Made by a program: the position numbers and the translations under genes | From: Metabacillus flavus | GTDB taxonomy: Bacteria; Bacillota; Bacilli; Bacillales; Bacillaceae | DNA length: 64,000 nucleotides | Assembly (NCBI RefSeq): GCF_018283675.1 | Contig: NZ_JAGVRK010000001.1 | Location: forward strand, 310,001 to 374,000 | Direction of reading: 5' to 3' | In this document: piece by piece, positions 1 to 64,000 of the stretch | Position numbering within the stretch: the first letter of the stretch is position 1 | Layout of the letters: each line of letters starts with the position of its first letter | Notes under the pieces: model-generated | Seen by the model: the letters and a program-made list of their open reading frames with translations, nothing else | Told to the model about the DNA's origin: nothing | The model's database searches: none

Positions 1-1
1 A

Positions 2-721
2 GGAAAATCCCCGAACATCGTCTTCGAAGACGCGGACATCGAGGCGGCGGTCGCAGGCTCCCTTTACGGAATTTTCTACAACACCGGCCAGTCCTGTGAA
101 GCCAGATCCCGTCTTTATGTAGAAGAAAGCATCTATGACGAGTTCATGGAGAAATTCACGGAAAAGGCGAAAAAGCTGAAGCTTGGCAACCCTTTTAATG
201 AAGAAACGCATATTGGCGCAATCATCAGCAAGGATCAGCTTGAAACAATCGATGGCTACGTTCAATCGGCAATTGCGGACGGAGCGACAATTGTGACAGG
301 CGGAAAAGCAGCGACGATGGAAGGCTTTGAGGATGGATACTGGTATGAGCCTACTATCATCACGAACGTGAATCATGACATGAAATCCGTTCAGGAGGAA
401 ATCTTCGGCCCGGTCGTCGTGGTGCTGAAATTTAATGGAGAAAAAGAAGCGCTGGCCCTTGCCAATGATACGATTTATGGCCTTGGTTCAGCGATTTGGA
501 CAACAAACCAGGCGCGCGCTACACGCGTGGCAAACGAAATCAAAGCCGGCATCGTCATGGTGAACAGTCCGATTTCCGCTTTCCCGGGCACACCGTTCGG
601 CGGCTACAAGCAGTCCGGATTCGGACGCGAGCTATGCGTCGAAACCCTTGATTTGTATACCGAAACGAAGAGTGTCCTTTCATACTTCGGCACTCGTCCG
701 CTGAATTTCTTTAACGTATAA
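2..721 (+). CDS. Aldehyde dehydrogenase, C-terminal half (5' truncated by window edge)
   Basis: The reading frame is open from base 2, so the gene starts before the window; 239 residues of a family that is usually about 490 long are present. The visible part begins with GKSPNIVFEDAD and carries the catalytic-cysteine motif GQSCEA (Cys about residue 32 of the visible part), the EEIFGPV motif and the C-terminal GGYKQSGFGRE segment, all standard for NAD(P)-dependent aldehyde dehydrogenases. It oxidises an aldehyde to an acid. Its position beside paaH, thiolase and hydratase genes suggests an aldehyde of phenylacetate or phenylethylamine catabolism, possibly the ring-opened semialdehyde handled by the PaaZ dehydrogenase domain elsewhere; that substrate is inference. 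A terminator separates it from the next gene, so it may end its own transcript. Confidence 0.93.
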   Translation, partial: GKSPNIVFEDADIEAAVAGSLYGIFYNTGQSCEARSRLYVEESIYDEFMEKFTEKAKKLKLGNPFNEETHIGAIISKDQLETIDGYVQSAIADGATIVTGGKAATMEGFEDGYWYEPTIITNVNHDMKSVQEEIFGPVVVVLKFNGEKEALALANDTIYGLGSAIWTTNQARATRVANEIKAGIVMVNSPISAFPGTPFGGYKQSGFGRELCVETLDLYTETKSVLSYFGTRPLNFFNV

Positions 722-736
722 AAGGCAAGTTCAATA

Positions 737-775
737 GCGAGCGTTTTCCCATCTTGGGGGCCGCTCGCCTTTTTT
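737..775 (+). terminator. Rho-independent terminator after aldehyde dehydrogenase
   Basis: GCGAGCG (737-743) pairs with CGCTCGC (762-768), with CCC/GGG inside the loop, and is followed by a T-run. It lies between the aldehyde dehydrogenase and paaH. Confidence 0.8.
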
Positions 776-797
776 CTATAAAAGGGGGAAACCGATC

Positions 798-1652
798 ATG
801 ATCGAACAAATAATGGTTGCCGGCTCCGGGGTTATGGGAAGAGGCATCGCCTATGTAGCCGCTGCAGGCGGCTTTCAGGTTGTGCTGGCAGATGTGAAGG
901 AAGAAGCACTGGAGAGTGCCAAACAAGAAATCGATGGCATCTTTTATAAGGCGCTTAGCCGGGAAATCATGACGGAGGTTCAGGCTGCTGAAGCAAAGGG
1001 TCGACTGGTCTATTCCACAAGCCTTGAAGAGGCGGCAAAGCAAGCCGACCTGATAATAGAAGCTGTTCCTGAGAAAAAAGAAATCAAGCAGGCGGTTTTT
1101 GAGATACTTGACGCGAATGCACCGGCCCATTGCCTTTTTGCCACGAATACCTCGACGATGAGCCCGACCGAAATCGGATCCTTCACAAAGCGGCCGGAAA
1201 ACGTCATTGCGATGCACTTTTTCAATCCTGTACATAAAATGCCCCTCATCGAGATCATCAGAGGCCTTGAAACGAGCGATGAGACGGCTGAAGCGATTCA
1301 GGCTGCTGCCAAAAGAATGAAGAAGGAAACCGTCCTGATCAATGAATTCCCGGGGTTCGTCACAAGCAGGATCAGTGCCCTCGTCGGAAACGAAGCGTTT
1401 TACATGCTTCAGGAAGGCGTCGGTACAGCAGAAGAAATCGATAAAGCAATCCGTCTCGGATTGAACTATCCGATGGGGCCGTTTGAGCTCGGGGACCTCG
1501 TCGGACTGGATACAAGGCTGAACAACCTGAATTACCTGCACGAAACGCTTGGGGAAAAATACAGGCCGGCACCGCTCCTCGTTCAATACGTGAAAGCAGG
1601 AAGACTGGGACGTAAATCAGGGAAAGGCGTTTATGACTATACGGAAAAGTAA
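798..1652 (+). CDS. paaH: 3-hydroxyacyl-CoA dehydrogenase (PaaH-like)
   Basis: This 284-residue protein has the NAD-binding GxGxxG (G9-S-G-V-M-G14) and the catalytic His140 in AMHFFNP, and ends with the FELGDLVGLD helical dimerisation domain. The length equals single-function 3-hydroxybutyryl/3-hydroxyadipyl-CoA dehydrogenases. It should oxidise a 3-hydroxyacyl-CoA to the 3-oxoacyl-CoA in the cytoplasm. The start ATG follows AAAGGGGGAAA by about 7 bases. It is the first gene of a set with a thiolase (15-base gap), an enoyl-CoA hydratase and PaaX, which is the lower phenylacetate pathway and supports the PaaH role (3-hydroxyadipyl-CoA). A 3-hydroxybutyryl-CoA dehydrogenase of another beta-oxidation route would look the same by sequence. 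Confidence 0.88.
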   Translation: MIEQIMVAGSGVMGRGIAYVAAAGGFQVVLADVKEEALESAKQEIDGIFYKALSREIMTEVQAAEAKGRLVYSTSLEEAAKQADLIIEAVPEKKEIKQAVFEILDANAPAHCLFATNTSTMSPTEIGSFTKRPENVIAMHFFNPVHKMPLIEIIRGLETSDETAEAIQAAAKRMKKETVLINEFPGFVTSRISALVGNEAFYMLQEGVGTAEEIDKAIRLGLNYPMGPFELGDLVGLDTRLNNLNYLHETLGEKYRPAPLLVQYVKAGRLGRKSGKGVYDYTEK

Positions 1653-1667
1653 AAGGAGGAGCTTGCT

Positions 1668-2864
1668 GTGCATGAAGCAGTCATTGTTGATGCCGTCCGG
1701 ACGCCGATCGGCCGGTATAAAGGGGCTTTAAAAACCGTTCGGCCGGATGATTTAGGTGCGATTGTCATAAGAGGACTTCTTGAACGGAACAAAGGGGTTG
1801 AAGGCATTGAAGAAGTCGTATTCGGATGCGCGAACCAGGCGGGAGAGGATAACCGGAACGTCGCGCGCATGTCCGCGCTTCTTGCCGGTCTGCCTGTTGA
1901 AACTGCTGGCACCACCATCAACCGGCTGTGCGGTTCAGGACTTGATGCCGTAAACTATGCGGCAAGGGCCATTTTAGCAGGGGAAGGGGATATATACATT
2001 GCGGGCGGAACGGAAAGCATGACGCGCGCGCCATTCGTGATGGGCAAGCCGGAATCTGATTTTCCAAGAGGAAGCATGGAGCTGCTGGATACAACCATCG
2101 GTTGGCGCTTTATCAATAGAAGGCTGGAAGAGAAGTACGGCACGGATTCCATGCCAGAAACGGCCGAAAACGTAGCGCAGCAGTTTGGCATCACAAGAGA
2201 GGAACAGGATCAGTTTGCCTATGAAAGTCAGATGAAAGCGGCAAAAGCAATGGAAAGCGGCAGGTTTCAGCAGGAAATCATTCCTGTTTCCATCCGCGAC
2301 CGAAAAGGAAATGAACATTTGGTGGTTCAGGATGAACATCCCCGTCCGGAAACGGTTCTCGAAAAACTGGCGTCACTCAAGCCGCTGTTTCCGGATGGTA
2401 CCGTAACAGCAGGAAATGCATCCGGAGTAAATGACGGGGCGGCTGCCCTGCTGATGATGAGCTCAGAGAAAGCGAGAGAGCTTGGATTACAGCCGCTCGC
2501 AAAATACAAGGTTTCCGCAGTTGCCGGTCTCGAACCGTCCATCATGGGAATGGGACCGGTGCATGCTGCGAAAAAAGCGCTGTCCCGAGCCGGCCTAACC
2601 GTCGGCGCTATTGGACTGACAGAACTGAATGAAGCCTTCGCATCTCAATCGCTTGCATGTATAAATGAACTGGGATTGGACCGGCACAAGGTCAATGTAA
2701 ACGGCGGCGCCATTGCGTTCGGCCACCCCCTTGGAGCAAGCGGAGCCCGAATTTTAACAACCCTTTTATACGAAATGAAAAGGCAGCGCGTTCAATTCGG
2801 ACTCGCCGCCATGTGTGTCGGCGTAGGGCAGGGTATTGCGACAATTATTGAAAACATTGAATAG
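1668..2864 (+). CDS. paaJ: Thiolase / 3-oxoadipyl-CoA thiolase-like acetyl-CoA acyltransferase
   Basis: This is a 398-residue thiolase with acyl-accepting Cys88 in NRLCGSG, His353 in FGHPLGASG and the second catalytic Cys383 in MCVGVGQG. It is a full-length, intact thiolase. The start is GTG, preceded by AAAGGAGG. It should cleave a 3-oxoacyl-CoA with CoA, releasing acetyl-CoA; in the phenylacetate pathway this would be 3-oxoadipyl-CoA or its dehydrosuberyl precursor. The substrate is inferred from position between the paaH-like and hydratase genes and from the downstream paaX. Confidence 0.87.
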
Positions 2865-2875
2865 GAGGAAACGCG

Positions 2876-3652
2876 TTGAAAAACCTGATTTTTGAAAAGA
2901 AAAACGGAATTGCGTATGTCACCCTGAACCGTCCCGAATCGCTGAACTGCTTTAACTTTGAGATGCTGTCTGAGCTCGGTGTATTGACTGAGGAACTTCG
3001 TCATGACCGGGAAATCAGGGTTGTCATTTTTACAGGGGCTGGCGATAAATCCTTCAGCTCCGGCGCTGATTTAAAGGAAAGACGCACACTTGGCGAGGAT
3101 GACGTTCGGCGCAATGTGCTCAAAATCAGAACCGTTTTTCATGAAATCTCCAAGCTCCCTCAGGTGACCATTGCGGCAGTCAACGGCTATGCATTTGGCG
3201 GAGGATTCGAGCTGATGCTTGCCTGTGATTTCCGTCTTGCAGCCGGCCATGCAAAAATGGGCCTGACGGAAACAAGCTGGGCTATCATTCCGGGAGCGGG
3301 AGGAACACAGCGCCTGCCGCGTTTGATTGGCGAAGCCCGGGCAAAGGAACTGATTCTGACCGCCCGAAAAATTGATGCCGAACAGGCTTATAAGTACGGT
3401 ATTTTAACAAAGACAGTCCCGGGACCGGAATTGATGAAGGAGTGCGAGCACCTCGCCCAAGAAATTTTAAGAAACGGACCCGTTGCAGTGGAGCAGGCAA
3501 AATACGCCATCAGTGCTGGAATGGAAACGGATTTGGAGAGCGGACTGAACATTGAAGCGGAAGCATACGAGCAAACCATTCCAACCTATGACAGAAGAGA
3601 AGCCCTCCTCGCCTTTTCCGAAAAACGGACTCCCGAATTTATGGGCAAGTAA
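2876..3652 (+). CDS. paaF: Enoyl-CoA hydratase/isomerase (PaaF/PaaG-like)
   Basis: A 258-residue crotonase-fold protein. Both general acid/base glutamates are visible: Glu112 in FGGGFELM and Glu132 in GLTETSW, followed by PGAGGTQRLPR. The FSSGADLKE segment supplies the oxyanion-hole region. The start is TTG with GGAGG 8 bases upstream and only 11 bases after the thiolase, so it is co-transcribed. It hydrates or isomerises an enoyl-CoA in the cytoplasm. Both PaaF (2,3-dehydroadipyl-CoA hydratase) and PaaG (ring 1,2-epoxide isomerase) belong to this fold; two catalytic Glu residues favour a hydratase. Confidence 0.85.
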   Translation: MKNLIFEKKNGIAYVTLNRPESLNCFNFEMLSELGVLTEELRHDREIRVVIFTGAGDKSFSSGADLKERRTLGEDDVRRNVLKIRTVFHEISKLPQVTIAAVNGYAFGGGFELMLACDFRLAAGHAKMGLTETSWAIIPGAGGTQRLPRLIGEARAKELILTARKIDAEQAYKYGILTKTVPGPELMKECEHLAQEILRNGPVAVEQAKYAISAGMETDLESGLNIEAEAYEQTIPTYDRREALLAFSEKRTPEFMGK

Positions 3653-3662
3653 AGGAAAGGTA

Positions 3663-3722
3663 TTGACAGAAGCTAACCTTTCATTGTCAAATGGAGGATA
3701 ATAGAGCGCTTAACTTTTGACA
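3663..3722 (+). promoter_or_regulatory. Candidate PaaX operator / promoter region
   Basis: TTGACA (3663-3668) and TGTCAA (3685-3690) form a perfect hexamer inverted repeat with a 16-base spacer, and a further TTGACA occurs at 3717-3722, just before paaX. PaaX-family repressors are known to bind TGACA/TGTCA-type palindromes, and autoregulation would fit the position. The first TTGACA could alternatively be a -35 box. Confidence 0.45.
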
Positions 3723-3738
3723 GAGAGTAGTGAACGCA

Positions 3739-4632
3739 ATGAACAGCACCATCAACACGAGATCGATGATCTTTACTTTATACGGAGATTACATCCGCCA
3801 TTACGGCAATGAAATATGGATCGGGAGCCTGATCCGCCTCCTCAAGGAATTCGGGCACAACGAACAGTCAGTACGCGCCGCGATTTCAAGAATGAACAAG
3901 CAGGGCTGGGTAACATCCAAAAAAATCGGCAACAAAAGCCACTACTTTTTAACTGAACGCGGCTCCATCCGGATGGAGGAAGCAGCCAAACGAATCTTCA
4001 AGCTCAGCCCCGATCAATGGGACGGCAAATGGCGGCTATTCATCTATTCCATCCCCGAAGAAAAGCGCGCCATCCGCGACGAACTGCGCAAAGAACTCGT
4101 CTGGAGCGGATTCGGAACCATGGCCAACAGTTGCTGGGTTTCCCCAAACGAACTGACGAAAGAAGTCTATGCCCTAATGGACAAATACGAAATCCGTCCC
4201 TATGTTCACTTCTTCGTATCCCAATACGACGGACCCCATGAAAACAAAAAGCTCGTCGAAGAATGCTGGGACTTAAACGAAATCAACAACCGCTACGAAG
4301 CCTTTATCGCCGAATACAGCCAGAAGTACATCATCGACAAAAACAAAATCCAAAAAGGCGAAATGACCGACGCCGAATGCTTCGTCGAACGCACAAAGCT
4401 CGTCCACGAATACCGCAAATTCCTATTCAGCGACCCCGGCCTCCCAGAAGAACTGCTCCCTGAAAAATGGCTTGGCAGCCACGCCGCCTCCCTTTTCAGC
4501 AGCTACTACCGGGAACTAGCCGAACCGGCCAGCCGCTTCTTTGAAGAGGTGTTCCAAGAGGGCAATGAGCTGACCAATAAGGATTCCGAATATGATGTGT
4601 TTCAGCATCCTTTGCTGGTGGAGGAGAAGTAG
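3739..4632 (+). CDS. paaX: PaaX-family phenylacetate-responsive transcriptional repressor
   Basis: This protein of about 297 residues starts at an ATG; an in-frame GTG at 3730 is possible, and no strong ribosome site decides between them. The N-terminal winged helix reads TRSMIFTLYGDYIRHYG with a recognition helix around SVRAAISRMNKQGW, followed by KSHYFLTERG, which is the classic PaaX N-terminal domain. The C-terminal half is the PaaX ligand/dimer domain (GFGTMANSCWVSPN). Characterised PaaX proteins repress phenylacetate genes and are released by phenylacetyl-CoA. It probably controls the upstream paa genes and perhaps the phenylalanine operon 5 kb downstream. A TTGACA/TGTCAA palindrome lies directly upstream. 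Confidence 0.9.
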   Translation: MNSTINTRSMIFTLYGDYIRHYGNEIWIGSLIRLLKEFGHNEQSVRAAISRMNKQGWVTSKKIGNKSHYFLTERGSIRMEEAAKRIFKLSPDQWDGKWRLFIYSIPEEKRAIRDELRKELVWSGFGTMANSCWVSPNELTKEVYALMDKYEIRPYVHFFVSQYDGPHENKKLVEECWDLNEINNRYEAFIAEYSQKYIIDKNKIQKGEMTDAECFVERTKLVHEYRKFLFSDPGLPEELLPEKWLGSHAASLFSSYYRELAEPASRFFEEVFQEGNELTNKDSEYDVFQHPLLVEEK

Positions 4633-4639
4633 GGTTTGG

Positions 4640-5130
4640 GTTTCGATTCTGTGTGGCTGCACTGACTCGCAGCATAGTGGTTGCACTGACCCTCAGTGCA
4701 GTAACGCATTGGGGGAATGAGCAAGGAGCGGGCGAACCCTTATACGGCCTTACCTCTTGATCAGCGGGGACGGAGGTTTAGTGCTTTAGCGGAGCGGGGG
4801 TCAGTGCAAAAACCAAGCTCGCACTCTGTAAACGTTCTAACGGGCACAGGGTGCCAGTCCCCACATCCTTTACCGCAACAGGGGACAGAGGGAGCGTCCT
4901 TCTAAGCCTTGCGCAGCAAGGGATTGAAGAATAGGTGCCGGAGCTTTATCTCACTAACAGATAGCGGGTCAGGCACGGTGCCAGTCCCCACACCATTCAC
5001 CGCAACCGGGGACGGAGGCCATACTCTTTAAAGCCTTGCGCAGCAAGGATTTAAAAAACAGGTGCCATAGCTTTAGTTCACTAATGAAGCGCGGGTCAGG
5101 AACCACCGTCCACCCGCAACTCTCATTAAA
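4640..5130. repeat. Palindromic dispersed repeats (GTGCCAGTCCCC family), three degenerate units
   Basis: This gene-free stretch holds tandem imperfect units of about 127 bases. GTGCCAGTCCCCACA recurs at 4851 and 4978, the palindrome CCTTGC-GCA-GCAAGG at 4907-4921 and 5034-5048, and GGTGCC..AGCTTTA in both. A more degraded third unit lies at about 4720-4850 (GGGGACGGAGG at 4766). A separate perfect hairpin, TGCACTGA-CCC-TCAGTGCA, sits at 4682-4700. Related words recur at 63.13-63.40 kb. No protein frame is credible here. Confidence 0.7.
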
Positions 5131-5181
5131 AAGCCACCCTAAAATGTAAGCGTTACCAAGACCGAGAAAGGAGCACTCACC

Positions 5182-6150
5182 ATGAACAGACTATGCGAAA
5201 TTCTAAATATCGAAGTTCCCATCATCCAAGGAGGAATGGGCAACATCAGCAATGCGCAGCTGACTGCGGCTATTTCAGAGGCTGGAGCGCTTGGGACGAT
5301 TGGAGCGGGTACCCGCTCGCCGGAGGAGGTGGAGAGGATCATATTGGAGACGAAGGAGCGGACGGAACGCCCTTTTGCAGTAAATATTGCTCTTTCCGTG
5401 TCCGGGCATGCAAAGGGAATTGCTGAGCTGATTGTTAAGCATAAGGTGCATGCTGTATCGCTTTCTGCCGGAAATCCGGCTGCATTCGCCCCATACTTCA
5501 AAGAGCATGGAGTAAAGGTGCTGTCGGTAACGGCTTCTGTGAAACAGGCGAGGAAGGCAGAGGCGATCGGAGCGGATGCAGTGATCGGTGAAGGCTATGA
5601 AGCGGCAGGATTGAATTCGCCGTTTGAGACGACGACTTTGACTTTAATTCCCCAGCTTGCAGATGCTGTAGGAATTCCCGTAGCCGCTGCCGGCGGGATC
5701 GGCGATGGCAGAGCTCTTGCCGCAATGCTTGCCCTTGGAGCGGAAGGGGTTCAGATGGGCACGCGTTTTATTGCGACGAAGGAAGCGCCGTTTTCTCCTC
5801 TTTATAAAGAGCGTATTCTTGAGGCGGATGATGAGGGGACGATGATTATTGGACGGTCAGTTGGACGGGTGAGAAGAGTCCTGAAGAATCCTTATACGGG
5901 CCTGATCATCGAACGGGAGCGCGAGGGGATGACGCTTGAAGAATACAATAAACAAACAAATGAGGATTTCCATATTGCAGGTGCCATTCATGGCAATGAG
6001 CAAGAGGGGTATTGGAACAGCGGCCAAATTGCCGGGTTGATAAAAGAGGTTCCTTCAGTAAAGGATTTAATCTTGGGTATGAAGCAAGAAATGGAGGAAA
6101 CGATTGGCAGACTGGGTGTTTATCGGGCACAGTCTACCCGTATAGAATAA
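5182..6150 (+). CDS. FMN-dependent nitronate monooxygenase / FabK-like enoyl reductase family protein
   Basis: A 322-residue TIM-barrel flavoprotein: N-terminal IIQGGMGNISNAQL, central GEGYEAAG, phosphate-binding AAAGGIGDGRALAA and GAEGVQMGTRFIATKE. These are the 2-nitropropane dioxygenase/FabK fold. The stretch that in FabK and class I nitronate monooxygenases reads EAGGH has no histidine here (EAAGLNS), so the exact reaction is uncertain. The ATG follows GAAAGGAG. It stands alone between the repeat region and an ABC transporter operon with its own promoter. It could be a quinone/enone reductase or a diverged nitronate monooxygenase. Confidence 0.8.
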   Translation: MNRLCEILNIEVPIIQGGMGNISNAQLTAAISEAGALGTIGAGTRSPEEVERIILETKERTERPFAVNIALSVSGHAKGIAELIVKHKVHAVSLSAGNPAAFAPYFKEHGVKVLSVTASVKQARKAEAIGADAVIGEGYEAAGLNSPFETTTLTLIPQLADAVGIPVAAAGGIGDGRALAAMLALGAEGVQMGTRFIATKEAPFSPLYKERILEADDEGTMIIGRSVGRVRRVLKNPYTGLIIEREREGMTLEEYNKQTNEDFHIAGAIHGNEQEGYWNSGQIAGLIKEVPSVKDLILGMKQEMEETIGRLGVYRAQSTRIE

Positions 6151-6175
6151 GAATTTTCAATATTCTAAAAATAGA

Positions 6176-6204
6176 TTGACGGGCTAATTTCCTGATGATA
6201 CCAT
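6176..6204 (+). promoter_or_regulatory. Predicted sigma-A promoter for ABC transporter operon
   Basis: TTGACG, a 17-base spacer and TACCAT lie 85 bases upstream of the lipoprotein start. Confidence 0.5.
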
Positions 6205-6288
6205 TACGGTAAATTAACGAAGTTCACATTTTCGACACGCGATTTTCTATTTTTTTCAAAAAGAGCTGTACATTAAAGGGGGATCTTA

Positions 6289-7284
6289 ATGGGGAAGAAA
6301 ACGAGAGTGTGGCTGGGTATGGCAGTGGCAGCCGGTCTAATTTTAAGCGGCTGCGGTAATAAGGAAGGTGCTTCCGGAGAAACCGGCGGCGATGGTGCGG
6401 GCAAAACGTATAAAATCGGTGTTACCCAGATTGTCGAGCATCCATCCTTGGATGATGCTTATAAAGGATTCAAAAAAGCACTTGAGGATAAGGGGATTAA
6501 AGCAGAATTTGATGTGAAGAATGCCCAGGGCGATGCCAGTACGAATACGACGATCGCAACGACCCTTGTAAGCCAGAAGCCAGATCTCATCTTTGCGAAC
6601 TCCACACCAAGCTCCCAGGCAGCATTAAGTGCTACGAAAGACATTCCGATCATCTTCAGCTCTGTGACAGATCCGGTCGGAGCTGAGCTGGTCGCCTCTC
6701 TTGATAAACCGGGCAGCAATGTAACGGGCACCATTGATTCTCACCCTGAAGCCATTCCAAGTACAATGAAATTTATTAAAGACGAGCTTGGCGGCAAAAA
6801 AGTAGGCATGCTTTACAATGCCGGCGAGCAGAACTCTGTATCCCAGGTTGAATCGGTTAAAAAGCTAATGGGAGAAATGGACCTTGAGCCGGTCACTGCT
6901 TCTGTTTCCACAACCGCAGATGTGAAGCAGGCTGCTGAATCATTAGCCGGAAAAGTGGATGCATTTTATATCGTAACCGATAATACGGTGATATCAGCTA
7001 TTGAGTCCGTCGTCTCGGTTTCAAATGACAAAAAAATTCCGCTGCTGACAGCTGACCTCGATTCTTTGAAACGGGGCGCTTTCGCGGCATACGGATTCCA
7101 ATATTATGATATCGGATACCAGGCAGGCGAAATGGCTGCGCAGGTCCTTGAAGGAAAAAAACCAGGCGAGATCGCAGTTGAAGTGCCTGGAAAGCTGAAG
7201 CTCATGATGAATAAAAAAGCTGCGGAAGCCATGGGAATTGAAATCAAACCGGAATGGGACAAAATGGCGGAATACACGGAATAA
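6289..7284 (+). CDS. ABC transporter substrate-binding lipoprotein (TrpX-like)
   Basis: 331 residues with a lipoprotein signal: positively charged MGKKTR, a hydrophobic stretch and lipobox LSGC (Cys about residue 22), so it is anchored outside the membrane. The mature part is the periplasmic-binding fold of the ABC_sub_bind family (YKIGVTQIVEHPSLD, PIIFSSVTDPVGAELV, GTIDSHPEAIPS). The family includes TrpX of streptococcal tryptophan transporters. It precedes a permease by 19 bases and an ATPase, making a complete importer. Lying between paa genes and a phenylalanine dehydrogenase operon, an aromatic amino acid or aromatic acid is a plausible cargo; that is inference. Confidence 0.88.
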   Translation: MGKKTRVWLGMAVAAGLILSGCGNKEGASGETGGDGAGKTYKIGVTQIVEHPSLDDAYKGFKKALEDKGIKAEFDVKNAQGDASTNTTIATTLVSQKPDLIFANSTPSSQAALSATKDIPIIFSSVTDPVGAELVASLDKPGSNVTGTIDSHPEAIPSTMKFIKDELGGKKVGMLYNAGEQNSVSQVESVKKLMGEMDLEPVTASVSTTADVKQAAESLAGKVDAFYIVTDNTVISAIESVVSVSNDKKIPLLTADLDSLKRGAFAAYGFQYYDIGYQAGEMAAQVLEGKKPGEIAVEVPGKLKLMMNKKAAEAMGIEIKPEWDKMAEYTE

Positions 7285-7303
7285 CAGTTAGGGGCGATTC
7301 AGA

Positions 7304-8353
7304 ATGTTTTCTGCATTATTCGGTTCAGTAGAATTGGGCATTATTTATGCGATTATGGCGCTCGGTGTCTATCTTTCCTTCCGGGTGCTGGATTTCCCTG
7401 ACCTGACCGTAGACGGAAGCTTTGTAACGGGTGCCTCTGTGGCAGCCGCCATGATTGTCCTGGGGTTTAATCCGGTTGCTGCGACCGCTGCATCGATTGC
7501 GGCCGGCTTCGCAGCAGGATGTATGACGGGGGTTCTGCATACAAAAGGGAAGATCAATCCGCTTCTTTCAGGAATTTTAATGATGATTGCCTTGTATTCC
7601 ATTAATCTGCGGATTATGGGAACGACGTCCGAAACGTCAATCGGGATTCCGAATATCCCGTTGCTAAACTCGGAAACGATTTTCACATCCATCTCTGATT
7701 TTTCAAAGAATATCGGCATTGACGCTCCTCTGAACAGCCTGTTCTCAAGTTTAGGTCTAGGGGACAGTCTCCCTTCCGGATGGGGCATCCTGCTTTTCAT
7801 GCTGATCGTTACATTTTTCATCAAATGGCTGACGGACCGTTTCCTTAAAACAGAAACAGGCTTAGCGATTCGGGCAACCGGTGACAATCAGCGGATGATC
7901 CGGAGCTTTTCAGCCAATACGGACTCCCTGATCATTTTGGGGTTGGGTCTATCAAATGCACTTGTTGCCCTGTCCGGAGCGCTCGTTGCCCAATATGCCA
8001 AGTTTTCGGACATCGGCATGGGGATTGGAATGATTATTATTGGTCTCGCATCTGTCATTATCGGCGAAGCCATATTCGGAACAAAAACGATTGCGAGAAC
8101 AACGCTTGCCGTCATTGGCGGGGCGGTCATTTACCGCATCGTGATTAGTCTCTCTCTTCAAGTCGAAGGGCTGGATACCGGTGATCTGAAGCTGATTACC
8201 GCAGTGATTGTTATTTTTGCCCTCATCATGCCAAAGATGCTGGAACAGCGCCGCCAAAAGAAACGAAAAGCGCGGAGATACAAAGAACGGATGCAAGACC
8301 TTCACGGTGTAAACGGAGAGGGGGAGGCCATTGCTGCATCTAAAGCAGATTAA
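7304..8353 (+). CDS. ABC transporter permease (TrpY-like, branched-chain type)
   Basis: 349 residues, very hydrophobic, with about eight to ten membrane helices, starting with MFSALFGSVELGIIYAIMALGVYLS and containing the FPDLTVDGSFVTGA and ETGLAIRATGDN motifs of the BPD_transp_2 family. The C-terminal tail is basic (QRRQKKRKARR) and cytoplasmic. It is the membrane channel partner of the preceding lipoprotein and the following ATPase, and its 3' end overlaps the ATPase start by 23 bases. Confidence 0.88.
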   Translation: MFSALFGSVELGIIYAIMALGVYLSFRVLDFPDLTVDGSFVTGASVAAAMIVLGFNPVAATAASIAAGFAAGCMTGVLHTKGKINPLLSGILMMIALYSINLRIMGTTSETSIGIPNIPLLNSETIFTSISDFSKNIGIDAPLNSLFSSLGLGDSLPSGWGILLFMLIVTFFIKWLTDRFLKTETGLAIRATGDNQRMIRSFSANTDSLIILGLGLSNALVALSGALVAQYAKFSDIGMGIGMIIIGLASVIIGEAIFGTKTIARTTLAVIGGAVIYRIVISLSLQVEGLDTGDLKLITAVIVIFALIMPKMLEQRRQKKRKARRYKERMQDLHGVNGEGEAIAASKAD

Positions 8354-9128
8354 CAAGATTTTTAACGAAGGAACACTCGATGAAAAAATAGCGCTCGATT
8401 CAATCAACCTTTCGCTGAAAAAGGGAGATTTCGTTACCATCATCGGAAGCAATGGAGCCGGTAAATCAACGGTAATGAACGTGATTTCCGGCGTCCTGCC
8501 GCCCGATACCGGTATCGTTGAAATTGAAGGGAAGGACGTAACCGTGCTTCCTGAATACAAGCGTTCCAAACTGATCGGGAGGGTTTTCCAGGACCCGATG
8601 GCAGGAACAGCGCCCTCTATGACTATTGAGGAAAATCTGGCGATGGCTTATTCAAGGAACAAAAAACGGGGATTTGGAACAGCGGTCACAAGAAAACGCC
8701 GTGACTTCTTCAAAGAGTCGCTCGAATCGCTGCATCTCGGTCTGGAGAATCGGATGAATGCCAAAGTGGGCATGCTTTCCGGTGGTGAGAGACAGGCGCT
8801 CTCCCTGCTGATGGCGACCTTTACAGAGCCTTCGATTCTTTTGCTGGATGAGCATACGGCAGCACTGGATCCGTCCAGAGCGGAGCTGATTACCAATTTA
8901 ACAAGGGAAATTGTCAGCAAATACGGACTGACGACCCTTATGGTGACCCATAATATGCAGCAGGCACTGGACCTTGGCAACCGGCTGATTATGATGGATA
9001 AAGGGCAGATTATTTTATCAGTGGATGAAGAGAAGAAAAAAGAGCTGACCATTGAAAAACTTATGAGAGAGTTTCAAAGAATACGGGGCGAGCAGATGGC
9101 AAATGACCGGGCGCTGCTGAACGCATGA
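8331..9128 (+). CDS. ABC transporter ATP-binding protein (TrpZ-like)
   Basis: A 265-residue ATPase with Walker A GSNGAGKST (39-47), signature LSGGERQA, Walker B LLLDEHTAALD and the H-loop MVTHN. The TTG start is served by GGAGAGGGGG and overlaps the permease gene, which implies translational coupling. It drives the transporter formed with the two preceding genes. A terminator ends the three-gene operon. Confidence 0.9.
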   Translation: MLHLKQINKIFNEGTLDEKIALDSINLSLKKGDFVTIIGSNGAGKSTVMNVISGVLPPDTGIVEIEGKDVTVLPEYKRSKLIGRVFQDPMAGTAPSMTIEENLAMAYSRNKKRGFGTAVTRKRRDFFKESLESLHLGLENRMNAKVGMLSGGERQALSLLMATFTEPSILLLDEHTAALDPSRAELITNLTREIVSKYGLTTLMVTHNMQQALDLGNRLIMMDKGQIILSVDEEKKKELTIEKLMREFQRIRGEQMANDRALLNA

Positions 9129-9131
9129 AAG

Positions 9132-9156
9132 GAAGGAGTAAAATCCTTCTTTTTTT
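9132..9156 (+). terminator. Terminator of ABC transporter operon
   Basis: GAAGGA-GTAAAA-TCCTTC is followed by a T-run of about eight, immediately after the ATPase stop. Confidence 0.75.
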
Positions 9157-9186
9157 GATTGAAAATTATATAACGAAATGATAAGA

Positions 9187-9225
9187 TTGCGTTAAATAAA
9201 CGTTATTAACAATTATTGTAACATT
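9187..9225 (+). promoter_or_regulatory. AT-rich upstream region of the phenylalanine operon with inverted repeats
   Basis: ACAAT-T-ATTGT (9209-9219) is a perfect inverted repeat, and CGTT-AAATA-AACG lies just upstream. TAACAT at 9219-9224 could be a -10 box, but no clear -35 pairs with it. No sigma-54 -24/-12 pattern was found, unlike bkd operons. It is a candidate operator only. Confidence 0.3.
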
Positions 9226-9257
9226 ATGTCGAATTCAGCGTGTAAAGGCGGGGTTAG

Positions 9258-9665
9258 ATGAAAAAGGGGATGGAGCTTGGCTGCCAGGCTGCCTGCGAAG
9301 TGATGGTTACACCGGATATGTACGCTCAATTTGAAGGGAAGGTTGTTCATCCCGTCTATTCCACTGTCTCGATGGTGCACAGTATGGAGTGGGCATCGAG
9401 GAAGATCATTCTTCCTTTTTTGGAGGATTCAGAAGAGGGAATGGGAGCCTCGGTAAAGCTTAAGCACATTGCGCCTGCGGGTGAGGGATCGCTTGTACGG
9501 GTGGTCGCAACGCTTGTGAAAAAAGAGAGAAACCTTGTTTACACGGATGTTGAAGCCTATTCGGAAAACCGGCTTATCGGAAAGGGAGAAGTGGTTCAGG
9601 TCATCCTGCAGAAAGAAGAAATCTCTTCAAAAATTCAGCAGGCTCTTAAGGGAGGAAGAAAATGA
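9258..9665 (+). CDS. FlK-like hotdog thioesterase
   Basis: A 135-residue hotdog-fold protein. Its [13 protein letters not shown] and LKHIAP segments align with fluoroacetyl-CoA thioesterase FlK, keeping all three catalytic positions with the same spacing: Thr36, Glu44 (8 later) and His70 (26 later). It should hydrolyse an acyl-CoA. The gene overlaps phenylalanine dehydrogenase by ATGA, so it is the first gene of this six-gene operon. A likely role is editing or releasing CoA from acyl-CoAs made by the downstream 2-oxoacid dehydrogenase; this is inferred from context, and the substrate cannot be read from sequence. Confidence 0.82.
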
Positions 9666-10810
9666 AAGCGTTTACTTTATTGGAGAACCGGGGGACAGCA
9701 GGAATGGATGTATTCGCTAAAATCAGCGGACACGAGCAAGTGGTCTTCTGCAACGATCCCCATACAGGGTTAAAAGCCATAATCGCCATACATAACACGA
9801 CTCTCGGTCCGGCACTTGGAGGATGCAGAATGCTGCCATATGCCAGCATAGGTGAAGCGGTGAATGATGTTCTGCGGCTATCCAGGGGCATGACTTATAA
9901 ATGCGCCGCAGCGGATGTGGATTTTGGCGGGGGGAAATCCGTTATTGTGGGGGATCCGCTGACAGACAAATCACCTGAAATGTTCCGGGCCTTCGGGCAG
10001 TTCGTTGAATCGCTAAGTGGAAGGTTTTATACAGGAACGGATATGGGCACAACACCGGAGGATTTCGTTCATGCTTCGAAAGAAACGCGTTGCATCGTCG
10101 GCATTCCTGAAGAATACGGCGGCAGCGGTGATTCATCGGTTCCAACTGCGCTTGGAGTAATTTATGGCATAAAAGCCACGAATAAGGCGGTTTGGGGAGA
10201 TGATGCGCTGCAGGGAAGAGTTTATGCCATTCAGGGTCTTGGGAAGGTCGGCTTCAAGGTGGCGGAGCGTCTTCTTGAGGAAGGAGCAGACGTCTTCGTG
10301 ACTGATATCAACGAAGCAGCGATTGAACTGCTGAATCAAAAAGCAAAAGGGCTACCGGGATCGGTTAAGGCGGTGAAGGGTGACGAAATTTATGCAGTGG
10401 ATGCTGATGTTTTCGTTCCGTGTGCCCTTGGAGGAATAATCAATGATCATACGATCGGGATGCTGAAGGTGAAGGCGGTAGCGGGCTCTGCCAATAATCA
10501 GCTTGAAAGGGAGGAGCACGGCGGGGACCTTTGGAGAAGGGGAATCCTTTATGCTCCGGACTACATCGTGAATGCCGGCGGGCTGATTCAAGTGGCCGAT
10601 GAGCTGTACGGTACGAATAAGCAGCGGGTGCTGACGAAAACAAAAGCCATTTACACCTCCCTTTTAGAGGTCTACAAACATTCCGAGGACCGGAGCATTT
10701 GTACAGCAGAAGCCGCGGATCTTTTCTGTGAACAGCGGATTGAAGCAAGGAAGAATCGCAGCAGCTTTTTTACGGCCGATCAGAAACCGAAGTGGAACGT
10801 TAAACGATAA
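9662..10810 (+). CDS. pdh: Phenylalanine dehydrogenase
   Basis: This 382-residue protein belongs to the Glu/Leu/Phe/Val dehydrogenase family. It resembles bacillary phenylalanine dehydrogenases (about 380) more than leucine dehydrogenase (about 365): [29 protein letters not shown] and the C-terminal KPKWNVKR are PheDH-type words. Catalytic residues are Lys80 (MTYK), Lys92 (GGGK) and Asp127 (GTDMG); the NAD Rossmann motif is GLGKVG at 192-197. It converts L-phenylalanine + NAD+ to phenylpyruvate + NH4+ + NADH. It overlaps the thioesterase and lies 15 bases ahead of the 2-oxoacid dehydrogenase E1alpha, which would consume the keto acid. Activity on other hydrophobic amino acids is possible. Confidence 0.92.
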
Positions 10811-10825
10811 CGCGGAGGGGAAAGC

Positions 10826-11896
10826 ATGGAAAACGGATTTGAAATGATTCAGATTATGGATGAAAACGGGAATCTTGTAAACGAGGAATTTAAATCCTTT
10901 ATCTCAGAGTCTCTTACAAAGGAAATGTATGAAAAAATGATTCTCGTACGGACGTTTGACCGAAAAGCGATTTCTCTTCAAAGGCAGGGGCGGCTTGGCA
11001 CGTATGCTCCGTTTGAAGGCCAGGAAGCGGCGCAGGTCGGCAGCGCTTCTGCTCTCAAGGAACGAGATTGGCTCTTCCCGACCTACCGTGACCATGCCGC
11101 CACCATTACATTTGGCCATTCGCTTCCTCATGTTCTTTTGTATTGGAACGGAAGAATGGAAGGCTGCACCGTTCCAAGCGGGAAACGAATTTTTCCGCCG
11201 GCTGTACCGATCGCCACCCAGCTTCCGCATGCGGCTGGCGCGGCGCTGGCCGAGAAGCGCAGAGGAACCGGGAATGCCGCTATCGTTTACTTTGGCGATG
11301 GTGCGACCTCTGAAGGAGATTTCCATGAAGGACTCAACTTTGCGAGTGTGTTTAAATCTCCGGTTGTCTTTTTTAATCAAAATAATCATTTCGCCATTTC
11401 CGTTCCCATTGAAAAGCAGATGAATTCCCGCACCATCGCGCAGAAATCTGTTGCCTACGGCATTCCGGGATACAGAATTGACGGCAATGATATCTTCGCG
11501 GTTTATTTTTATACAAAACAGGCTCTTGAACGCGCACGGAAAGGCGAGGGGCCGACATTGCTTGAGGCTGTGACATGGAGGTACGGGGCCCATACCACAG
11601 CGGACGATCCGAAGAAGTACAGAGATCAGGAGGAGAGCCTGAGCAAAAAGAGGACGATCGATCCGCTTCTGCGGCTTGAGCGCTATATGAAAAATGAGGG
11701 AATCTGGGAGGACGAATGGGCCGATCAGGTGCAAAAGGAAGCAGAGGAACAGATCGAAGGAGCCGTTGCCGAAATGGAAGCCTTCTCTCCGCCTGATGTC
11801 AATGATTTGTTTGACCATGTATTTGCAGAGCCAACCTGGACGATTCGGGAGCAGAAGGAAGAATACATGAACCAAATAAGAGGTGCTGGCCGATGA
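10826..11896 (+). CDS. 2-oxoacid dehydrogenase complex E1 component, alpha subunit
   Basis: 356 residues. The thiamin-diphosphate motif GDG-x26-NN is exact (GDG at 157-159, NN after 26 residues), with the family words RQGRLGTYAPFEGQEAAQVG and FPTYRDHAA. It forms a heterotetrameric E1 with the next gene and decarboxylates a 2-oxo acid. Sequence alone does not separate pyruvate from branched-chain or aromatic substrates; position directly after phenylalanine dehydrogenase suggests phenylpyruvate. Strong AGGGGA ribosome site. It overlaps E1beta by ATGA. Confidence 0.87.
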   Translation: MENGFEMIQIMDENGNLVNEEFKSFISESLTKEMYEKMILVRTFDRKAISLQRQGRLGTYAPFEGQEAAQVGSASALKERDWLFPTYRDHAATITFGHSLPHVLLYWNGRMEGCTVPSGKRIFPPAVPIATQLPHAAGAALAEKRRGTGNAAIVYFGDGATSEGDFHEGLNFASVFKSPVVFFNQNNHFAISVPIEKQMNSRTIAQKSVAYGIPGYRIDGNDIFAVYFYTKQALERARKGEGPTLLEAVTWRYGAHTTADDPKKYRDQEESLSKKRTIDPLLRLERYMKNEGIWEDEWADQVQKEAEEQIEGAVAEMEAFSPPDVNDLFDHVFAEPTWTIREQKEEYMNQIRGAGR

Positions 11897-12894
11897 GTAT
11901 GGAAATGAGAGTGAAAACGAACAAGCTGACAATGGTTCAGGCTGTTACGGACGGTCTCCGGACGATGCTTCAAAAGAAGGAAGAAGTGGTGCTTCTCGGA
12001 GAGGATATCGGCAGCAATGGGGGAGTCTTCCGGGCAACCGAAGGACTGATGGAGGAATTTGGGGAAGAGCGGGTGATGGATACCCCGCTAAGTGAAGCGG
12101 GACTTATGGGGACAGCAATCGGTATGGCCATCAATGGAATGATTCCGGTAGCAGAGATTCAGTTCCTCGGCTTTATCTATCCGGCCTACGAGCAAATCGC
12201 CACACATGCGACAAGAATCCGGATGAGAACGATGGGGGAATACACGGTTCCAATGGTGATCCGCGCTCCGTACGGTGCCGGAATCAGGGCGCCGGAAATT
12301 CATTCTGACAGCGCAGAAGCCCTGTTTACCCACATGCCTGGAATGAAGGTTGTTTGTCCGTCCTCTCCCTATGATGCAAAAGGTTTGCTCATCGCAAGCA
12401 TCGAAGATCCAGATCCCGTTCTCTTCCTAGAACCGTTAAAGCTTTACCGGGCAGGCAAGGAAGAGGTGCCGGAAGGTGAATACAGAGTGGAAATCGGGAA
12501 AGCGGCCAGGCGGCGAGAGGGCAGCGATGTGACCCTGATCGCTTGGGGAGCGATGGCAGCCCAGGCCTCCAAGGCCGCTGAGAAGCTTGAGCAGTCAGGA
12601 GTCAGCTGTGAGGTCATTGATTTAAGAACGCTCTATCCGCTTGATAAAGAAGCCATAGCCGAATCTGTGCAGAAAACAGGCAGAGCGGTCATCGTTCAGG
12701 AAGCGCATGCTACAGGGGGACTTGCGAATGACGTGATGGGTGTTATCAATGATACGTCTTTTCTGTACTTGCGGGCACCGATTACAAGAGTGAGCGGTTT
12801 TGATGTACCTGTTCCATTTTTTTCGCTGGAGGAGCACTATCTGCCTGACACGGAACGAATCATTCAGGCTGTTGAAAAAGTCATTCACTATTAA
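11893..12894 (+). CDS. 2-oxoacid dehydrogenase complex E1 component, beta subunit
   Basis: 333 residues of the transketolase-like E1beta family: LGEDIGSNGGVFRATEGL, DTPLSEAGLMGTAIGMA, EIQFLGFIYPAYEQI and the C-terminal transketolase domain with EVIDLRTLYPLD and VQEAHATGG. It completes E1 with the preceding alpha subunit, with which it shares an ATGA overlap. Unlike most PdhB proteins annotated for central metabolism, it sits in a catabolic operon with its own E2 and E3. Confidence 0.88.
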   Translation: MSMEMRVKTNKLTMVQAVTDGLRTMLQKKEEVVLLGEDIGSNGGVFRATEGLMEEFGEERVMDTPLSEAGLMGTAIGMAINGMIPVAEIQFLGFIYPAYEQIATHATRIRMRTMGEYTVPMVIRAPYGAGIRAPEIHSDSAEALFTHMPGMKVVCPSSPYDAKGLLIASIEDPDPVLFLEPLKLYRAGKEEVPEGEYRVEIGKAARRREGSDVTLIAWGAMAAQASKAAEKLEQSGVSCEVIDLRTLYPLDKEAIAESVQKTGRAVIVQEAHATGGLANDVMGVINDTSFLYLRAPITRVSGFDVPVPFFSLEEHYLPDTERIIQAVEKVIHY

Positions 12895-12912
12895 AGGGAG
12901 GCGGGTGAAAAG

Positions 12913-14091
12913 ATGCTGGAAGTCAAGCTTCATGATATTGGAGAGGGCATGACGGAGGGAGACATTCTTCACTATTTCGTTAAACAGGGAGAGAGAGTCG
13001 AACGGGATCAGCCGCTGATCGAAGTGCAAACGGACAAAATGACGGCGGAGCTTCCTTCTCCAGGAGCGGGTATGGTGAAAGAAATCCTGATTGATCCAGG
13101 GACAACGGTATCAGTAGGAACGACACTTCTTGTCATTGAGACAGATGAAACGGATGCTGTCCAATTAAAGGAAAGCACTCCTGAGACCCGGCCGGTTTCA
13201 GCCAGGGTGCTCGCCACTCCTTTTACGAGAAAGCTTGCAAGGGAAAACCGGATTGATATTGAAAAGCTCAAGGGCTCCGGACCTGCAGGAAGAGTGACAG
13301 ATGAAGATGTATTGGGATTGGCAGCGAAGCAAAAGCAGCCGGAACCGGTGAAGGTAGCGCCTGTGGCAGAAAAAAAACGGATCACAAAAGCAAATCATGG
13401 TGAAAAGCAGACCATTCCATTCAAGGGCAGAAGGAAACAAATCGCGAAGAAAATGGTTCATTCCCTCAAGACGATTCCGCATGTTACCCATTTTGAAGAA
13501 GTGGATATGACAGAGCTGATGACCTTCAGAAAGGAACTAAAGGAAGCGGGCCGCTCCATTTCGGCCGCCGCTTTTTTCATCAAGGCTGCTGCCATTGCAT
13601 TAAAGGACTTTCCTGTATTCAACGCCAAACTCGATGAAGAACAGGAAGTCATTGTCCTTGAATCGGAGTACAATATCGGCCTTGCCGTTGATTCGCCGGA
13701 TGGGCTGATTGTTCCAGTGCTGCAGCAGGTGGAAACGAAATCAATCCTTGAAATTCATAAAGAGATGAAGGAACTGAACGAAAAAGCGAGAGAAAACCGT
13801 TTGAGCCGGGCGGAGCTTACGGGCGGAACGTTCACCATCAGCAACGTTGGACCGCTTGGAAGCATAGGAGCAACTCCTGTCATTAATCATCCGGAAACAG
13901 GATTAATGGCCTTCCATGCGACAAAGGAAAAGCCTGTTGTCCGAAACGGGGAGATTGTGATTGGTTTAATAATGAACGTGTCCATGTCCTTCGACCACCG
14001 GGTCGCGGACGGAGCAGCGGCAGTCGCGTTTACAAACCGGTTTAAAGAACTGATTGAACATCCAAAATTGCTGATTGTGGAGCTGGTGTAA
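12913..14091 (+). CDS. 2-oxoacid dehydrogenase complex E2, dihydrolipoamide acyltransferase
   Basis: 392 residues in the standard order. One lipoyl domain (1-80, lipoylated Lys42 in QTDKMTA) is followed by a linker, a peripheral subunit-binding domain (about 94-135, TPFTRKLARENRIDIEKLKG) and a catalytic acyltransferase domain ending in SFDHRVADG (His362, Asp366). It transfers the acyl group from lipoamide to CoA, which would give phenylacetyl-CoA if E1 uses phenylpyruvate. The stop codon overlaps the E3 start (TAATG). Confidence 0.9.
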   Translation: MLEVKLHDIGEGMTEGDILHYFVKQGERVERDQPLIEVQTDKMTAELPSPGAGMVKEILIDPGTTVSVGTTLLVIETDETDAVQLKESTPETRPVSARVLATPFTRKLARENRIDIEKLKGSGPAGRVTDEDVLGLAAKQKQPEPVKVAPVAEKKRITKANHGEKQTIPFKGRRKQIAKKMVHSLKTIPHVTHFEEVDMTELMTFRKELKEAGRSISAAAFFIKAAAIALKDFPVFNAKLDEEQEVIVLESEYNIGLAVDSPDGLIVPVLQQVETKSILEIHKEMKELNEKARENRLSRAELTGGTFTISNVGPLGSIGATPVINHPETGLMAFHATKEKPVVRNGEIVIGLIMNVSMSFDHRVADGAAAVAFTNRFKELIEHPKLLIVELV

Positions 14092-15524
14092 TGGTAGTTG
14101 GAGAACTGGCGCAGGAAAGAGAACTGGTCATCATCGGCGGGGGACCCGGAGGCTATACAGCGGCAATCCGGGCCGCACAGCTTGGTAAGGAAGTTACCCT
14201 GATTGAAAAGGGGGACCTTGGCGGTGTTTGCTTAAATCAGGGCTGTATCCCATCGAAGGTGCTCGTCCATGTATCAGCCAAGTATGGAGAGCTTTCTAAA
14301 ATAGGCGGCTTAGGCATCAGCATGTCGGACGTATCATTTGATCTTTCTCAAACCGCTGAATACAAACATCAAGTGACAGCCAATTTGAGAAAAGGAGTGG
14401 AAGCGCTGTGCCGGCAGCATAAGGTAGAGCTGGTCAGCGGGAAAGCCTCGTTTTTATCCGATGATCGGATCGGAGTGGAGAACGGAGATGATTTTCAGGT
14501 CTACTCATTCAAAGCAGCCATCATTGCAGCCGGAACCTCCCCTGTTTCTCATCCAGCCGCTGCAGTAGATCCACCATATATTCTGGATTCGAGATCCCTG
14601 TACAGCCTGGAAAGTCTGCCGGAGCATCTGATTTTATATGGAAACGATTATACGGCGATTGAAGCGGCATTCAGCTACCGGATTTTAGGCTGTGAGGTCA
14701 CCCTGGTTCATGAACACGGGTTTTCGGGACTGGATGCTTCCATAGAAAAAGAGCTTTTGAGGGTCATGAAAAAAGCAAAAATCAAGTGGAAGAAAGGAAT
14801 GATGCTCAAGCAAGCCGTGAAACAGGAGGGCATCCTGAAAGCTGTATTTATAGCAGATGATGGAACAGAGCTTGAACTTGAAGGAACGCATCTTTATTTA
14901 CAGACGGAGTTTCAAGGCAACTCAGAGGAGCTTGGGCTAAACCGCCTTGGCATTAAAACAGATTCCCGGGGCTTTGTGCAGATTGACCGGGAGTGCCGGA
15001 CATCGCTATCTAATATTTGGGCTATTGGTGATATCACCGGCGGAAAGCTGCTGGCTGTTAAAGCAATCAGTCAGGGGAAAGCCGCCGCCGCTTCCATTGC
15101 CGGACTCCCAGCCGAATGGAATGACGGGTTCATTCCAATGGTCATCCGAAGCCAGCCGCCAATCGCTTGTGCGGGGTTAACAGAAGAAGAAGCGAAAGCT
15201 GAGGGATACAAGGTAAGGACGGGCGTGTTTTCTTTTGCCGGAAACGGCTTTGCTTCTCTTGCAGGGCAAAAAGACGGCTTTGCCAAAGTAGTTTCTGATG
15301 CAGAAAATGAGGTCATTCTTGGCGTCCACTTAATGGGCAACGGAGCGGCTGAATTGATCAGCACCGGAATCACCGCGCTTGAAATGGCGGCGAGGGAGGA
15401 AGACTTATCGTTCCCTCTCTATCCGCACCCAAGCATGAATGAAGGGCTGCTCGAAGCGGTAGAGGATCTCGCAGGACTCGCCATCCACAAGCCTCCTTCA
15501 AAAGAGCTTGCCCGCCAGCGTTAA
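14091..15524 (+). CDS. Dihydrolipoyl dehydrogenase (E3)
   Basis: 477 residues: FAD-binding GGGPGG (16-21), redox pair Cys47-Cys52 in GGVCLNQGCIPSK, FAD motif NIWAIGDITGG and the C-terminal catalytic His-x4-Glu (HPSMNE). It re-oxidises dihydrolipoamide with NAD+. Having its own E3 makes this operon a self-contained complex. The ATG overlaps the E2 stop, and a strong terminator follows. Confidence 0.92.
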   Translation: MVVGELAQERELVIIGGGPGGYTAAIRAAQLGKEVTLIEKGDLGGVCLNQGCIPSKVLVHVSAKYGELSKIGGLGISMSDVSFDLSQTAEYKHQVTANLRKGVEALCRQHKVELVSGKASFLSDDRIGVENGDDFQVYSFKAAIIAAGTSPVSHPAAAVDPPYILDSRSLYSLESLPEHLILYGNDYTAIEAAFSYRILGCEVTLVHEHGFSGLDASIEKELLRVMKKAKIKWKKGMMLKQAVKQEGILKAVFIADDGTELELEGTHLYLQTEFQGNSEELGLNRLGIKTDSRGFVQIDRECRTSLSNIWAIGDITGGKLLAVKAISQGKAAAASIAGLPAEWNDGFIPMVIRSQPPIACAGLTEEEAKAEGYKVRTGVFSFAGNGFASLAGQKDGFAKVVSDAENEVILGVHLMGNGAAELISTGITALEMAAREEDLSFPLYPHPSMNEGLLEAVEDLAGLAIHKPPSKELARQR

Positions 15525-15537
15525 GAGGGAAATCGAG

Positions 15538-15565
15538 ACCCCCGGGACAATCCCCGGGGTTTTAT
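15538..15565 (+). terminator. Terminator of the phenylalanine/2-oxoacid dehydrogenase operon
   Basis: CCCCGGG-ACAATC-CCCGGGG is followed by TTTTAT, 15 bases after the E3 stop. Confidence 0.85.
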
Positions 15566-15638
15566 CTATAAAAGCCTCCACTAATCCCTAATCATTGCCG
15601 TTTCGAAGTCAATACAGGAGGGTTATTCTGGCTTTCCA

Positions 15639-15740
15639 GTGGTTTATGATGAATTTTCGGTGGTTTATGATGAAATTTCGATAGTTTATGATGAAATTTT
15701 GATAGTTTATGATGAATTTTCCACATTTATGATGAATTTC
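15639..15740. repeat. 20-21-bp tandem repeat array (TTTATGATGAA core, 5 copies)
   Basis: TTTATGATGAA begins at 15643, 15664, 15685, 15706 and 15726, giving periods of 21, 21, 21 and 20 bases with variable bases between. An open frame through it reads VVYDEFS-like heptads only because the period is a multiple of three; no ribosome site or homologous protein supports coding. Confidence 0.8.
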
Positions 15741-15764
15741 AGTAGTGTAAGACCCTCTCCATCA

Positions 15765-15800
15765 TTGTATTGGAAAAAAGAAGCGGAACGTGAGAAAATG
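15765..15800 (+). repeat. Left imperfect direct repeat flanking topB
   Basis: TTGTATTGGAAAAAAG followed by AAGCGGAACGTGAGAAAATG; it matches 18039-18074 with about five mismatches. Confidence 0.65.
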
Positions 15801-15868
15801 AAGAAAGAGAAACACCTGTTTGCCTGCAGCACTTGGGTAAATGAATAAAGGATAAGGGGAGAATCACA

Positions 15869-17980
15869 TTGATCGTCATTTTGGCGGAAAAGCCCGATCA
15901 GGGCAAGCTGCTCGCTGCTCCTTTTCCATCAGTGAAGAAAGACGGCTGCATTGAAGTAAAGCCGTGCGGGCAATTTCCGAAAGGCGCCGTTATCACGTGG
16001 GCTATTGGACATTTAGTCGATTTAAAGAATCCCGATGAATATGATCAAACATGGAAAAAATGGTCGCTTGAGACATTGCCGATCATTCCGGAAAAATTCG
16101 AATACAAAATATCGAAAGACAAGGCAAAGCAATTCAGGATCGTCCGATCGATGCTGAAGGAAGCCTCTGAAATTATTATCGGCACAGATGCGGCGCGAGA
16201 GGGCGAAAACATTGCCCGTCTCCTCATCATGATGTCCGGTGCCGCCCATAAACCGATGAAACGGCTTTGGCTTTCTTCCTATACAGAAAATGCGGTAAAA
16301 AACGGTTTTTCCAACCTGAAAGAGGGGAGAGAAAGCGAACCGCTTTTCTATGAAGCGCAGGCAAGGCAAATCGGTGATTGGCTTGTAGGAATTAATGCGA
16401 GCCGCCTCTACACCCTTCTTCTTCAGCAAAAAGGAGTAAGAGAGAATTTCAGTGTAGGCCGGGTTCAGACTCCAGTGCTGAAGCTGATCTATGACCGGCA
16501 GAAGGAAATTGAACAATTCAAATCAGAGCCATTCTTTGAGCTGGAAGGCGAATTCACCGTAAAGAACGGCACCTATAAGGGGAAAATTCCAAAGAAATTT
16601 AAATCCGAAGAGGACATGCAAAAGGAAATACGTCCTGATATCACACCGGACACGAATGAATATCAAGCCGCCGTTAAAGACATTTCCGTCCAGGAAAAGC
16701 GGATCAAGCCGCCGAAGCTTCATAGCCTTTCGACCCTGCAGGCAAGCCTGAACAGACGGACGAAAATGAGCCCGACCACTGTTTTGAAAACGGTCCAAAA
16801 GCTATATGAAAAGGGGTTTGTTTCGTACCCTCGGACAGATAGCCAATACATCACAGAAGAAGAATTTTCTTATTTAAAAGGGAATCTGGAAGGCTATAAA
16901 ACTACCTTTTCCTTATCGTTTGCACCCAAGTCCCTATACCCATCCAAAAGATACGTAGATTCGAGCAAGGTGAAAGATCACTATGCCATCATTCCGACAG
17001 AAAAGCTTGTATCCCCCGCTAAATTCGCTGCTTTTTCCCCCCAGGAAAAAACAGTGTACGAAGAGGTCGTAAAAAGCATGCTCAAAATGTTTTTGGACGA
17101 CCATGTGTATGACGAAACCGTCATCACCACTTCAATCGGGAAAAACGATTTTCTGACGAAGGGGAAGACCGTCAAAATAAACGGCTGGAAAAACCTCGAG
17201 GGGAAAGAACCCAAAAATGAGGAAGAGCAGCGGCTGCCTGCGGTTCAGGAAGGGGAAGCGGCAAGGGCTGTTCTCGCTGTGAAGAACGGCATGACCGAGC
17301 CTCCGAAGCCGTACACGCTCGGCCAGCTGATTACACTAATGAAAACGGCCGGAAAATATATCGAAGACAAGGAAATGAAGGAAGCGCTGAATGCTGCCGA
17401 AGGGCTTGGGACGGAAGCGACAAGAGCAGGGATCATCGATACCCTGATCCTGCGTGAGTTTATAGAAGTAAACAAAAACAGTGTGTTTGTCACCCAAAAA
17501 GGGAGTATATTGTGCGATGCAGTGGAGGGGACGATTCTCTCAAAACCGGAAATGACCGCGAAATGGGAGACCTTTTTAAAAGGGATTGGTGCCGGTCAGA
17601 AGTCCAGGGAAGTGTTCATCGAAAATGCAGGGAAGCTGTGCTTTGCCCTGATGGAGCAGGCTAAAACGGATGTGGGCCGTCTTTCTGTTGAAGACCGGAT
17701 TGTGCCTGCTCAGCATGATGGAGCCATTTGCCGATGCCCGGCCTGCAAGGAAGGGGATATTATGGACAGGCGGACTTTTTACGGCTGTTCCGCCTACCTG
17801 AACGGCTGCAAGCAAGCTTTTAATAAAAAAATCTTAAATAAAACGATCAGTCCCGCCCAGATTAAATTATTGTGCGAAAAAGGGAAAACAAGAAAAATCA
17901 AAGGGTTTAAAGGCAAGAAAAATCCGTTTGATGCTTATCTCGTTTTAAATAACGGAAAAATTGAGTTTTCATTTAAGTAA
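15869..17980 (+). CDS. topB: DNA topoisomerase III
   Basis: A 703-residue type IA topoisomerase. The N-terminal Toprim domain carries Glu7 (LAEKPDQGK) and the acidic cluster in GTDAAREGE, and the active-site tyrosine is Tyr320 in VSYPRTDSQY. The C-terminal zinc-finger-like part is CRCPACKEG...GCSAYLNGC. It relaxes or decatenates single-stranded-region DNA during replication and recombination. The TTG start follows AAGGGGAG. Length and motifs are intact. It sits alone, framed by a 36-base direct repeat on each side, which hints at insertion as a unit. Confidence 0.93.
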   Translation: MIVILAEKPDQGKLLAAPFPSVKKDGCIEVKPCGQFPKGAVITWAIGHLVDLKNPDEYDQTWKKWSLETLPIIPEKFEYKISKDKAKQFRIVRSMLKEASEIIIGTDAAREGENIARLLIMMSGAAHKPMKRLWLSSYTENAVKNGFSNLKEGRESEPLFYEAQARQIGDWLVGINASRLYTLLLQQKGVRENFSVGRVQTPVLKLIYDRQKEIEQFKSEPFFELEGEFTVKNGTYKGKIPKKFKSEEDMQKEIRPDITPDTNEYQAAVKDISVQEKRIKPPKLHSLSTLQASLNRRTKMSPTTVLKTVQKLYEKGFVSYPRTDSQYITEEEFSYLKGNLEGYKTTFSLSFAPKSLYPSKRYVDSSKVKDHYAIIPTEKLVSPAKFAAFSPQEKTVYEEVVKSMLKMFLDDHVYDETVITTSIGKNDFLTKGKTVKINGWKNLEGKEPKNEEEQRLPAVQEGEAARAVLAVKNGMTEPPKPYTLGQLITLMKTAGKYIEDKEMKEALNAAEGLGTEATRAGIIDTLILREFIEVNKNSVFVTQKGSILCDAVEGTILSKPEMTAKWETFLKGIGAGQKSREVFIENAGKLCFALMEQAKTDVGRLSVEDRIVPAQHDGAICRCPACKEGDIMDRRTFYGCSAYLNGCKQAFNKKILNKTISPAQIKLLCEKGKTRKIKGFKGKKNPFDAYLVLNNGKIEFSFK

Positions 17981-18010
17981 TCTCTTAAAATACTGTATCA
18001 AATGAACGAG

Positions 18011-18041
18011 GACGGACGATGCTTTTGCACGGCCGTCTTTG
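18011..18041 (+). terminator. Probable terminator of topB
   Basis: GACGG..TGC-TTTT-GCA..CCGTC is followed by TTTG; an imperfect stem with a weak T-tract. Confidence 0.45.
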
Positions 18042-18074
18042 TATTGGAAAAAAGAGATGGAACGTGCGAAAATA
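18039..18074 (+). repeat. Right imperfect direct repeat flanking topB
   Basis: TTGTATTGGAAAAAAG followed by AGATGGAACGTGCGAAAATA, the counterpart of 15765-15800. Confidence 0.65.
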
Positions 18075-18265
18075 GGAAATAAGACAAGTTCTTTTAAAAA
18101 ACCGCTTTTAATTGTCGAAATATTTAGAGATAATTATAGGACTTAAGCACGGATGAATTGTATGTATTTCCCACCCCGTTTTTAGATAGACTTTGCAGGG
18201 TTTCAAAAGCCGGTTTCGAATATAGTATTCATTTGATGCTGTCATCTCTTACTTAGGAGGAAACT

Positions 18266-19228
18266 ATGGAATATTTGGAGACGATTCAACCTCAGCTTGG
18301 AAGAGTAGTAGAAAATATCGAGAAGGTCATGGCAGGCAAACGGGAGGCTGCCGTTTTATGTTTAACTGCACTGCTGGCGAAAGGCCATGTGCTTTTGGAG
18401 GATGTTCCGGGAGTCGGCAAAACGATGCTCGTAAGATCGCTTGCCAAATCGGTTAGTGCTGACTTTAAACGGATTCAATTCACTCCGGATTTACTGCCTT
18501 CTGATGTGACAGGCATTTCTATATATAACCCTCAAAAAATGGAGTTTGAATACCGTCCCGGCCCGATTATGGGAAATATCGTTCTGGCGGATGAAATTAA
18601 CCGGACCTCGCCAAAAACCCAATCGTCTCTTCTGGAAGGCATGGAGGAAGGGAATGTCACGATTGACGGGCAGACGATGTCCCTCGACAAGCCTTTTTTC
18701 GTCCTTGCTACACAGAATCCTATTGAATATGAAGGAACGTACCCGCTTCCGGAAGCACAGCTGGACCGCTTCCTATTTAAAATTAAAATGGGCTATCCGA
18801 CTCCGCAGGAAGAGCTTCTTGTTCTGAACCGTGCGGACGGGGAAGTGCCGATTGCCCAAATCGAACCGGTTATAACGAAGATTGAGCTCATTCAGCTGCA
18901 GAGTGAAATGGAAAAGGTTTATATGGATGAAACCGTGAAGCGCTACATCATTGAGATCGTCACGAAAACCCGTAATCATCCATCTGTTTATCTTGGGGCA
19001 AGTCCAAGGGGTTCAGTAGCCCTGATGAGAGCATCTAAAGCATATGCTTTCCTTGCCGGTAGAGATTACGTGATTCCTGATGATGTTCAGTATTTGGCTC
19101 CATTTGCCCTGCCTCACCGCATGATTTTAAAATCAGAAGCCCGCTATGATGGACAGTCTGCCGCAGACCTTGTCCATGAGATTATCAGCCGCACCCCTGT
19201 GCCGGTGAAGAGGTCCATGACCCCTTGA
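18266..19228 (+). CDS. yeaC: MoxR-family AAA+ ATPase
   Basis: 320 residues: Walker A PGVGKT (48-53), Walker B VLADEINRTSPKTQSSLLE and the sensor segment ATQNPIEYEGTYPLPEAQLDRF. MoxR ATPases act as chaperones that mature or activate partner complexes, usually with a DUF58 protein. The next two genes, DUF58 and a membrane transglutaminase, are that standard set, overlapping by 4 bases each. The B. subtilis yeaC-yeaD-yebA-guaA order is the same. AGGAGG precedes the ATG. Confidence 0.9.
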   Translation: MEYLETIQPQLGRVVENIEKVMAGKREAAVLCLTALLAKGHVLLEDVPGVGKTMLVRSLAKSVSADFKRIQFTPDLLPSDVTGISIYNPQKMEFEYRPGPIMGNIVLADEINRTSPKTQSSLLEGMEEGNVTIDGQTMSLDKPFFVLATQNPIEYEGTYPLPEAQLDRFLFKIKMGYPTPQEELLVLNRADGEVPIAQIEPVITKIELIQLQSEMEKVYMDETVKRYIIEIVTKTRNHPSVYLGASPRGSVALMRASKAYAFLAGRDYVIPDDVQYLAPFALPHRMILKSEARYDGQSAADLVHEIISRTPVPVKRSMTP

Positions 19229-20442
19229 AGGACATCCTGAGAAGCTTAAAATCGATCTGGAAACTCATTCTGCTGCTGCTATTGACGGCGCTTGCCTTTT
19301 GCTATGCGATGTTTCAAGGCGGCTTCGTCAGCTGGTTTCTTTTTTACGCATTTCTGCCTTTTGCCGTTTATTCCATCCTCCTTGCTGTTTATCCGCTTCA
19401 AACCTTTCGAGCGGCAAGAACGCTTAGCAAGGATCAGTTTTCTGCGGGCGAAATTCTTAAAGGGGAGATTACGCTCGAAAGACCATTTCCCTTTCCGCTT
19501 ATCTATATAATCGCTGAGGAATGCCTGCCATCGGGTCTGAAGCAGACCGCTGCTGATCAGCCGGCAAGAAAGTTGTTTTTCCTGGGATTTCGCCGCAAAT
19601 CGGTTTTTACGTATACGGTTCAATCCATGAAGCGCGGAGAGCATCATTTTTCCCGTATCCGCATTAAAACCGGTGATCTTCTCGGTTTATTTGAAAAAGA
19701 GGTCACGATTAAGACGGATAAAACCATTCTCGTCTACCCAACTGCCTTTTCAATGGGCTACAGGCATTCAAAGCCCCAGTATGAGCAAGGTGCAAGCGCT
19801 TCCTCTCAGCGCTATATAAAAGACACTACGATGGCATCCGGCATCCGCGAATATCAGCCGGGTGACCGGATGGCGTGGATTGACTGGAAGGCAACAGCAA
19901 AAAGAGATTCGTTTATGACAAAGGAATTTGAACAGACCCGCACACATGATGCGGTGCTGATTATGGATCAGCAAGCGTCTGATTCATTTGAACCGATGGT
20001 TACCTTTACGGCCTCTCTGGCAAAAGCCGTTATTAAAACAGGGGCTCCGCTTGGATTCATTTTGCTGGGAACTGAATTGGATACAACACCCGTTCAGTCC
20101 GGAGAAAAACAGCTTCAAACGATTTTCCGCAAGCTTGCGAGGGTAAATCCTGAACCAAGCTCCGCCTCTTTTTCAATATGGGAGGAGCGGATGACGAGCC
20201 AGGGGGGCTATCGTTCCTCCAATCTGTTTATCGTTTCCGTTCTTACGATGGAGCTCGTCAGGAAGCTTGAGCACCGGGCAAGCTACAGCGACCTCAAGCT
20301 TTATTTCATTCGGAAAAAGAATCAGCTCCTTACCCAGGAGGAAGAGGTTTTGCTCGACCGCTTGAACAAGCGGGGCATAGCTGCTGAAGCTGTATCGGAA
20401 GGTATCTTTAATCAAGCCTTGAAAGAGGTGAAGGGCTTATGA
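19225..20442 (+). CDS. yeaD: DUF58 domain-containing membrane protein
   Basis: 405 residues with two N-terminal membrane helices (about 12-50) and the DUF58 core YQPGDRMAWIDWKATAKRD at about 212-230, followed by a von Willebrand A-like region (AVLIMDQQ). The start is TTG within a TTGA overlap with the MoxR gene, and the stop overlaps the next ATG. It is probably the partner of the MoxR ATPase at the membrane; its biochemical function is not known. Confidence 0.85.
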   Translation: MKDILRSLKSIWKLILLLLLTALAFCYAMFQGGFVSWFLFYAFLPFAVYSILLAVYPLQTFRAARTLSKDQFSAGEILKGEITLERPFPFPLIYIIAEECLPSGLKQTAADQPARKLFFLGFRRKSVFTYTVQSMKRGEHHFSRIRIKTGDLLGLFEKEVTIKTDKTILVYPTAFSMGYRHSKPQYEQGASASSQRYIKDTTMASGIREYQPGDRMAWIDWKATAKRDSFMTKEFEQTRTHDAVLIMDQQASDSFEPMVTFTASLAKAVIKTGAPLGFILLGTELDTTPVQSGEKQLQTIFRKLARVNPEPSSASFSIWEERMTSQGGYRSSNLFIVSVLTMELVRKLEHRASYSDLKLYFIRKKNQLLTQEEEVLLDRLNKRGIAAEAVSEGIFNQALKEVKGL

Positions 20443-22637
20443 AAGTTTTAACCTTGCCAAAAGGAGACTTTTTTTCGAAAATAACGGCCCTCCTTTATTA
20501 TTTGTTTGCTTTCTTTTTGCTGTGGGAATGGCTTGTTCCTTTGGACATTTATACAGATACCGGTTCGACCTGGATTTTCGTCCTCTTTATCGCCCTTAAT
20601 TTTCTCCTATCGTATTTAAGGGTAACGTGGATGATTACCATCCCGCTTCAGCTCGGCTTCCTCGCCATCGCGCTTGAGCAGCTTTTTTACAAAGAAATGC
20701 CGCTCTTTGAGGGATTCCGAAGCTTCGCTCGTGAATTTGTTTACAATGCTGGTCTTATTCCTGCCTCATCCTGGATGGAAATGACCTCACCGTTCAGGAC
20801 TTTCCTTTTTTTCGTCCTGCTGTGGCTGCTCGTCTATTTGCTCAATTACTGGATCATTGTACAAAAGCGCATCCTGTTCTTCTTTGTGACGACCCTAATC
20901 TATGTCACGATTTTGGATACATTTACGGAGTATGACGCATCTTCGGCTGTCATCCGGATCGTAATCGCCGGGTTTTTCCTGCTAGGCATGCTCAACTTTG
21001 ACCGCCTGAAAGGAATGGAGCAGCTAACAGTAAAGAAGTATACGCGTTTGAAATGGACCATGCTGCTCTTAATTTTTGTGGCGGTTTCCATTGTTTCCGG
21101 GATGGCCTCACCAAAAGCCGCTCCCCAGTGGCAGGATCCTGTGCCTTTCTTGACGGCCTATGGCTCTCTTGATGAGGCAATAAACGGATCAGGCATGAAG
21201 AAAATCGGATATGGAACGAATGATGAAAGTTTGGGCGGAGCGTTTATGCAGGATGACACCCCCGTCCTGACTGCTGCAGCAAACAGGCGCCATTACTGGA
21301 GAGTGGAAACGAAGGATGTCTATTCCGGGAAAGGATGGACAACCTCTCAAAGAGAGAAGGAACTCCAGTCTATGGAAAAGGATAGCATCGGCCTTACCTG
21401 GTCTGAAGAGGGAACAAAAAGGGAGAGCCTTACGGCGAGGGTCGATATTGCCCGTCAATACAAGTACAGCCACGTAATCTATCCGCTGGGCCTCATTGAA
21501 TATGTTTCGGATGAAGCAAAGGGGCTACTCGTTAATGTGAACACGGAGCAGATTACCCCATTCGGTGTGCCGGAAGGGGAAAGAATCGATTCCTACGAAG
21601 TGAAGTACAATTATCCAAGCTATGACATTCCCCTGCTAAAAGAGGTAAAGAGCACAGAGAATGTGCCGCAGGACATAATGAACCGTTATACACAGCTTCC
21701 TGAAATGCCTCAGCGTGTTCTGGATTTAGCAAGGGAGCTCACAGCAAATGAAGAAAATCTTTATGATAAAGCGAAAGCAATCGAACGCCATTTAAACGGT
21801 TCGGACTTTTCCTATAATACGCAGGAGGTTGGGGTGCCGTCAGAGGACCAGGATTATGTGGATCAATTCCTGTTTGAAACGATGCAGGGCTATTGTGATA
21901 ATTTCTCAACCTCGATGACCGTTCTTCTCAGGGCTTCCGGCATCCCGGCAAGATGGGTGAAGGGATATACCGAGGGAGATTATAAGGGAATGGATACGGA
22001 AGGCTCCGGCCGGATCTATGAAGTGACCAATAATAACGCTCACTCTTGGGTTGAAGTTTATTTTCCGGGTGCTGGATGGGTACCGTTTGAACCGACAAAG
22101 GGGTTTACAAACCCGTACAGCTTTACGGAGAATACCGAATCAAGCACACAGCAGCAGCCTGTCCCTGAGACGCAGCAGAAGCAGCCGAAGCCGGAAAAAC
22201 CGGAGGATGCGCAAGCACTGGAACAGCCTAAACAATCTAAACAAACGTTTGATTGGAGCAAGTTCAGTATCGGCAGCACTGGTTTCTATGCAGTAATCGG
22301 TGGAGTTTTGCTGCTTGCAGCAGTTCTATATTTGACAAGAAAAAAATGGCTAACATTCATTATGCTGGCAAGATTTAAAAACCGAAGCGATGACGAGGTG
22401 TTTTTCTCAGCCTATCCTGCCCTGCTCAAACAGCTGGAAAGGTTTGGGTTGAAAAGGCAGGATGGAGAAACGCTCAGAGAATTTGCCAAATCGGTGGACT
22501 ACTCGCTCAGCTCCCATGACATGCTCCATATTACAAAGGGCTATGAGAAAGCACTGTACAAAAGAGATGATGCAAAAGCGGAGTGGGATAAAATAGCGGA
22601 ATTGTGGGAAAATTTAATTAAAAGAACATCATCTTGA
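20439..22637 (+). CDS. yebA: Membrane-anchored transglutaminase-like protein (TgpA type)
   Basis: 732 residues. There are about six N-terminal membrane helices (1-225), an external transglutaminase-like domain and another helix near 618-636, ending in a cytoplasmic DUF4129-like tail. Cys486 (GYCDNF) and His535 (NAHSWVEVYF) are in place. The third triad position, usually Asp in FDPT, is Glu551 here (PFEPTKG), so catalysis may differ. A Gln/Pro/Lys-rich linker (about 568-605) joins the domains. It is the last gene of the MoxR-DUF58 operon, and guaA follows with its own promoter. Confidence 0.87.
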   Translation: MKVLTLPKGDFFSKITALLYYLFAFFLLWEWLVPLDIYTDTGSTWIFVLFIALNFLLSYLRVTWMITIPLQLGFLAIALEQLFYKEMPLFEGFRSFAREFVYNAGLIPASSWMEMTSPFRTFLFFVLLWLLVYLLNYWIIVQKRILFFFVTTLIYVTILDTFTEYDASSAVIRIVIAGFFLLGMLNFDRLKGMEQLTVKKYTRLKWTMLLLIFVAVSIVSGMASPKAAPQWQDPVPFLTAYGSLDEAINGSGMKKIGYGTNDESLGGAFMQDDTPVLTAAANRRHYWRVETKDVYSGKGWTTSQREKELQSMEKDSIGLTWSEEGTKRESLTARVDIARQYKYSHVIYPLGLIEYVSDEAKGLLVNVNTEQITPFGVPEGERIDSYEVKYNYPSYDIPLLKEVKSTENVPQDIMNRYTQLPEMPQRVLDLARELTANEENLYDKAKAIERHLNGSDFSYNTQEVGVPSEDQDYVDQFLFETMQGYCDNFSTSMTVLLRASGIPARWVKGYTEGDYKGMDTEGSGRIYEVTNNNAHSWVEVYFPGAGWVPFEPTKGFTNPYSFTENTESSTQQQPVPETQQKQPKPEKPEDAQALEQPKQSKQTFDWSKFSIGSTGFYAVIGGVLLLAAVLYLTRKKWLTFIMLARFKNRSDDEVFFSAYPALLKQLERFGLKRQDGETLREFAKSVDYSLSSHDMLHITKGYEKALYKRDDAKAEWDKIAELWENLIKRTSS

Positions 22638-22662
22638 CCGGATTCTATCTGATTGTTAGAAT
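22634..22662 (+). promoter_or_regulatory. Predicted guaA promoter
   Basis: TTGACC, a 17-base spacer and TAGAAT, placed directly after yebA and about 25 bases upstream of the riboswitch. Confidence 0.6.
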
Positions 22663-22684
22663 GGGGAAAATTAAACGATTTGCA

Positions 22685-22800
22685 CCTTCATATATCCTCG
22701 ATAATATGGTTCGAGAGTCTCTACCGGATTACCTTAAATGATCTGACTATGAAGGCAGAATACAGTCTGTAAAAAGCTGGAATTCTGCCTTCTTATATTT
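22685..22800 (+). promoter_or_regulatory. Purine (guanine-type) riboswitch upstream of guaA
   Basis: P1 CCTTCATA (22685-22692) pairs with TATGAAGG (22748-22755). The conserved words ATAATATGG, TCTCTACC and CCTTAAATG are present. The discriminating base in GACTAT is C (22747), the guanine-specific choice. The following terminator GAAGGCAGAAT (22751-22761) / ATTCTGCCTTC (22782-22792) shares its first five bases with the 3' strand of P1, so aptamer and full terminator compete. Confidence 0.9.
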
Positions 22801-22861
22801 TTATATGGAGGCAAGTTTCAGCTTTTTTTGCTTTTCAAATAGACGAAGAAGAGGTGCTGTT

Positions 22862-24409
22862 ATGACAATATCAATTCAAGACCAGGAAATGATTCTCGTA
22901 CTGGATTTTGGAAGCCAGTATAACCAGCTGATCACGAGAAGAATCCGTGAAATCGGTGTATACAGCGAACTTCATCCTCATACGCTTACAGCGGACATGA
23001 TTAAGAAAATCAATCCGAAAGGGATTATTTTATCAGGCGGTCCGAACAGCGTTTATGGCGAGAATGCATTCCGCTGTGACGAACGGATTTTTGACCTTGG
23101 CATCCCTGTACTTGGTATTTGCTACGGTATGCAGCTGATGACGCATTACCTTGGCGGACGAGTTGAAGCAGCCGGACATAGAGAATACGGAAAAGCCCGG
23201 ATTAAGGTTCAGGACTCTCCGGCCCTGTTCACGCAACTGCCTGAAGAACAAACGGTTTGGATGAGTCACGGGGATCTTGTTGCCGAGATTCCGCCGCAGT
23301 TTAAAGTGGACGCAGTCAGCCCATCCTGCCCATTCGCTGCAATGAGCAATGAAGAACGCCGTCTATATGGAGTGCAGTTCCACCCTGAAGTACGCCACTC
23401 TGAATTTGGAAATGATCTTCTTAAAAACTTTGTACATGAGATTTGCCAGTGCCACGATGAGTGGACAATGGAAAACTTTATTGAAATCGAAACGCAGAAA
23501 ATCCGTGAGCAAGTAGGAAACAAAAACGTATTGTGCGCATTGAGCGGCGGTGTGGATTCATCTGTTGTAGCGGTATTGATCCATAAAGCCATCGGCGATC
23601 AGCTGACATGTATATTCGTTGATCACGGACTGCTTCGCAAGGATGAAGCAGAGGGGGTCATGAAAACCTTCAGCGAAGGCTTTAATATGAACGTAATTAA
23701 AGTCGATGCAAAGGAGCGCTTTATGGACAAGCTTAAGGGAGTTTCCGATCCTGAGCAAAAACGTAAAATTATCGGAAATGAGTTTATTTACGTGTTCGAT
23801 GATGAAGCAACTAAACTGCAGGGCATTGAATTCCTTGCACAAGGAACCCTTTATACGGATATTATCGAGAGTGGTACAGCAACAGCCCAAACGATTAAAT
23901 CCCATCATAACGTCGGCGGACTTCCAGAAGATATGCAATTCAAGCTGATCGAACCTTTGAACACCCTGTTTAAAGACGAAGTCCGTGCCCTTGGAAGCGA
24001 AATGGGCATTCCGGATGAAATCGTCTGGCGCCAGCCGTTCCCTGGACCCGGACTTGGAATCCGCGTGCTTGGTGAGATTACGGAAGAAAAACTGGAAATT
24101 GTCCGCGAATCCGATGCCATCCTGCGTGAAGAAGTCGCGAAAGCCGATCTTGAACGCGAAATCTGGCAGTATTTCACGGTTCTTCCTGATATCCGCAGCG
24201 TAGGAGTTATGGGTGACGCAAGAACGTATGACTACACAATTGGAATCCGCGCGGTAACATCAATTGATGGTATGACATCTGACTGGGCAAGAATCCCTTG
24301 GGATGTGCTTGAAGTCATCTCAACAAGAATTGTAAATGAAGTCAGCCACGTGAACCGAGTTGTGTACGATATTACGAGCAAACCGCCTGCAACAATCGAG
24401 TGGGAGTAG
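22862..24409 (+). CDS. guaA: GMP synthase (glutamine-hydrolysing)
   Basis: 515 residues, nearly the length and sequence of B. subtilis GuaA. The N-terminal class I amidotransferase has the Cys nucleophile in GICYGMQ and [10 protein letters not shown]; the ATP pyrophosphatase loop is SGGVDSS; the C-terminal dimer domain ends in [10 protein letters not shown]. It converts XMP + ATP + glutamine to GMP. The start at 22862 follows AGAGGTG; an in-frame ATG at 22805 would add an unlikely 19-residue basic leader lacking a ribosome site. It is controlled by the upstream guanine riboswitch. Confidence 0.96.
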
Positions 24410-24422
24410 ATACACGAACGAA

Positions 24423-24456
24423 AACGAACATTTTTTATTAAATGTTCGTTTTTTTC
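24423..24456 (+). terminator. guaA terminator
   Basis: AACGAACATTT (24423-24433) and AAATGTTCGTT (24440-24450) form an 11-bp stem followed by a T-run. The arms also match PurBox cores (CGAAC/GTTCG), but their 14-base spacing is short for PurR. Confidence 0.85.
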
Positions 24457-24458
24457 TA

Positions 24459-24492
24459 TTGATTTTGTCGAATCATGCTGATAGAATGTTCA
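24459..24492 (+). promoter_or_regulatory. Predicted pbuG promoter with PurBox-like pair
   Basis: TTGATT, 17 bases, TAGAAT (24482-24487). CGAAT (24469) and GTTCA (24488) face each other across the promoter like degenerate PurBox cores; PurR control is only a possibility. Confidence 0.5.
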
Positions 24493-24511
24493 TATAAGTG
24501 AATAGGTAATA

Positions 24512-24661
24512 CGTCGTATAATATTGGGGATATGGCCCGAGAGTTTCTACCAAGCTACCTTAAATGGCTTGACTACGGCGATAGGACGGATGCGTATTTT
24601 GCGCATTCATTGTATCGTAAACGGTCAAGCGCTTTCTGTATTTATACAGAGGCGCTTTTTG
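24512..24661 (+). promoter_or_regulatory. Guanine riboswitch upstream of pbuG
   Basis: Aptamer 24512-24580: P1 CGTCGTA / TACGGCG, conserved GATATGG, AGTTTCTACC and CCTTAAATG, and the guanine-specific C24573. A separate terminator hairpin (AAGCGCT..ATACAGAGGCGCTT, 24627-24657) followed by a T-run lies downstream, as expected for a transcription-off switch. Confidence 0.93.
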
Positions 24662-24732
24662 TTTGAACTTATCCTTTCTTTTACACTCTCAATATATGCG
24701 GCGGATTCCTTATTAATAGGAGGAACCACAAG

Positions 24733-26061
24733 ATGAAAAAGTATTTTCAGTTCGAAGAGCTCGGAACGAATTATCGTAAAGAGATCATCGGCGGATTAAC
24801 CACCTTCCTTTCCATGGCGTACATTCTATTCGTCAACCCAAATACCCTTTCTCTAAGCACGGTCCCAGATCTTCCTGCAAGCATGAGAATGGATCCGGGC
24901 GCGGTCTTTACGGCAACGGCCCTGGCTGCTGCGGTAGGAACATTGCTAATGGGACTGCTCGCCCGCTATCCAGTTGCACTAGCGCCGGGTATGGGTTTGA
25001 ACGCATTTTTTGCATTTTCAGTTGTTTTAACGATGGGGATTCCTTGGCAAACAGCTTTGTCAGGCGTATTTGTATCAGGTATCTTCTTCACCCTTTTAAC
25101 CCTCTCAGGACTTCGCGAGAAAATCATTAATGCGATACCGGCAGAACTGAAATTTGCGGTCGGAGCCGGAATTGGTCTTTTCATCACTTTTGTTGGTTTT
25201 CAAAGTGCAGGGATCATTGTCAATAACGATGCCGTCCTTGTCGGACTTGGTAATTTCCATGACGGAAAAACTCTGCTGGCTGTTTTTGGAATCATCATTA
25301 CGGTCATGCTGCTTGTGAAAAAAGTAAACGGCGGAATCTTTTTCGGAATGCTGATTACAGCCGTTGTGGGAATGGCAACAGGACTCATCGATCTTCCGGC
25401 AAAAGTGGTTGGTGCGGCTCCGAGCCTTGAACCTACTTTCGGTGCAGCCATCACACACTTGGATCAAATCTTTACCCTGCAAATGCTTGTTGTCATCCTT
25501 ACCTTCCTGTTTGTCGATTTCTTTGATACTGCCGGCACGCTTGTGGCGGTTTCCCACCAGGCGGGATTGACAAAGGATAACAAACTGCCTCGTGCAGGAA
25601 AAGCGCTCTTCGCTGATGCGGGAGCCACGACGATTGGAGCAATCCTTGGTACTTCAACAACCACTTCTTATATCGAATCATCCGCTGGAGTAGCAGCGGG
25701 AGCACGAACAGGATTTGCTTCGGTCGTAACAGCCGCTCTATTCCTGTTAGCCCTGTTCTTCTCGCCGCTGCTCTCAGTCATTACAGCATCCGTTACAGCC
25801 CCGGCGTTAATCATCGTCGGTGTACTGATGGTCTCCTCCCTTGGAGAAATCGACTGGAAGCGATTCGAAATCGCGGTTCCATCCTTCCTGACCATCATTG
25901 CCATGCCGCTTAGCTACAGCATCGCAACGGGAATTGCCATGGGCTTCATCTTCTACCCGATCACCATGATCATGAGCGGAAGAAGAAAAGAAATCCATCC
26001 GGTCATGTATGGACTGTTTGTCATCTTTGTTCTGTATTTTGTTTTCCTCGCGAATCATTAA
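24733..26061 (+). CDS. pbuG: Guanine/hypoxanthine permease
   Basis: A 442-residue NCS2/AzgA-type transporter with about 12 membrane segments. Very similar to B. subtilis PbuG throughout, including GGLTTFLSMAYILFVNP, PGMGLNAFFAFSVV, DFFDTAGTLVAV and GTSTTTSYIES. It imports guanine and hypoxanthine. AGGAGG precedes the ATG. The guanine riboswitch shuts it off when guanine is plentiful. It ends at a strong bidirectional terminator shared with the convergent DUF4179 gene. Confidence 0.95.
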   Translation: MKKYFQFEELGTNYRKEIIGGLTTFLSMAYILFVNPNTLSLSTVPDLPASMRMDPGAVFTATALAAAVGTLLMGLLARYPVALAPGMGLNAFFAFSVVLTMGIPWQTALSGVFVSGIFFTLLTLSGLREKIINAIPAELKFAVGAGIGLFITFVGFQSAGIIVNNDAVLVGLGNFHDGKTLLAVFGIIITVMLLVKKVNGGIFFGMLITAVVGMATGLIDLPAKVVGAAPSLEPTFGAAITHLDQIFTLQMLVVILTFLFVDFFDTAGTLVAVSHQAGLTKDNKLPRAGKALFADAGATTIGAILGTSTTTSYIESSAGVAAGARTGFASVVTAALFLLALFFSPLLSVITASVTAPALIIVGVLMVSSLGEIDWKRFEIAVPSFLTIIAMPLSYSIATGIAMGFIFYPITMIMSGRRKEIHPVMYGLFVIFVLYFVFLANH

Positions 26062-26066
26062 TGTGA

Positions 26067-26104
26067 AAAACCGGAGCCTTAAATAAGGGGCTCCGGTTTT
26101 TTTT
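26067..26104. terminator. Bidirectional terminator between pbuG and the DUF4179 gene
   Basis: CCGGAGCC (26071-26078) and GGCTCCGG (26089-26096) with A-runs on the left and T-runs on the right, so it serves both strands. Confidence 0.88.
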
Positions 26105-27494
26105 ATCTTTTCTCAAGGTATTCTTTTTTGAGAGGGACTTTGACTTTGAACTCCTCCAGCGTTACAGGCGGTGGTGATACTTCAAACTGTAAGTCTTTGC
26201 TGTAGGACGTTTTGAATTTAGCCATGTGCTTCCTGCTGCTGTCAGCAGATTTCAAAGTTTGATCATCTAGCCATTCAACCACTTTCCCATCCTTTACTTT
26301 TAGCAATTTGAAAAAGTATTTTCTTAGTTGGGGGTCATCGCCTTTTACCTCATAATGAATCCACACTTCATTCTTTTTCTGTTCAACCTTCGTAACCGTA
26401 ATGCCGCCTTCTTTGTTTTGTGGCATATAGAGCGGAAGGTTTTCGGTAATGCTTTTCTTCACATTTTTATTTGATTTAGGGTAATAGGACGTTTTGGATT
26501 GTACCGTGACATATTCCGGGATGCGCTGCATCGGCTTGAAGACCGCGATGGTATTTTCGTTTATCTTGCCGTCTTTCCGTTCGCGGTCTGAATGTTCAAA
26601 GTTCTTGATTTCAAGAGGATTGCCCTTATCGTCAAACATTCGGTAACTCGTACGGGCATCGTGGTTTTCCTTTCCCATCCAGATGGATCTGCGGGTGGAA
26701 AGCTGAATGCCGGTTGGTGCAAATACAATTTCTTTTATGGAAAATTCGGCTTCTTTCTTCACTGTTATGTTAGGGGAATAGCGGTATTCAGTTCCTTTTT
26801 TCTCCACCGGGAATGAAAATGCCCATTTTCCCATTATTTCTTTTGGGAACCCTTTATCGCTCTCATTTCTTACGAATACAGACTTTGATTTAACCTCGAG
26901 TGTAATTTTTTCAGGCATTTTCTTCTTAAATTCAATTGTTTCGAAATGAAGGTTTTTCGGTGCATCCTTTGGCATACCCATTATATCTCCGCCCAGGATA
27001 TGTTTATGCTGCATGTCCTCTCCGTTTGCAGTGAAGGTAAAATTTGTCTGGATTTGGTCATATTCTTTCCCTTTGTAATCCACTTCATAGTACATGGAAA
27101 TACGAGGGCCGTCATAAAGCACTTCTTTAATCGTAATTTTAATGCCTTTGTCCTCTGCTGCCTGATTAATAATCTGCGGTTTATTTTTTTGGACAGCTGA
27201 CTTCAGTTCCGTGCTTCCGTATTGGGAAGAAAGAGAACCTAAAGCTGGAAAGGCTGAAATAATGTCTTCTTTTATCGGTGTTTGCACGGTTACCAGGAGG
27301 GCAATTAACCCAACGGCTGCTGGAGTCAGGACATAGGCCATAGCCTTTTTGATTCTCGAGGGGCGTTCTTTTGCAGGCTGCTGCTGCCTGATTTTTTCAA
27401 ATACCATATTCCGGTCCTGCTTGCTGAACCTCAGCTGCTGTTTTTCATGATCAGTAAGGTAGTCTTTTTTGTTAAATGAATCATTCATATCCAA
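26103..27494 (-). CDS. DUF4179 domain membrane protein, putative anti-sigma factor
   Basis: 463 residues: a cytoplasmic N-terminus of about 50 residues, one membrane helix at about 51-71 (AMAYVLTPAAVGLIALLVTV), then a long external beta-rich domain of DUF4179/DUF5643 type. Its ATG overlaps the end of the ECF sigma-factor reading frame by 14 bases, the usual arrangement of a sigma factor and its membrane anti-sigma. It would hold the sigma factor inactive until an envelope signal. Because the sigma gene carries an internal stop, its partner may be missing or made as two pieces. Confidence 0.82.
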   Translation of the reverse strand: MDMNDSFNKKDYLTDHEKQQLRFSKQDRNMVFEKIRQQQPAKERPSRIKKAMAYVLTPAAVGLIALLVTVQTPIKEDIISAFPALGSLSSQYGSTELKSAVQKNKPQIINQAAEDKGIKITIKEVLYDGPRISMYYEVDYKGKEYDQIQTNFTFTANGEDMQHKHILGGDIMGMPKDAPKNLHFETIEFKKKMPEKITLEVKSKSVFVRNESDKGFPKEIMGKWAFSFPVEKKGTEYRYSPNITVKKEAEFSIKEIVFAPTGIQLSTRRSIWMGKENHDARTSYRMFDDKGNPLEIKNFEHSDRERKDGKINENTIAVFKPMQRIPEYVTVQSKTSYYPKSNKNVKKSITENLPLYMPQNKEGGITVTKVEQKKNEVWIHYEVKGDDPQLRKYFFKLLKVKDGKVVEWLDDQTLKSADSSRKHMAKFKTSYSKDLQFEVSPPPVTLEEFKVKVPLKKEYLEKR

Positions 27495-28029
27495 GGGCCT
27501 CCTTTTGAAGAAGAGGCGTCAATTTGTCTTTAGCTCTTCGAAGTCTCGTCCGGACTGACGCCTCCGGTATTTTTAGCACTTCTGCTATCTCTTTAGTAGT
27601 GAGATCCTGATAGTACATCATAATGATGACTTCTCTGTATTTAACGGGCAGCTTTTCGAGAATCTGCCGAATGGCCGTGGCCTGTTCTTTTTGTTCGAAT
27701 CGTTGGGCAGGGTTAGCCCCTTTATCTGCGTTTTCCTTCACTGCTCAAGTCAGCACCAGCCTTTTGTAGGCAGAGCTTTTCAAGTAATCCTTGCATTTAT
27801 TGATCGTAATTCGGTAGAGCCATGTTTTCATATTTGAGTTGCCTTCGAATGTATCCAGGTGAGTATAGGCTGAAACAAACGTATTTTGAACCAAATCCTT
27901 TGCTGTCTCTATGTTTTTTACATAGGAATAGGCTAGGTAAGACAATTCATCCGCGTACAGATCCATCAGTTCATGAAGGACCTCTTCTTTATCTAAGGAA
28001 CGGGTTTCTTTTAATTTGCCGGCGTTCAT
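27481..28029 (-). pseudogene. ECF RNA polymerase sigma factor interrupted by an in-frame TGA
   Basis: One frame from ATG 28029 (AAAGGGGG ribosome site) encodes a sigma-70 region 2 (DLVQNTFVSAYTHLDTF, MKTWLYRITINKCKDYL) for 94 codons. It then meets TGA at 27747-27745 and continues without any frame change into the linker and region 4 (LPVKYREVIIMMYYQDLTTKEIAEVL) to 27481. Read through, it would be a normal ECF factor of about 182 residues. A GTG two codons after the TGA could restart translation of the region 4 half. A nonsense mutation, a sequence error, readthrough or a deliberately split factor are all open. Confidence 0.85.
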
Positions 28030-28131
28030 TGGTTGCCCCCTTTCAAAACTTAGACGACGAGGTTTGTGAGTACCGTTCACTTTTTATGAAAAAGAAAACA
28101 GCTGCCGTGGTGATCCGGGCAGCTGTCCGTT

Positions 28132-29271
28132 TTAGACATTCCCTTTTAGCTGTAAAATTCCTGCAAGGCTAAAAGCGAATTGCTCCATATTTTTCGGCCC
28201 GTCTGTCAATGCTTGCTCGAGGGGAATTGCCCCCGGTGAGATTGAAAAGAGGGAGGTAAATCCGTTTTCTAAGAGGATATCCGCATTGTTCCCAAGTGTA
28301 CCGGCAATTCCGATGACGGGGATGTTTTGTTTAAGAGCTCTTTTTGCCGCACCCATCGGTGTTTTTCCATGCAGGGTTTGTCCGTCTATTTTTCCTTCAC
28401 CGGTGATCAGTAAATCGGCTCCTGCAATTAGGCGGTCAAAATGAATCGCATCAAGAACGAGATCAATTCCTTTCTCGAGCTTTGCATTTAGAAAAGCCAT
28501 TAGTCCGGCGCCAAGACCTCCGGCTGCACCGGATCCTGCGCAATCTCTCACTTCTTTTCCTAAATCTCTTTTTATAATAGAAGAAAGATGGAGAAGGTTC
28601 TGATCCAGTTCCTTCACCATTGCTGGTGTGGCGCCTTTTTGCGGACCGAATACAGCGGAAGCGCCTTTTACTCCTGTAAGGGGATTGTCCACATCGCAAG
28701 CGGCGATGAATTCGATATCCTTTAGTTCGGGAAGCAGACCGCTCATATCAATAGAAGAAAGCTCGTTTAATCCCCCGCCTCCAGGCTGGATCTGAGTGCC
28801 TGAGGAGGTAAGCAAACGAACCCCCAATGCTTCCGCCATCCCTGCTCCGCCGTCGTTTGTAGCGCTGCCCCCGATACCGAGGATAATCTTGATCACGCCC
28901 TTAAAGGCCGCATCCCTGATTAATTCGCCTGTTCCCTTAGTTGTGGTGAGCAGAGGATTTCTTTTAGCGGGAGGCACAAGGTGAAGACCTGATGCTTCCG
29001 CCATTTCAATCACTGCCGTTTTACCTCCGTCAATTATTCCGTAGACCGCTTCCACCGGAGTTGAAAGGGGGCCGGTTACCGTTTTATGAATCAAAACACC
29101 GTTAGAAGAATGGACCATCGCCTGGACCATTCCTTCTCCGCCATCTGCAATAGGGATCTGCGTAACATATGCTTCCGGCCATCTACTCTTAAATCCTTTA
29201 GAAAAAGCTTTTGCTGCTTCGGATGCAGTCATGCTTTCTTTAAATGAGTCTGGGGCGATGACGATTTTCAT
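28132..29271 (-). CDS. glxK: Glycerate 2-kinase
   Basis: 379 residues of the GlxK/GarK family: N-terminal MKIVIAPDSFKESMTA, PIADGGEGM, GIGGSATNDGGAGMAEALG and TGEGKIDGQTLHGKTP. It phosphorylates glycerate, feeding glyoxylate/glycerate carbon to glycolysis. ATG preceded by AAAGGATGA. Standing alone on the minus strand, it lies next to an RraA-family gene on the opposite strand; such aldolase-like proteins also handle small oxo acids, but no functional link is shown. Confidence 0.92.
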   Translation of the reverse strand: MKIVIAPDSFKESMTASEAAKAFSKGFKSRWPEAYVTQIPIADGGEGMVQAMVHSSNGVLIHKTVTGPLSTPVEAVYGIIDGGKTAVIEMAEASGLHLVPPAKRNPLLTTTKGTGELIRDAAFKGVIKIILGIGGSATNDGGAGMAEALGVRLLTSSGTQIQPGGGGLNELSSIDMSGLLPELKDIEFIAACDVDNPLTGVKGASAVFGPQKGATPAMVKELDQNLLHLSSIIKRDLGKEVRDCAGSGAAGGLGAGLMAFLNAKLEKGIDLVLDAIHFDRLIAGADLLITGEGKIDGQTLHGKTPMGAAKRALKQNIPVIGIAGTLGNNADILLENGFTSLFSISPGAIPLEQALTDGPKNMEQFAFSLAGILQLKGNV

Positions 29272-29590
29272 ACAGGATCATCCTTTCTGGAAAACGTAAA
29301 CACAAATAAGAGCGGAGAGGATCGTGAGCGTAAGGCGAGCGAGTGTTTCACAAAGAATCAGATTTATATGTTCCTTGGTACTTACATATACACTCCAATC
29401 TGCGTCAATCGAGTCTCCCAATAAAGATATTTAGACAAATAGAATCATCGTTTCATAGGTGGGAATAATCTCCACTGTAAGGATCAGCAGGAGAGAACTG
29501 CATTAACAAATCTCAGTATTGAAATAGAAGAAAGCTCAAATTAGAATGATCCATAATTTCCTCTTATAGCTATCTATAACTTTTTAAACA
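29272..29590. other. Intergenic region between glxK and the RraA-family gene
   Basis: No convincing gene, terminator or repeat was seen in this AT-rich divergent region; the only clear signals are at its right edge (see 29591-29638). Confidence 0.5.
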
Positions 29591-29638
29591 TTCTAACATA
29601 TTCCATAAAACAGTATAATGAAGACAAATATGTTAGAA
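29591..29638 (+). promoter_or_regulatory. Promoter flanked by an 11-bp perfect inverted repeat
   Basis: TTCTAACATAT (29591-29601) and ATATGTTAGAA (29628-29638) are exact inverted copies around TATAAT at 29614-29619; TTCTAA (29591-29596) is 17 bases before it. It is likely an operator controlling the RraA-family gene, with arms overlapping the -35 and the start of transcription. Confidence 0.6.
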
Positions 29639-29651
29639 GATGGAGGACGTT

Positions 29652-30268
29652 ATGGAACCGATCATGAATGCGTTTATGAATATCCCGACCACCTGTATAT
29701 CAGATTGTATGAATGGTCTCAACAATATGCATCCGGCGATCAAGCCTCTTGAAGAAAGCTATAAGATGGCAGGAAGGGCGCTGACCGTGAAGATTCCTGT
29801 CGGGGATAACCTGGTGCTTCTCAAAGCAATCCGCGAAGCCAAGCCTGGGGATGTGCTCGTCATCGATACAAAGGGAGACCAATATCGGGCCATTGCCGGC
29901 GATTTCGTTATTGGCATGGCGCAAACTCTCGGCGTACATGCTTTCGTGGTCGACGGTAGCATCCGGGACATTGTTGACATCAAAAAGCTGAATTTTCCTG
30001 TGTTCGCAAGAGGCGCAGCCGTCGCATCGAGCGCAAAAGTCGGGGCCGGGGAGGTCAATGTTTCGATTTCCTGTGGCGGAACAGCTGTGAATCCTGGCGA
30101 TATAATCGTTGGCGATGCAAATGGAGTTGTCGTCATCCCCAGGCTTTAGAGCAAGAAACCCTCGAAAAAGCACTGGTGAAAATGAAAAAAGATGAGAAAA
30201 GAGAAAAAGAAGTGTCTGGGAATGCAGAGGCGATTAAGGAGTATATAGATCAAATGCTTTTGAAATAA
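29652..30268 (+). pseudogene. RraA-family protein gene, frameshifted near the 3' end
   Basis: The start ATG at 29652 follows GGAGG. The frame encodes 165 residues of an RraA/dimethylmenaquinone methyltransferase-fold protein (TTCISDCMNGLNNM, GDVLVIDTKGD, GAFVVDGSIRD-like AFVVDGSIRDI, DANGVVVIP) and stops at 30149. The expected C-terminal helix (ALEQETLEKALVKMKKDEK ... GNAEAIKEYIDQML) continues to TAA 30266 in another frame. One extra C in the CCCC run at 30137-30140 would restore the whole protein. Family members include HMG/oxaloacetate aldolases and RNase E regulators; the true substrate is unknown. Confidence 0.82.
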
Positions 30269-30552
30269 GCAGGGCGGTGAAGCTGATGGAGCTTGCCTTG
30301 ACTCGCGGAACAAGGAGAATTCAGAAGCTCTGTTACCTTATAAATGCGATTCGTCTATATCTTAAGTGATGCTCAGCAGCAGGTTGTTAAGGGGAAAAGA
30401 AGCGCGCCTGTTTTCTTTATGGATGAAGGCCAGAGTTATTATAGAGAAAAAACTTAAAGAATATGATTGACTCTATGAAAATATCATGGTAAAGTTTAAT
30501 TCTTGCCTCATCAAAGGGAACACATTGATTAATAAAACTTTTGAAAAAGTTG

Positions 30553-30630
30553 TTGACGTGAAACTTGAGACGTGGTAGAGTAATAAAGTTGCTTCTAAAC
30601 GAAGCGGACAACAAAATGATCTTTGAAAAC
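30553..30630 (+). promoter_or_regulatory. rRNA operon 1 promoter and boxA leader
   Basis: TTGACG, 17 bases, TAGAGT (30576-30581), then the leader word TTGCTTCTAAACGAAG and the antitermination boxA-like TGATCTTTGAAAAC at 30617-30630. Confidence 0.75.
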
Positions 30631-30690
30631 TAAACAAATCGAAGTGCCAACGTTAATTCAAGAGCAACAAACAAGAGCTAGTCAAACTAC

Positions 30691-32235
<1,545 letters not shown>

Positions 32236-32320
32236 AAGAATTATCAGCACCCATGTGGTGCACAATTAACGGACGCACTTCGATTTTGTTTAGTTTTGAG
32301 AGATCATTCTCTCTATAAAC

Positions 32321-32335
32321 TTGTTCTTTGAAAAC
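32321..32335 (+). promoter_or_regulatory. boxA-like antitermination site in 16S-23S spacer (operon 1)
   Basis: TTGTTCTTTGAAAAC, the Bacillus boxA pattern, lies between 16S and 23S. The spacer contains no tRNA. Confidence 0.6.
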
Positions 32336-32473
32336 TAGATAACGATATGAATGTCAAACATTCACACGAGTAAGCAAGTAACCTTACGATTTTCTTCTGC
32401 GCTTGCGTATGAAGAGAACATCAAGTCTGAAAACATCTGTTTTCAGCTCTAACGAAGATAACTTCCGTTATCA

Positions 32474-35398
<2,925 letters not shown>

Positions 35399-35473
35399 TT
35401 TATTCAAGTAAGGCTGCTTCACTCGTGCAGCACATCGTTATCTAGTTTTGAAAGAGCAATCTTTCAACATATA

Positions 35474-35590
<117 letters not shown>

Positions 35591-35593
35591 CAC

Positions 35594-35630
35594 GAAAAAA
35601 GGCTTGCCCCTTAGGGGGTGAGCTTTTTTG
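35594..35630 (+). terminator. rRNA operon 1 terminator
   Basis: AAAGGCTTGCCCC-TTA-GGGGGTGAGCTTTTTT directly after 5S. Confidence 0.85.
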
Positions 35631-35632
35631 TT

Positions 35633-35940
35633 TGGATTTGGGGTAGAGGGATACGCTTGGGTTTGAGGGAGAAAAAAGATTGCCGCAGTGTGTTCTCAGG
35701 ATACGCTTTGGGTGGGGGAAGCCACGAAGATTAGTAGATACTCATTCGGAACAGCCTCTGATGGGATATATCAATATGGAGGAAGGATAAATTCCCCACC
35801 TGGTAAGTGTGTTAATCAAGATAGCGGAGTTTGTTTTGGAGCATGGGGAGCTGAATTTTATGCAGCAGAGGTGTGCAAGAATCACCATGGACTTTTGTTT
35901 TAGATCATTTAAAAATAATTAAAAGCACAATGTCAAAATG
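35633..35940. other. Gene-free region downstream of rRNA operon 1
   Basis: No supported gene. GGATACGCTTTGGGT, ATACTCATT and ATGGACTTTTGTTTTAG also occur in similar form after operon 2, suggesting the two downstream regions share ancestry. A 71-codon open frame (35688-35903) has no recognisable features or ribosome site. Confidence 0.45.
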
Positions 35941-35978
35941 AAAAGCTAAGTGATCTATTACCTCACCTAGCTTTTTTT
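35941..35978. terminator. Bidirectional terminator before the PhnB-like gene
   Basis: AAAGCTA..GTGA / TCAC..TAGCTTT followed by a T-run on the plus strand; on the minus strand it would end the PhnB-like transcript. Confidence 0.7.
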
Positions 35979-36022
35979 GTAATGTTTTATATTTGGTGTA
36001 AGGTATTATGATCTTCTGTCTT

Positions 36023-36472
36023 TTATGCGAGGTTATCTAAAAATTGACTGGCGTCGCTGTTGAATTTCCACATTACGCCGAACTTGTCTATTAGCATGCC
36101 AAAACTAGATGACCATGGTACAGAAGAGATAGGCATAATAATGGTTCCGTCTGCAGAGAGGTTATTAAAGTACATTTTATTCGTTTCCTGGTCTCCATCA
36201 ATCACGCTAATGATAATATTTGTTCCATTTGTTACTTCACCTGTTACAGCTTGCATAGAAGGCAGTACGTCAGAAATCATTAAGATGTTTTCTGAAAACT
36301 CTAGGCGGGATTCCATAATCATGTCTTGTTCTGCTAACGAAAGTGGTGCAGATGGATCTTGAGGAAGTGCACCAAAGCTCACCTTTTTAACTGTTCCTTG
36401 TAATGCTGTTTCATAAAATTCTAACGCTTCTTGTGCATTTCCATTAAATTGAAGATACGCGATTGCTTTCAT
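36023..36472 (-). CDS. VOC-superfamily PhnB-like protein
   Basis: 149 residues of the PhnB/3-demethylubiquinone-methyltransferase-like VOC group: start MKAIAYLQFNGNAQEALEFYE, centre ILMISDVLPS, end SFGMLIDKFGVMWKF. The fold binds metal or small ligands; no specific activity can be assigned. ATG with AAGGAGG upstream. It is divergent from a WYL regulator 80 bases away, which probably controls it. Confidence 0.83.
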   Translation of the reverse strand: MKAIAYLQFNGNAQEALEFYETALQGTVKKVSFGALPQDPSAPLSLAEQDMIMESRLEFSENILMISDVLPSMQAVTGEVTNGTNIIISVIDGDQETNKMYFNNLSADGTIIMPISSVPWSSSFGMLIDKFGVMWKFNSDASQFLDNLA

Positions 36473-36552
36473 AATTTTCTGCCTCCTTATTGTTATGTAA
36501 GTAGTATAATAGACGATAGGTGACAGGAGTATGTCGTATATAGGAGCGAGTT

Positions 36553-37473
36553 ATGCAAAAAATTGAAAGGCTTATTTCAATAGTTATGATTTTATTACAA
36601 AAAGAGATTGTTTCGGCTTCCGAACTTACCCGTTTCTTCAATGTAACTAAACGTACAATTCAACGTGATATGGAATCATTAAGCTATGCAAATATCCCGA
36701 TATATGCAAAACATGGTCGTGAGGGCGGATATGCACTTATGCAGGAATACAAATTTGATAAGCGGTTACTGAGTCACAAAGACATTGAAAATATAATGAT
36801 TGCTTTAGATGGATTCGAACAGCTGACAACGAATGAAAACATTCAATTGACGATACAGAAAATTAGAGGGATGAGCCTTGCAGAATTATCACCTAAACTG
36901 CACTTAACTTTTAATGATTGGTTAGGAAGAAGCGAATTAAATAAGGAAATGTCATTTGTCATTCAAGCGATTGAAAACCATTGGTTAATTGAGTTTGATT
37001 ATGTAGATCAAAAAGGAAATATAACGCATAGAATCGTCGAGCCTTATAAGTTACAGCTAAATGAAATGCATTGGTACTTGATTGGGTTTAGTTTAGAACG
37101 TGAAGGTTATCGAACATTCAAATTAACAAGAATAACAGATTTAGAGAAGAAAGGCTCTTTTATCCCCAGGTCTGAGCAGGAAATCACCTATGAAAAGGAA
37201 AAAGAAAAACGAACCACTGTAAAACCTGCGATGACTAATGTGCAATTAAAAATTGATATTAGTGTTAGAGACCAATTTATTGAAAGGTATGGAAGACAAT
37301 CTGTTGTAAAAATAACTAAAAGGACGTACATGGCAAATATAGAATTACCAGAAAATCAATTTGCTTATCAGTTTCTCTCTGGATTCGGTAAAAAAGTAAA
37401 GATCATTGAACCAAAAGGTTATATTGATCAATATCTGAAATTCTTAAAAGAAGCAATAAATCTCTACAAGTAA
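36553..37473 (+). CDS. HTH/WYL-domain transcriptional regulator (YafY type)
   Basis: 306 residues: N-terminal DeoR-like helix-turn-helix (ASELTRFFNVTKRTIQRDMESL, about 23-44) and a central WYL domain (IEFDYVDQKG, EPYKLQLNEMHWYLIGF). It binds DNA and, through WYL, probably a nucleic-acid or small ligand. Divergent from the PhnB-like gene, a typical regulator-target pair. Both genes lie between the two rRNA operons and look AT-richer than the purine genes nearby, consistent with acquisition. Confidence 0.87.
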   Translation: MQKIERLISIVMILLQKEIVSASELTRFFNVTKRTIQRDMESLSYANIPIYAKHGREGGYALMQEYKFDKRLLSHKDIENIMIALDGFEQLTTNENIQLTIQKIRGMSLAELSPKLHLTFNDWLGRSELNKEMSFVIQAIENHWLIEFDYVDQKGNITHRIVEPYKLQLNEMHWYLIGFSLEREGYRTFKLTRITDLEKKGSFIPRSEQEITYEKEKEKRTTVKPAMTNVQLKIDISVRDQFIERYGRQSVVKITKRTYMANIELPENQFAYQFLSGFGKKVKIIEPKGYIDQYLKFLKEAINLYK

Positions 37474-38007
37474 GCAACAATAAAACAATAGTCTTGCAGC
37501 CATCTTGGTCATAAGTTGTTTTTTAATGGAGGACAGGGCAATTCTCAAACGTAATCTCTCCTTGTAAAGCCGCAATGTATGCGTGGAATACTCCGTTTTA
37601 TTGTCCAAATTTCAAGTTAAAGGTATCTGTTCATAACAGTCGGCAATGATGAAACAATAATTCACTTTGTGGAGTGAGTAATACTAATTCTTTTTCAGTG
37701 AGAAAATTCAGCTTCAAATGTTTATCAGAAAATCTTTCTAAATAGAAGATCAATAGGAGACACTATTTCATTTGAGAAAATGTCATATGAGTGAATGAAA
37801 AAGCTAATGTATGAAAGCGAATGGCCTTTCCTGAAGTGATTTTTCCTTCTCTTTAACCTAGAAGTATGTAATGCCAGGAAAGCTCAAGGTGTTTTCCTAT
37901 ACATCCTTTCTCTTTATTACCGAGAGTGTAAACTGCTGTGAGCATTGGGATAATGCTGTAGTTTAGAAGGAGAAATAAAACTTTATGAATCTGTTATTAA
38001 AAAGTTG
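37474..38007. other. Gene-free AT-rich region between the WYL regulator and rRNA operon 2
   Basis: No complete gene seen. On the minus strand at about 37536-37605 a frame reads AYIAALQGEITFENCPVLH before a stop, which looks like the tail of a lost gene but was not recognised. Confidence 0.35.
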
Positions 38008-38182
38008 TTGACCATGTTTATTCAAGGTGGTATATTATTAAAGTCGCTTCTGAACGAAGCCGATAACGCCGGCAACGGCGACGTAAAATAAAAGAAAAAA
38101 ATGTTGACTCAAGCTTCCTTAAATGATATATTAGTAAAGTCGCTTCTGAGGAAACGAACGAAACAAAATGATCTTTGAAAAC
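38008..38182 (+). promoter_or_regulatory. rRNA operon 2 tandem promoters P1, P2 and boxA
   Basis: P1: TTGACC (38008), 17 bases, TATATT (38031-38036). P2: TTGACT (38104), 17 bases, TATATT (38127-38132). Both are followed by AAGTCGCTTCTGA, and boxA-like TGATCTTTGAAAAC is at 38169-38182. These look stronger than the single promoter of operon 1. Confidence 0.8.
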
Positions 38183-38242
38183 TAAACAAATCGAAGTGCC
38201 AACGTTAATTCAAGAGCAACAAACAAGAGCTAGTCAAACTAC

Positions 38243-39787
<1,545 letters not shown>

Positions 39788-39872
39788 AAGAATTATCAGC
39801 ACCCATGTGGTGCACAATTAACGGACGCACTTCGATTTTGTTTAGTTTTGAGAGATCATTCTCTCTATAAAC

Positions 39873-39887
39873 TTGTTCTTTGAAAAC
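39873..39887 (+). promoter_or_regulatory. boxA-like antitermination site in 16S-23S spacer (operon 2)
   Basis: TTGTTCTTTGAAAAC, as in operon 1; the spacer carries no tRNA. Confidence 0.6.
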
Positions 39888-40025
39888 TAGATAACGATAT
39901 GAATGTCAAACATTCACACGAGTAAGCAAGTAACCTTACGATTTTCTTCTGCGCTTGCGTATGAAGAGAACATCAAGTCTGAAAACATCTGTTTTCAGCT
40001 CTAACGAAGATAACTTCCGTTATCA

Positions 40026-42948
<2,923 letters not shown>

Positions 42949-43022
42949 TTTATTCAAGTAAGGCTGCTTTACTCGTGCAGCAATCGTTATCTAGTTTTGA
43001 AAGAGCAATCTTTCAACATATA

Positions 43023-43139
<117 letters not shown>

Positions 43140-43145
43140 CATGAG

Positions 43146-43179
43146 AAAAAGGCTTGCCCCTTGGGGTGAGCCTTTTTTT
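43146..43179 (+). terminator. rRNA operon 2 terminator
   Basis: AAAAGGCTTGCCCC-TT-GGGGTGAGCCTTTTTTT. Confidence 0.87.
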
Positions 43180-43376
43180 GTTTGGGTTTTGGGAAGGTGC
43201 GGATTAGGCAGGAGGTGCTTGGACTCCGGATCCACCTTGGGTTGGTGAATACTCATTACAGATGGACTTTGTTTTAGGGGGATCTGGGATACGCTTTAGC
43301 TGGAAGAAGGAAGAGGGAAGTCGGATACTCGATCCGGATGGCACCGCTATTCCGCTAGAAATGCCGATTGGTGAGA

Positions 43377-43440
43377 TTTTCGATAATAAATGGTCCGATT
43401 TCGATAATATATGAAGTTTTTCAATAATAAATCTTGTCCG
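43377..43440. repeat. 20-21-bp-phased repeat array, CGATAATA core
   Basis: CGATAAT at 43381 and 43402 and CAATAAT at 43422 with similar flanks (TTTC..; GTCCG). Part of the gene-free region 43180-43968. Confidence 0.7.
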
Positions 43441-43526
43441 ATCATAATACTGATCGTAACGCCCAATATAGTGACACATCTCACTTAGCAACTCTGTCGA
43501 ACCACGTCGAAAAGTAGATATCAGCT

Positions 43527-43628
43527 CCATTTCGGTCGATAAATCGAAATAATAGCCGATATATCATGATTTGGGACGATATATTAAAATTTCGGTCGAT
43601 ATCCGCTCAAAATAGCCGATATCTTTCC
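43527..43628. repeat. Exactly 20-bp-phased repeat array, CCGATA/TCGATA core
   Basis: CGATA begins at 43537, 43557, 43577, 43597 and 43617, every 20 bases. TTCGGTCGAT (43531, 43591) and AATAGCCGAT (43551, 43611) recur 60 bases apart, so there is a higher-order 60-base period. No gene here. Confidence 0.8.
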
Positions 43629-43944
43629 TGCTGCCCCCAAATGACGTATTTAAACACCAAATTCAGCTCCATTCTCCTTCCCGGTTCCCTTAACTGAGTC
43701 GCGAGGCTGAACCCTATCAACTGTTTTGAACAAAAGTGGTCGAGTTTTAATTAAAAACCACCATCATAATCATCTCCTCCTAAAGAAGGCACCCCACAGA
43801 TATTCCTGATAACACCAGACCCTCCCAATAAACACCACCTCTCATTTACAAAAAATCGCCGATAAACTTCCACAATCCCAGAAATACCTAAATAATACAC
43901 CGCAGCTGCCTCATTAAAATCACTTTAAAAATTCCTAATCCCCA

Positions 43945-43974
43945 TTTGTCCCCTCCACCAATCCCTATTATAAT
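43945..43974 (+). promoter_or_regulatory. Predicted promoter of the cytidine deaminase-like gene
   Basis: TTTGTC, 18 bases, TATAAT (43969-43974), just before the ribosome site AGAGGTG. Confidence 0.5.
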
Positions 43975-43998
43975 GAAACAAACAGAGGTGAAAATCGG

Positions 43999-44427
43999 AT
44001 GTCCGCAAAAATAAGCAAGCAAGACGAAGAATTGATCCTGGCTGCAAAAGAAATCATTAGTGAACATTACGATTACGGGAAGCATCATGTCGGCGCAGCG
44101 CTCCGAACAGCTTCCGGAGAAATCATCAGGGCTGTTCACATTGAAGCATACATTGGAAGGGTTACGGTTTGTGCAGAAGCTATTGCGATTGGGAAAGCTA
44201 TTTCAGAGGGCTTTCGGGAGTTTGAGTCGATTGTGGCGGTTCGGCACCCCGGCCTGGATGAGCATGATCGTGAAATCAAGGTTGTTGCGCCGTGCGGAAT
44301 GTGCAGGGAACTGATCGGGGATTACGGGGAGAATATGAAGGTTATTTTAGATACGAAAGACGGTCTTACAAAACTAAGCATTCAAGAACTGCTTCCCCTT
44401 AAATATACGAGACCGACTGAAACGTAA
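43999..44427 (+). CDS. Cytidine deaminase-like protein
   Basis: 142 residues of the cytidine deaminase superfamily. Zinc motifs are CAEAIAIG (Cys-Ala-Glu) and PCGMCRE (PCxxC). It lacks the usual length and motifs of housekeeping Cdd in places (VHIEAYIGRVTVCAEA) and resembles the blasticidin-S-deaminase branch, so nucleoside or nucleoside-antibiotic deamination are both possible. It precedes yebG and the purine operon. Confidence 0.8.
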   Translation: MSAKISKQDEELILAAKEIISEHYDYGKHHVGAALRTASGEIIRAVHIEAYIGRVTVCAEAIAIGKAISEGFREFESIVAVRHPGLDEHDREIKVVAPCGMCRELIGDYGENMKVILDTKDGLTKLSIQELLPLKYTRPTET

Positions 44428-44459
44428 ATTTGCTGCTAAGATAAAAGAGGGATAATTAA

Positions 44460-44660
44460 ATGACTGATAAACCAACAAAAAAGAAATTTGAGGTTGCTGA
44501 GAATGAGAGCATCGGTGCTGTTCTCGACCGCATGAAGGAAGAGGGATATGCTCCTGTACGCAGAATGGAGGAACCCATCTTTAAAGAAGTAAAAGAGAAT
44601 GGACAAACGCAGATTGTTCCAGCAGGAAGAAGGATTGTATTTGAAGGGAAATTACTCTAA
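44460..44660 (+). CDS. yebG: NETI-motif protein YebG
   Basis: 66 residues: [24 protein letters not shown], then [15 protein letters not shown] and [11 protein letters not shown], matching B. subtilis YebG (NETI motif, here NESI). The function is unknown. As in B. subtilis it directly precedes the purE operon, which marks the right-hand border of the large insertion between pbuG and purE. Confidence 0.87.
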
Positions 44661-44661
44661 A

Positions 44662-44701
44662 CCCGAACGATATATCTCTTTAGTGCAGTAATGTTCGATA
44701 T
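44662..44701 (+). promoter_or_regulatory. Paired PurBoxes (PurR operator) upstream of purE
   Basis: CCCGAACGATATA (core CGAAC 44664-44668) and inverted AATGTTCGATAT (core GTTCG 44693-44697), cores 24 bases apart, the arrangement of Bacillus PurR sites, ending 7 bases before the -35 box. Confidence 0.75.
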
Positions 44702-44707
44702 TTTGTG

Positions 44708-44737
44708 TTGACATGTTACAAAATCTCTTGTTATGAT
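44708..44737 (+). promoter_or_regulatory. Predicted pur operon promoter
   Basis: TTGACA, 18 bases, TATGAT. Confidence 0.75.
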
Positions 44738-44759
44738 ATAGATGAAAATAACGACGAAG

Positions 44760-44913
44760 CCTTCATATAAATTTGGGGATATGGCCCAAGAGTTTCTACC
44801 CGGACACCGTAAATGACCGGACTATGAGGGAAAGTGGATTAACCAGCGTAGTGGATATACATACTATGCCCGGTTCGTATTGCTTTCTCTTAAGCATACG
44901 GCCGGGCTTTTTT
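44760..44913 (+). promoter_or_regulatory. Guanine riboswitch upstream of purE
   Basis: Aptamer 44760-44830: P1 CCTTCATA / TATGAGGG, conserved GGATATGG, AGTTTCTACC, ACCGTAAATG, and guanine-specific C44822. Terminator: GCCCGG..CGTAT.GCTT-TCTCTT-AAGC.ATACG..CCGGGC (44868-44907) with a T-run. Confidence 0.95.
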
Positions 44914-44938
44914 CATTTTAGGAGAGCGGGGGAGCGCA

Positions 44939-45427
44939 GTGATTGAACAAGTTGGAGTCATTATGGGAAGCCAGTCGGATTGGGAAACAATGAGGCATGC
45001 GTGCGAGCTGCTGGATGAACTTGAGATTTTTTATGAAAAAAAAGTCGTATCTGCTCACCGGACACCTGAGCTCATGTTTGAATATGCGGAATCAGCCAGG
45101 GAACGGGGGCTGAAAGTCATTATTGCAGGTGCAGGCGGCGCTGCCCACCTTCCTGGAATGGTCGCTGCAAAGACAACCCTGCCAGTAATCGGCGTACCGG
45201 TTCAGTCAAAGGCTCTTAACGGACTTGATTCACTCCTTTCCATTGTGCAAATGCCTGGAGGCGTTCCCGTTGCAACGGTAGCAATTGGTAAAGCTGGTGC
45301 TGTGAATGCGGCACTGCTTGCGGCACAGATTCTCTCCCTGACAGACGGCAGGATTGAAGCAGCTCTTGCCAAACGGAGAGAGGATACCCGCCAGGCCGTG
45401 CTCGAAAGCAGTGATGCTCTTGTATAA
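44939..45427 (+). CDS. purE: N5-carboxyaminoimidazole ribonucleotide mutase
   Basis: 162 residues: [29 protein letters not shown] and [15 protein letters not shown] are the class I PurE signature. It moves the carboxylate of N5-CAIR to give CAIR. The GTG start has GGGGGAG upstream. First gene of the pur operon, under PurBox and riboswitch control. It overlaps purK. Confidence 0.96.
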
Positions 45428-46538
45428 GCAAATTTTACCCGGACAGACGATCGGCATCATTGGCGGAGGACAGCTGGGACGGATGATGGCATTGGATGCG
45501 AAAAATATGGGCTATCGCATCGCAGTTCTTGATCCTGCAGCGGATAGTCCATGCGGGCAGGCTGCAGACATTGAAATCACCGCCGCCTACAGCGATTTAA
45601 ACGCCATTAAGCAGCTTGCCGCTGTGAGTGACGTCATCACATATGAATTTGAAAACATCGATTATGATACTCTCGTGTGGCTTGAAAATAACGCTTATCT
45701 TCCGCAGGGGAGCCGGCTGCTCTCACTGACCCAGGACAGGCAAACAGAAAAAGAAGCCATTCATGAAAGCGGCTGTCAGGTGGCGCCCTACAGGATCCTT
45801 GAGAACGGCAACGGTCTTGAGGATGCGCTTGAAGATATCGGTTTCCCTGCCGTTTTAAAAACATGCAGAGGGGGCTACGATGGTAAAGGGCAGGCGGTAA
45901 TCAAGAGTCCAGCTGATATAGAAGAGGCTGAAAAACTGCTGAATCTGGGGAAATGCATTCTTGAAAAATGGGTTCCCTTTGAGAAAGAGCTTTCCATCAT
46001 TGTCACAAGAAACCCGAGCGGGGATGTAAAGGTCTTTCCGGCAGCTGAGAATGTTCACCGTGAGAACATCCTTCATCTAAGCATAGTTCCAGCGAGAATA
46101 ACAGCCGACATCGAAAAAAGGGCAAAAGATGCTGCGTTAAAGCTTGCTGAACGCTTTGAATTGGTTGGAACACTGGCTGTTGAAATGTTTTTGACTGAGG
46201 ATGGAGAGATCTTCATCAATGAATTGGCGCCGAGGCCGCATAATTCAGGCCATTACACGATGGATTTGTGCGAAACCTCCCAGTTTGAACAGCATATCCG
46301 CTCCGTTTGTAATTTACCGCTTGGAAGAACAGATTTATTGAAAAAAGGCCTGATGGTGAACGTATTAGGCGAACATCTCGAAGCTGTTTTAAATAATCTT
46401 TCGTTTTTAGATGAAGCTGCGTTATACTTGTACGGTAAAAAGGAAAACAAGCCAAAGAGAAAAATGGGGCATGTTACCTTTAAAACGGACGTCATTGAAG
46501 AAACGATGGAGAAAATATCAAATCAGTGGGGTCAATAG
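45414..46538 (+). CDS. purK: N5-carboxyaminoimidazole ribonucleotide synthase
   Basis: 374 residues. The ATP-grasp carboxylase begins with [15 protein letters not shown] and includes [11 protein letters not shown] and [14 protein letters not shown]. It makes N5-CAIR from AIR, bicarbonate and ATP. I chose the ATG at 45414 ([11 protein letters not shown]), overlapping the end of purE by 14 bases; the frame is open 60 bases further upstream but that part only mirrors purE. Confidence 0.94.
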
Positions 46539-46556
46539 GAGAACGGAGGATTTACG

Positions 46557-47849
46557 ATGATCGAACGTTATACAAGGCCGGAAATGGGAGCCATCTGGAC
46601 AGAGGAAAACCGTTTCCAGGCGTGGCTTGAGGTAGAAATTCTTGCTTGTGAAGCATGGGCTGAGCTTGGGGTCATCCCTAAGGAAGATACAGTGCTTCTG
46701 CGTGAGAATGCTTCCTTTGACATTAACCGCATTAAAGAGATTGAAGAGGAAACAAGACATGATGTCGTTGCCTTTACAAGAGCGGTTTCTGAAACACTTG
46801 GCGAAGAGCGGAAATGGGTCCATTACGGACTTACTTCTACAGATGTTGTGGATACAGCGCTATCTTACCTTCTGAAGCAAGCGAATGATATTTTAAGAGC
46901 AGACCTCGAGCGCTTTGTAGAGATTCTTAAAAACAAAGCGATTGAACACAAATATACGGTGATGATGGGCCGCACGCACGGTGTCCATGCAGAGCCGACG
47001 ACATTCGGTCTGAAGCTTGGCCTGTGGTATGAGGAAATGAAACGGAACCTGGAGCGTTTTAACCGTTCTGCGGAAGGCATTGAATTTGGAAAAATGTCAG
47101 GCGCGGTTGGAACATATGCGAACATCGATCCGTTTGTTGAAAAATATGTGTGCGAGAAGCTTGGTCTTCAGGCAGCACCGATCTCGACTCAAACCCTTCA
47201 GCGCGACCGCCACGCTGATTATATGAGCACCCTTGCACTGATCGCAACATCAATTGAAAAGTTCGCCGTAGAAGTACGTGGACTTCAGAAGAGCGAAACG
47301 CGCGAAGTAGAGGAATTTTTCGCAAAAGGGCAGAAGGGCTCCTCGGCCATGCCGCATAAACGCAATCCAATCGGATCGGAAAATATGACTGGGCTTGCCC
47401 GTGTCATCCGCGGCTACATGATGACGGCTTATGAAAATGTTCCGCTATGGCATGAACGCGATATTTCCCACTCCTCTGCAGAACGGATCATTTTGCCGGA
47501 TGCAACTATTGCACTGAACTATATGCTGAACCGCTTCGGAAATATCATTAAGAACCTGACCGTGTTCCCTGAAAACATGAAGCGCAACATGGATCGTACC
47601 CTTGGGCTGATTTACTCCCAGCGTGTCCTGCTTGCTCTTATCGACTCAGGCATGGCTCGTGAAGCAGCGTACGATCTTGTTCAGCCGAAAGCAATGGAGG
47701 CTTGGGAAACACAAGTCCATTTCCGCACATTAGTAGAAGCAGATCCGGCCGTTAACGAACGGTTAACACCAGCAGTAATCGATGACTGCTTCGATTACAA
47801 CTACCACTTGAAAAATGTAGATGCCATTTTTAACAGGCTCGGTCTATAA
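46557..47849 (+). CDS. purB: Adenylosuccinate lyase
   Basis: 430 residues. The fumarase-superfamily signature is [17 protein letters not shown]; other landmarks are [11 protein letters not shown] and [14 protein letters not shown]. It releases fumarate from SAICAR and from adenylosuccinate. ATG with CGGAGG upstream. A small hairpin (GCAAAG-CAAAA-CTTTGC, 47864-47879) with a TTCTTT tail follows before purC and might attenuate or stabilise the mRNA. Confidence 0.96.
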
Positions 47850-47929
47850 AAACTGAAGGGGCAAAGCAAAACTTTGCTTCTTTCCAATCTTAATATTCCC
47901 AATATTCCGACTACAGGAGGGTGAAATTA

Positions 47930-48640
47930 ATGGAACTGCTTTATGAGGGAAAAGCGAAGCGCATTTACAGAACTGAGCGTGAGGGTGAATTTCTTGTTTC
48001 CTATAAAGACTCCGCTACGGCATTTAACGGAGAGAAAAAAACAGAGATTACCGGAAAAGGCCGATTGAACAACGAGATTTCCGTTCTGATTTTTGAAAAG
48101 CTCAAAGAAGCGGGCATTGCCAACCACCTGATCCGCAAAGTTTCTGAAACCGAGCAGCTGGTAGAGGAAGTCACCATTATTCCGCTTGAAGTCGTTGTAC
48201 GGAACACCGTCGCCGGAAGTATGGCGAAGCGTCTCGGCATAAAAGAAGGAACACCAATCCCTGAACCGATTGTTGAGTTTTACTACAAGGATGATGCGCT
48301 CGGAGATCCGCTTATTACAGAGAGCCATATCAAACTATTGAATGCGGCAACACCGGAACAAACCGAAGAACTGAAAACAAAAGCCCTCAAAGTAAACGAC
48401 GTTCTCATTCCATATTTTGCAGAGAGAAATGTAAGACTGATAGACTTTAAGCTTGAATTCGGCCTCCGAAAAGACGGAACGATTTTGCTGGCGGATGAAA
48501 TTTCCCCTGATACATGCCGCCTGTGGGACAAAGAGACAAACGAAAAGTTTGATAAAGACGTGTTCCGCCGGGATCTTGGCAGTTTAACTGAAGCGTACGA
48601 AGAAATCTTAAAACGATTGGGAGGACCCGCACATGTATAA
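47930..48640 (+). CDS. purC: SAICAR synthase
   Basis: 236 residues: LYEGKAKRIYR, KDSATAFNGEKK, VVRNTVAGSMAKRLG, LLADEISPDTCRLWD. It joins aspartate to CAIR. ATG 47930 lies 9 bases after AGGAGG; the in-frame GTG at 47921 is too close to that site. The 3' end overlaps purS by 8 bases. Confidence 0.96.
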   Translation: MELLYEGKAKRIYRTEREGEFLVSYKDSATAFNGEKKTEITGKGRLNNEISVLIFEKLKEAGIANHLIRKVSETEQLVEEVTIIPLEVVVRNTVAGSMAKRLGIKEGTPIPEPIVEFYYKDDALGDPLITESHIKLLNAATPEQTEELKTKALKVNDVLIPYFAERNVRLIDFKLEFGLRKDGTILLADEISPDTCRLWDKETNEKFDKDVFRRDLGSLTEAYEEILKRLGGPAHV

Positions 48641-48887
48641 AGTGAAGGTGTATGTCAGTTTAAGAGAAAGTATTTTGGATCCGCAGGGGAACGCCGTTAA
48701 GAATGCGCTGCACAGCATGTCCTATCGTGAGGTTCAGGACGTCCGCATCGGGAAATACATGGAGCTGATGATCGAGAAAACCGACCGTCCGCTTGAGGAA
48801 ACCGTGAAGGAAATGTGTGAAAAGCTTTTAGCAAATACGGTCATTGAAGACTACCGCTTTGAAGCAGAGGAGGTTGTCGTTCAGTGA
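48633..48887 (+). CDS. purS: FGAM synthase subunit PurS
   Basis: 84 residues: [20 protein letters not shown] and [10 protein letters not shown]. It bridges PurL and PurQ in the three-subunit Gram-positive FGAM synthase. Overlaps purC and purQ. Confidence 0.95.
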
Positions 48888-49567
48888 AATTCGCAGTGAT
48901 TGTTTTTCCCGGCTCCAACTGTGACGTGGATATGTATCATGCGATCAAGGATGAGCTTGGAGAAGAAGCAGAGTATGTTTGGCACGACGAAAACGATTTG
49001 AGCGGATTTGACGGCATTCTTCTTCCAGGAGGATTCTCCTACGGCGATTACCTGCGCTCCGGCTCCATTGCTCATTTTTCAAATGTCATGGCAGAAGTGA
49101 AAAAGGCAGCGGAACAAGGAAAGCCGGTGCTTGGCGTCTGCAACGGATTTCAAATTCTCCTTGAAGCAGGTCTGCTTCCGGGTGCGATGAAACGGAATGA
49201 GGGGCTGAAATTTAAGTGCGAACCTGCCTCTTTGAAGGTGGTCAATGCCAAAACCCTGTTCACATCCGGCTATACAGAAAACCAGGTCATCTCTGTACCG
49301 ATTGCTCACGGCGAAGGGAATTATTTCTGCGACGAGCTGACGCTGAAAAGGCTGAACGATAATAGTCAAATTGTTTTTACGTACAGTGAAAATCCGAATG
49401 GAAGTCTCGAGGATATTGCAGGGATTGTCAATGAACGCGGCAATGTTCTCGGCATGATGCCTCACCCTGAGCGCGCTGTGGATTCTATGCTTGGAAGCTC
49501 GGACGGCATCAAGCTGTTTCAATCGATCGTAAAAAACTGGAGGGAAGCACATGTCACTACTTCTTGA
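48884..49567 (+). CDS. purQ: FGAM synthase glutaminase subunit PurQ
   Basis: 227 residues, class I glutamine amidotransferase: [14 protein letters not shown], nucleophile Cys in [10 protein letters not shown] and His in [10 protein letters not shown]. It supplies ammonia to PurL. The GTG start overlaps purS (GTGA). Confidence 0.96.
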
Positions 49568-51779
49568 GCCAAATCCTGAACAAATCAAAGCTGAAAAAGT
49601 GTATCAGCAAATGGGAATCAGCGATGAAGAATTTGCGATGGTTGAATCCATTCTCGGACGCCTTCCCAACTATACGGAAACGGGAATTTTCTCTGTTATG
49701 TGGTCTGAGCACTGCAGCTATAAAAACTCCAAGCCGATTCTAAAAAAGTTCCCTGTCACAGGCGAGCATGTTCTGCAGGGACCCGGCGAGGGAGCGGGGA
49801 TTGTCGATATCGGCGATAACCAGGCGGTTGTTTTTAAAATCGAGAGCCATAATCACCCTTCTGCTGTTGAGCCTTATCAAGGCGCTGCAACGGGTGTCGG
49901 CGGCATCATCCGTGATGTGTTCTCGATGGGAGCACGTCCGATCGCCCTATTAAACTCGCTGAGATTCGGTGAACTGAAAACACCGCGCGTAAAGTATTTG
50001 TTTGAAGAAGTAGTAGCAGGAATCGCCGGTTACGGAAACTGCATCGGTATTCCAACCGTTGGCGGCGAAATCCAGTTTGATGCCTCCTATGAAGGAAACC
50101 CGCTTGTGAACGCGATGTGTGTCGGACTCATTGACCACAAGGATATAAAGAAAGGCCAGGCGAAAGGAGTCGGCAATACCGTCATGTATGTCGGCGCGAA
50201 AACAGGCCGTGATGGAATTCATGGAGCGACATTCGCTTCAGAGGAGCTCAACGAAAAATCCGATGAAAAGCGCCCGGCCGTCCAGGTGGGGGATCCGTTC
50301 ATGGAAAAGCTTCTTCTTGAAGCCTGTCTTGAAGTGATCCAAAATGATGCGCTTGTCGGCATTCAGGATATGGGTGCAGCGGGACTTACGAGTTCGTCTG
50401 CTGAAATGGCAAGCAAGGCAGGCTCAGGAATCGAAATGAACCTGGATTTGATTCCTCAGCGCGAGTACGGAATGACGCCGTATGAAATGATGCTTTCCGA
50501 ATCTCAGGAGCGGATGCTGCTTGTTATTGAAAAAGGCCGTGAGCATGAGATCGAAACCATTTTTGCAAAATACGATTTAGAAGCCGTGTCAGTCGGGACG
50601 GTAACGAATGATAAAATGCTCCGCCTTGTCCATAGAGGCGAGGTCGTCGTAGAGATTCCGGTAGATGCGTTAGCAGAGGAAGCGCCGGTTTATCATAAAC
50701 CTTCTTTAGTGCCAGCTTATTTCCGGGAGTTTCAGCAAATGGAAGAGACGGTTCCAGCGGTGGCAAACCTTGAAGAAATGCTGATCAGCCTCCTTAAGCA
50801 GCCGACGATTGCGAGCAAGGAATGGGTCTACAATCAATATGATTATATGGTCCGCACGAATACGGTGGTCGCACCCGGATCCGATGCTGCTGTTCTGCGC
50901 ATCCGCGGAACGAAAAAGGCTCTAGCGATGACGACGGACTGCAACTCGCGCTATTTGTACCTCGATCCGGAAACGGGCGGGAAAATTGCGGTTGCAGAAG
51001 CAGCGCGGAACATCGTTTGCTCGGGAGGTACACCGCTTGCAATCACGGACTGTTTGAACTTCGGGAATCCGGAAAAGCCGGAGATCTTCTGGCAGCTTGA
51101 AAAAGCGGCGGATGGGATGAGCGAAGCATGTACAGTTCTAGGTGCTCCCGTTATTGGAGGCAACGTTTCTCTTTATAACGAAACGAACGGAACGGCGATC
51201 TATCCGACACCAGTCATCGGAATGGTCGGTCTGATTGAGGATACCGATTACATTACGACACAGGACTTCAAAGAAGCAGGCGATTTCATTTATGTGCTAG
51301 GGGAAACAAAGCCTGAATTCGGCGGAAGCGAGCTGCAAAAGCTTGTGAACGGCGAAATTTCCGGAAAAGCACCGGTGCTTGATTTAGCGGTTGAAAAAGC
51401 GCGTATGAACCTTTTATCAAAGGCAATCCGGGAAGGCCTGGTTCAATCCGCGCATGATGCAGCAGAAGGCGGACTTGCGGTTGCGCTTGCTGAGTCGGCC
51501 TTTTCAAGAAAAGGACTCGGAGCAGATGTTGAGTTAACCGGTGATGCGGTAACGGCACTGTTCAGTGAGACTCAATCGCGATATATCCTGACGGTACGTC
51601 CTGAAAATAAAGAGTGTTTCGAGGAGTTAACAAAGGCTGTAAGAATTGGCCGGGTTACGGAAAACGGAAAACTGTCCATTCGCGGAAGCCAAGGGGAACA
51701 GTGGGTGGATTTAAGCATCGAGAAGCTTGAAGACGCCTGGAGAGGAGCCATCCCATGCTTGCTGAAATCAAAGGATTAA
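49551..51779 (+). CDS. purL: FGAM synthase subunit PurL
   Basis: 742 residues, the small bacillary Pur[50 protein letters not shown], and a second ATP-binding-like half ([12 protein letters not shown]). It converts FGAR to FGAM with ATP and ammonia from PurQ. Starts 17 bases inside purQ and overlaps purF by 25 bases. Confidence 0.96.
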
Positions 51780-53185
51780 ACGAAGAGTGCGGTGTATTTG
51801 GAATCTGGGGTCATCCTGATTCGGCCCAAATTACGTACTACGGTTTGCACAGTCTGCAGCACCGCGGCCAGGAGGGAGCGGGCATTGTGACGACGGACGG
51901 CAAGACGATGGACTGTGAAAAAGGGCTCGGCCTGATTACGGATGTTTTCAACAAAGGCCAGCTAGGCGAGATGAGCGGGAAAGCAGCGATCGGCCATGTC
52001 CGGTATGCAACAGCGGGAGGAGGCGGCTTTGAAAACGTCCAGCCGCTTATGTTCCGTTCGCAAAACGGCGGTCTGGCGCTTGCCCACAACGGGAACCTGG
52101 TGAACGCGAACCATTTAAAACACCAGCTTGAAAGCCAGGGAAGTATTTTTCAGACAACGTCCGATACTGAGGTTTTAGCCCATTTGATTAAACGAAGCGG
52201 CCACTTTTCTTTAATGGATAAAGTGAAAAACGCGTTATCCATGATTAAAGGGGCTTACGCGTTTGTTATTTTAACCGAAACGGAAATGATGGTGGCGCTT
52301 GATCCGAACAGCCTCCGTCCGCTTTCGATCGGCCTGCTTGGCGATGCGTATGTGGTCGCGTCCGAGACATGTGCCTTTGATATTGTCGGAGCGGATTACC
52401 TTCGCGAGGTCCAGCCGGGTGAACTGATTATCATTAATGACGACGGCATGCAGTCCGAACGGTTCTCCATGAACAGCAACCGATCAATCTGCAGCATGGA
52501 ATACATTTATTTTTCCAGACCGGACAGCAACATTGACGGAATCAACGTGCATACCGCCCGCAAAAACCTCGGCAAGCGTTTAGCACAGGAAGCGGGAGTG
52601 GAAGCAGACGTTGTGACAGGCGTGCCTGATTCCTCTATTTCAGCAGCGATCGGCTATGCAGAAGCATCCGGTATTCCGTATGAGCTCGGACTTATTAAAA
52701 ACCGCTATGTCGGCCGGACATTTATCCAGCCGTCCCAGTCTTTAAGAGAGCAAGGGGTAAAAATGAAGCTTTCTGCCGTCCGCGGGGTTGTAGAAGGCAA
52801 GCGGGTCGTGATGGTCGATGATTCGATCGTCCGCGGAACAACGAGCAGACGGATCGTGCAGATGCTGAAGGAAGCGGGAGCGACTGAGGTTCACGTCCGC
52901 ATCAGCTCACCGCCGATTGCGCATCCGTGCTTTTATGGAATTGATACATCGACCCATGAGGAACTGATTGCGTCTTCTCATAACGCAGAAGAGATTCGAG
53001 AATTAATCGGTGCCGACTCCATCGCTTTCATCAGTCCGGAAGGCTTGCTGGATGGAATTGGCCGCCCTTATGAAGGAGAAACAAGAGGACAGTGCATGGC
53101 GTGCTTTACCGGCCGCTATCCAACGGAAATTTATGCCGACACGCTGCTCCCTCATGAAAAAGAAGTAAAAACAGGTGCGCGATAA
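51755..53185 (+). CDS. purF: Amidophosphoribosyltransferase
   Basis: 476 residues. The 11-residue propeptide [11 protein letters not shown] precedes Cys12 (ECGVFGIWG), the catalytic N-terminal cysteine after self-cleavage. Cysteines in SICSMEY, HPCFYG and GQCMACF fit the oxygen-sensitive 4Fe-4S cluster of the Bacillus enzyme. PRPP loop [15 protein letters not shown]. First committed step of purine synthesis. Confidence 0.97.
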
Positions 53186-53197
53186 GGAGGAACGGAC

Positions 53198-54235
53198 ATG
53201 TCAAAAGCCTATCAGGATGCAGGAGTGAACATCGAAGCCGGCTACGAAGCGGTTTCCAGAATGAAAAAACACGTGGAGCGTACGAAACGCGAGGGTGCCA
53301 TCGGTCTGCTCGGAGGCTTTGGCGGTGTCTTCGACCTGTCGGCCCTGAACTACCGGAAGCCTGTTCTCGTATCAGGCACAGACGGCGTCGGAACGAAGCT
53401 TAAGCTCGCTTTTATGGCGGATCGTCATGATACAATTGGAATTGACGCGGTGGCGATGTGCGTGAACGATATACTGGCCCAAGGTGCGGAACCGCTTTTT
53501 TTCCTTGATTATTTAGCCCTTGGAAAAGCCGACCCTGAAAAAATTGAGCAGATTGTCAAAGGGATTGCAGACGGCTGCGAGGAAGCAGGCTGCGCGCTGA
53601 TCGGCGGGGAGACGGCCGAGATGCCCGGCCTGTACGCTGACGGTGAATACGATGTCGCCGGCTTTAGCGTTGGCGGAGCGGAAAAGGATGAGCTTGTGAC
53701 CGGGGCAGGGATTAAACCGGGTCATGTGCTGATTGGACTCACCTCAAGCGGTCTTCACAGCAACGGCTTTTCACTCGTCCGGAAAATTCTTCTGGAAGAC
53801 AGCGCACTCCAACTGAACCAGACGGTTGAGCCATTGCAAAACCCTCTTGGCGATGAGCTTTTAACACCCACAAGAATTTATGTAAAACCTGTTTTAAAAG
53901 TTTTGAAGAATGTAAAAGTTGATGGGATGGCGCATATTACCGGCGGCGGTTTTGTTGAAAACATTCCGAGGATGCTGCCGGAAGGACTGGGCGCAGAAAT
54001 TGACTACGGATCATGGCCGATTCCGAAAATCTTTGACCTTCTTGAAGAAAAAGGAAGCCTGAACCGGGAAGAAATGTTCAACATTTTCAATATGGGCATC
54101 GGCTTTGTCTTTGCCATCAGTCCGGAGCGAATTCATGATGCGATCGGAATCCTTGAGGAGCATGGCGAAAAAGCCTTTATTATCGGACGGGTGAAAGAAG
54201 GTTCCGGAGTAGAATTCGGCGGTGCCGCCCTATGA
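53198..54235 (+). CDS. purM: AIR synthase (phosphoribosylformylglycinamidine cyclo-ligase)
   Basis: 345 residues: [56 protein letters not shown]. It closes the imidazole ring of FGAM to give AIR. AAGGAGG before the ATG; overlaps purN by 4 bases. Confidence 0.96.
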
Positions 54236-54822
54236 TCAGCCAGCCTAAAATCGCCGTTTTCGCATCAGGAAGCGGCAGTAATTTTCAAGCCATTGCAGAA
54301 AAAACGAAGAACGGGGAGCTCGATGCGGAAATTGTCCTTCTCGTCTGCGATAAGCCTGGCGCCCCTGTAATGGAAAAAGCAAGATTAGCAGGTGTTCGGG
54401 TTCTGGAGCTATCACCAAAATCATTTGAAGACAAAACAGCCTATGAAGCTGAAATTCTTGCAAACCTAGAGAAGCACGGGACCGAGTGGCTCATTCTGGC
54501 AGGCTATATGCGTCTGATCGGACCTGTTCTCCTTGATGCTTTTCCAACCAAGATTATTAATCTCCATCCCTCGCTGCTTCCGAAATTTCCAGGGAAGGAT
54601 GCGATCGAACGCGCCTTCGAATCAGGTGATACGGAAACCGGCATTACGATTCATTATGTGGATGAAGGAATGGACACTGGTCCGATAATCGACCAGATGA
54701 GAGTAGCTATTCCAGAATCTCTTGAACAGCTAAAAATAAACATTCACAAGGCGGAGCACGCTTTTTTCCCCGCCGTCCTTCAGCATGTACTGAAAATCAA
54801 GACAGAGGTGAAACAACCATGA
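54232..54822 (+). CDS. purN: GAR transformylase (10-formyltetrahydrofolate-dependent)
   Basis: 196 residues: [15 protein letters not shown], catalytic Asn/His in [13 protein letters not shown] and Asp in [11 protein letters not shown]. It formylates GAR. Overlaps purM and purH by 4 bases each. Confidence 0.96.
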
Positions 54823-56357
54823 CGATTAAACGAGCACTAATCAGCGTATCCAATAAAGAAAATCTAGTTCCGTTCGCGAAGCGCCTCGGGGAACTTGGGA
54901 TTGAAGTGATCTCAACTGGCGGAACGAAAAAAATGCTTCAGGAAGCGGGCGTTAACGCGATTGGAATTTCTGAAGTAACCGGGTTTCCTGAAATTATGGA
55001 CGGCCGCGTCAAAACCCTTCACCCGGCCATTCACGGCGGACTTCTTGCGGTAAGAGACAACGAGAGTCATATGAACCAGCTCAAAGAAAATGGTATTCAG
55101 CCGATCGACTTAGTTGTCGTGAATCTATATCCGTTTAAAGAAACGATCTCTAAGCCGGATTTCACATTCGATGAAGCCGTTGAAAACATTGATATCGGCG
55201 GTCCCGGCATGCTTCGTGCTTCGGCAAAAAATCACGGGGATGTTACGGTGATCGTAGACCCGGCTGATTATGAGACCGTTCTTGCACAAATTGAAAAAGA
55301 CGGAGACACAAATCTTGAATTCAGACGCAGGCTTGCGGCGAAAGTATTCAGACACACAGCTGCCTACGATGCCTTGATTGCTGAATACATGACGTCGATT
55401 ACAGGAGAAGAAAATCCCGATACCCTAACCGTTACATATGAAAAGAAACAGGATTTGCGCTACGGAGAAAATCCGCATCAGCAGGCTGTTTTCTATCAAA
55501 CGCCTCTTAAACGGAAGGCATCGATTGCGGAAGCGAAGCAGCTTCACGGGAAAGAGCTTTCCTATAACAATATTAAAGATGCAGACGCTGCCCTTCAGAT
55601 TGTCCGTGAATTTGAAGCCCCGGCCGCTGTTGCTGTTAAGCATATGAATCCATGCGGGGTCGGAACAGCCGATACCATTGAACAAGCGTATCAGCGCGCA
55701 TTTGAAGCAGACCCTACCTCCATTTTCGGCGGGATTATCGCGTTAAATCGGGAAGTGGATGCGGCAACCGCAGGAAAGCTGCATGAAATTTTCCTCGAAA
55801 TTATTATTGCTCCGACCTTTTCCAAGGAGGCATTGGAGATTCTGACGTCTAAAAAGAACCTCCGTCTCTTAACGATTGAACAGGAGGAGAAAGGAGTACC
55901 GGCTAAGCAGCTTGTCTCCGTTGCCGGAGGTATGCTGATCCAGGACGAGGATGCTTTGACTTTTGATGATGCGGTCGTTTCCATTCCGACAAAACGCGAA
56001 CCGACAGAGCAGGAATGGAAGGATTTGAAGCTTGCATGGAAGGTCGTCAAGCATGTGAAATCCAACGCGATTGTTTTGGCTAAGGATGAAATGACAATTG
56101 GAATTGGGGCAGGACAGATGAACCGAGTCGGCTCTGCAAAAATTGCGATTGAACAAGCCGGAGCAAAAGCAGAAGGAAGCGCAATGGGCTCAGACGCGTT
56201 TTTCCCAATGGGCGACACAGTGGAAGCCGCAGCGAAAGCCGGCGTCACTGCCATTATTCAGCCAGGAGGCTCCATCAAAGATGAAGAATCCATCCGTGCT
56301 GCAGATGAGCATGGCATCACCATGGTATTTACAGGCATTCGCCATTTCAAGCATTAA
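54819..56357 (+). CDS. purH: Bifunctional AICAR transformylase / IMP cyclohydrolase
   Basis: 512 residues: N-terminal MGS-like cyclohydrolase ([35 protein letters not shown]) and C-terminal transformylase ([29 protein letters not shown]). It completes IMP. Confidence 0.96.
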
Positions 56358-57659
<1,302 letters not shown>

Positions 57660-58193
57660 AGTAACCTCTGATGGGATATCGGTTAAAAAAAGAATACATC
57701 TGCGAAATAGGACTTATTATATGCAACTTTATTAATTATAATGAAACACTGTATTCCTAAGAACGGTTAAACTACGTCATTCGACTGTCTTTCATGCGAA
57801 CCCGCTAAGCATCCTTTCGTTCTTTTGTATAACACCTGGAAGTTTTTTTCTAAGGAGGTGCGATAGCAACTTCTTAAGTAAGTGACATTTTTCTAATCAA
57901 AATCGCACTGTCTGAAATACTGTGAACTTTTTAGAAAATGCATAGAATTAACCAATCAAGAAAATCAGGGAAAAGACATGAACAGTATAATTAATTTATA
58001 AAAACCAATGTACATGAAGAATTATAAAGAAAAAATAAGAGACTTATTTAATTCATTATGAAGCACGATTTGAAAACGATACAAAATTCAGCGGGAGCTG
58101 AATGAATGGCGAGTGAAACGGAGCCGGTCTTTTTTTTGCAAGGCAAAAATCGCCTAAGCGATAAACTATGTCATTATTATGGAGTTGAATTTT
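57660..58193. other. Gene-free AT-rich region after the pur operon
   Basis: No supported gene. The only structure seen is a perfect hairpin ATTCAGC-GGGA-GCTGAAT (58086-58103), and a GCCGG-TCTTTTTTTT stretch near 58121 that could end a transcript. Confidence 0.4.
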
Positions 58194-58607
58194 ATGAGCA
58201 CGATGGAAGAACCTTTTTTTACAGCAGCTGTTTCACCTAACAGTAAATGGCAATGTGTTTTCGAAGACGATGGAGAAACCGGATACCTTTACCTATGCCA
58301 TCTTCTTCCGAATGGGGACATGGAGGGTATAGCAGACGCCCTGTGGGTCTACAATCAAATAGTTCCACCCATCACAGATTGCCAAGAGGTTTTTATTACC
58401 TGGGCAGAGGACTCAAGCAGAGCAGCCCTCATTGTGGATGATGAATGTTGGGGGATGTTTGACTTGCAAACTAAAAGAAAATTAGAAGCAGAACGAAAGA
58501 ACAATATCATTGTCCCCATTTCTTTCGAAACCTGGGAACATGGAGTTAAAAAGGACATGGGAGAAGAACTGGAGACGACAGTTCAGCATGAAAAACAAAT
58601 TTTTTAA
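58194..58607 (+). CDS. Small DUF2251-like protein
   Basis: 137 residues from ATG 58194 (GGAG about 10 bases upstream; an upstream in-frame start at 58179 overlaps that site). Features: AAVSPNSKWQCVFEDDGETGYLYL near the start, then acidic and Trp-rich segments. The SPN..FEDDGETGY pattern resembles the DUF2251 family, known only as hypothetical. No signal peptide or membrane helix. A terminator follows. Function unknown. Confidence 0.65.
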   Translation: MSTMEEPFFTAAVSPNSKWQCVFEDDGETGYLYLCHLLPNGDMEGIADALWVYNQIVPPITDCQEVFITWAEDSSRAALIVDDECWGMFDLQTKRKLEAERKNNIIVPISFETWEHGVKKDMGEELETTVQHEKQIF

Positions 58608-58609
58608 GA

Positions 58610-58640
58610 AAGTTCATATTTTAGGATATGAGCTTTTTTA
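58610..58640 (+). terminator. Terminator after the DUF2251-like gene
   Basis: AAGTTCATAT-TTTAGG-ATATGAGCTT followed by a T-run. Confidence 0.8.
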
Positions 58641-58851
58641 TTTCCATCCACGCCAATTCCTTCAAATTGACATTAGCCCACCCCCGTGTTAAACACTCGA
58701 AAAGACTCTTGCTAACACCCCAGCCTCCAGCACCTGATTAACCAATGCCATCACAGATAATCAGGACTTTAGTTCACCAACAAGCTTTTTGTTTAAAGGT
58801 ATTTTCTCCCATTACATTCATATATTTAGTAATTTCTTCCTAATTGAATGA

Positions 58852-58857
58852 TATAAT
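58852..58857 (+). promoter_or_regulatory. -10 box of the secreted Ig-like protein gene
   Basis: TATAAT, 47 bases before the start; no clear -35 box was seen. Confidence 0.4.
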
Positions 58858-58898
58858 AGTAGTGTGAAAGCAAATACATATTATTGGAGGAATATCTT

Positions 58899-60005
58899 TT
58901 GTTTATTAAGAAAACCGGTAAAATTCTAATGTTGTCTTTATTAGCAGCTTCTATCCTTGTTCCAGTTTCTGTTTCTGCTGCGAGCACAGCAACAAACAAC
59001 GATTATACAAAATTAAAAGAAGATTTTTCAGCGAGGTATAAGAACAAACTGAATATCTCTCCTGACAATTCATTGAAAAGTGTCAATTTTGGAATGAAAT
59101 TTAACAGACTTGCCGCTAATGATGAAAATCAAATTATTGAAACTGAACCTAACGATTACATCGAATCCGCTGAACGTTTACCTCTTAATGCTTATGGATT
59201 AGGGATGTTGTCCGGATATGATATTGATGTATGGAGAATTGACCTCCCTCGTGACGGCAAGGTAATGGCTGCAATAGCTTCTGGCTACAACGGTGTTTAT
59301 GGCACAGATGCAGTACTGGTTTTAAGTGACTCTGCTGATACCGCTATTTATCCAATGGATATGACTCAAGATGAAGAAACCGGAGCAAAAGGGTTTGTTT
59401 TCGAGTTAGAAGCGGGTACGTATTATATTCACGCATTCGATTATAACCAGAGCTATGAAAGCGGTACCTATGCAGTGACCACTGCTTACGTTGATAACAG
59501 TGGCGATACAACTCCACCTAGCCGTCCACGGGTTAACAAAGTAGACGATAACGACCGGGTAATTACGGGAATTGCGGAAGCAAATTCAAATATTGGAGTA
59601 TTTGTAAATGGAGAGTTATATGCCGCCAACTATGCAAACGCATCTGGAAAGTTTAGCGTAGCTATTAAACCTATAAAAGCTGGTAGTCGAGTTGAAGTTT
59701 TTGCTATGGATGCAAGTGATAACGTAAGTGCCCCAGCTGGATTATTTGTTGCAGATAAGACACCACCAGGATTAGCTGTTAATAAGGTTTTAACAAAACA
59801 TAAAGTAATTACTGGTAAAACCGAAAGAGGGAGTACGGTTGTTTTAAAACAAAAGAACAAAGTCGTTGGTAAAGGAAAGGTCGATAGCAGAGGTAATTTC
59901 AAAATCGCTATTAAAGCTCAAAAATCCGGAACTAAGTTTGATGTAGCAACAACCGATAAATACAAAAACGAAAGAAAAGTCACCATCACAGTTATGAAAA
60001 AATAA
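58899..60005 (+). CDS. Secreted protein with PPC-like and two Ig-like domains
   Basis: 368 residues from a TTG start 8 bases after GGAGG (an earlier TTG at 58884 overlaps that site). Signal peptide MFIKKTGKILMLSLLAASIL..VSVSA-AS. Residues about 75-205 resemble a pre-peptidase C-terminal (PPC) beta-sandwich (IIETEPNDYIESAERLP, DIDVWRIDL, LEAGTYYIHAF, ESGTYAV). Two similar Ig-like modules follow, each opening with TTPPSRPRVNKV or DKTPPGLAVNKV and containing VITG and ASGKFSVAIK / SRGNFKIAIK. No sortase motif or catalytic domain: it is exported and probably wall-associated or extracellular through binding. Function unknown. Confidence 0.82.
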   Translation: MFIKKTGKILMLSLLAASILVPVSVSAASTATNNDYTKLKEDFSARYKNKLNISPDNSLKSVNFGMKFNRLAANDENQIIETEPNDYIESAERLPLNAYGLGMLSGYDIDVWRIDLPRDGKVMAAIASGYNGVYGTDAVLVLSDSADTAIYPMDMTQDEETGAKGFVFELEAGTYYIHAFDYNQSYESGTYAVTTAYVDNSGDTTPPSRPRVNKVDDNDRVITGIAEANSNIGVFVNGELYAANYANASGKFSVAIKPIKAGSRVEVFAMDASDNVSAPAGLFVADKTPPGLAVNKVLTKHKVITGKTERGSTVVLKQKNKVVGKGKVDSRGNFKIAIKAQKSGTKFDVATTDKYKNERKVTITVMKK

Positions 60006-60013
60006 AATTAATT

Positions 60014-60040
60014 AAGAGTCTATAACTAGGCTCTTTTTTT
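60014..60040 (+). terminator. Terminator of the Ig-like protein gene
   Basis: AGAGTCTA-TAAC-TAGGCTCT followed by seven T. Confidence 0.8.
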
Positions 60041-60190
60041 AAAACAAACGAGATCACCCGTGACTTCATTCGTGGGTTGTTGACTTCATCCTGATTAGTA
60101 AATTTGTTTCAAAAGTTTTGTAAAAAGAATGACCGACATTCTCTAATTTTCCCTTACCTTTGAAAGAAATTTACCTACAATTATCTAGTA

Positions 60191-60241
60191 CAAAAAACCC
60201 CATACCATTAATCATTATTAGTGATTATCGGTATGGGGTTT
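60191..60241 (-). terminator. Terminator for the small minus-strand gene
   Basis: AAACCCCATACC (60195-60206) and GGTATGGGGTTT (60230-60241) form a 12-bp stem, with T-run on the minus strand. Confidence 0.8.
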
Positions 60242-60266
60242 AGTTTAGTTTACAAACTTATAGTTA

Positions 60267-60524
60267 TTAAATTAACAACTCTTCAATACCGTTCCCAAAA
60301 CCAACCGCAATTTGATAAACTTCGTGCCCATCCCCTTCATAGATAACGAACCCGAAATCATCCCTTATTTGGTAAGTAGAGATACTTACCAGCACAGTTG
60401 AAACACCAGGTCTCACCGACCCAGATATCGCATGACTTATCCATAACTGCGTAGTATCTGTTGAAACCATTACACCTTTTTTCATGGGAATTTCATTTAT
60501 ATACTCCCATGTCAATTCGTTCAA
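60267..60524 (-). CDS. Hypothetical protein of 85 residues
   Basis: I do not recognise it. A TTG start gives NELTWEYINEIPMKKGVMV...; no good ribosome site is visible, so the N-terminus may be lost or begin at an internal Met (residue 14). The composition is that of a real soluble protein (DDFGFVIYEGDGHEVYQIAVGFGNG), and a strong minus-strand terminator follows 25 bases after the stop, supporting expression. Confidence 0.5.
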   Translation of the reverse strand: MNELTWEYINEIPMKKGVMVSTDTTQLWISHAISGSVRPGVSTVLVSISTYQIRDDFGFVIYEGDGHEVYQIAVGFGNGIEELLI

Positions 60525-60620
60525 ATAACCAGGTGAGACTATTTTTAAATTGAAGGAACGAGTTTATAAAGATGAAAAAACTATTCAAGATTTTCTTCTG
60601 TTCTTAGGAGCATCTTCCAA

Positions 60621-60710
60621 GAAATCGACGATTTTATATTTAAATCGACGATTTTTCAAATATTTCGACGAAAACAGAGTGATATCGATTTTTCGGAGGG
60701 ATTCGACAAG
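60621..60710. repeat. 20-bp-phased repeat array, TCGACGA core
   Basis: TCGACG at 60625, 60645 and 60665, TCGAT at 60685 and TCGAC at 60703: periods of 20, 20, 20 and 18 bases. It lies in the promoter region of the following gene. Confidence 0.75.
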
Positions 60711-60784
60711 GCGCTACTCATCCAAAACAAGCCATACTAAAAAGAACCCTTATCAAATAAAATAAAAGGAAGGAGGAATGCGCC

Positions 60785-61288
60785 ATGGACGAAAGGTACC
60801 CGATTGGAACGTTTCAGCATGATGGAGGAATTACAAATGAACAAGTGGAGAAATGGATCACCCAAATTGAAGAGCTGCCCCAGCAGCTGCGCCAAGCGGT
60901 AGACCAGCTCACGGATCAGCAGCTGGAAACTCCATACCGTCCCGGCGGATGGACAGTACGCCAAGTCGTCCATCATCTTGCCGACAGCCATATGAATGCA
61001 TTTATCCGATTTAAACTGGCTATGACAGAAGAACGGCCGCTCATCAAACCATACAACGAAGGAGCATGGGCCAGGCTTTCTGACTCCAGCTTGCCGGTTG
61101 AGCCTTCACTAAAGCTGATTGAAGCCCTGCATGTCCGACTGGTTACCGTGCTGCGAAGCCTAACTCAATCTGATCGAAAACGGATATTCATACATCCAGA
61201 CTCCGGCGAGGTTTCACTAGGGAAAAACATTGGACTGTATGCCTGGCATGGAAGGCATCATCTTGCACATATTAAGAGCACCATATAA
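60785..61288 (+). CDS. bstA: DinB-family bacillithiol transferase BstA (YfiT)
   Basis: 167 residues, close to B. subtilis YfiT/BstA: RYPIGTF, DQQLETPYRPGGWTVRQVV, HHLADSHMNAFIRFKLA, YAWHGRHHLAHI. The metal-binding histidines (His63/64, His155, His159) are retained. It is a metal-dependent S-transferase using bacillithiol, active in detoxification. ATG after GGAGG. It ends just before a strong inverted repeat. Confidence 0.88.
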   Translation: MDERYPIGTFQHDGGITNEQVEKWITQIEELPQQLRQAVDQLTDQQLETPYRPGGWTVRQVVHHLADSHMNAFIRFKLAMTEERPLIKPYNEGAWARLSDSSLPVEPSLKLIEALHVRLVTVLRSLTQSDRKRIFIHPDSGEVSLGKNIGLYAWHGRHHLAHIKSTI

Positions 61289-61289
61289 A

Positions 61290-61317
61290 ACAAGCCTCCG
61301 CATATGCGGAGGCTTGT
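61290..61317. terminator. Inverted-repeat terminator between bstA and the acidic secreted protein
   Basis: ACAAGCCTCCGCA / TGCGGAGGCTTGT, perfect 13-bp arms; T-rich on the minus side (TTTTAT), weaker on the plus side. Confidence 0.75.
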
Positions 61318-61326
61318 CCTCAATTT

Positions 61327-61746
61327 TTATAGGATGTTGCCTAGCAAACCGCCAAGCAGACCATCATCATCTTCGTCTTCGTTATCACTGCTTCCTTCAT
61401 CATCGTCATTTAAAATACTGCTTAATGATAGGCTGGCACCAACATTTAAATCAAGCTCCTGGCTTTGCTCATAGCTCCAGCCCATGCTTTCCATCCAGTC
61501 CTGCATTTCTTCTTCGCTCATGCCTTTTTCATCGGCCCATTTTTCCAGATCACCGGCTTGCCAATCATTTTCTTCAGCCCATTTGCTGAATTCATTGTAA
61601 GAAAAGGACTGTTTGGACTCATATTTCGCATCCAGCACCGTTTCTAAATCCAAGTCTGTTGATTTCTCTTGTGCAGATGCGGCGCCGCCTGCTGCTCCCA
61701 AAGCGAGTGAAAGGGCTAATCCTGATGTTGCGATGGTTTTAAACAT
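61327..61746 (-). CDS. Small secreted acidic protein
   Basis: 139 residues with a clear signal peptide (MFKTIATSGLALSLALGAAGGAASA). The mature part has repeated tryptophan/acidic segments (SKWAEENDWQAGDLEKWADEKG, MQDWMESMGWS), reminiscent of a degenerate repeat of about 16-20 residues. It ends in a poly-acidic stretch (NDDDEG..DNEDEDDD) and a Gly/Leu tail. AGGAGGAG before the ATG. Not recognised; metal binding or wall association can only be guessed. Confidence 0.72.
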   Translation of the reverse strand: MFKTIATSGLALSLALGAAGGAASAQEKSTDLDLETVLDAKYESKQSFSYNEFSKWAEENDWQAGDLEKWADEKGMSEEEMQDWMESMGWSYEQSQELDLNVGASLSLSSILNDDDEGSSDNEDEDDDGLLGGLLGNIL

Positions 61747-62103
61747 TCAAAATCTCCTCCTTAAAATTTAGAATCACCAAGCATACGGAGAAGGTTCATA
61801 TAAAAATCAGTATATTTCAGGGGTTGGGAGGAAGGGGCTATGATCTGTAAAGGATGTTATTTACCTGTCATAATTAATAGATTTAAAAGGGATAGTCTGT
61901 GATTTTAAGGTTATGAAGGATAATAAGGGGAGAGAAAAGATGTGGAATTTTCAAGATGCTGCTAAAAAATACAAACTTTAATCATGCTTTTTATAGGCTT
62001 CTGGCAGAGTACCCTAATACAAAGCTGATTATAAACTGATAAGGGACAAAGCTGCTATAAAACCGTCAGCGTTGACCCTCTAAAGTTTTGGAAAAAGAGG
62101 TTT
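61747..62103. other. Gene-free region between two minus-strand genes
   Basis: No supported gene. A 13-codon frame at 61940-61981 with a good ribosome site (AAGGGGAG) encodes only MWNFQDAAKKYKL. Confidence 0.4.
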
Positions 62104-62907
62104 TTATTTAGCTGTTCCCTCAAATTCAGTAATCGTAGCGGAAAATTTAATCTGAGTCTCTTTGATGATGGTTTGGAGGCTGTTTGTGATGCTGCTGACT
62201 TTTTGCGCTTCTTTTGTGATGTACTCTACATTGGAGTTTACTTTATCAATCGCTTCGTCAACATTCGTTGACAATCTGCGGATTTCATCTGCGACCACTT
62301 TAAAGCCTTTTCCTTGCTCGCCAACCCGTGCTGCTTCAATTGCCGCATTTAAGGCGACCATATTGGTCTGTGATGAGATATGGCTGATGGTTTTGGAGGT
62401 CTGGCTAATTAAATCAGTTTGTTTTTGCAGGGCCTGAACTGCCTGAGTGCTTTCTTTGGTATTCGCAACGACCAGTTCAGCTAATTCCTCAGGCATGCTT
62501 TTTAGGTCGGAAATAATATTTAGCGTTTTGTTTTCATGTTCCGTTATATTGGTTGCAATTTTTAAAACGGCGGTTACTTCTCCTGTTTCATCAGCAACGG
62601 GAATATAGGTTGCCTCAAACCAAAGCAGGCTGCCATCTTTGCTGACACGCTCAATTTTCTCTTGAAACTTCATCCCTTTTTTCAAATTTGACCACAGTTC
62701 TTCATACTCCTGGCTATTCAGAAATGCTGCGGTACAAAACTTCTGGTGCTTCAATCCGTTCATTTCTTCCGGCCGGTAGCCCATGGCTGAAGCAAAGTTG
62801 TGATTTACCCATATAACTTCTCTATCCAAATTGAATTCAATCATAGCCAGATGAGTCTCCAACGCTTTTAAAACGGCATCAGTACTTAAAACCTGAGTAA
62901 TTGTCAT
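62104..62907 (-). CDS. Soluble PAS-domain methyl-accepting chemotaxis-like protein
   Basis: 267 residues from the ATG 7 bases after GGAGGAC; a start 15 bases earlier overlaps that site. Residues about 15-125 form a PAS domain ([37 protein letters not shown]). The rest is a short cytoplasmic signalling coil with the conserved hairpin tip [20 protein letters not shown] followed by FKVVADEIR. There is no membrane helix or HAMP domain, and the coil is shorter than in standard chemoreceptors. A cytoplasmic energy or redox sensor to CheA is the likely role. Confidence 0.86.
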
Positions 62908-62975
62908 TCGATTGTCCTCCAAATCCCACGGTATATATTAGGTATATCGGACTACGGAGAGAATTCTTTAGTAAA

Positions 62976-63006
62976 ATAAAGAACGCCCTGCAAACAGGAC
63001 GTCCTT
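62976..63006 (-). terminator. Minus-strand terminator of the 36-residue membrane protein
   Basis: GGACGTCCTG-TTTG-CAGGGCGTTC, then TTTATTTT, read on the minus strand. Confidence 0.65.
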
Positions 63007-63117
63007 CTATCTAACCCGCCTTTTCCTCCTAACAAATACAAACGCCAGCGCCACAATCCCGCCAATCAGCGAAGCATACACAAAAACCATATCCCTCATG
63101 TATTCAAGAAATCCCAA
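63007..63117 (-). CDS. 36-residue single-span membrane protein
   Basis: The frame begins with TTG, 3-4 bases after the AGAGGTGATC ribosome site, and reads MGFLEYMRDM, a hydrophobic helix VFVYASLIGGIVALAFVFV and a basic tail RRKRRVR. A hairpin terminator follows directly after the stop. The signal, topology pattern (positive inside) and terminator support a real small membrane protein; no family recognised. Confidence 0.6.
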   Translation of the reverse strand: MGFLEYMRDMVFVYASLIGGIVALAFVFVRRKRRVR

Positions 63118-63129
63118 TCGATCACCTCT

Positions 63130-63400
63130 TTTTATGGGGTCAGTCCCCTGCTGTGCTAAAGGAATAAAGCTCGGGCACCGTTACTGAGAGGCTTTGCCGC
63201 TCAAGGGCTCGCGGCGTTCAGTCTTTGTCCCCTTTTGCGTTAAAGCAGTGCGGGACTGGCACCGGGTCAGTCCCGCACTCTAATAAAGAAGTAAAGCTCC
63301 GGCACCTTCGCTGGAACACATTGCAACTAAAGGCTTCCCAGCGTTTGGTCTCAGTCCCCTTTTGCTTTAAAGCGAAACGGGACTGACCCTCAAGAAGGAT
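63130..63400. repeat. Palindromic dispersed repeats (GGGTCAGTCCC family)
   Basis: Contains a perfect 12-bp inverted repeat, AGTGCGGGACTG (63247-63258) / CAGTCCCGCACT (63268-63279), and two related units with GGGGTCAGTCCCCT and GGGACTGACCCTC. AAAGCTC-GGCACC words recur as in 4.6-5.1 kb. No credible gene. Confidence 0.7.
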
Positions 63401-63641
63401 TATAGGTTTCGTCGCTGTGCTCATCATCCTGATTTGTTTCTTTCGTCTGATCATACAGAAGCGTCAGCGGACAGAAGCGCAGAATTCCTTCTCCGACTTT
63501 CATTGCGCCAAGCATGATCAGAAGAATGAGTGACTCTCTCCATGGTTTTTTTGAGTATTTGGCAGAAGCAACAGCAACTAATGTTAATCCGGCAGTAATG
63601 CGGATGAGGGCATTAACGATGCCAATATTAGGTTTAATCAA
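63390..63641 (-). CDS. DUF2892-type small membrane protein
   Basis: 83 residues: IGIVNALIRITAGLTLVAVA, LILLIMLGAMKVGEGILRFCPLTLLYD, two membrane helices and the YgaP-like RxCPL ending, then an acidic tail. The TTG start has AAGGAGG upstream. The family is known from rhodanese-linked membrane segments; here it stands alone. Its 3' end runs into the repeat region. Confidence 0.75.
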   Translation of the reverse strand: MIKPNIGIVNALIRITAGLTLVAVASAKYSKKPWRESLILLIMLGAMKVGEGILRFCPLTLLYDQTKETNQDDEHSDETYNPS

Positions 63642-63739
63642 GGGAAGACCTCCTTAAATTGTGAAAAGTTTTCAAATTATTTTGTTCTTTCATGCATTAA
63701 CGTATTAATTGTGATAACATGAAAAGGAAAATTAAGGAC

Positions 63740-63769
63740 GCAAACGGCACTTTTGTGAAAGCGTTTGCC
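63740..63769 (+). promoter_or_regulatory. cre-like site and inverted repeat upstream of yerA
   Basis: TGAAAGCGTTTGCC (63756-63769) matches the CcpA cre consensus at 13 of 14 positions. GCAAACG (63740-63746) and CGTTTGC (63762-63768) form a perfect inverted repeat that includes it. Confidence 0.5.
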
Positions 63770-63796
63770 TAATGATTCCAGAAGGAGGATTCATCG

Positions 63797-64000
63797 ATGC
63801 CGGAACACCGAGCTGTTTGGAAAAATGATCAGATTCGCAAACAAATCCAAGTACTTGACCAGGAAGTGGCGCCGACAATCCTCTTGAAAAATGCGGTCAT
63901 CTTGAACTCATACTTGAAACAATGGATCCATGGAAACGTTTGGATTTATGGAGATCGCATTGTTTATATAGGCGAAGAGCTTCCGAAACATTCAGACCAG
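63797..64000 (+). CDS. yerA: Adenine deaminase-like protein YerA, N-terminal part (truncated by window edge)
   Basis: 68 codons to the window end. AGAAGGAGG precedes the ATG. The visible part (RAVWKNDQIRKQIQVLDQEV, PTILLKNAVILNSYLKQW, VWIYGDRIVYIGEELP) matches the start of the B. subtilis YerA/adenine-deaminase-like amidohydrolase family, where the metal motif would come later, outside the window. In B. subtilis yerA also lies downstream of the pur operon, so synteny supports the call. The substrate is not certain. Confidence 0.8.
   Translation, partial: MPEHRAVWKNDQIRKQIQVLDQEVAPTILLKNAVILNSYLKQWIHGNVWIYGDRIVYIGEELPKHSDQ

Follow-up and report, generated by a model that had tools for sequence, protein, structure and literature searches.

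The bcd-bkd operon combines leucine dehydrogenase with a branched-chain 2-oxoacid dehydrogenase, and in Phaeobacter inhibens the enzyme that converts phenylpyruvate to phenylacetyl-CoA is Ior. In the excerpts available of PMC7497051, the P. inhibens route from phenylalanine through phenylpyruvate to phenylacetyl-CoA is reported as direct, and those of PMC5109826 attribute the conversion of aryl-pyruvates to aryl-acetyl-CoA to IorAB, the indolepyruvate/phenylpyruvate:ferredoxin oxidoreductase. PglB and PglC of Streptomyces pristinaespiralis, which are pyruvate dehydrogenase (PDH)-like alpha and beta subunits, are said to convert phenylpyruvate to phenylacetyl-CoA in the available parts of PMC7089894 and PMC10685826. 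For phenylalanine dehydrogenase (PheDH), the in vitro use described in the accessible text of PMC8543943 is reductive amination.

The window, i.e. the whole stretch of 64,000 nucleotides of Metabacillus flavus analysed here, contains a six-gene forward-strand operon (9258-15524) encoding a FlK-type thioesterase, PheDH, E1alpha, E1beta, E2 and E3. As in bcd-bkd, an amino acid dehydrogenase adjoins a dedicated E1-E2-E3, whereas bcd-bkd has branched-chain substrates, ptb/buk genes and no link to paa. Compared by description only, and within the source text available, PglB/PglC share with this locus the PDH-like subunits, the stated reaction and a thioesterase in the operon. However, they belong to the biosynthesis of pristinamycin L-phenylglycine, the pgl operon is described without E2, E3 and PheDH, and phenylacetyl-CoA is there converted to phenylglycine, with a paa operon competing for it. 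IorAB performs the same net step as the proposed complex but is ferredoxin-linked and unrelated to it; the M. flavus genome has one POR-domain protein (C1:1923438), which scores as the alpha subunit of a 2-oxoacid:acceptor oxidoreductase. The same operon, there without the thioesterase, is present in Bacillus badius NBRC 15713 (L173), whose PheDH is treated as a biocatalyst in the portions available of the literature on that enzyme. A search of open-licence PMC papers found no description of a PheDH-E1-E2-E3 module, and the available portions of PMC9728165, PMC8305020 and PMC5897657 contain nothing on it. The conversion of phenylpyruvate to phenylacetyl-CoA is known already (PglB/C, IorAB), and what appears to be new is a predicted dedicated, widespread catabolic complex for it in Bacillus-type bacteria.

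Gene organisation of the operon and the adjacent paa cluster

The original prediction placed PheDH and the four genes of the complex in one run, in agreement with open reading frames and profiles (Table 1). It also described overlaps or short gaps at every junction, which are, from the thioesterase to E3, a 4-base overlap, a 15-base gap, a 4-base overlap, an 18-base gap and a 1-base overlap. Its start coordinate, 9258, is a real gene start, but the thioesterase gene beginning there, whose product has 2cwz as closest solved structure (E 1e-27), had been left unnamed.

Table 1. Features of the window around the operon
Feature	Position	Strand	Evidence
3-hydroxyacyl-CoA dehydrogenase (PaaH)	798-1652	+	family and position
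Thiolase (PaaJ)	1668-2864	+	below NCBIfam cut-off
Enoyl-CoA hydratase	2876-3652	+	profile
PaaX, repressor of phenylacetyl-CoA-responsive type	3730..4632	+	TIGR02277 358.8 bits, cut-off 264.55
Nitronate-monooxygenase/FabK-like flavoprotein	5182..6150	+	Pfam NMO 6.9e-65
TrpX-type ABC transporter: binding protein, permease, ATPase	6289..9128	+	NCBIfam TrpX, Pfam
Operator-like motif AACGAAATGATAAGATTGCGTT, overlapping promoter-like site	9172..9193	+	motif scan
FlK-type hotdog acyl-CoA thioesterase, 135 aa, first gene of the operon	9258..9665	+	Pfam PF22636 2.4e-32
L-phenylalanine dehydrogenase (PheDH), predicted	9662..10810	+	active-site match to B. badius PheDH
E1alpha, proposed phenylpyruvate dehydrogenase	10826..11896	+	TIGR03181 484.8 bits
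E1beta	11893..12894	+	profile match; alignment to 1w85/3duf beta
E2 dihydrolipoyl acyltransferase	12913..14091	+	lipoyl domain, PSBD, catalytic core
E3 dihydrolipoyl dehydrogenase	14091..15524	+	TIGR01350 395.4 bits; CxxxxC
Terminator-like stem after E3	15540..15559	+	7 G-C pairs, then T run

The paaH, thiolase, hydratase and paaX genes announced upstream on the same strand were all found as described, by open reading frames and profile matches, and the first three form the tail of a paa cluster whose earlier genes precede base 1. The latter are paaK, A, B, C and D, a gene for an EthD protein, paaF, paaG and an aldehyde dehydrogenase gene. The proposed look for paaABCDE there succeeded for paaA, B, C and D but not for PaaE; the best match to the PaaE reductase in a profile search of the genome reaches 85.5 bits against a cut-off of 420.8. 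PaaA and PaaX are above their NCBIfam cut-offs, and PaaB and the PaaD zinc ribbon above those of Pfam; PaaK, PaaF, PaaG and the thiolase are below their NCBIfam cut-offs, and PaaC was assigned from position only. Between paaX and the operon there are, in addition to the genes listed originally, the nitronate-monooxygenase-like gene and the TrpX-type transporter. The latter scores 257.2 bits against NCBIfam TrpX (cut-off 390), and aromatic amino acid uptake is its probable function.

A short stem followed by a T run, seen by eye only and absent from the terminator scan list, is located upstream of the operon (about 9130-9157). Together with the stem after E3, from a scan that lists 30 sites in 18.3 kb versus 21.3 in shuffles, it makes the operon look like a unit of its own and not a continuation of paa. 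A motif derived solely from the promoter of the thioesterase-PheDH-E1-E2-E3 operon has its top match in 82 kb of M. flavus sequence just before the thioesterase gene (25.4 bits), and the second-best distinct match (14.1 bits) falls in the paaK-paaA interval. With a threshold of 8 bits, the motif precedes paaA in 18 of 20 clusters, the thioesterase gene in 11 of 13 and other genes in 22 of 312, and since it spans a -10-like box, part of its score may come from the promoter. The site is read from the sequence; the regulator acting there is likely PaaX.

Phenylalanine dehydrogenase and the E1-E2-E3 complex

The second gene of the operon is predicted to encode an NAD-linked L-phenylalanine dehydrogenase (EC 1.4.1.20). 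The 14 residues of the B. badius PheDH active site, taken from the available text of PMC8543943, are all kept in the alignment; in B. badius numbering, the window protein has the catalytic K78, K90, D125 and N276 and the pocket residues F86, G123, V144 and L306. A LeuDH-like paralogue encoded in the same genome has L, A, T and V at the four pocket positions. Overall the protein is closer to solved LeuDH than to Rhodococcus PheDH, yet its pocket residues are of the PheDH type, and its identification as a leucine dehydrogenase was therefore dropped.

We take the hallmarks of 2-oxoacid dehydrogenase complexes to be the ThDP motif and catalytic His of E1, the lipoyl Lys, PSBD and DHRxxDG of E2 and the CxxxxC of E3; all motifs of the type with an alpha2beta2 E1 occur across the window E1, E2 and E3. 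E1alpha keeps the ThDP motif, Tyr87, Ile191 and His256, E1beta shows EIHSDS at 135-140 with His137 as catalytic residue, and E2 contains TDKM (lipoyl), TPFTRKLARE (PSBD) and DHRVADG (core). The E3 score is slightly below the cut-off of 408.8, and that of E1alpha exceeds the 411.35 of the NCBIfam PDH equivalog; the solved structure closest to E1alpha is the PDH E1alpha 1w85.

E1alpha departs from the PDH-like pattern at the Phe of 1w85 LGFYAP, where it has Thr59. Thr is present at this position in 113 of 114 rows of its clade (106/107 plus 7/7), and Phe in the 8 PDH and 8 BCKDH rows, each set comprising 6 distinct sequences: seven rows from the genus of M. flavus (five distinct) and one structure. 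Thr59 aligns with Thermus Phe66alpha, presumably a pocket residue; a literature search for such a role of Phe66alpha found no text. In one genome (L210) a clade member with Thr59 adjoins ptb-buk, a branched-chain-style neighbourhood, so that Thr59 by itself may not signal an aryl substrate. In the E1alpha tree, whose two outgroup branches are very long, the fork separating the clade has support of 87/97 (not starred), and the place of the clade among all PDH families is not settled by this tree.

Distribution in Bacillales and tyrosine-type loci

Conserved pairing with paa genes, for which the original prediction had proposed a search, was found: among 397 Bacillales genomes, PheDH is present in 154, the E1 clade in 164 and PaaA in 166, and the 141 genomes with both PheDH and the E1 clade all have PaaA. 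The E1 clade and PaaA occur together in 155 genomes, and 10 genomes have PheDH without the E1 clade or PaaA; the p-values of co-occurrence ignore shared ancestry. Of 80 named loci from many genera, 77, that of B. badius among them, have E1alpha as the gene after PheDH; the thioesterase was found in 75 of the 80, the nitronate-monooxygenase-like gene in 76 and TrpX in 61. Three loci (L194, L195 and L196) are without PheDH, and the complex still adjoins paa genes.

The proposed avoidance of the decarboxylase and ligase steps holds in part. By score, the three TPP_enzyme_N proteins of the genome are an acetolactate synthase, a MenD and a pyruvate oxidase, and none is a phenylpyruvate decarboxylase; paaK, however, is in the same cluster, so its replacement in M. 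flavus was ruled out and the ligase route is not abandoned there. Of the 155 genomes that combine PaaA with the E1 clade, 27 gave no PaaK match at 1e-100, but PaaK is not rarer with the clade (128/155) than without it (9/11, p = 1). Of these 27 genomes, 21 clusters were inspected (L195 and L213 to L232): two contain fragments resembling PaaK (L216, and L213 close to where the stretch ends), three of one genus have a FadD-type ligase adjoining paaA (L227, L228 and L229), and 16 show neither within the fetched stretch, which in L230 extends only 224 bases before paaA. As proof of a bypass, PaaK loss is weaker than it looked.

Of the 11 fetched loci in which the clade occurs without paa genes, seven are a tyrosine-type counterpart: all seven have a HisC-type aminotransferase and six have 4-hydroxyphenylacetate genes (HpaG-type and CHMI). 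Their E1alpha rows group apart in the tree (88/92, not starred). It is reasonably likely that the clade is a distinct Bacillales class of aryl-pyruvate dehydrogenases, standing alongside PDH and BCKDH and recognisable by Thr instead of Phe at one E1alpha position, with a phenylalanine branch (PheDH to paa) and a tyrosine branch. In the latter, the HisC-type aminotransferase would lead to 4-hydroxyphenylacetyl-CoA and on to homoprotocatechuate degradation, a neighbouring esterase hydrolysing the 4-hydroxyphenylacetyl-CoA. If this is true, current profile libraries would name both branches pyruvate dehydrogenase.

Proposed function and alternative explanations

We consider it very probable, from sequence and gene context, that the operon is a phenylalanine-funnelling module leading through phenylpyruvate to phenylacetyl-CoA. 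The predicted last conversion is supported by the active-site match, the co-occurrence with PaaA, the synteny across many genera, the shared motif, the change from Phe to Thr and the tyrosine-type loci. Phenylalanine would enter via the TrpX-type transporter and, as active-site identity suggests, be deaminated by PheDH to phenylpyruvate and NADH. The dedicated E1-E2-E3 would decarboxylate phenylpyruvate and pass the phenylacetyl moiety on to CoA, yielding NADH without spending ATP. The PaaABC epoxidase, whose action on phenylacetyl-CoA is part of the established pathway, would then take over. Phenylacetyl-CoA probably lifts repression, likely that of PaaX, at the paa genes and the operon via the shared site; the thioesterase probably removes surplus or dead-end CoA thioesters, and PaaK would handle free phenylacetate.

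It is improbable that the complex merely duplicates a pyruvate or branched-chain 2-oxoacid dehydrogenase and lies by chance beside PheDH and paa genes, even with an E1alpha above the TIGR03181 cut-off, 1w85 as nearest solved structure and one relative beside ptb-buk. Against this, the genome already has separate PDH-type and BCKDH-type operons, the latter a bcd-bkd-like locus (C1:2400000-2414000) that also contains Buk-like and Ptb-like ORFs; PaaA is found in 155 of the 164 clade genomes, the clade has Thr at position 59, and a motif is common to the operon and paaA. Less probable still is a PheDH working in the biosynthetic direction, with phenylacetyl-CoA made for another use such as a secondary product or a fatty-acid primer: the reductive amination in vitro (PMC8543943, available text) agrees with it, but the surroundings, namely transporter, paaX and paa genes, are catabolic, and the motif shared with paaA argues in the same sense.

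A broad aryl-pyruvate dehydrogenase, acting alike on phenylpyruvate, 4-hydroxyphenylpyruvate and indolepyruvate and serving several aromatic amino acids rather than mainly phenylalanine, is possible though doubtful. The same clade is found beside an aminotransferase and 4-hydroxyphenylacetate genes and the transporter resembles the tryptophan-binding TrpX, whereas the partner enzyme in the window is PheDH, the pathway is paa and the tyrosine-type rows form their own tree group. Such breadth would refine, not exclude, the phenylalanine-funnelling explanation.

The phenylalanine-funnelling module would give a physiological context to Bacillus-type PheDH, an enzyme studied as a biocatalyst, and an ATP-free entry to the phenylacetyl-CoA pathway in which two NADH are gained and decarboxylase, aldehyde dehydrogenase and ligase are replaced. 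The database label "pyruvate dehydrogenase" conceals this proposed shortcut into aromatic degradation; if the clade relatives score like the window E1alpha, up to 164 of the 397 sampled Bacillales genomes would hold a misnamed complex, for which one E1alpha residue, at position 59, offers a test. The direct use would be in metabolic models and in aromatic biotechnology in Bacillaceae.

Organisation of the operon and its surroundings

The M. flavus genome has 4.03 Mb, with the window at C1:310001-374000, and the operon shows six genes whose junctions are overlaps or gaps of at most 18 bases, in line with the tight spacing noted in the original prediction; this spacing suggests that they are co-transcribed. 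A motif check finds in the E1, E2 and E3 proteins the signatures that an active complex should have. The promoter-like site ahead of the thioesterase gene is weak on its own, since the region has 20 such sites against 17.3 in shuffled sequences. Upstream of the operon, on the same strand, are a tryptophan-binding-like (TrpX-type) ABC transporter, a nitronate-monooxygenase-like (NMO) flavoprotein, PaaX, a hydratase, a thiolase and PaaH; the last four are the phenylacetate genes that the original prediction placed there, in that direction. Ahead of window base 1 are an aldehyde dehydrogenase, paaG, paaF, EthD, paaD, paaC, paaB, paaA and paaK; PaaK, PaaF, PaaG and the thiolase do not reach their NCBIfam cut-offs, and PaaC is named from its position. 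Of the paaABCDE genes proposed for this place, paaA to paaD are present and the PaaE reductase was not found, its best match in the whole genome reaching 85.5 bits where the cut-off is 420.8. We know of no role for the NMO/FabK-like flavoprotein in the paa pathway. All four checked clusters without TrpXYZ (L114, L173, L216 and L218) contain a protein of the sodium:neurotransmitter-symporter family, among whose members are bacterial transporters of aromatic amino acids. In the inspected clusters that show paaD, the next gene encodes an EthD-type protein of about 100 aa.

Features of the window and of fetched loci (bare coordinates are window positions)
Feature	Position	Location or strand	Basis
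NMO/FabK-like flavoprotein gene	5182-6150		
Promoter-like site	9159-9187	ahead of thioesterase gene	computed scan
Operon: FlK-type thioesterase, Glu/Leu/Phe/Val-type dehydrogenase, E1alpha, E1beta, E2, E3	9258-15524	single strand	ORFs and profile matches
Terminator-like stem	15540	after E3	computed scan
Three purine riboswitches	22668-22769, 24494-24595, 44743-44844		
Two rRNA operons	30691-43138		
paaABCD	L007:12636-15639		
Lrp/AsnC-type regulator gene, Bacillus badius	L173:9148-9603	directly ahead of PheDH, where the thioesterase is usual	

Residues of the dehydrogenase and of E1alpha

Among solved structures, the phenylalanine dehydrogenase (PheDH) of the window scores best with a LeuDH. 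The Bacillus badius NBRC 15713 protein (L173) matches the BbPheDH numbering given in excerpts of PMC8543943 at every one of the 14 positions, all of which the window PheDH keeps. Four pocket positions are F, G, V and L in the window protein versus L, A, T and V in the genome's own LeuDH-like paralogue, and both comparisons support, at the sequence level, the predicted phenylalanine-type enzyme. Twelve of the 14 positions are invariant over 100 PheDH-group rows (102 less the own LeuDH-like protein and one L200 row), and L50 and V144 are variable.

E1alpha has Thr at position 59 (LGTYAP) in 106 of the 107 clade rows that are not tyrosine-type, L138 being the sole exception and L197, L199, L200 and L210 being included with Thr. 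The same holds for 7/7 tyrosine-type rows, from loci with an aminotransferase and, in six of the seven, 4-hydroxyphenylacetate genes. A second, partly overlapping set shows Thr59 in 35/36 clade rows, with one gap. The equivalent position is Phe in 8/8 pyruvate (PDH) and 8/8 branched-chain (BCKDH) complex rows (six distinct sequences each). In the alignment Thr59 corresponds to Thermus Phe66, numbered from the printed start of that chain, a residue that we take to border the substrate. By alignment, the window E1 has equivalents of the PDH E1 active-site residues Tyr102alpha, Ile206alpha, His271alpha and His128beta, as named in excerpts of PMC2663715.

Eleven fetched loci (L197 to L206 and L210) show a clade E1alpha and no paa genes in the stretch; of the nine genomes that have E1 and lack both PheDH and PaaA, the fetched set covers six. 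In seven of the 11 loci (L198 and L201 to L206) E1alpha is preceded, on its own strand, by a HisC-type aminotransferase gene; these seven also have an NhaC-family transporter and an esterase, and all except L198 have HpaG-type and CHMI proteins as well. L201, L202 and L205 (G246, G167 and G416) share the order aminotransferase, E1alpha, E1beta, E2, NhaC-type transporter, esterase, HpaG, HpaG, CHMI, and E3 is absent from these clusters. Profiles assign L201 proteins to the HisC family, to HpaG N- and C-type (over cut-off) and to CHMI, and the L204 transporter to NhaC (over cut-off). These neighbours point to 4-hydroxyphenylpyruvate as the substrate of the tyrosine-type complexes, and the esterase may hydrolyse the CoA ester to free 4-hydroxyphenylacetate. 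Among the remaining loci, L197 is a 6.3-kb contig carrying a piece of PheDH, L199 shows no telling neighbour in the fetched stretch, and L200 has an amino acid permease and a dehydrogenase that shares 52% identity with the window PheDH and has Y, G, V and L at the four pocket positions. In L210, whose genome (G121) has three matches to the E1alpha clade, one of two E1alpha genes adjoins butyrate kinase and phosphotransbutyrylase genes, which suggests acyl-CoA energy conservation.

Candidate operator and routes to phenylacetyl-CoA

A Gibbs sampler trained on 27 dereplicated thioesterase-gene upstreams from the loci of the synteny comparison, with no PaaA upstream included, gave a 22-base motif, AACAAAATGnTATnATAACGTT, which includes a -10-like box. 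Its information is 17.5 bits; four shuffled sets, for which fewer seeds and rounds were used, gave 9.3 to 9.5. In 20 further clusters, some of which may share species with the training loci, sites of at least 8 bits are ahead of thioesterase in 11/13 and of PaaA in 18/20, and in 22 of the 312 other upstreams: TrpX 5/14, NMO 4/18, PaaC and E1alpha 3/20 each, PheDH 2/19, PaaX 2/20 and the rest 0 or 1. The count of AACGTTA-type words agrees broadly: PaaA 16/20 (1.1 expected), thioesterase 8/13 (0.8), TrpX 5/14 (1.2) and PaaX 5/20 (1.7). The 82 kb around the window contain 12 sites of at least 9 bits: the top one at 9172 (25.4 bits), a second distinct one between paaK and paaA (14.1 bits), and others of 9.7 to 12.5 bits with no evident link; none is ahead of paaK. 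From the position of its gene, we infer that PaaX binds the motif.

The complex was proposed to turn phenylpyruvate into phenylacetyl-CoA, avoiding the decarboxylase and ligase steps. As to the decarboxylase, the genome has three TPP_enzyme_N proteins, whose profile scores pass the cut-offs for pyruvate oxidase, MenD and acetolactate synthase, and no phenylpyruvate decarboxylase was found among them. The ligase step is kept in this genome, with paaK in the paa cluster. The only POR-domain protein of the genome is a 2-oxoacid:acceptor oxidoreductase alpha subunit. Among 155 genomes with PaaA and clade E1, 27 have no PaaK match at 1e-100, 24 of them with PheDH. Outside this set, two genomes, G204 and G319, have PaaA without PaaK or clade E1. 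Since PaaK is equally common with the clade (128/155) and without it (9/11), its absence is consistent with a bypass but is no proof. In L227, L228 and L229, of one genus, the usual place of PaaK beside paaA is taken by a FadD-type CoA ligase (about 508 aa).

The chemistry is already known: excerpts of PMC7089894 and PMC10685826 describe it for PglB/PglC, likened here by published description, and those of PMC5109826 for IorAB; in Phaeobacter, phenylalanine is reported to be converted directly through phenylpyruvate (PMC7497051, in excerpt). Searches of open-licence PMC papers showed no description of PheDH with a PDH-like complex feeding paa in Bacillales.

Conservation with paa genes in Bacillales

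Among 397 Bacillales genomes, PheDH (E up to 1e-118) is present in 154, in 58 of 135 genera, the E1alpha clade in 164 (170 at 1e-105, less six weaker than 1e-120) and PaaA in 166 (178 matches, less 12 under the curated cut-off). PheDH and E1 coincide in 141, E1 and PaaA in 155, PheDH and PaaA in 144 and all three in 141, which bears out the expected pairing with paa genes; 14 have E1 and PaaA without PheDH, three PheDH and PaaA without E1, and E1, PheDH and PaaA stand alone in nine, 10 and eight, respectively. Fisher p-values for the co-occurrence are below 1e-65, a statistic that ignores shared ancestry. At 70% identity or more, the PheDH clade is in 6/80 genomes of the host's own family.

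Synteny was compared in the best 80 of 554 confirmed loci from a genome-collection scan, in genera including Rossellomorea, Fictibacillus, Cytobacillus, Mesobacillus, Pontibacillus, Parageobacillus and Anoxybacillus. In this sample 77 loci have E1alpha less than 1 kb behind PheDH and on its strand; of the other three, L161 shows no E1, L171 meets the end of its contig and L175 is rearranged. The fetched stretches show NMO in 76, thioesterase in 75, PaaX in 71, E3 in 71, TrpX in 61 and at least one paa gene in 71; four of the nine without (L155, L169, L171 and L175) are shortened loci. L152, titled Pseudomonas sp. ISL-84, groups with Cytobacillus, so its record is probably mislabelled or mixed; the E1alpha tree has two outgroup rows. 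L194, L195 and L196 have no PheDH and keep paaX, thioesterase, E1alpha, E1beta and E2, with E3 in two of the three; thus the complex is linked to the paa genes also where the amino group must be removed by a different enzyme.
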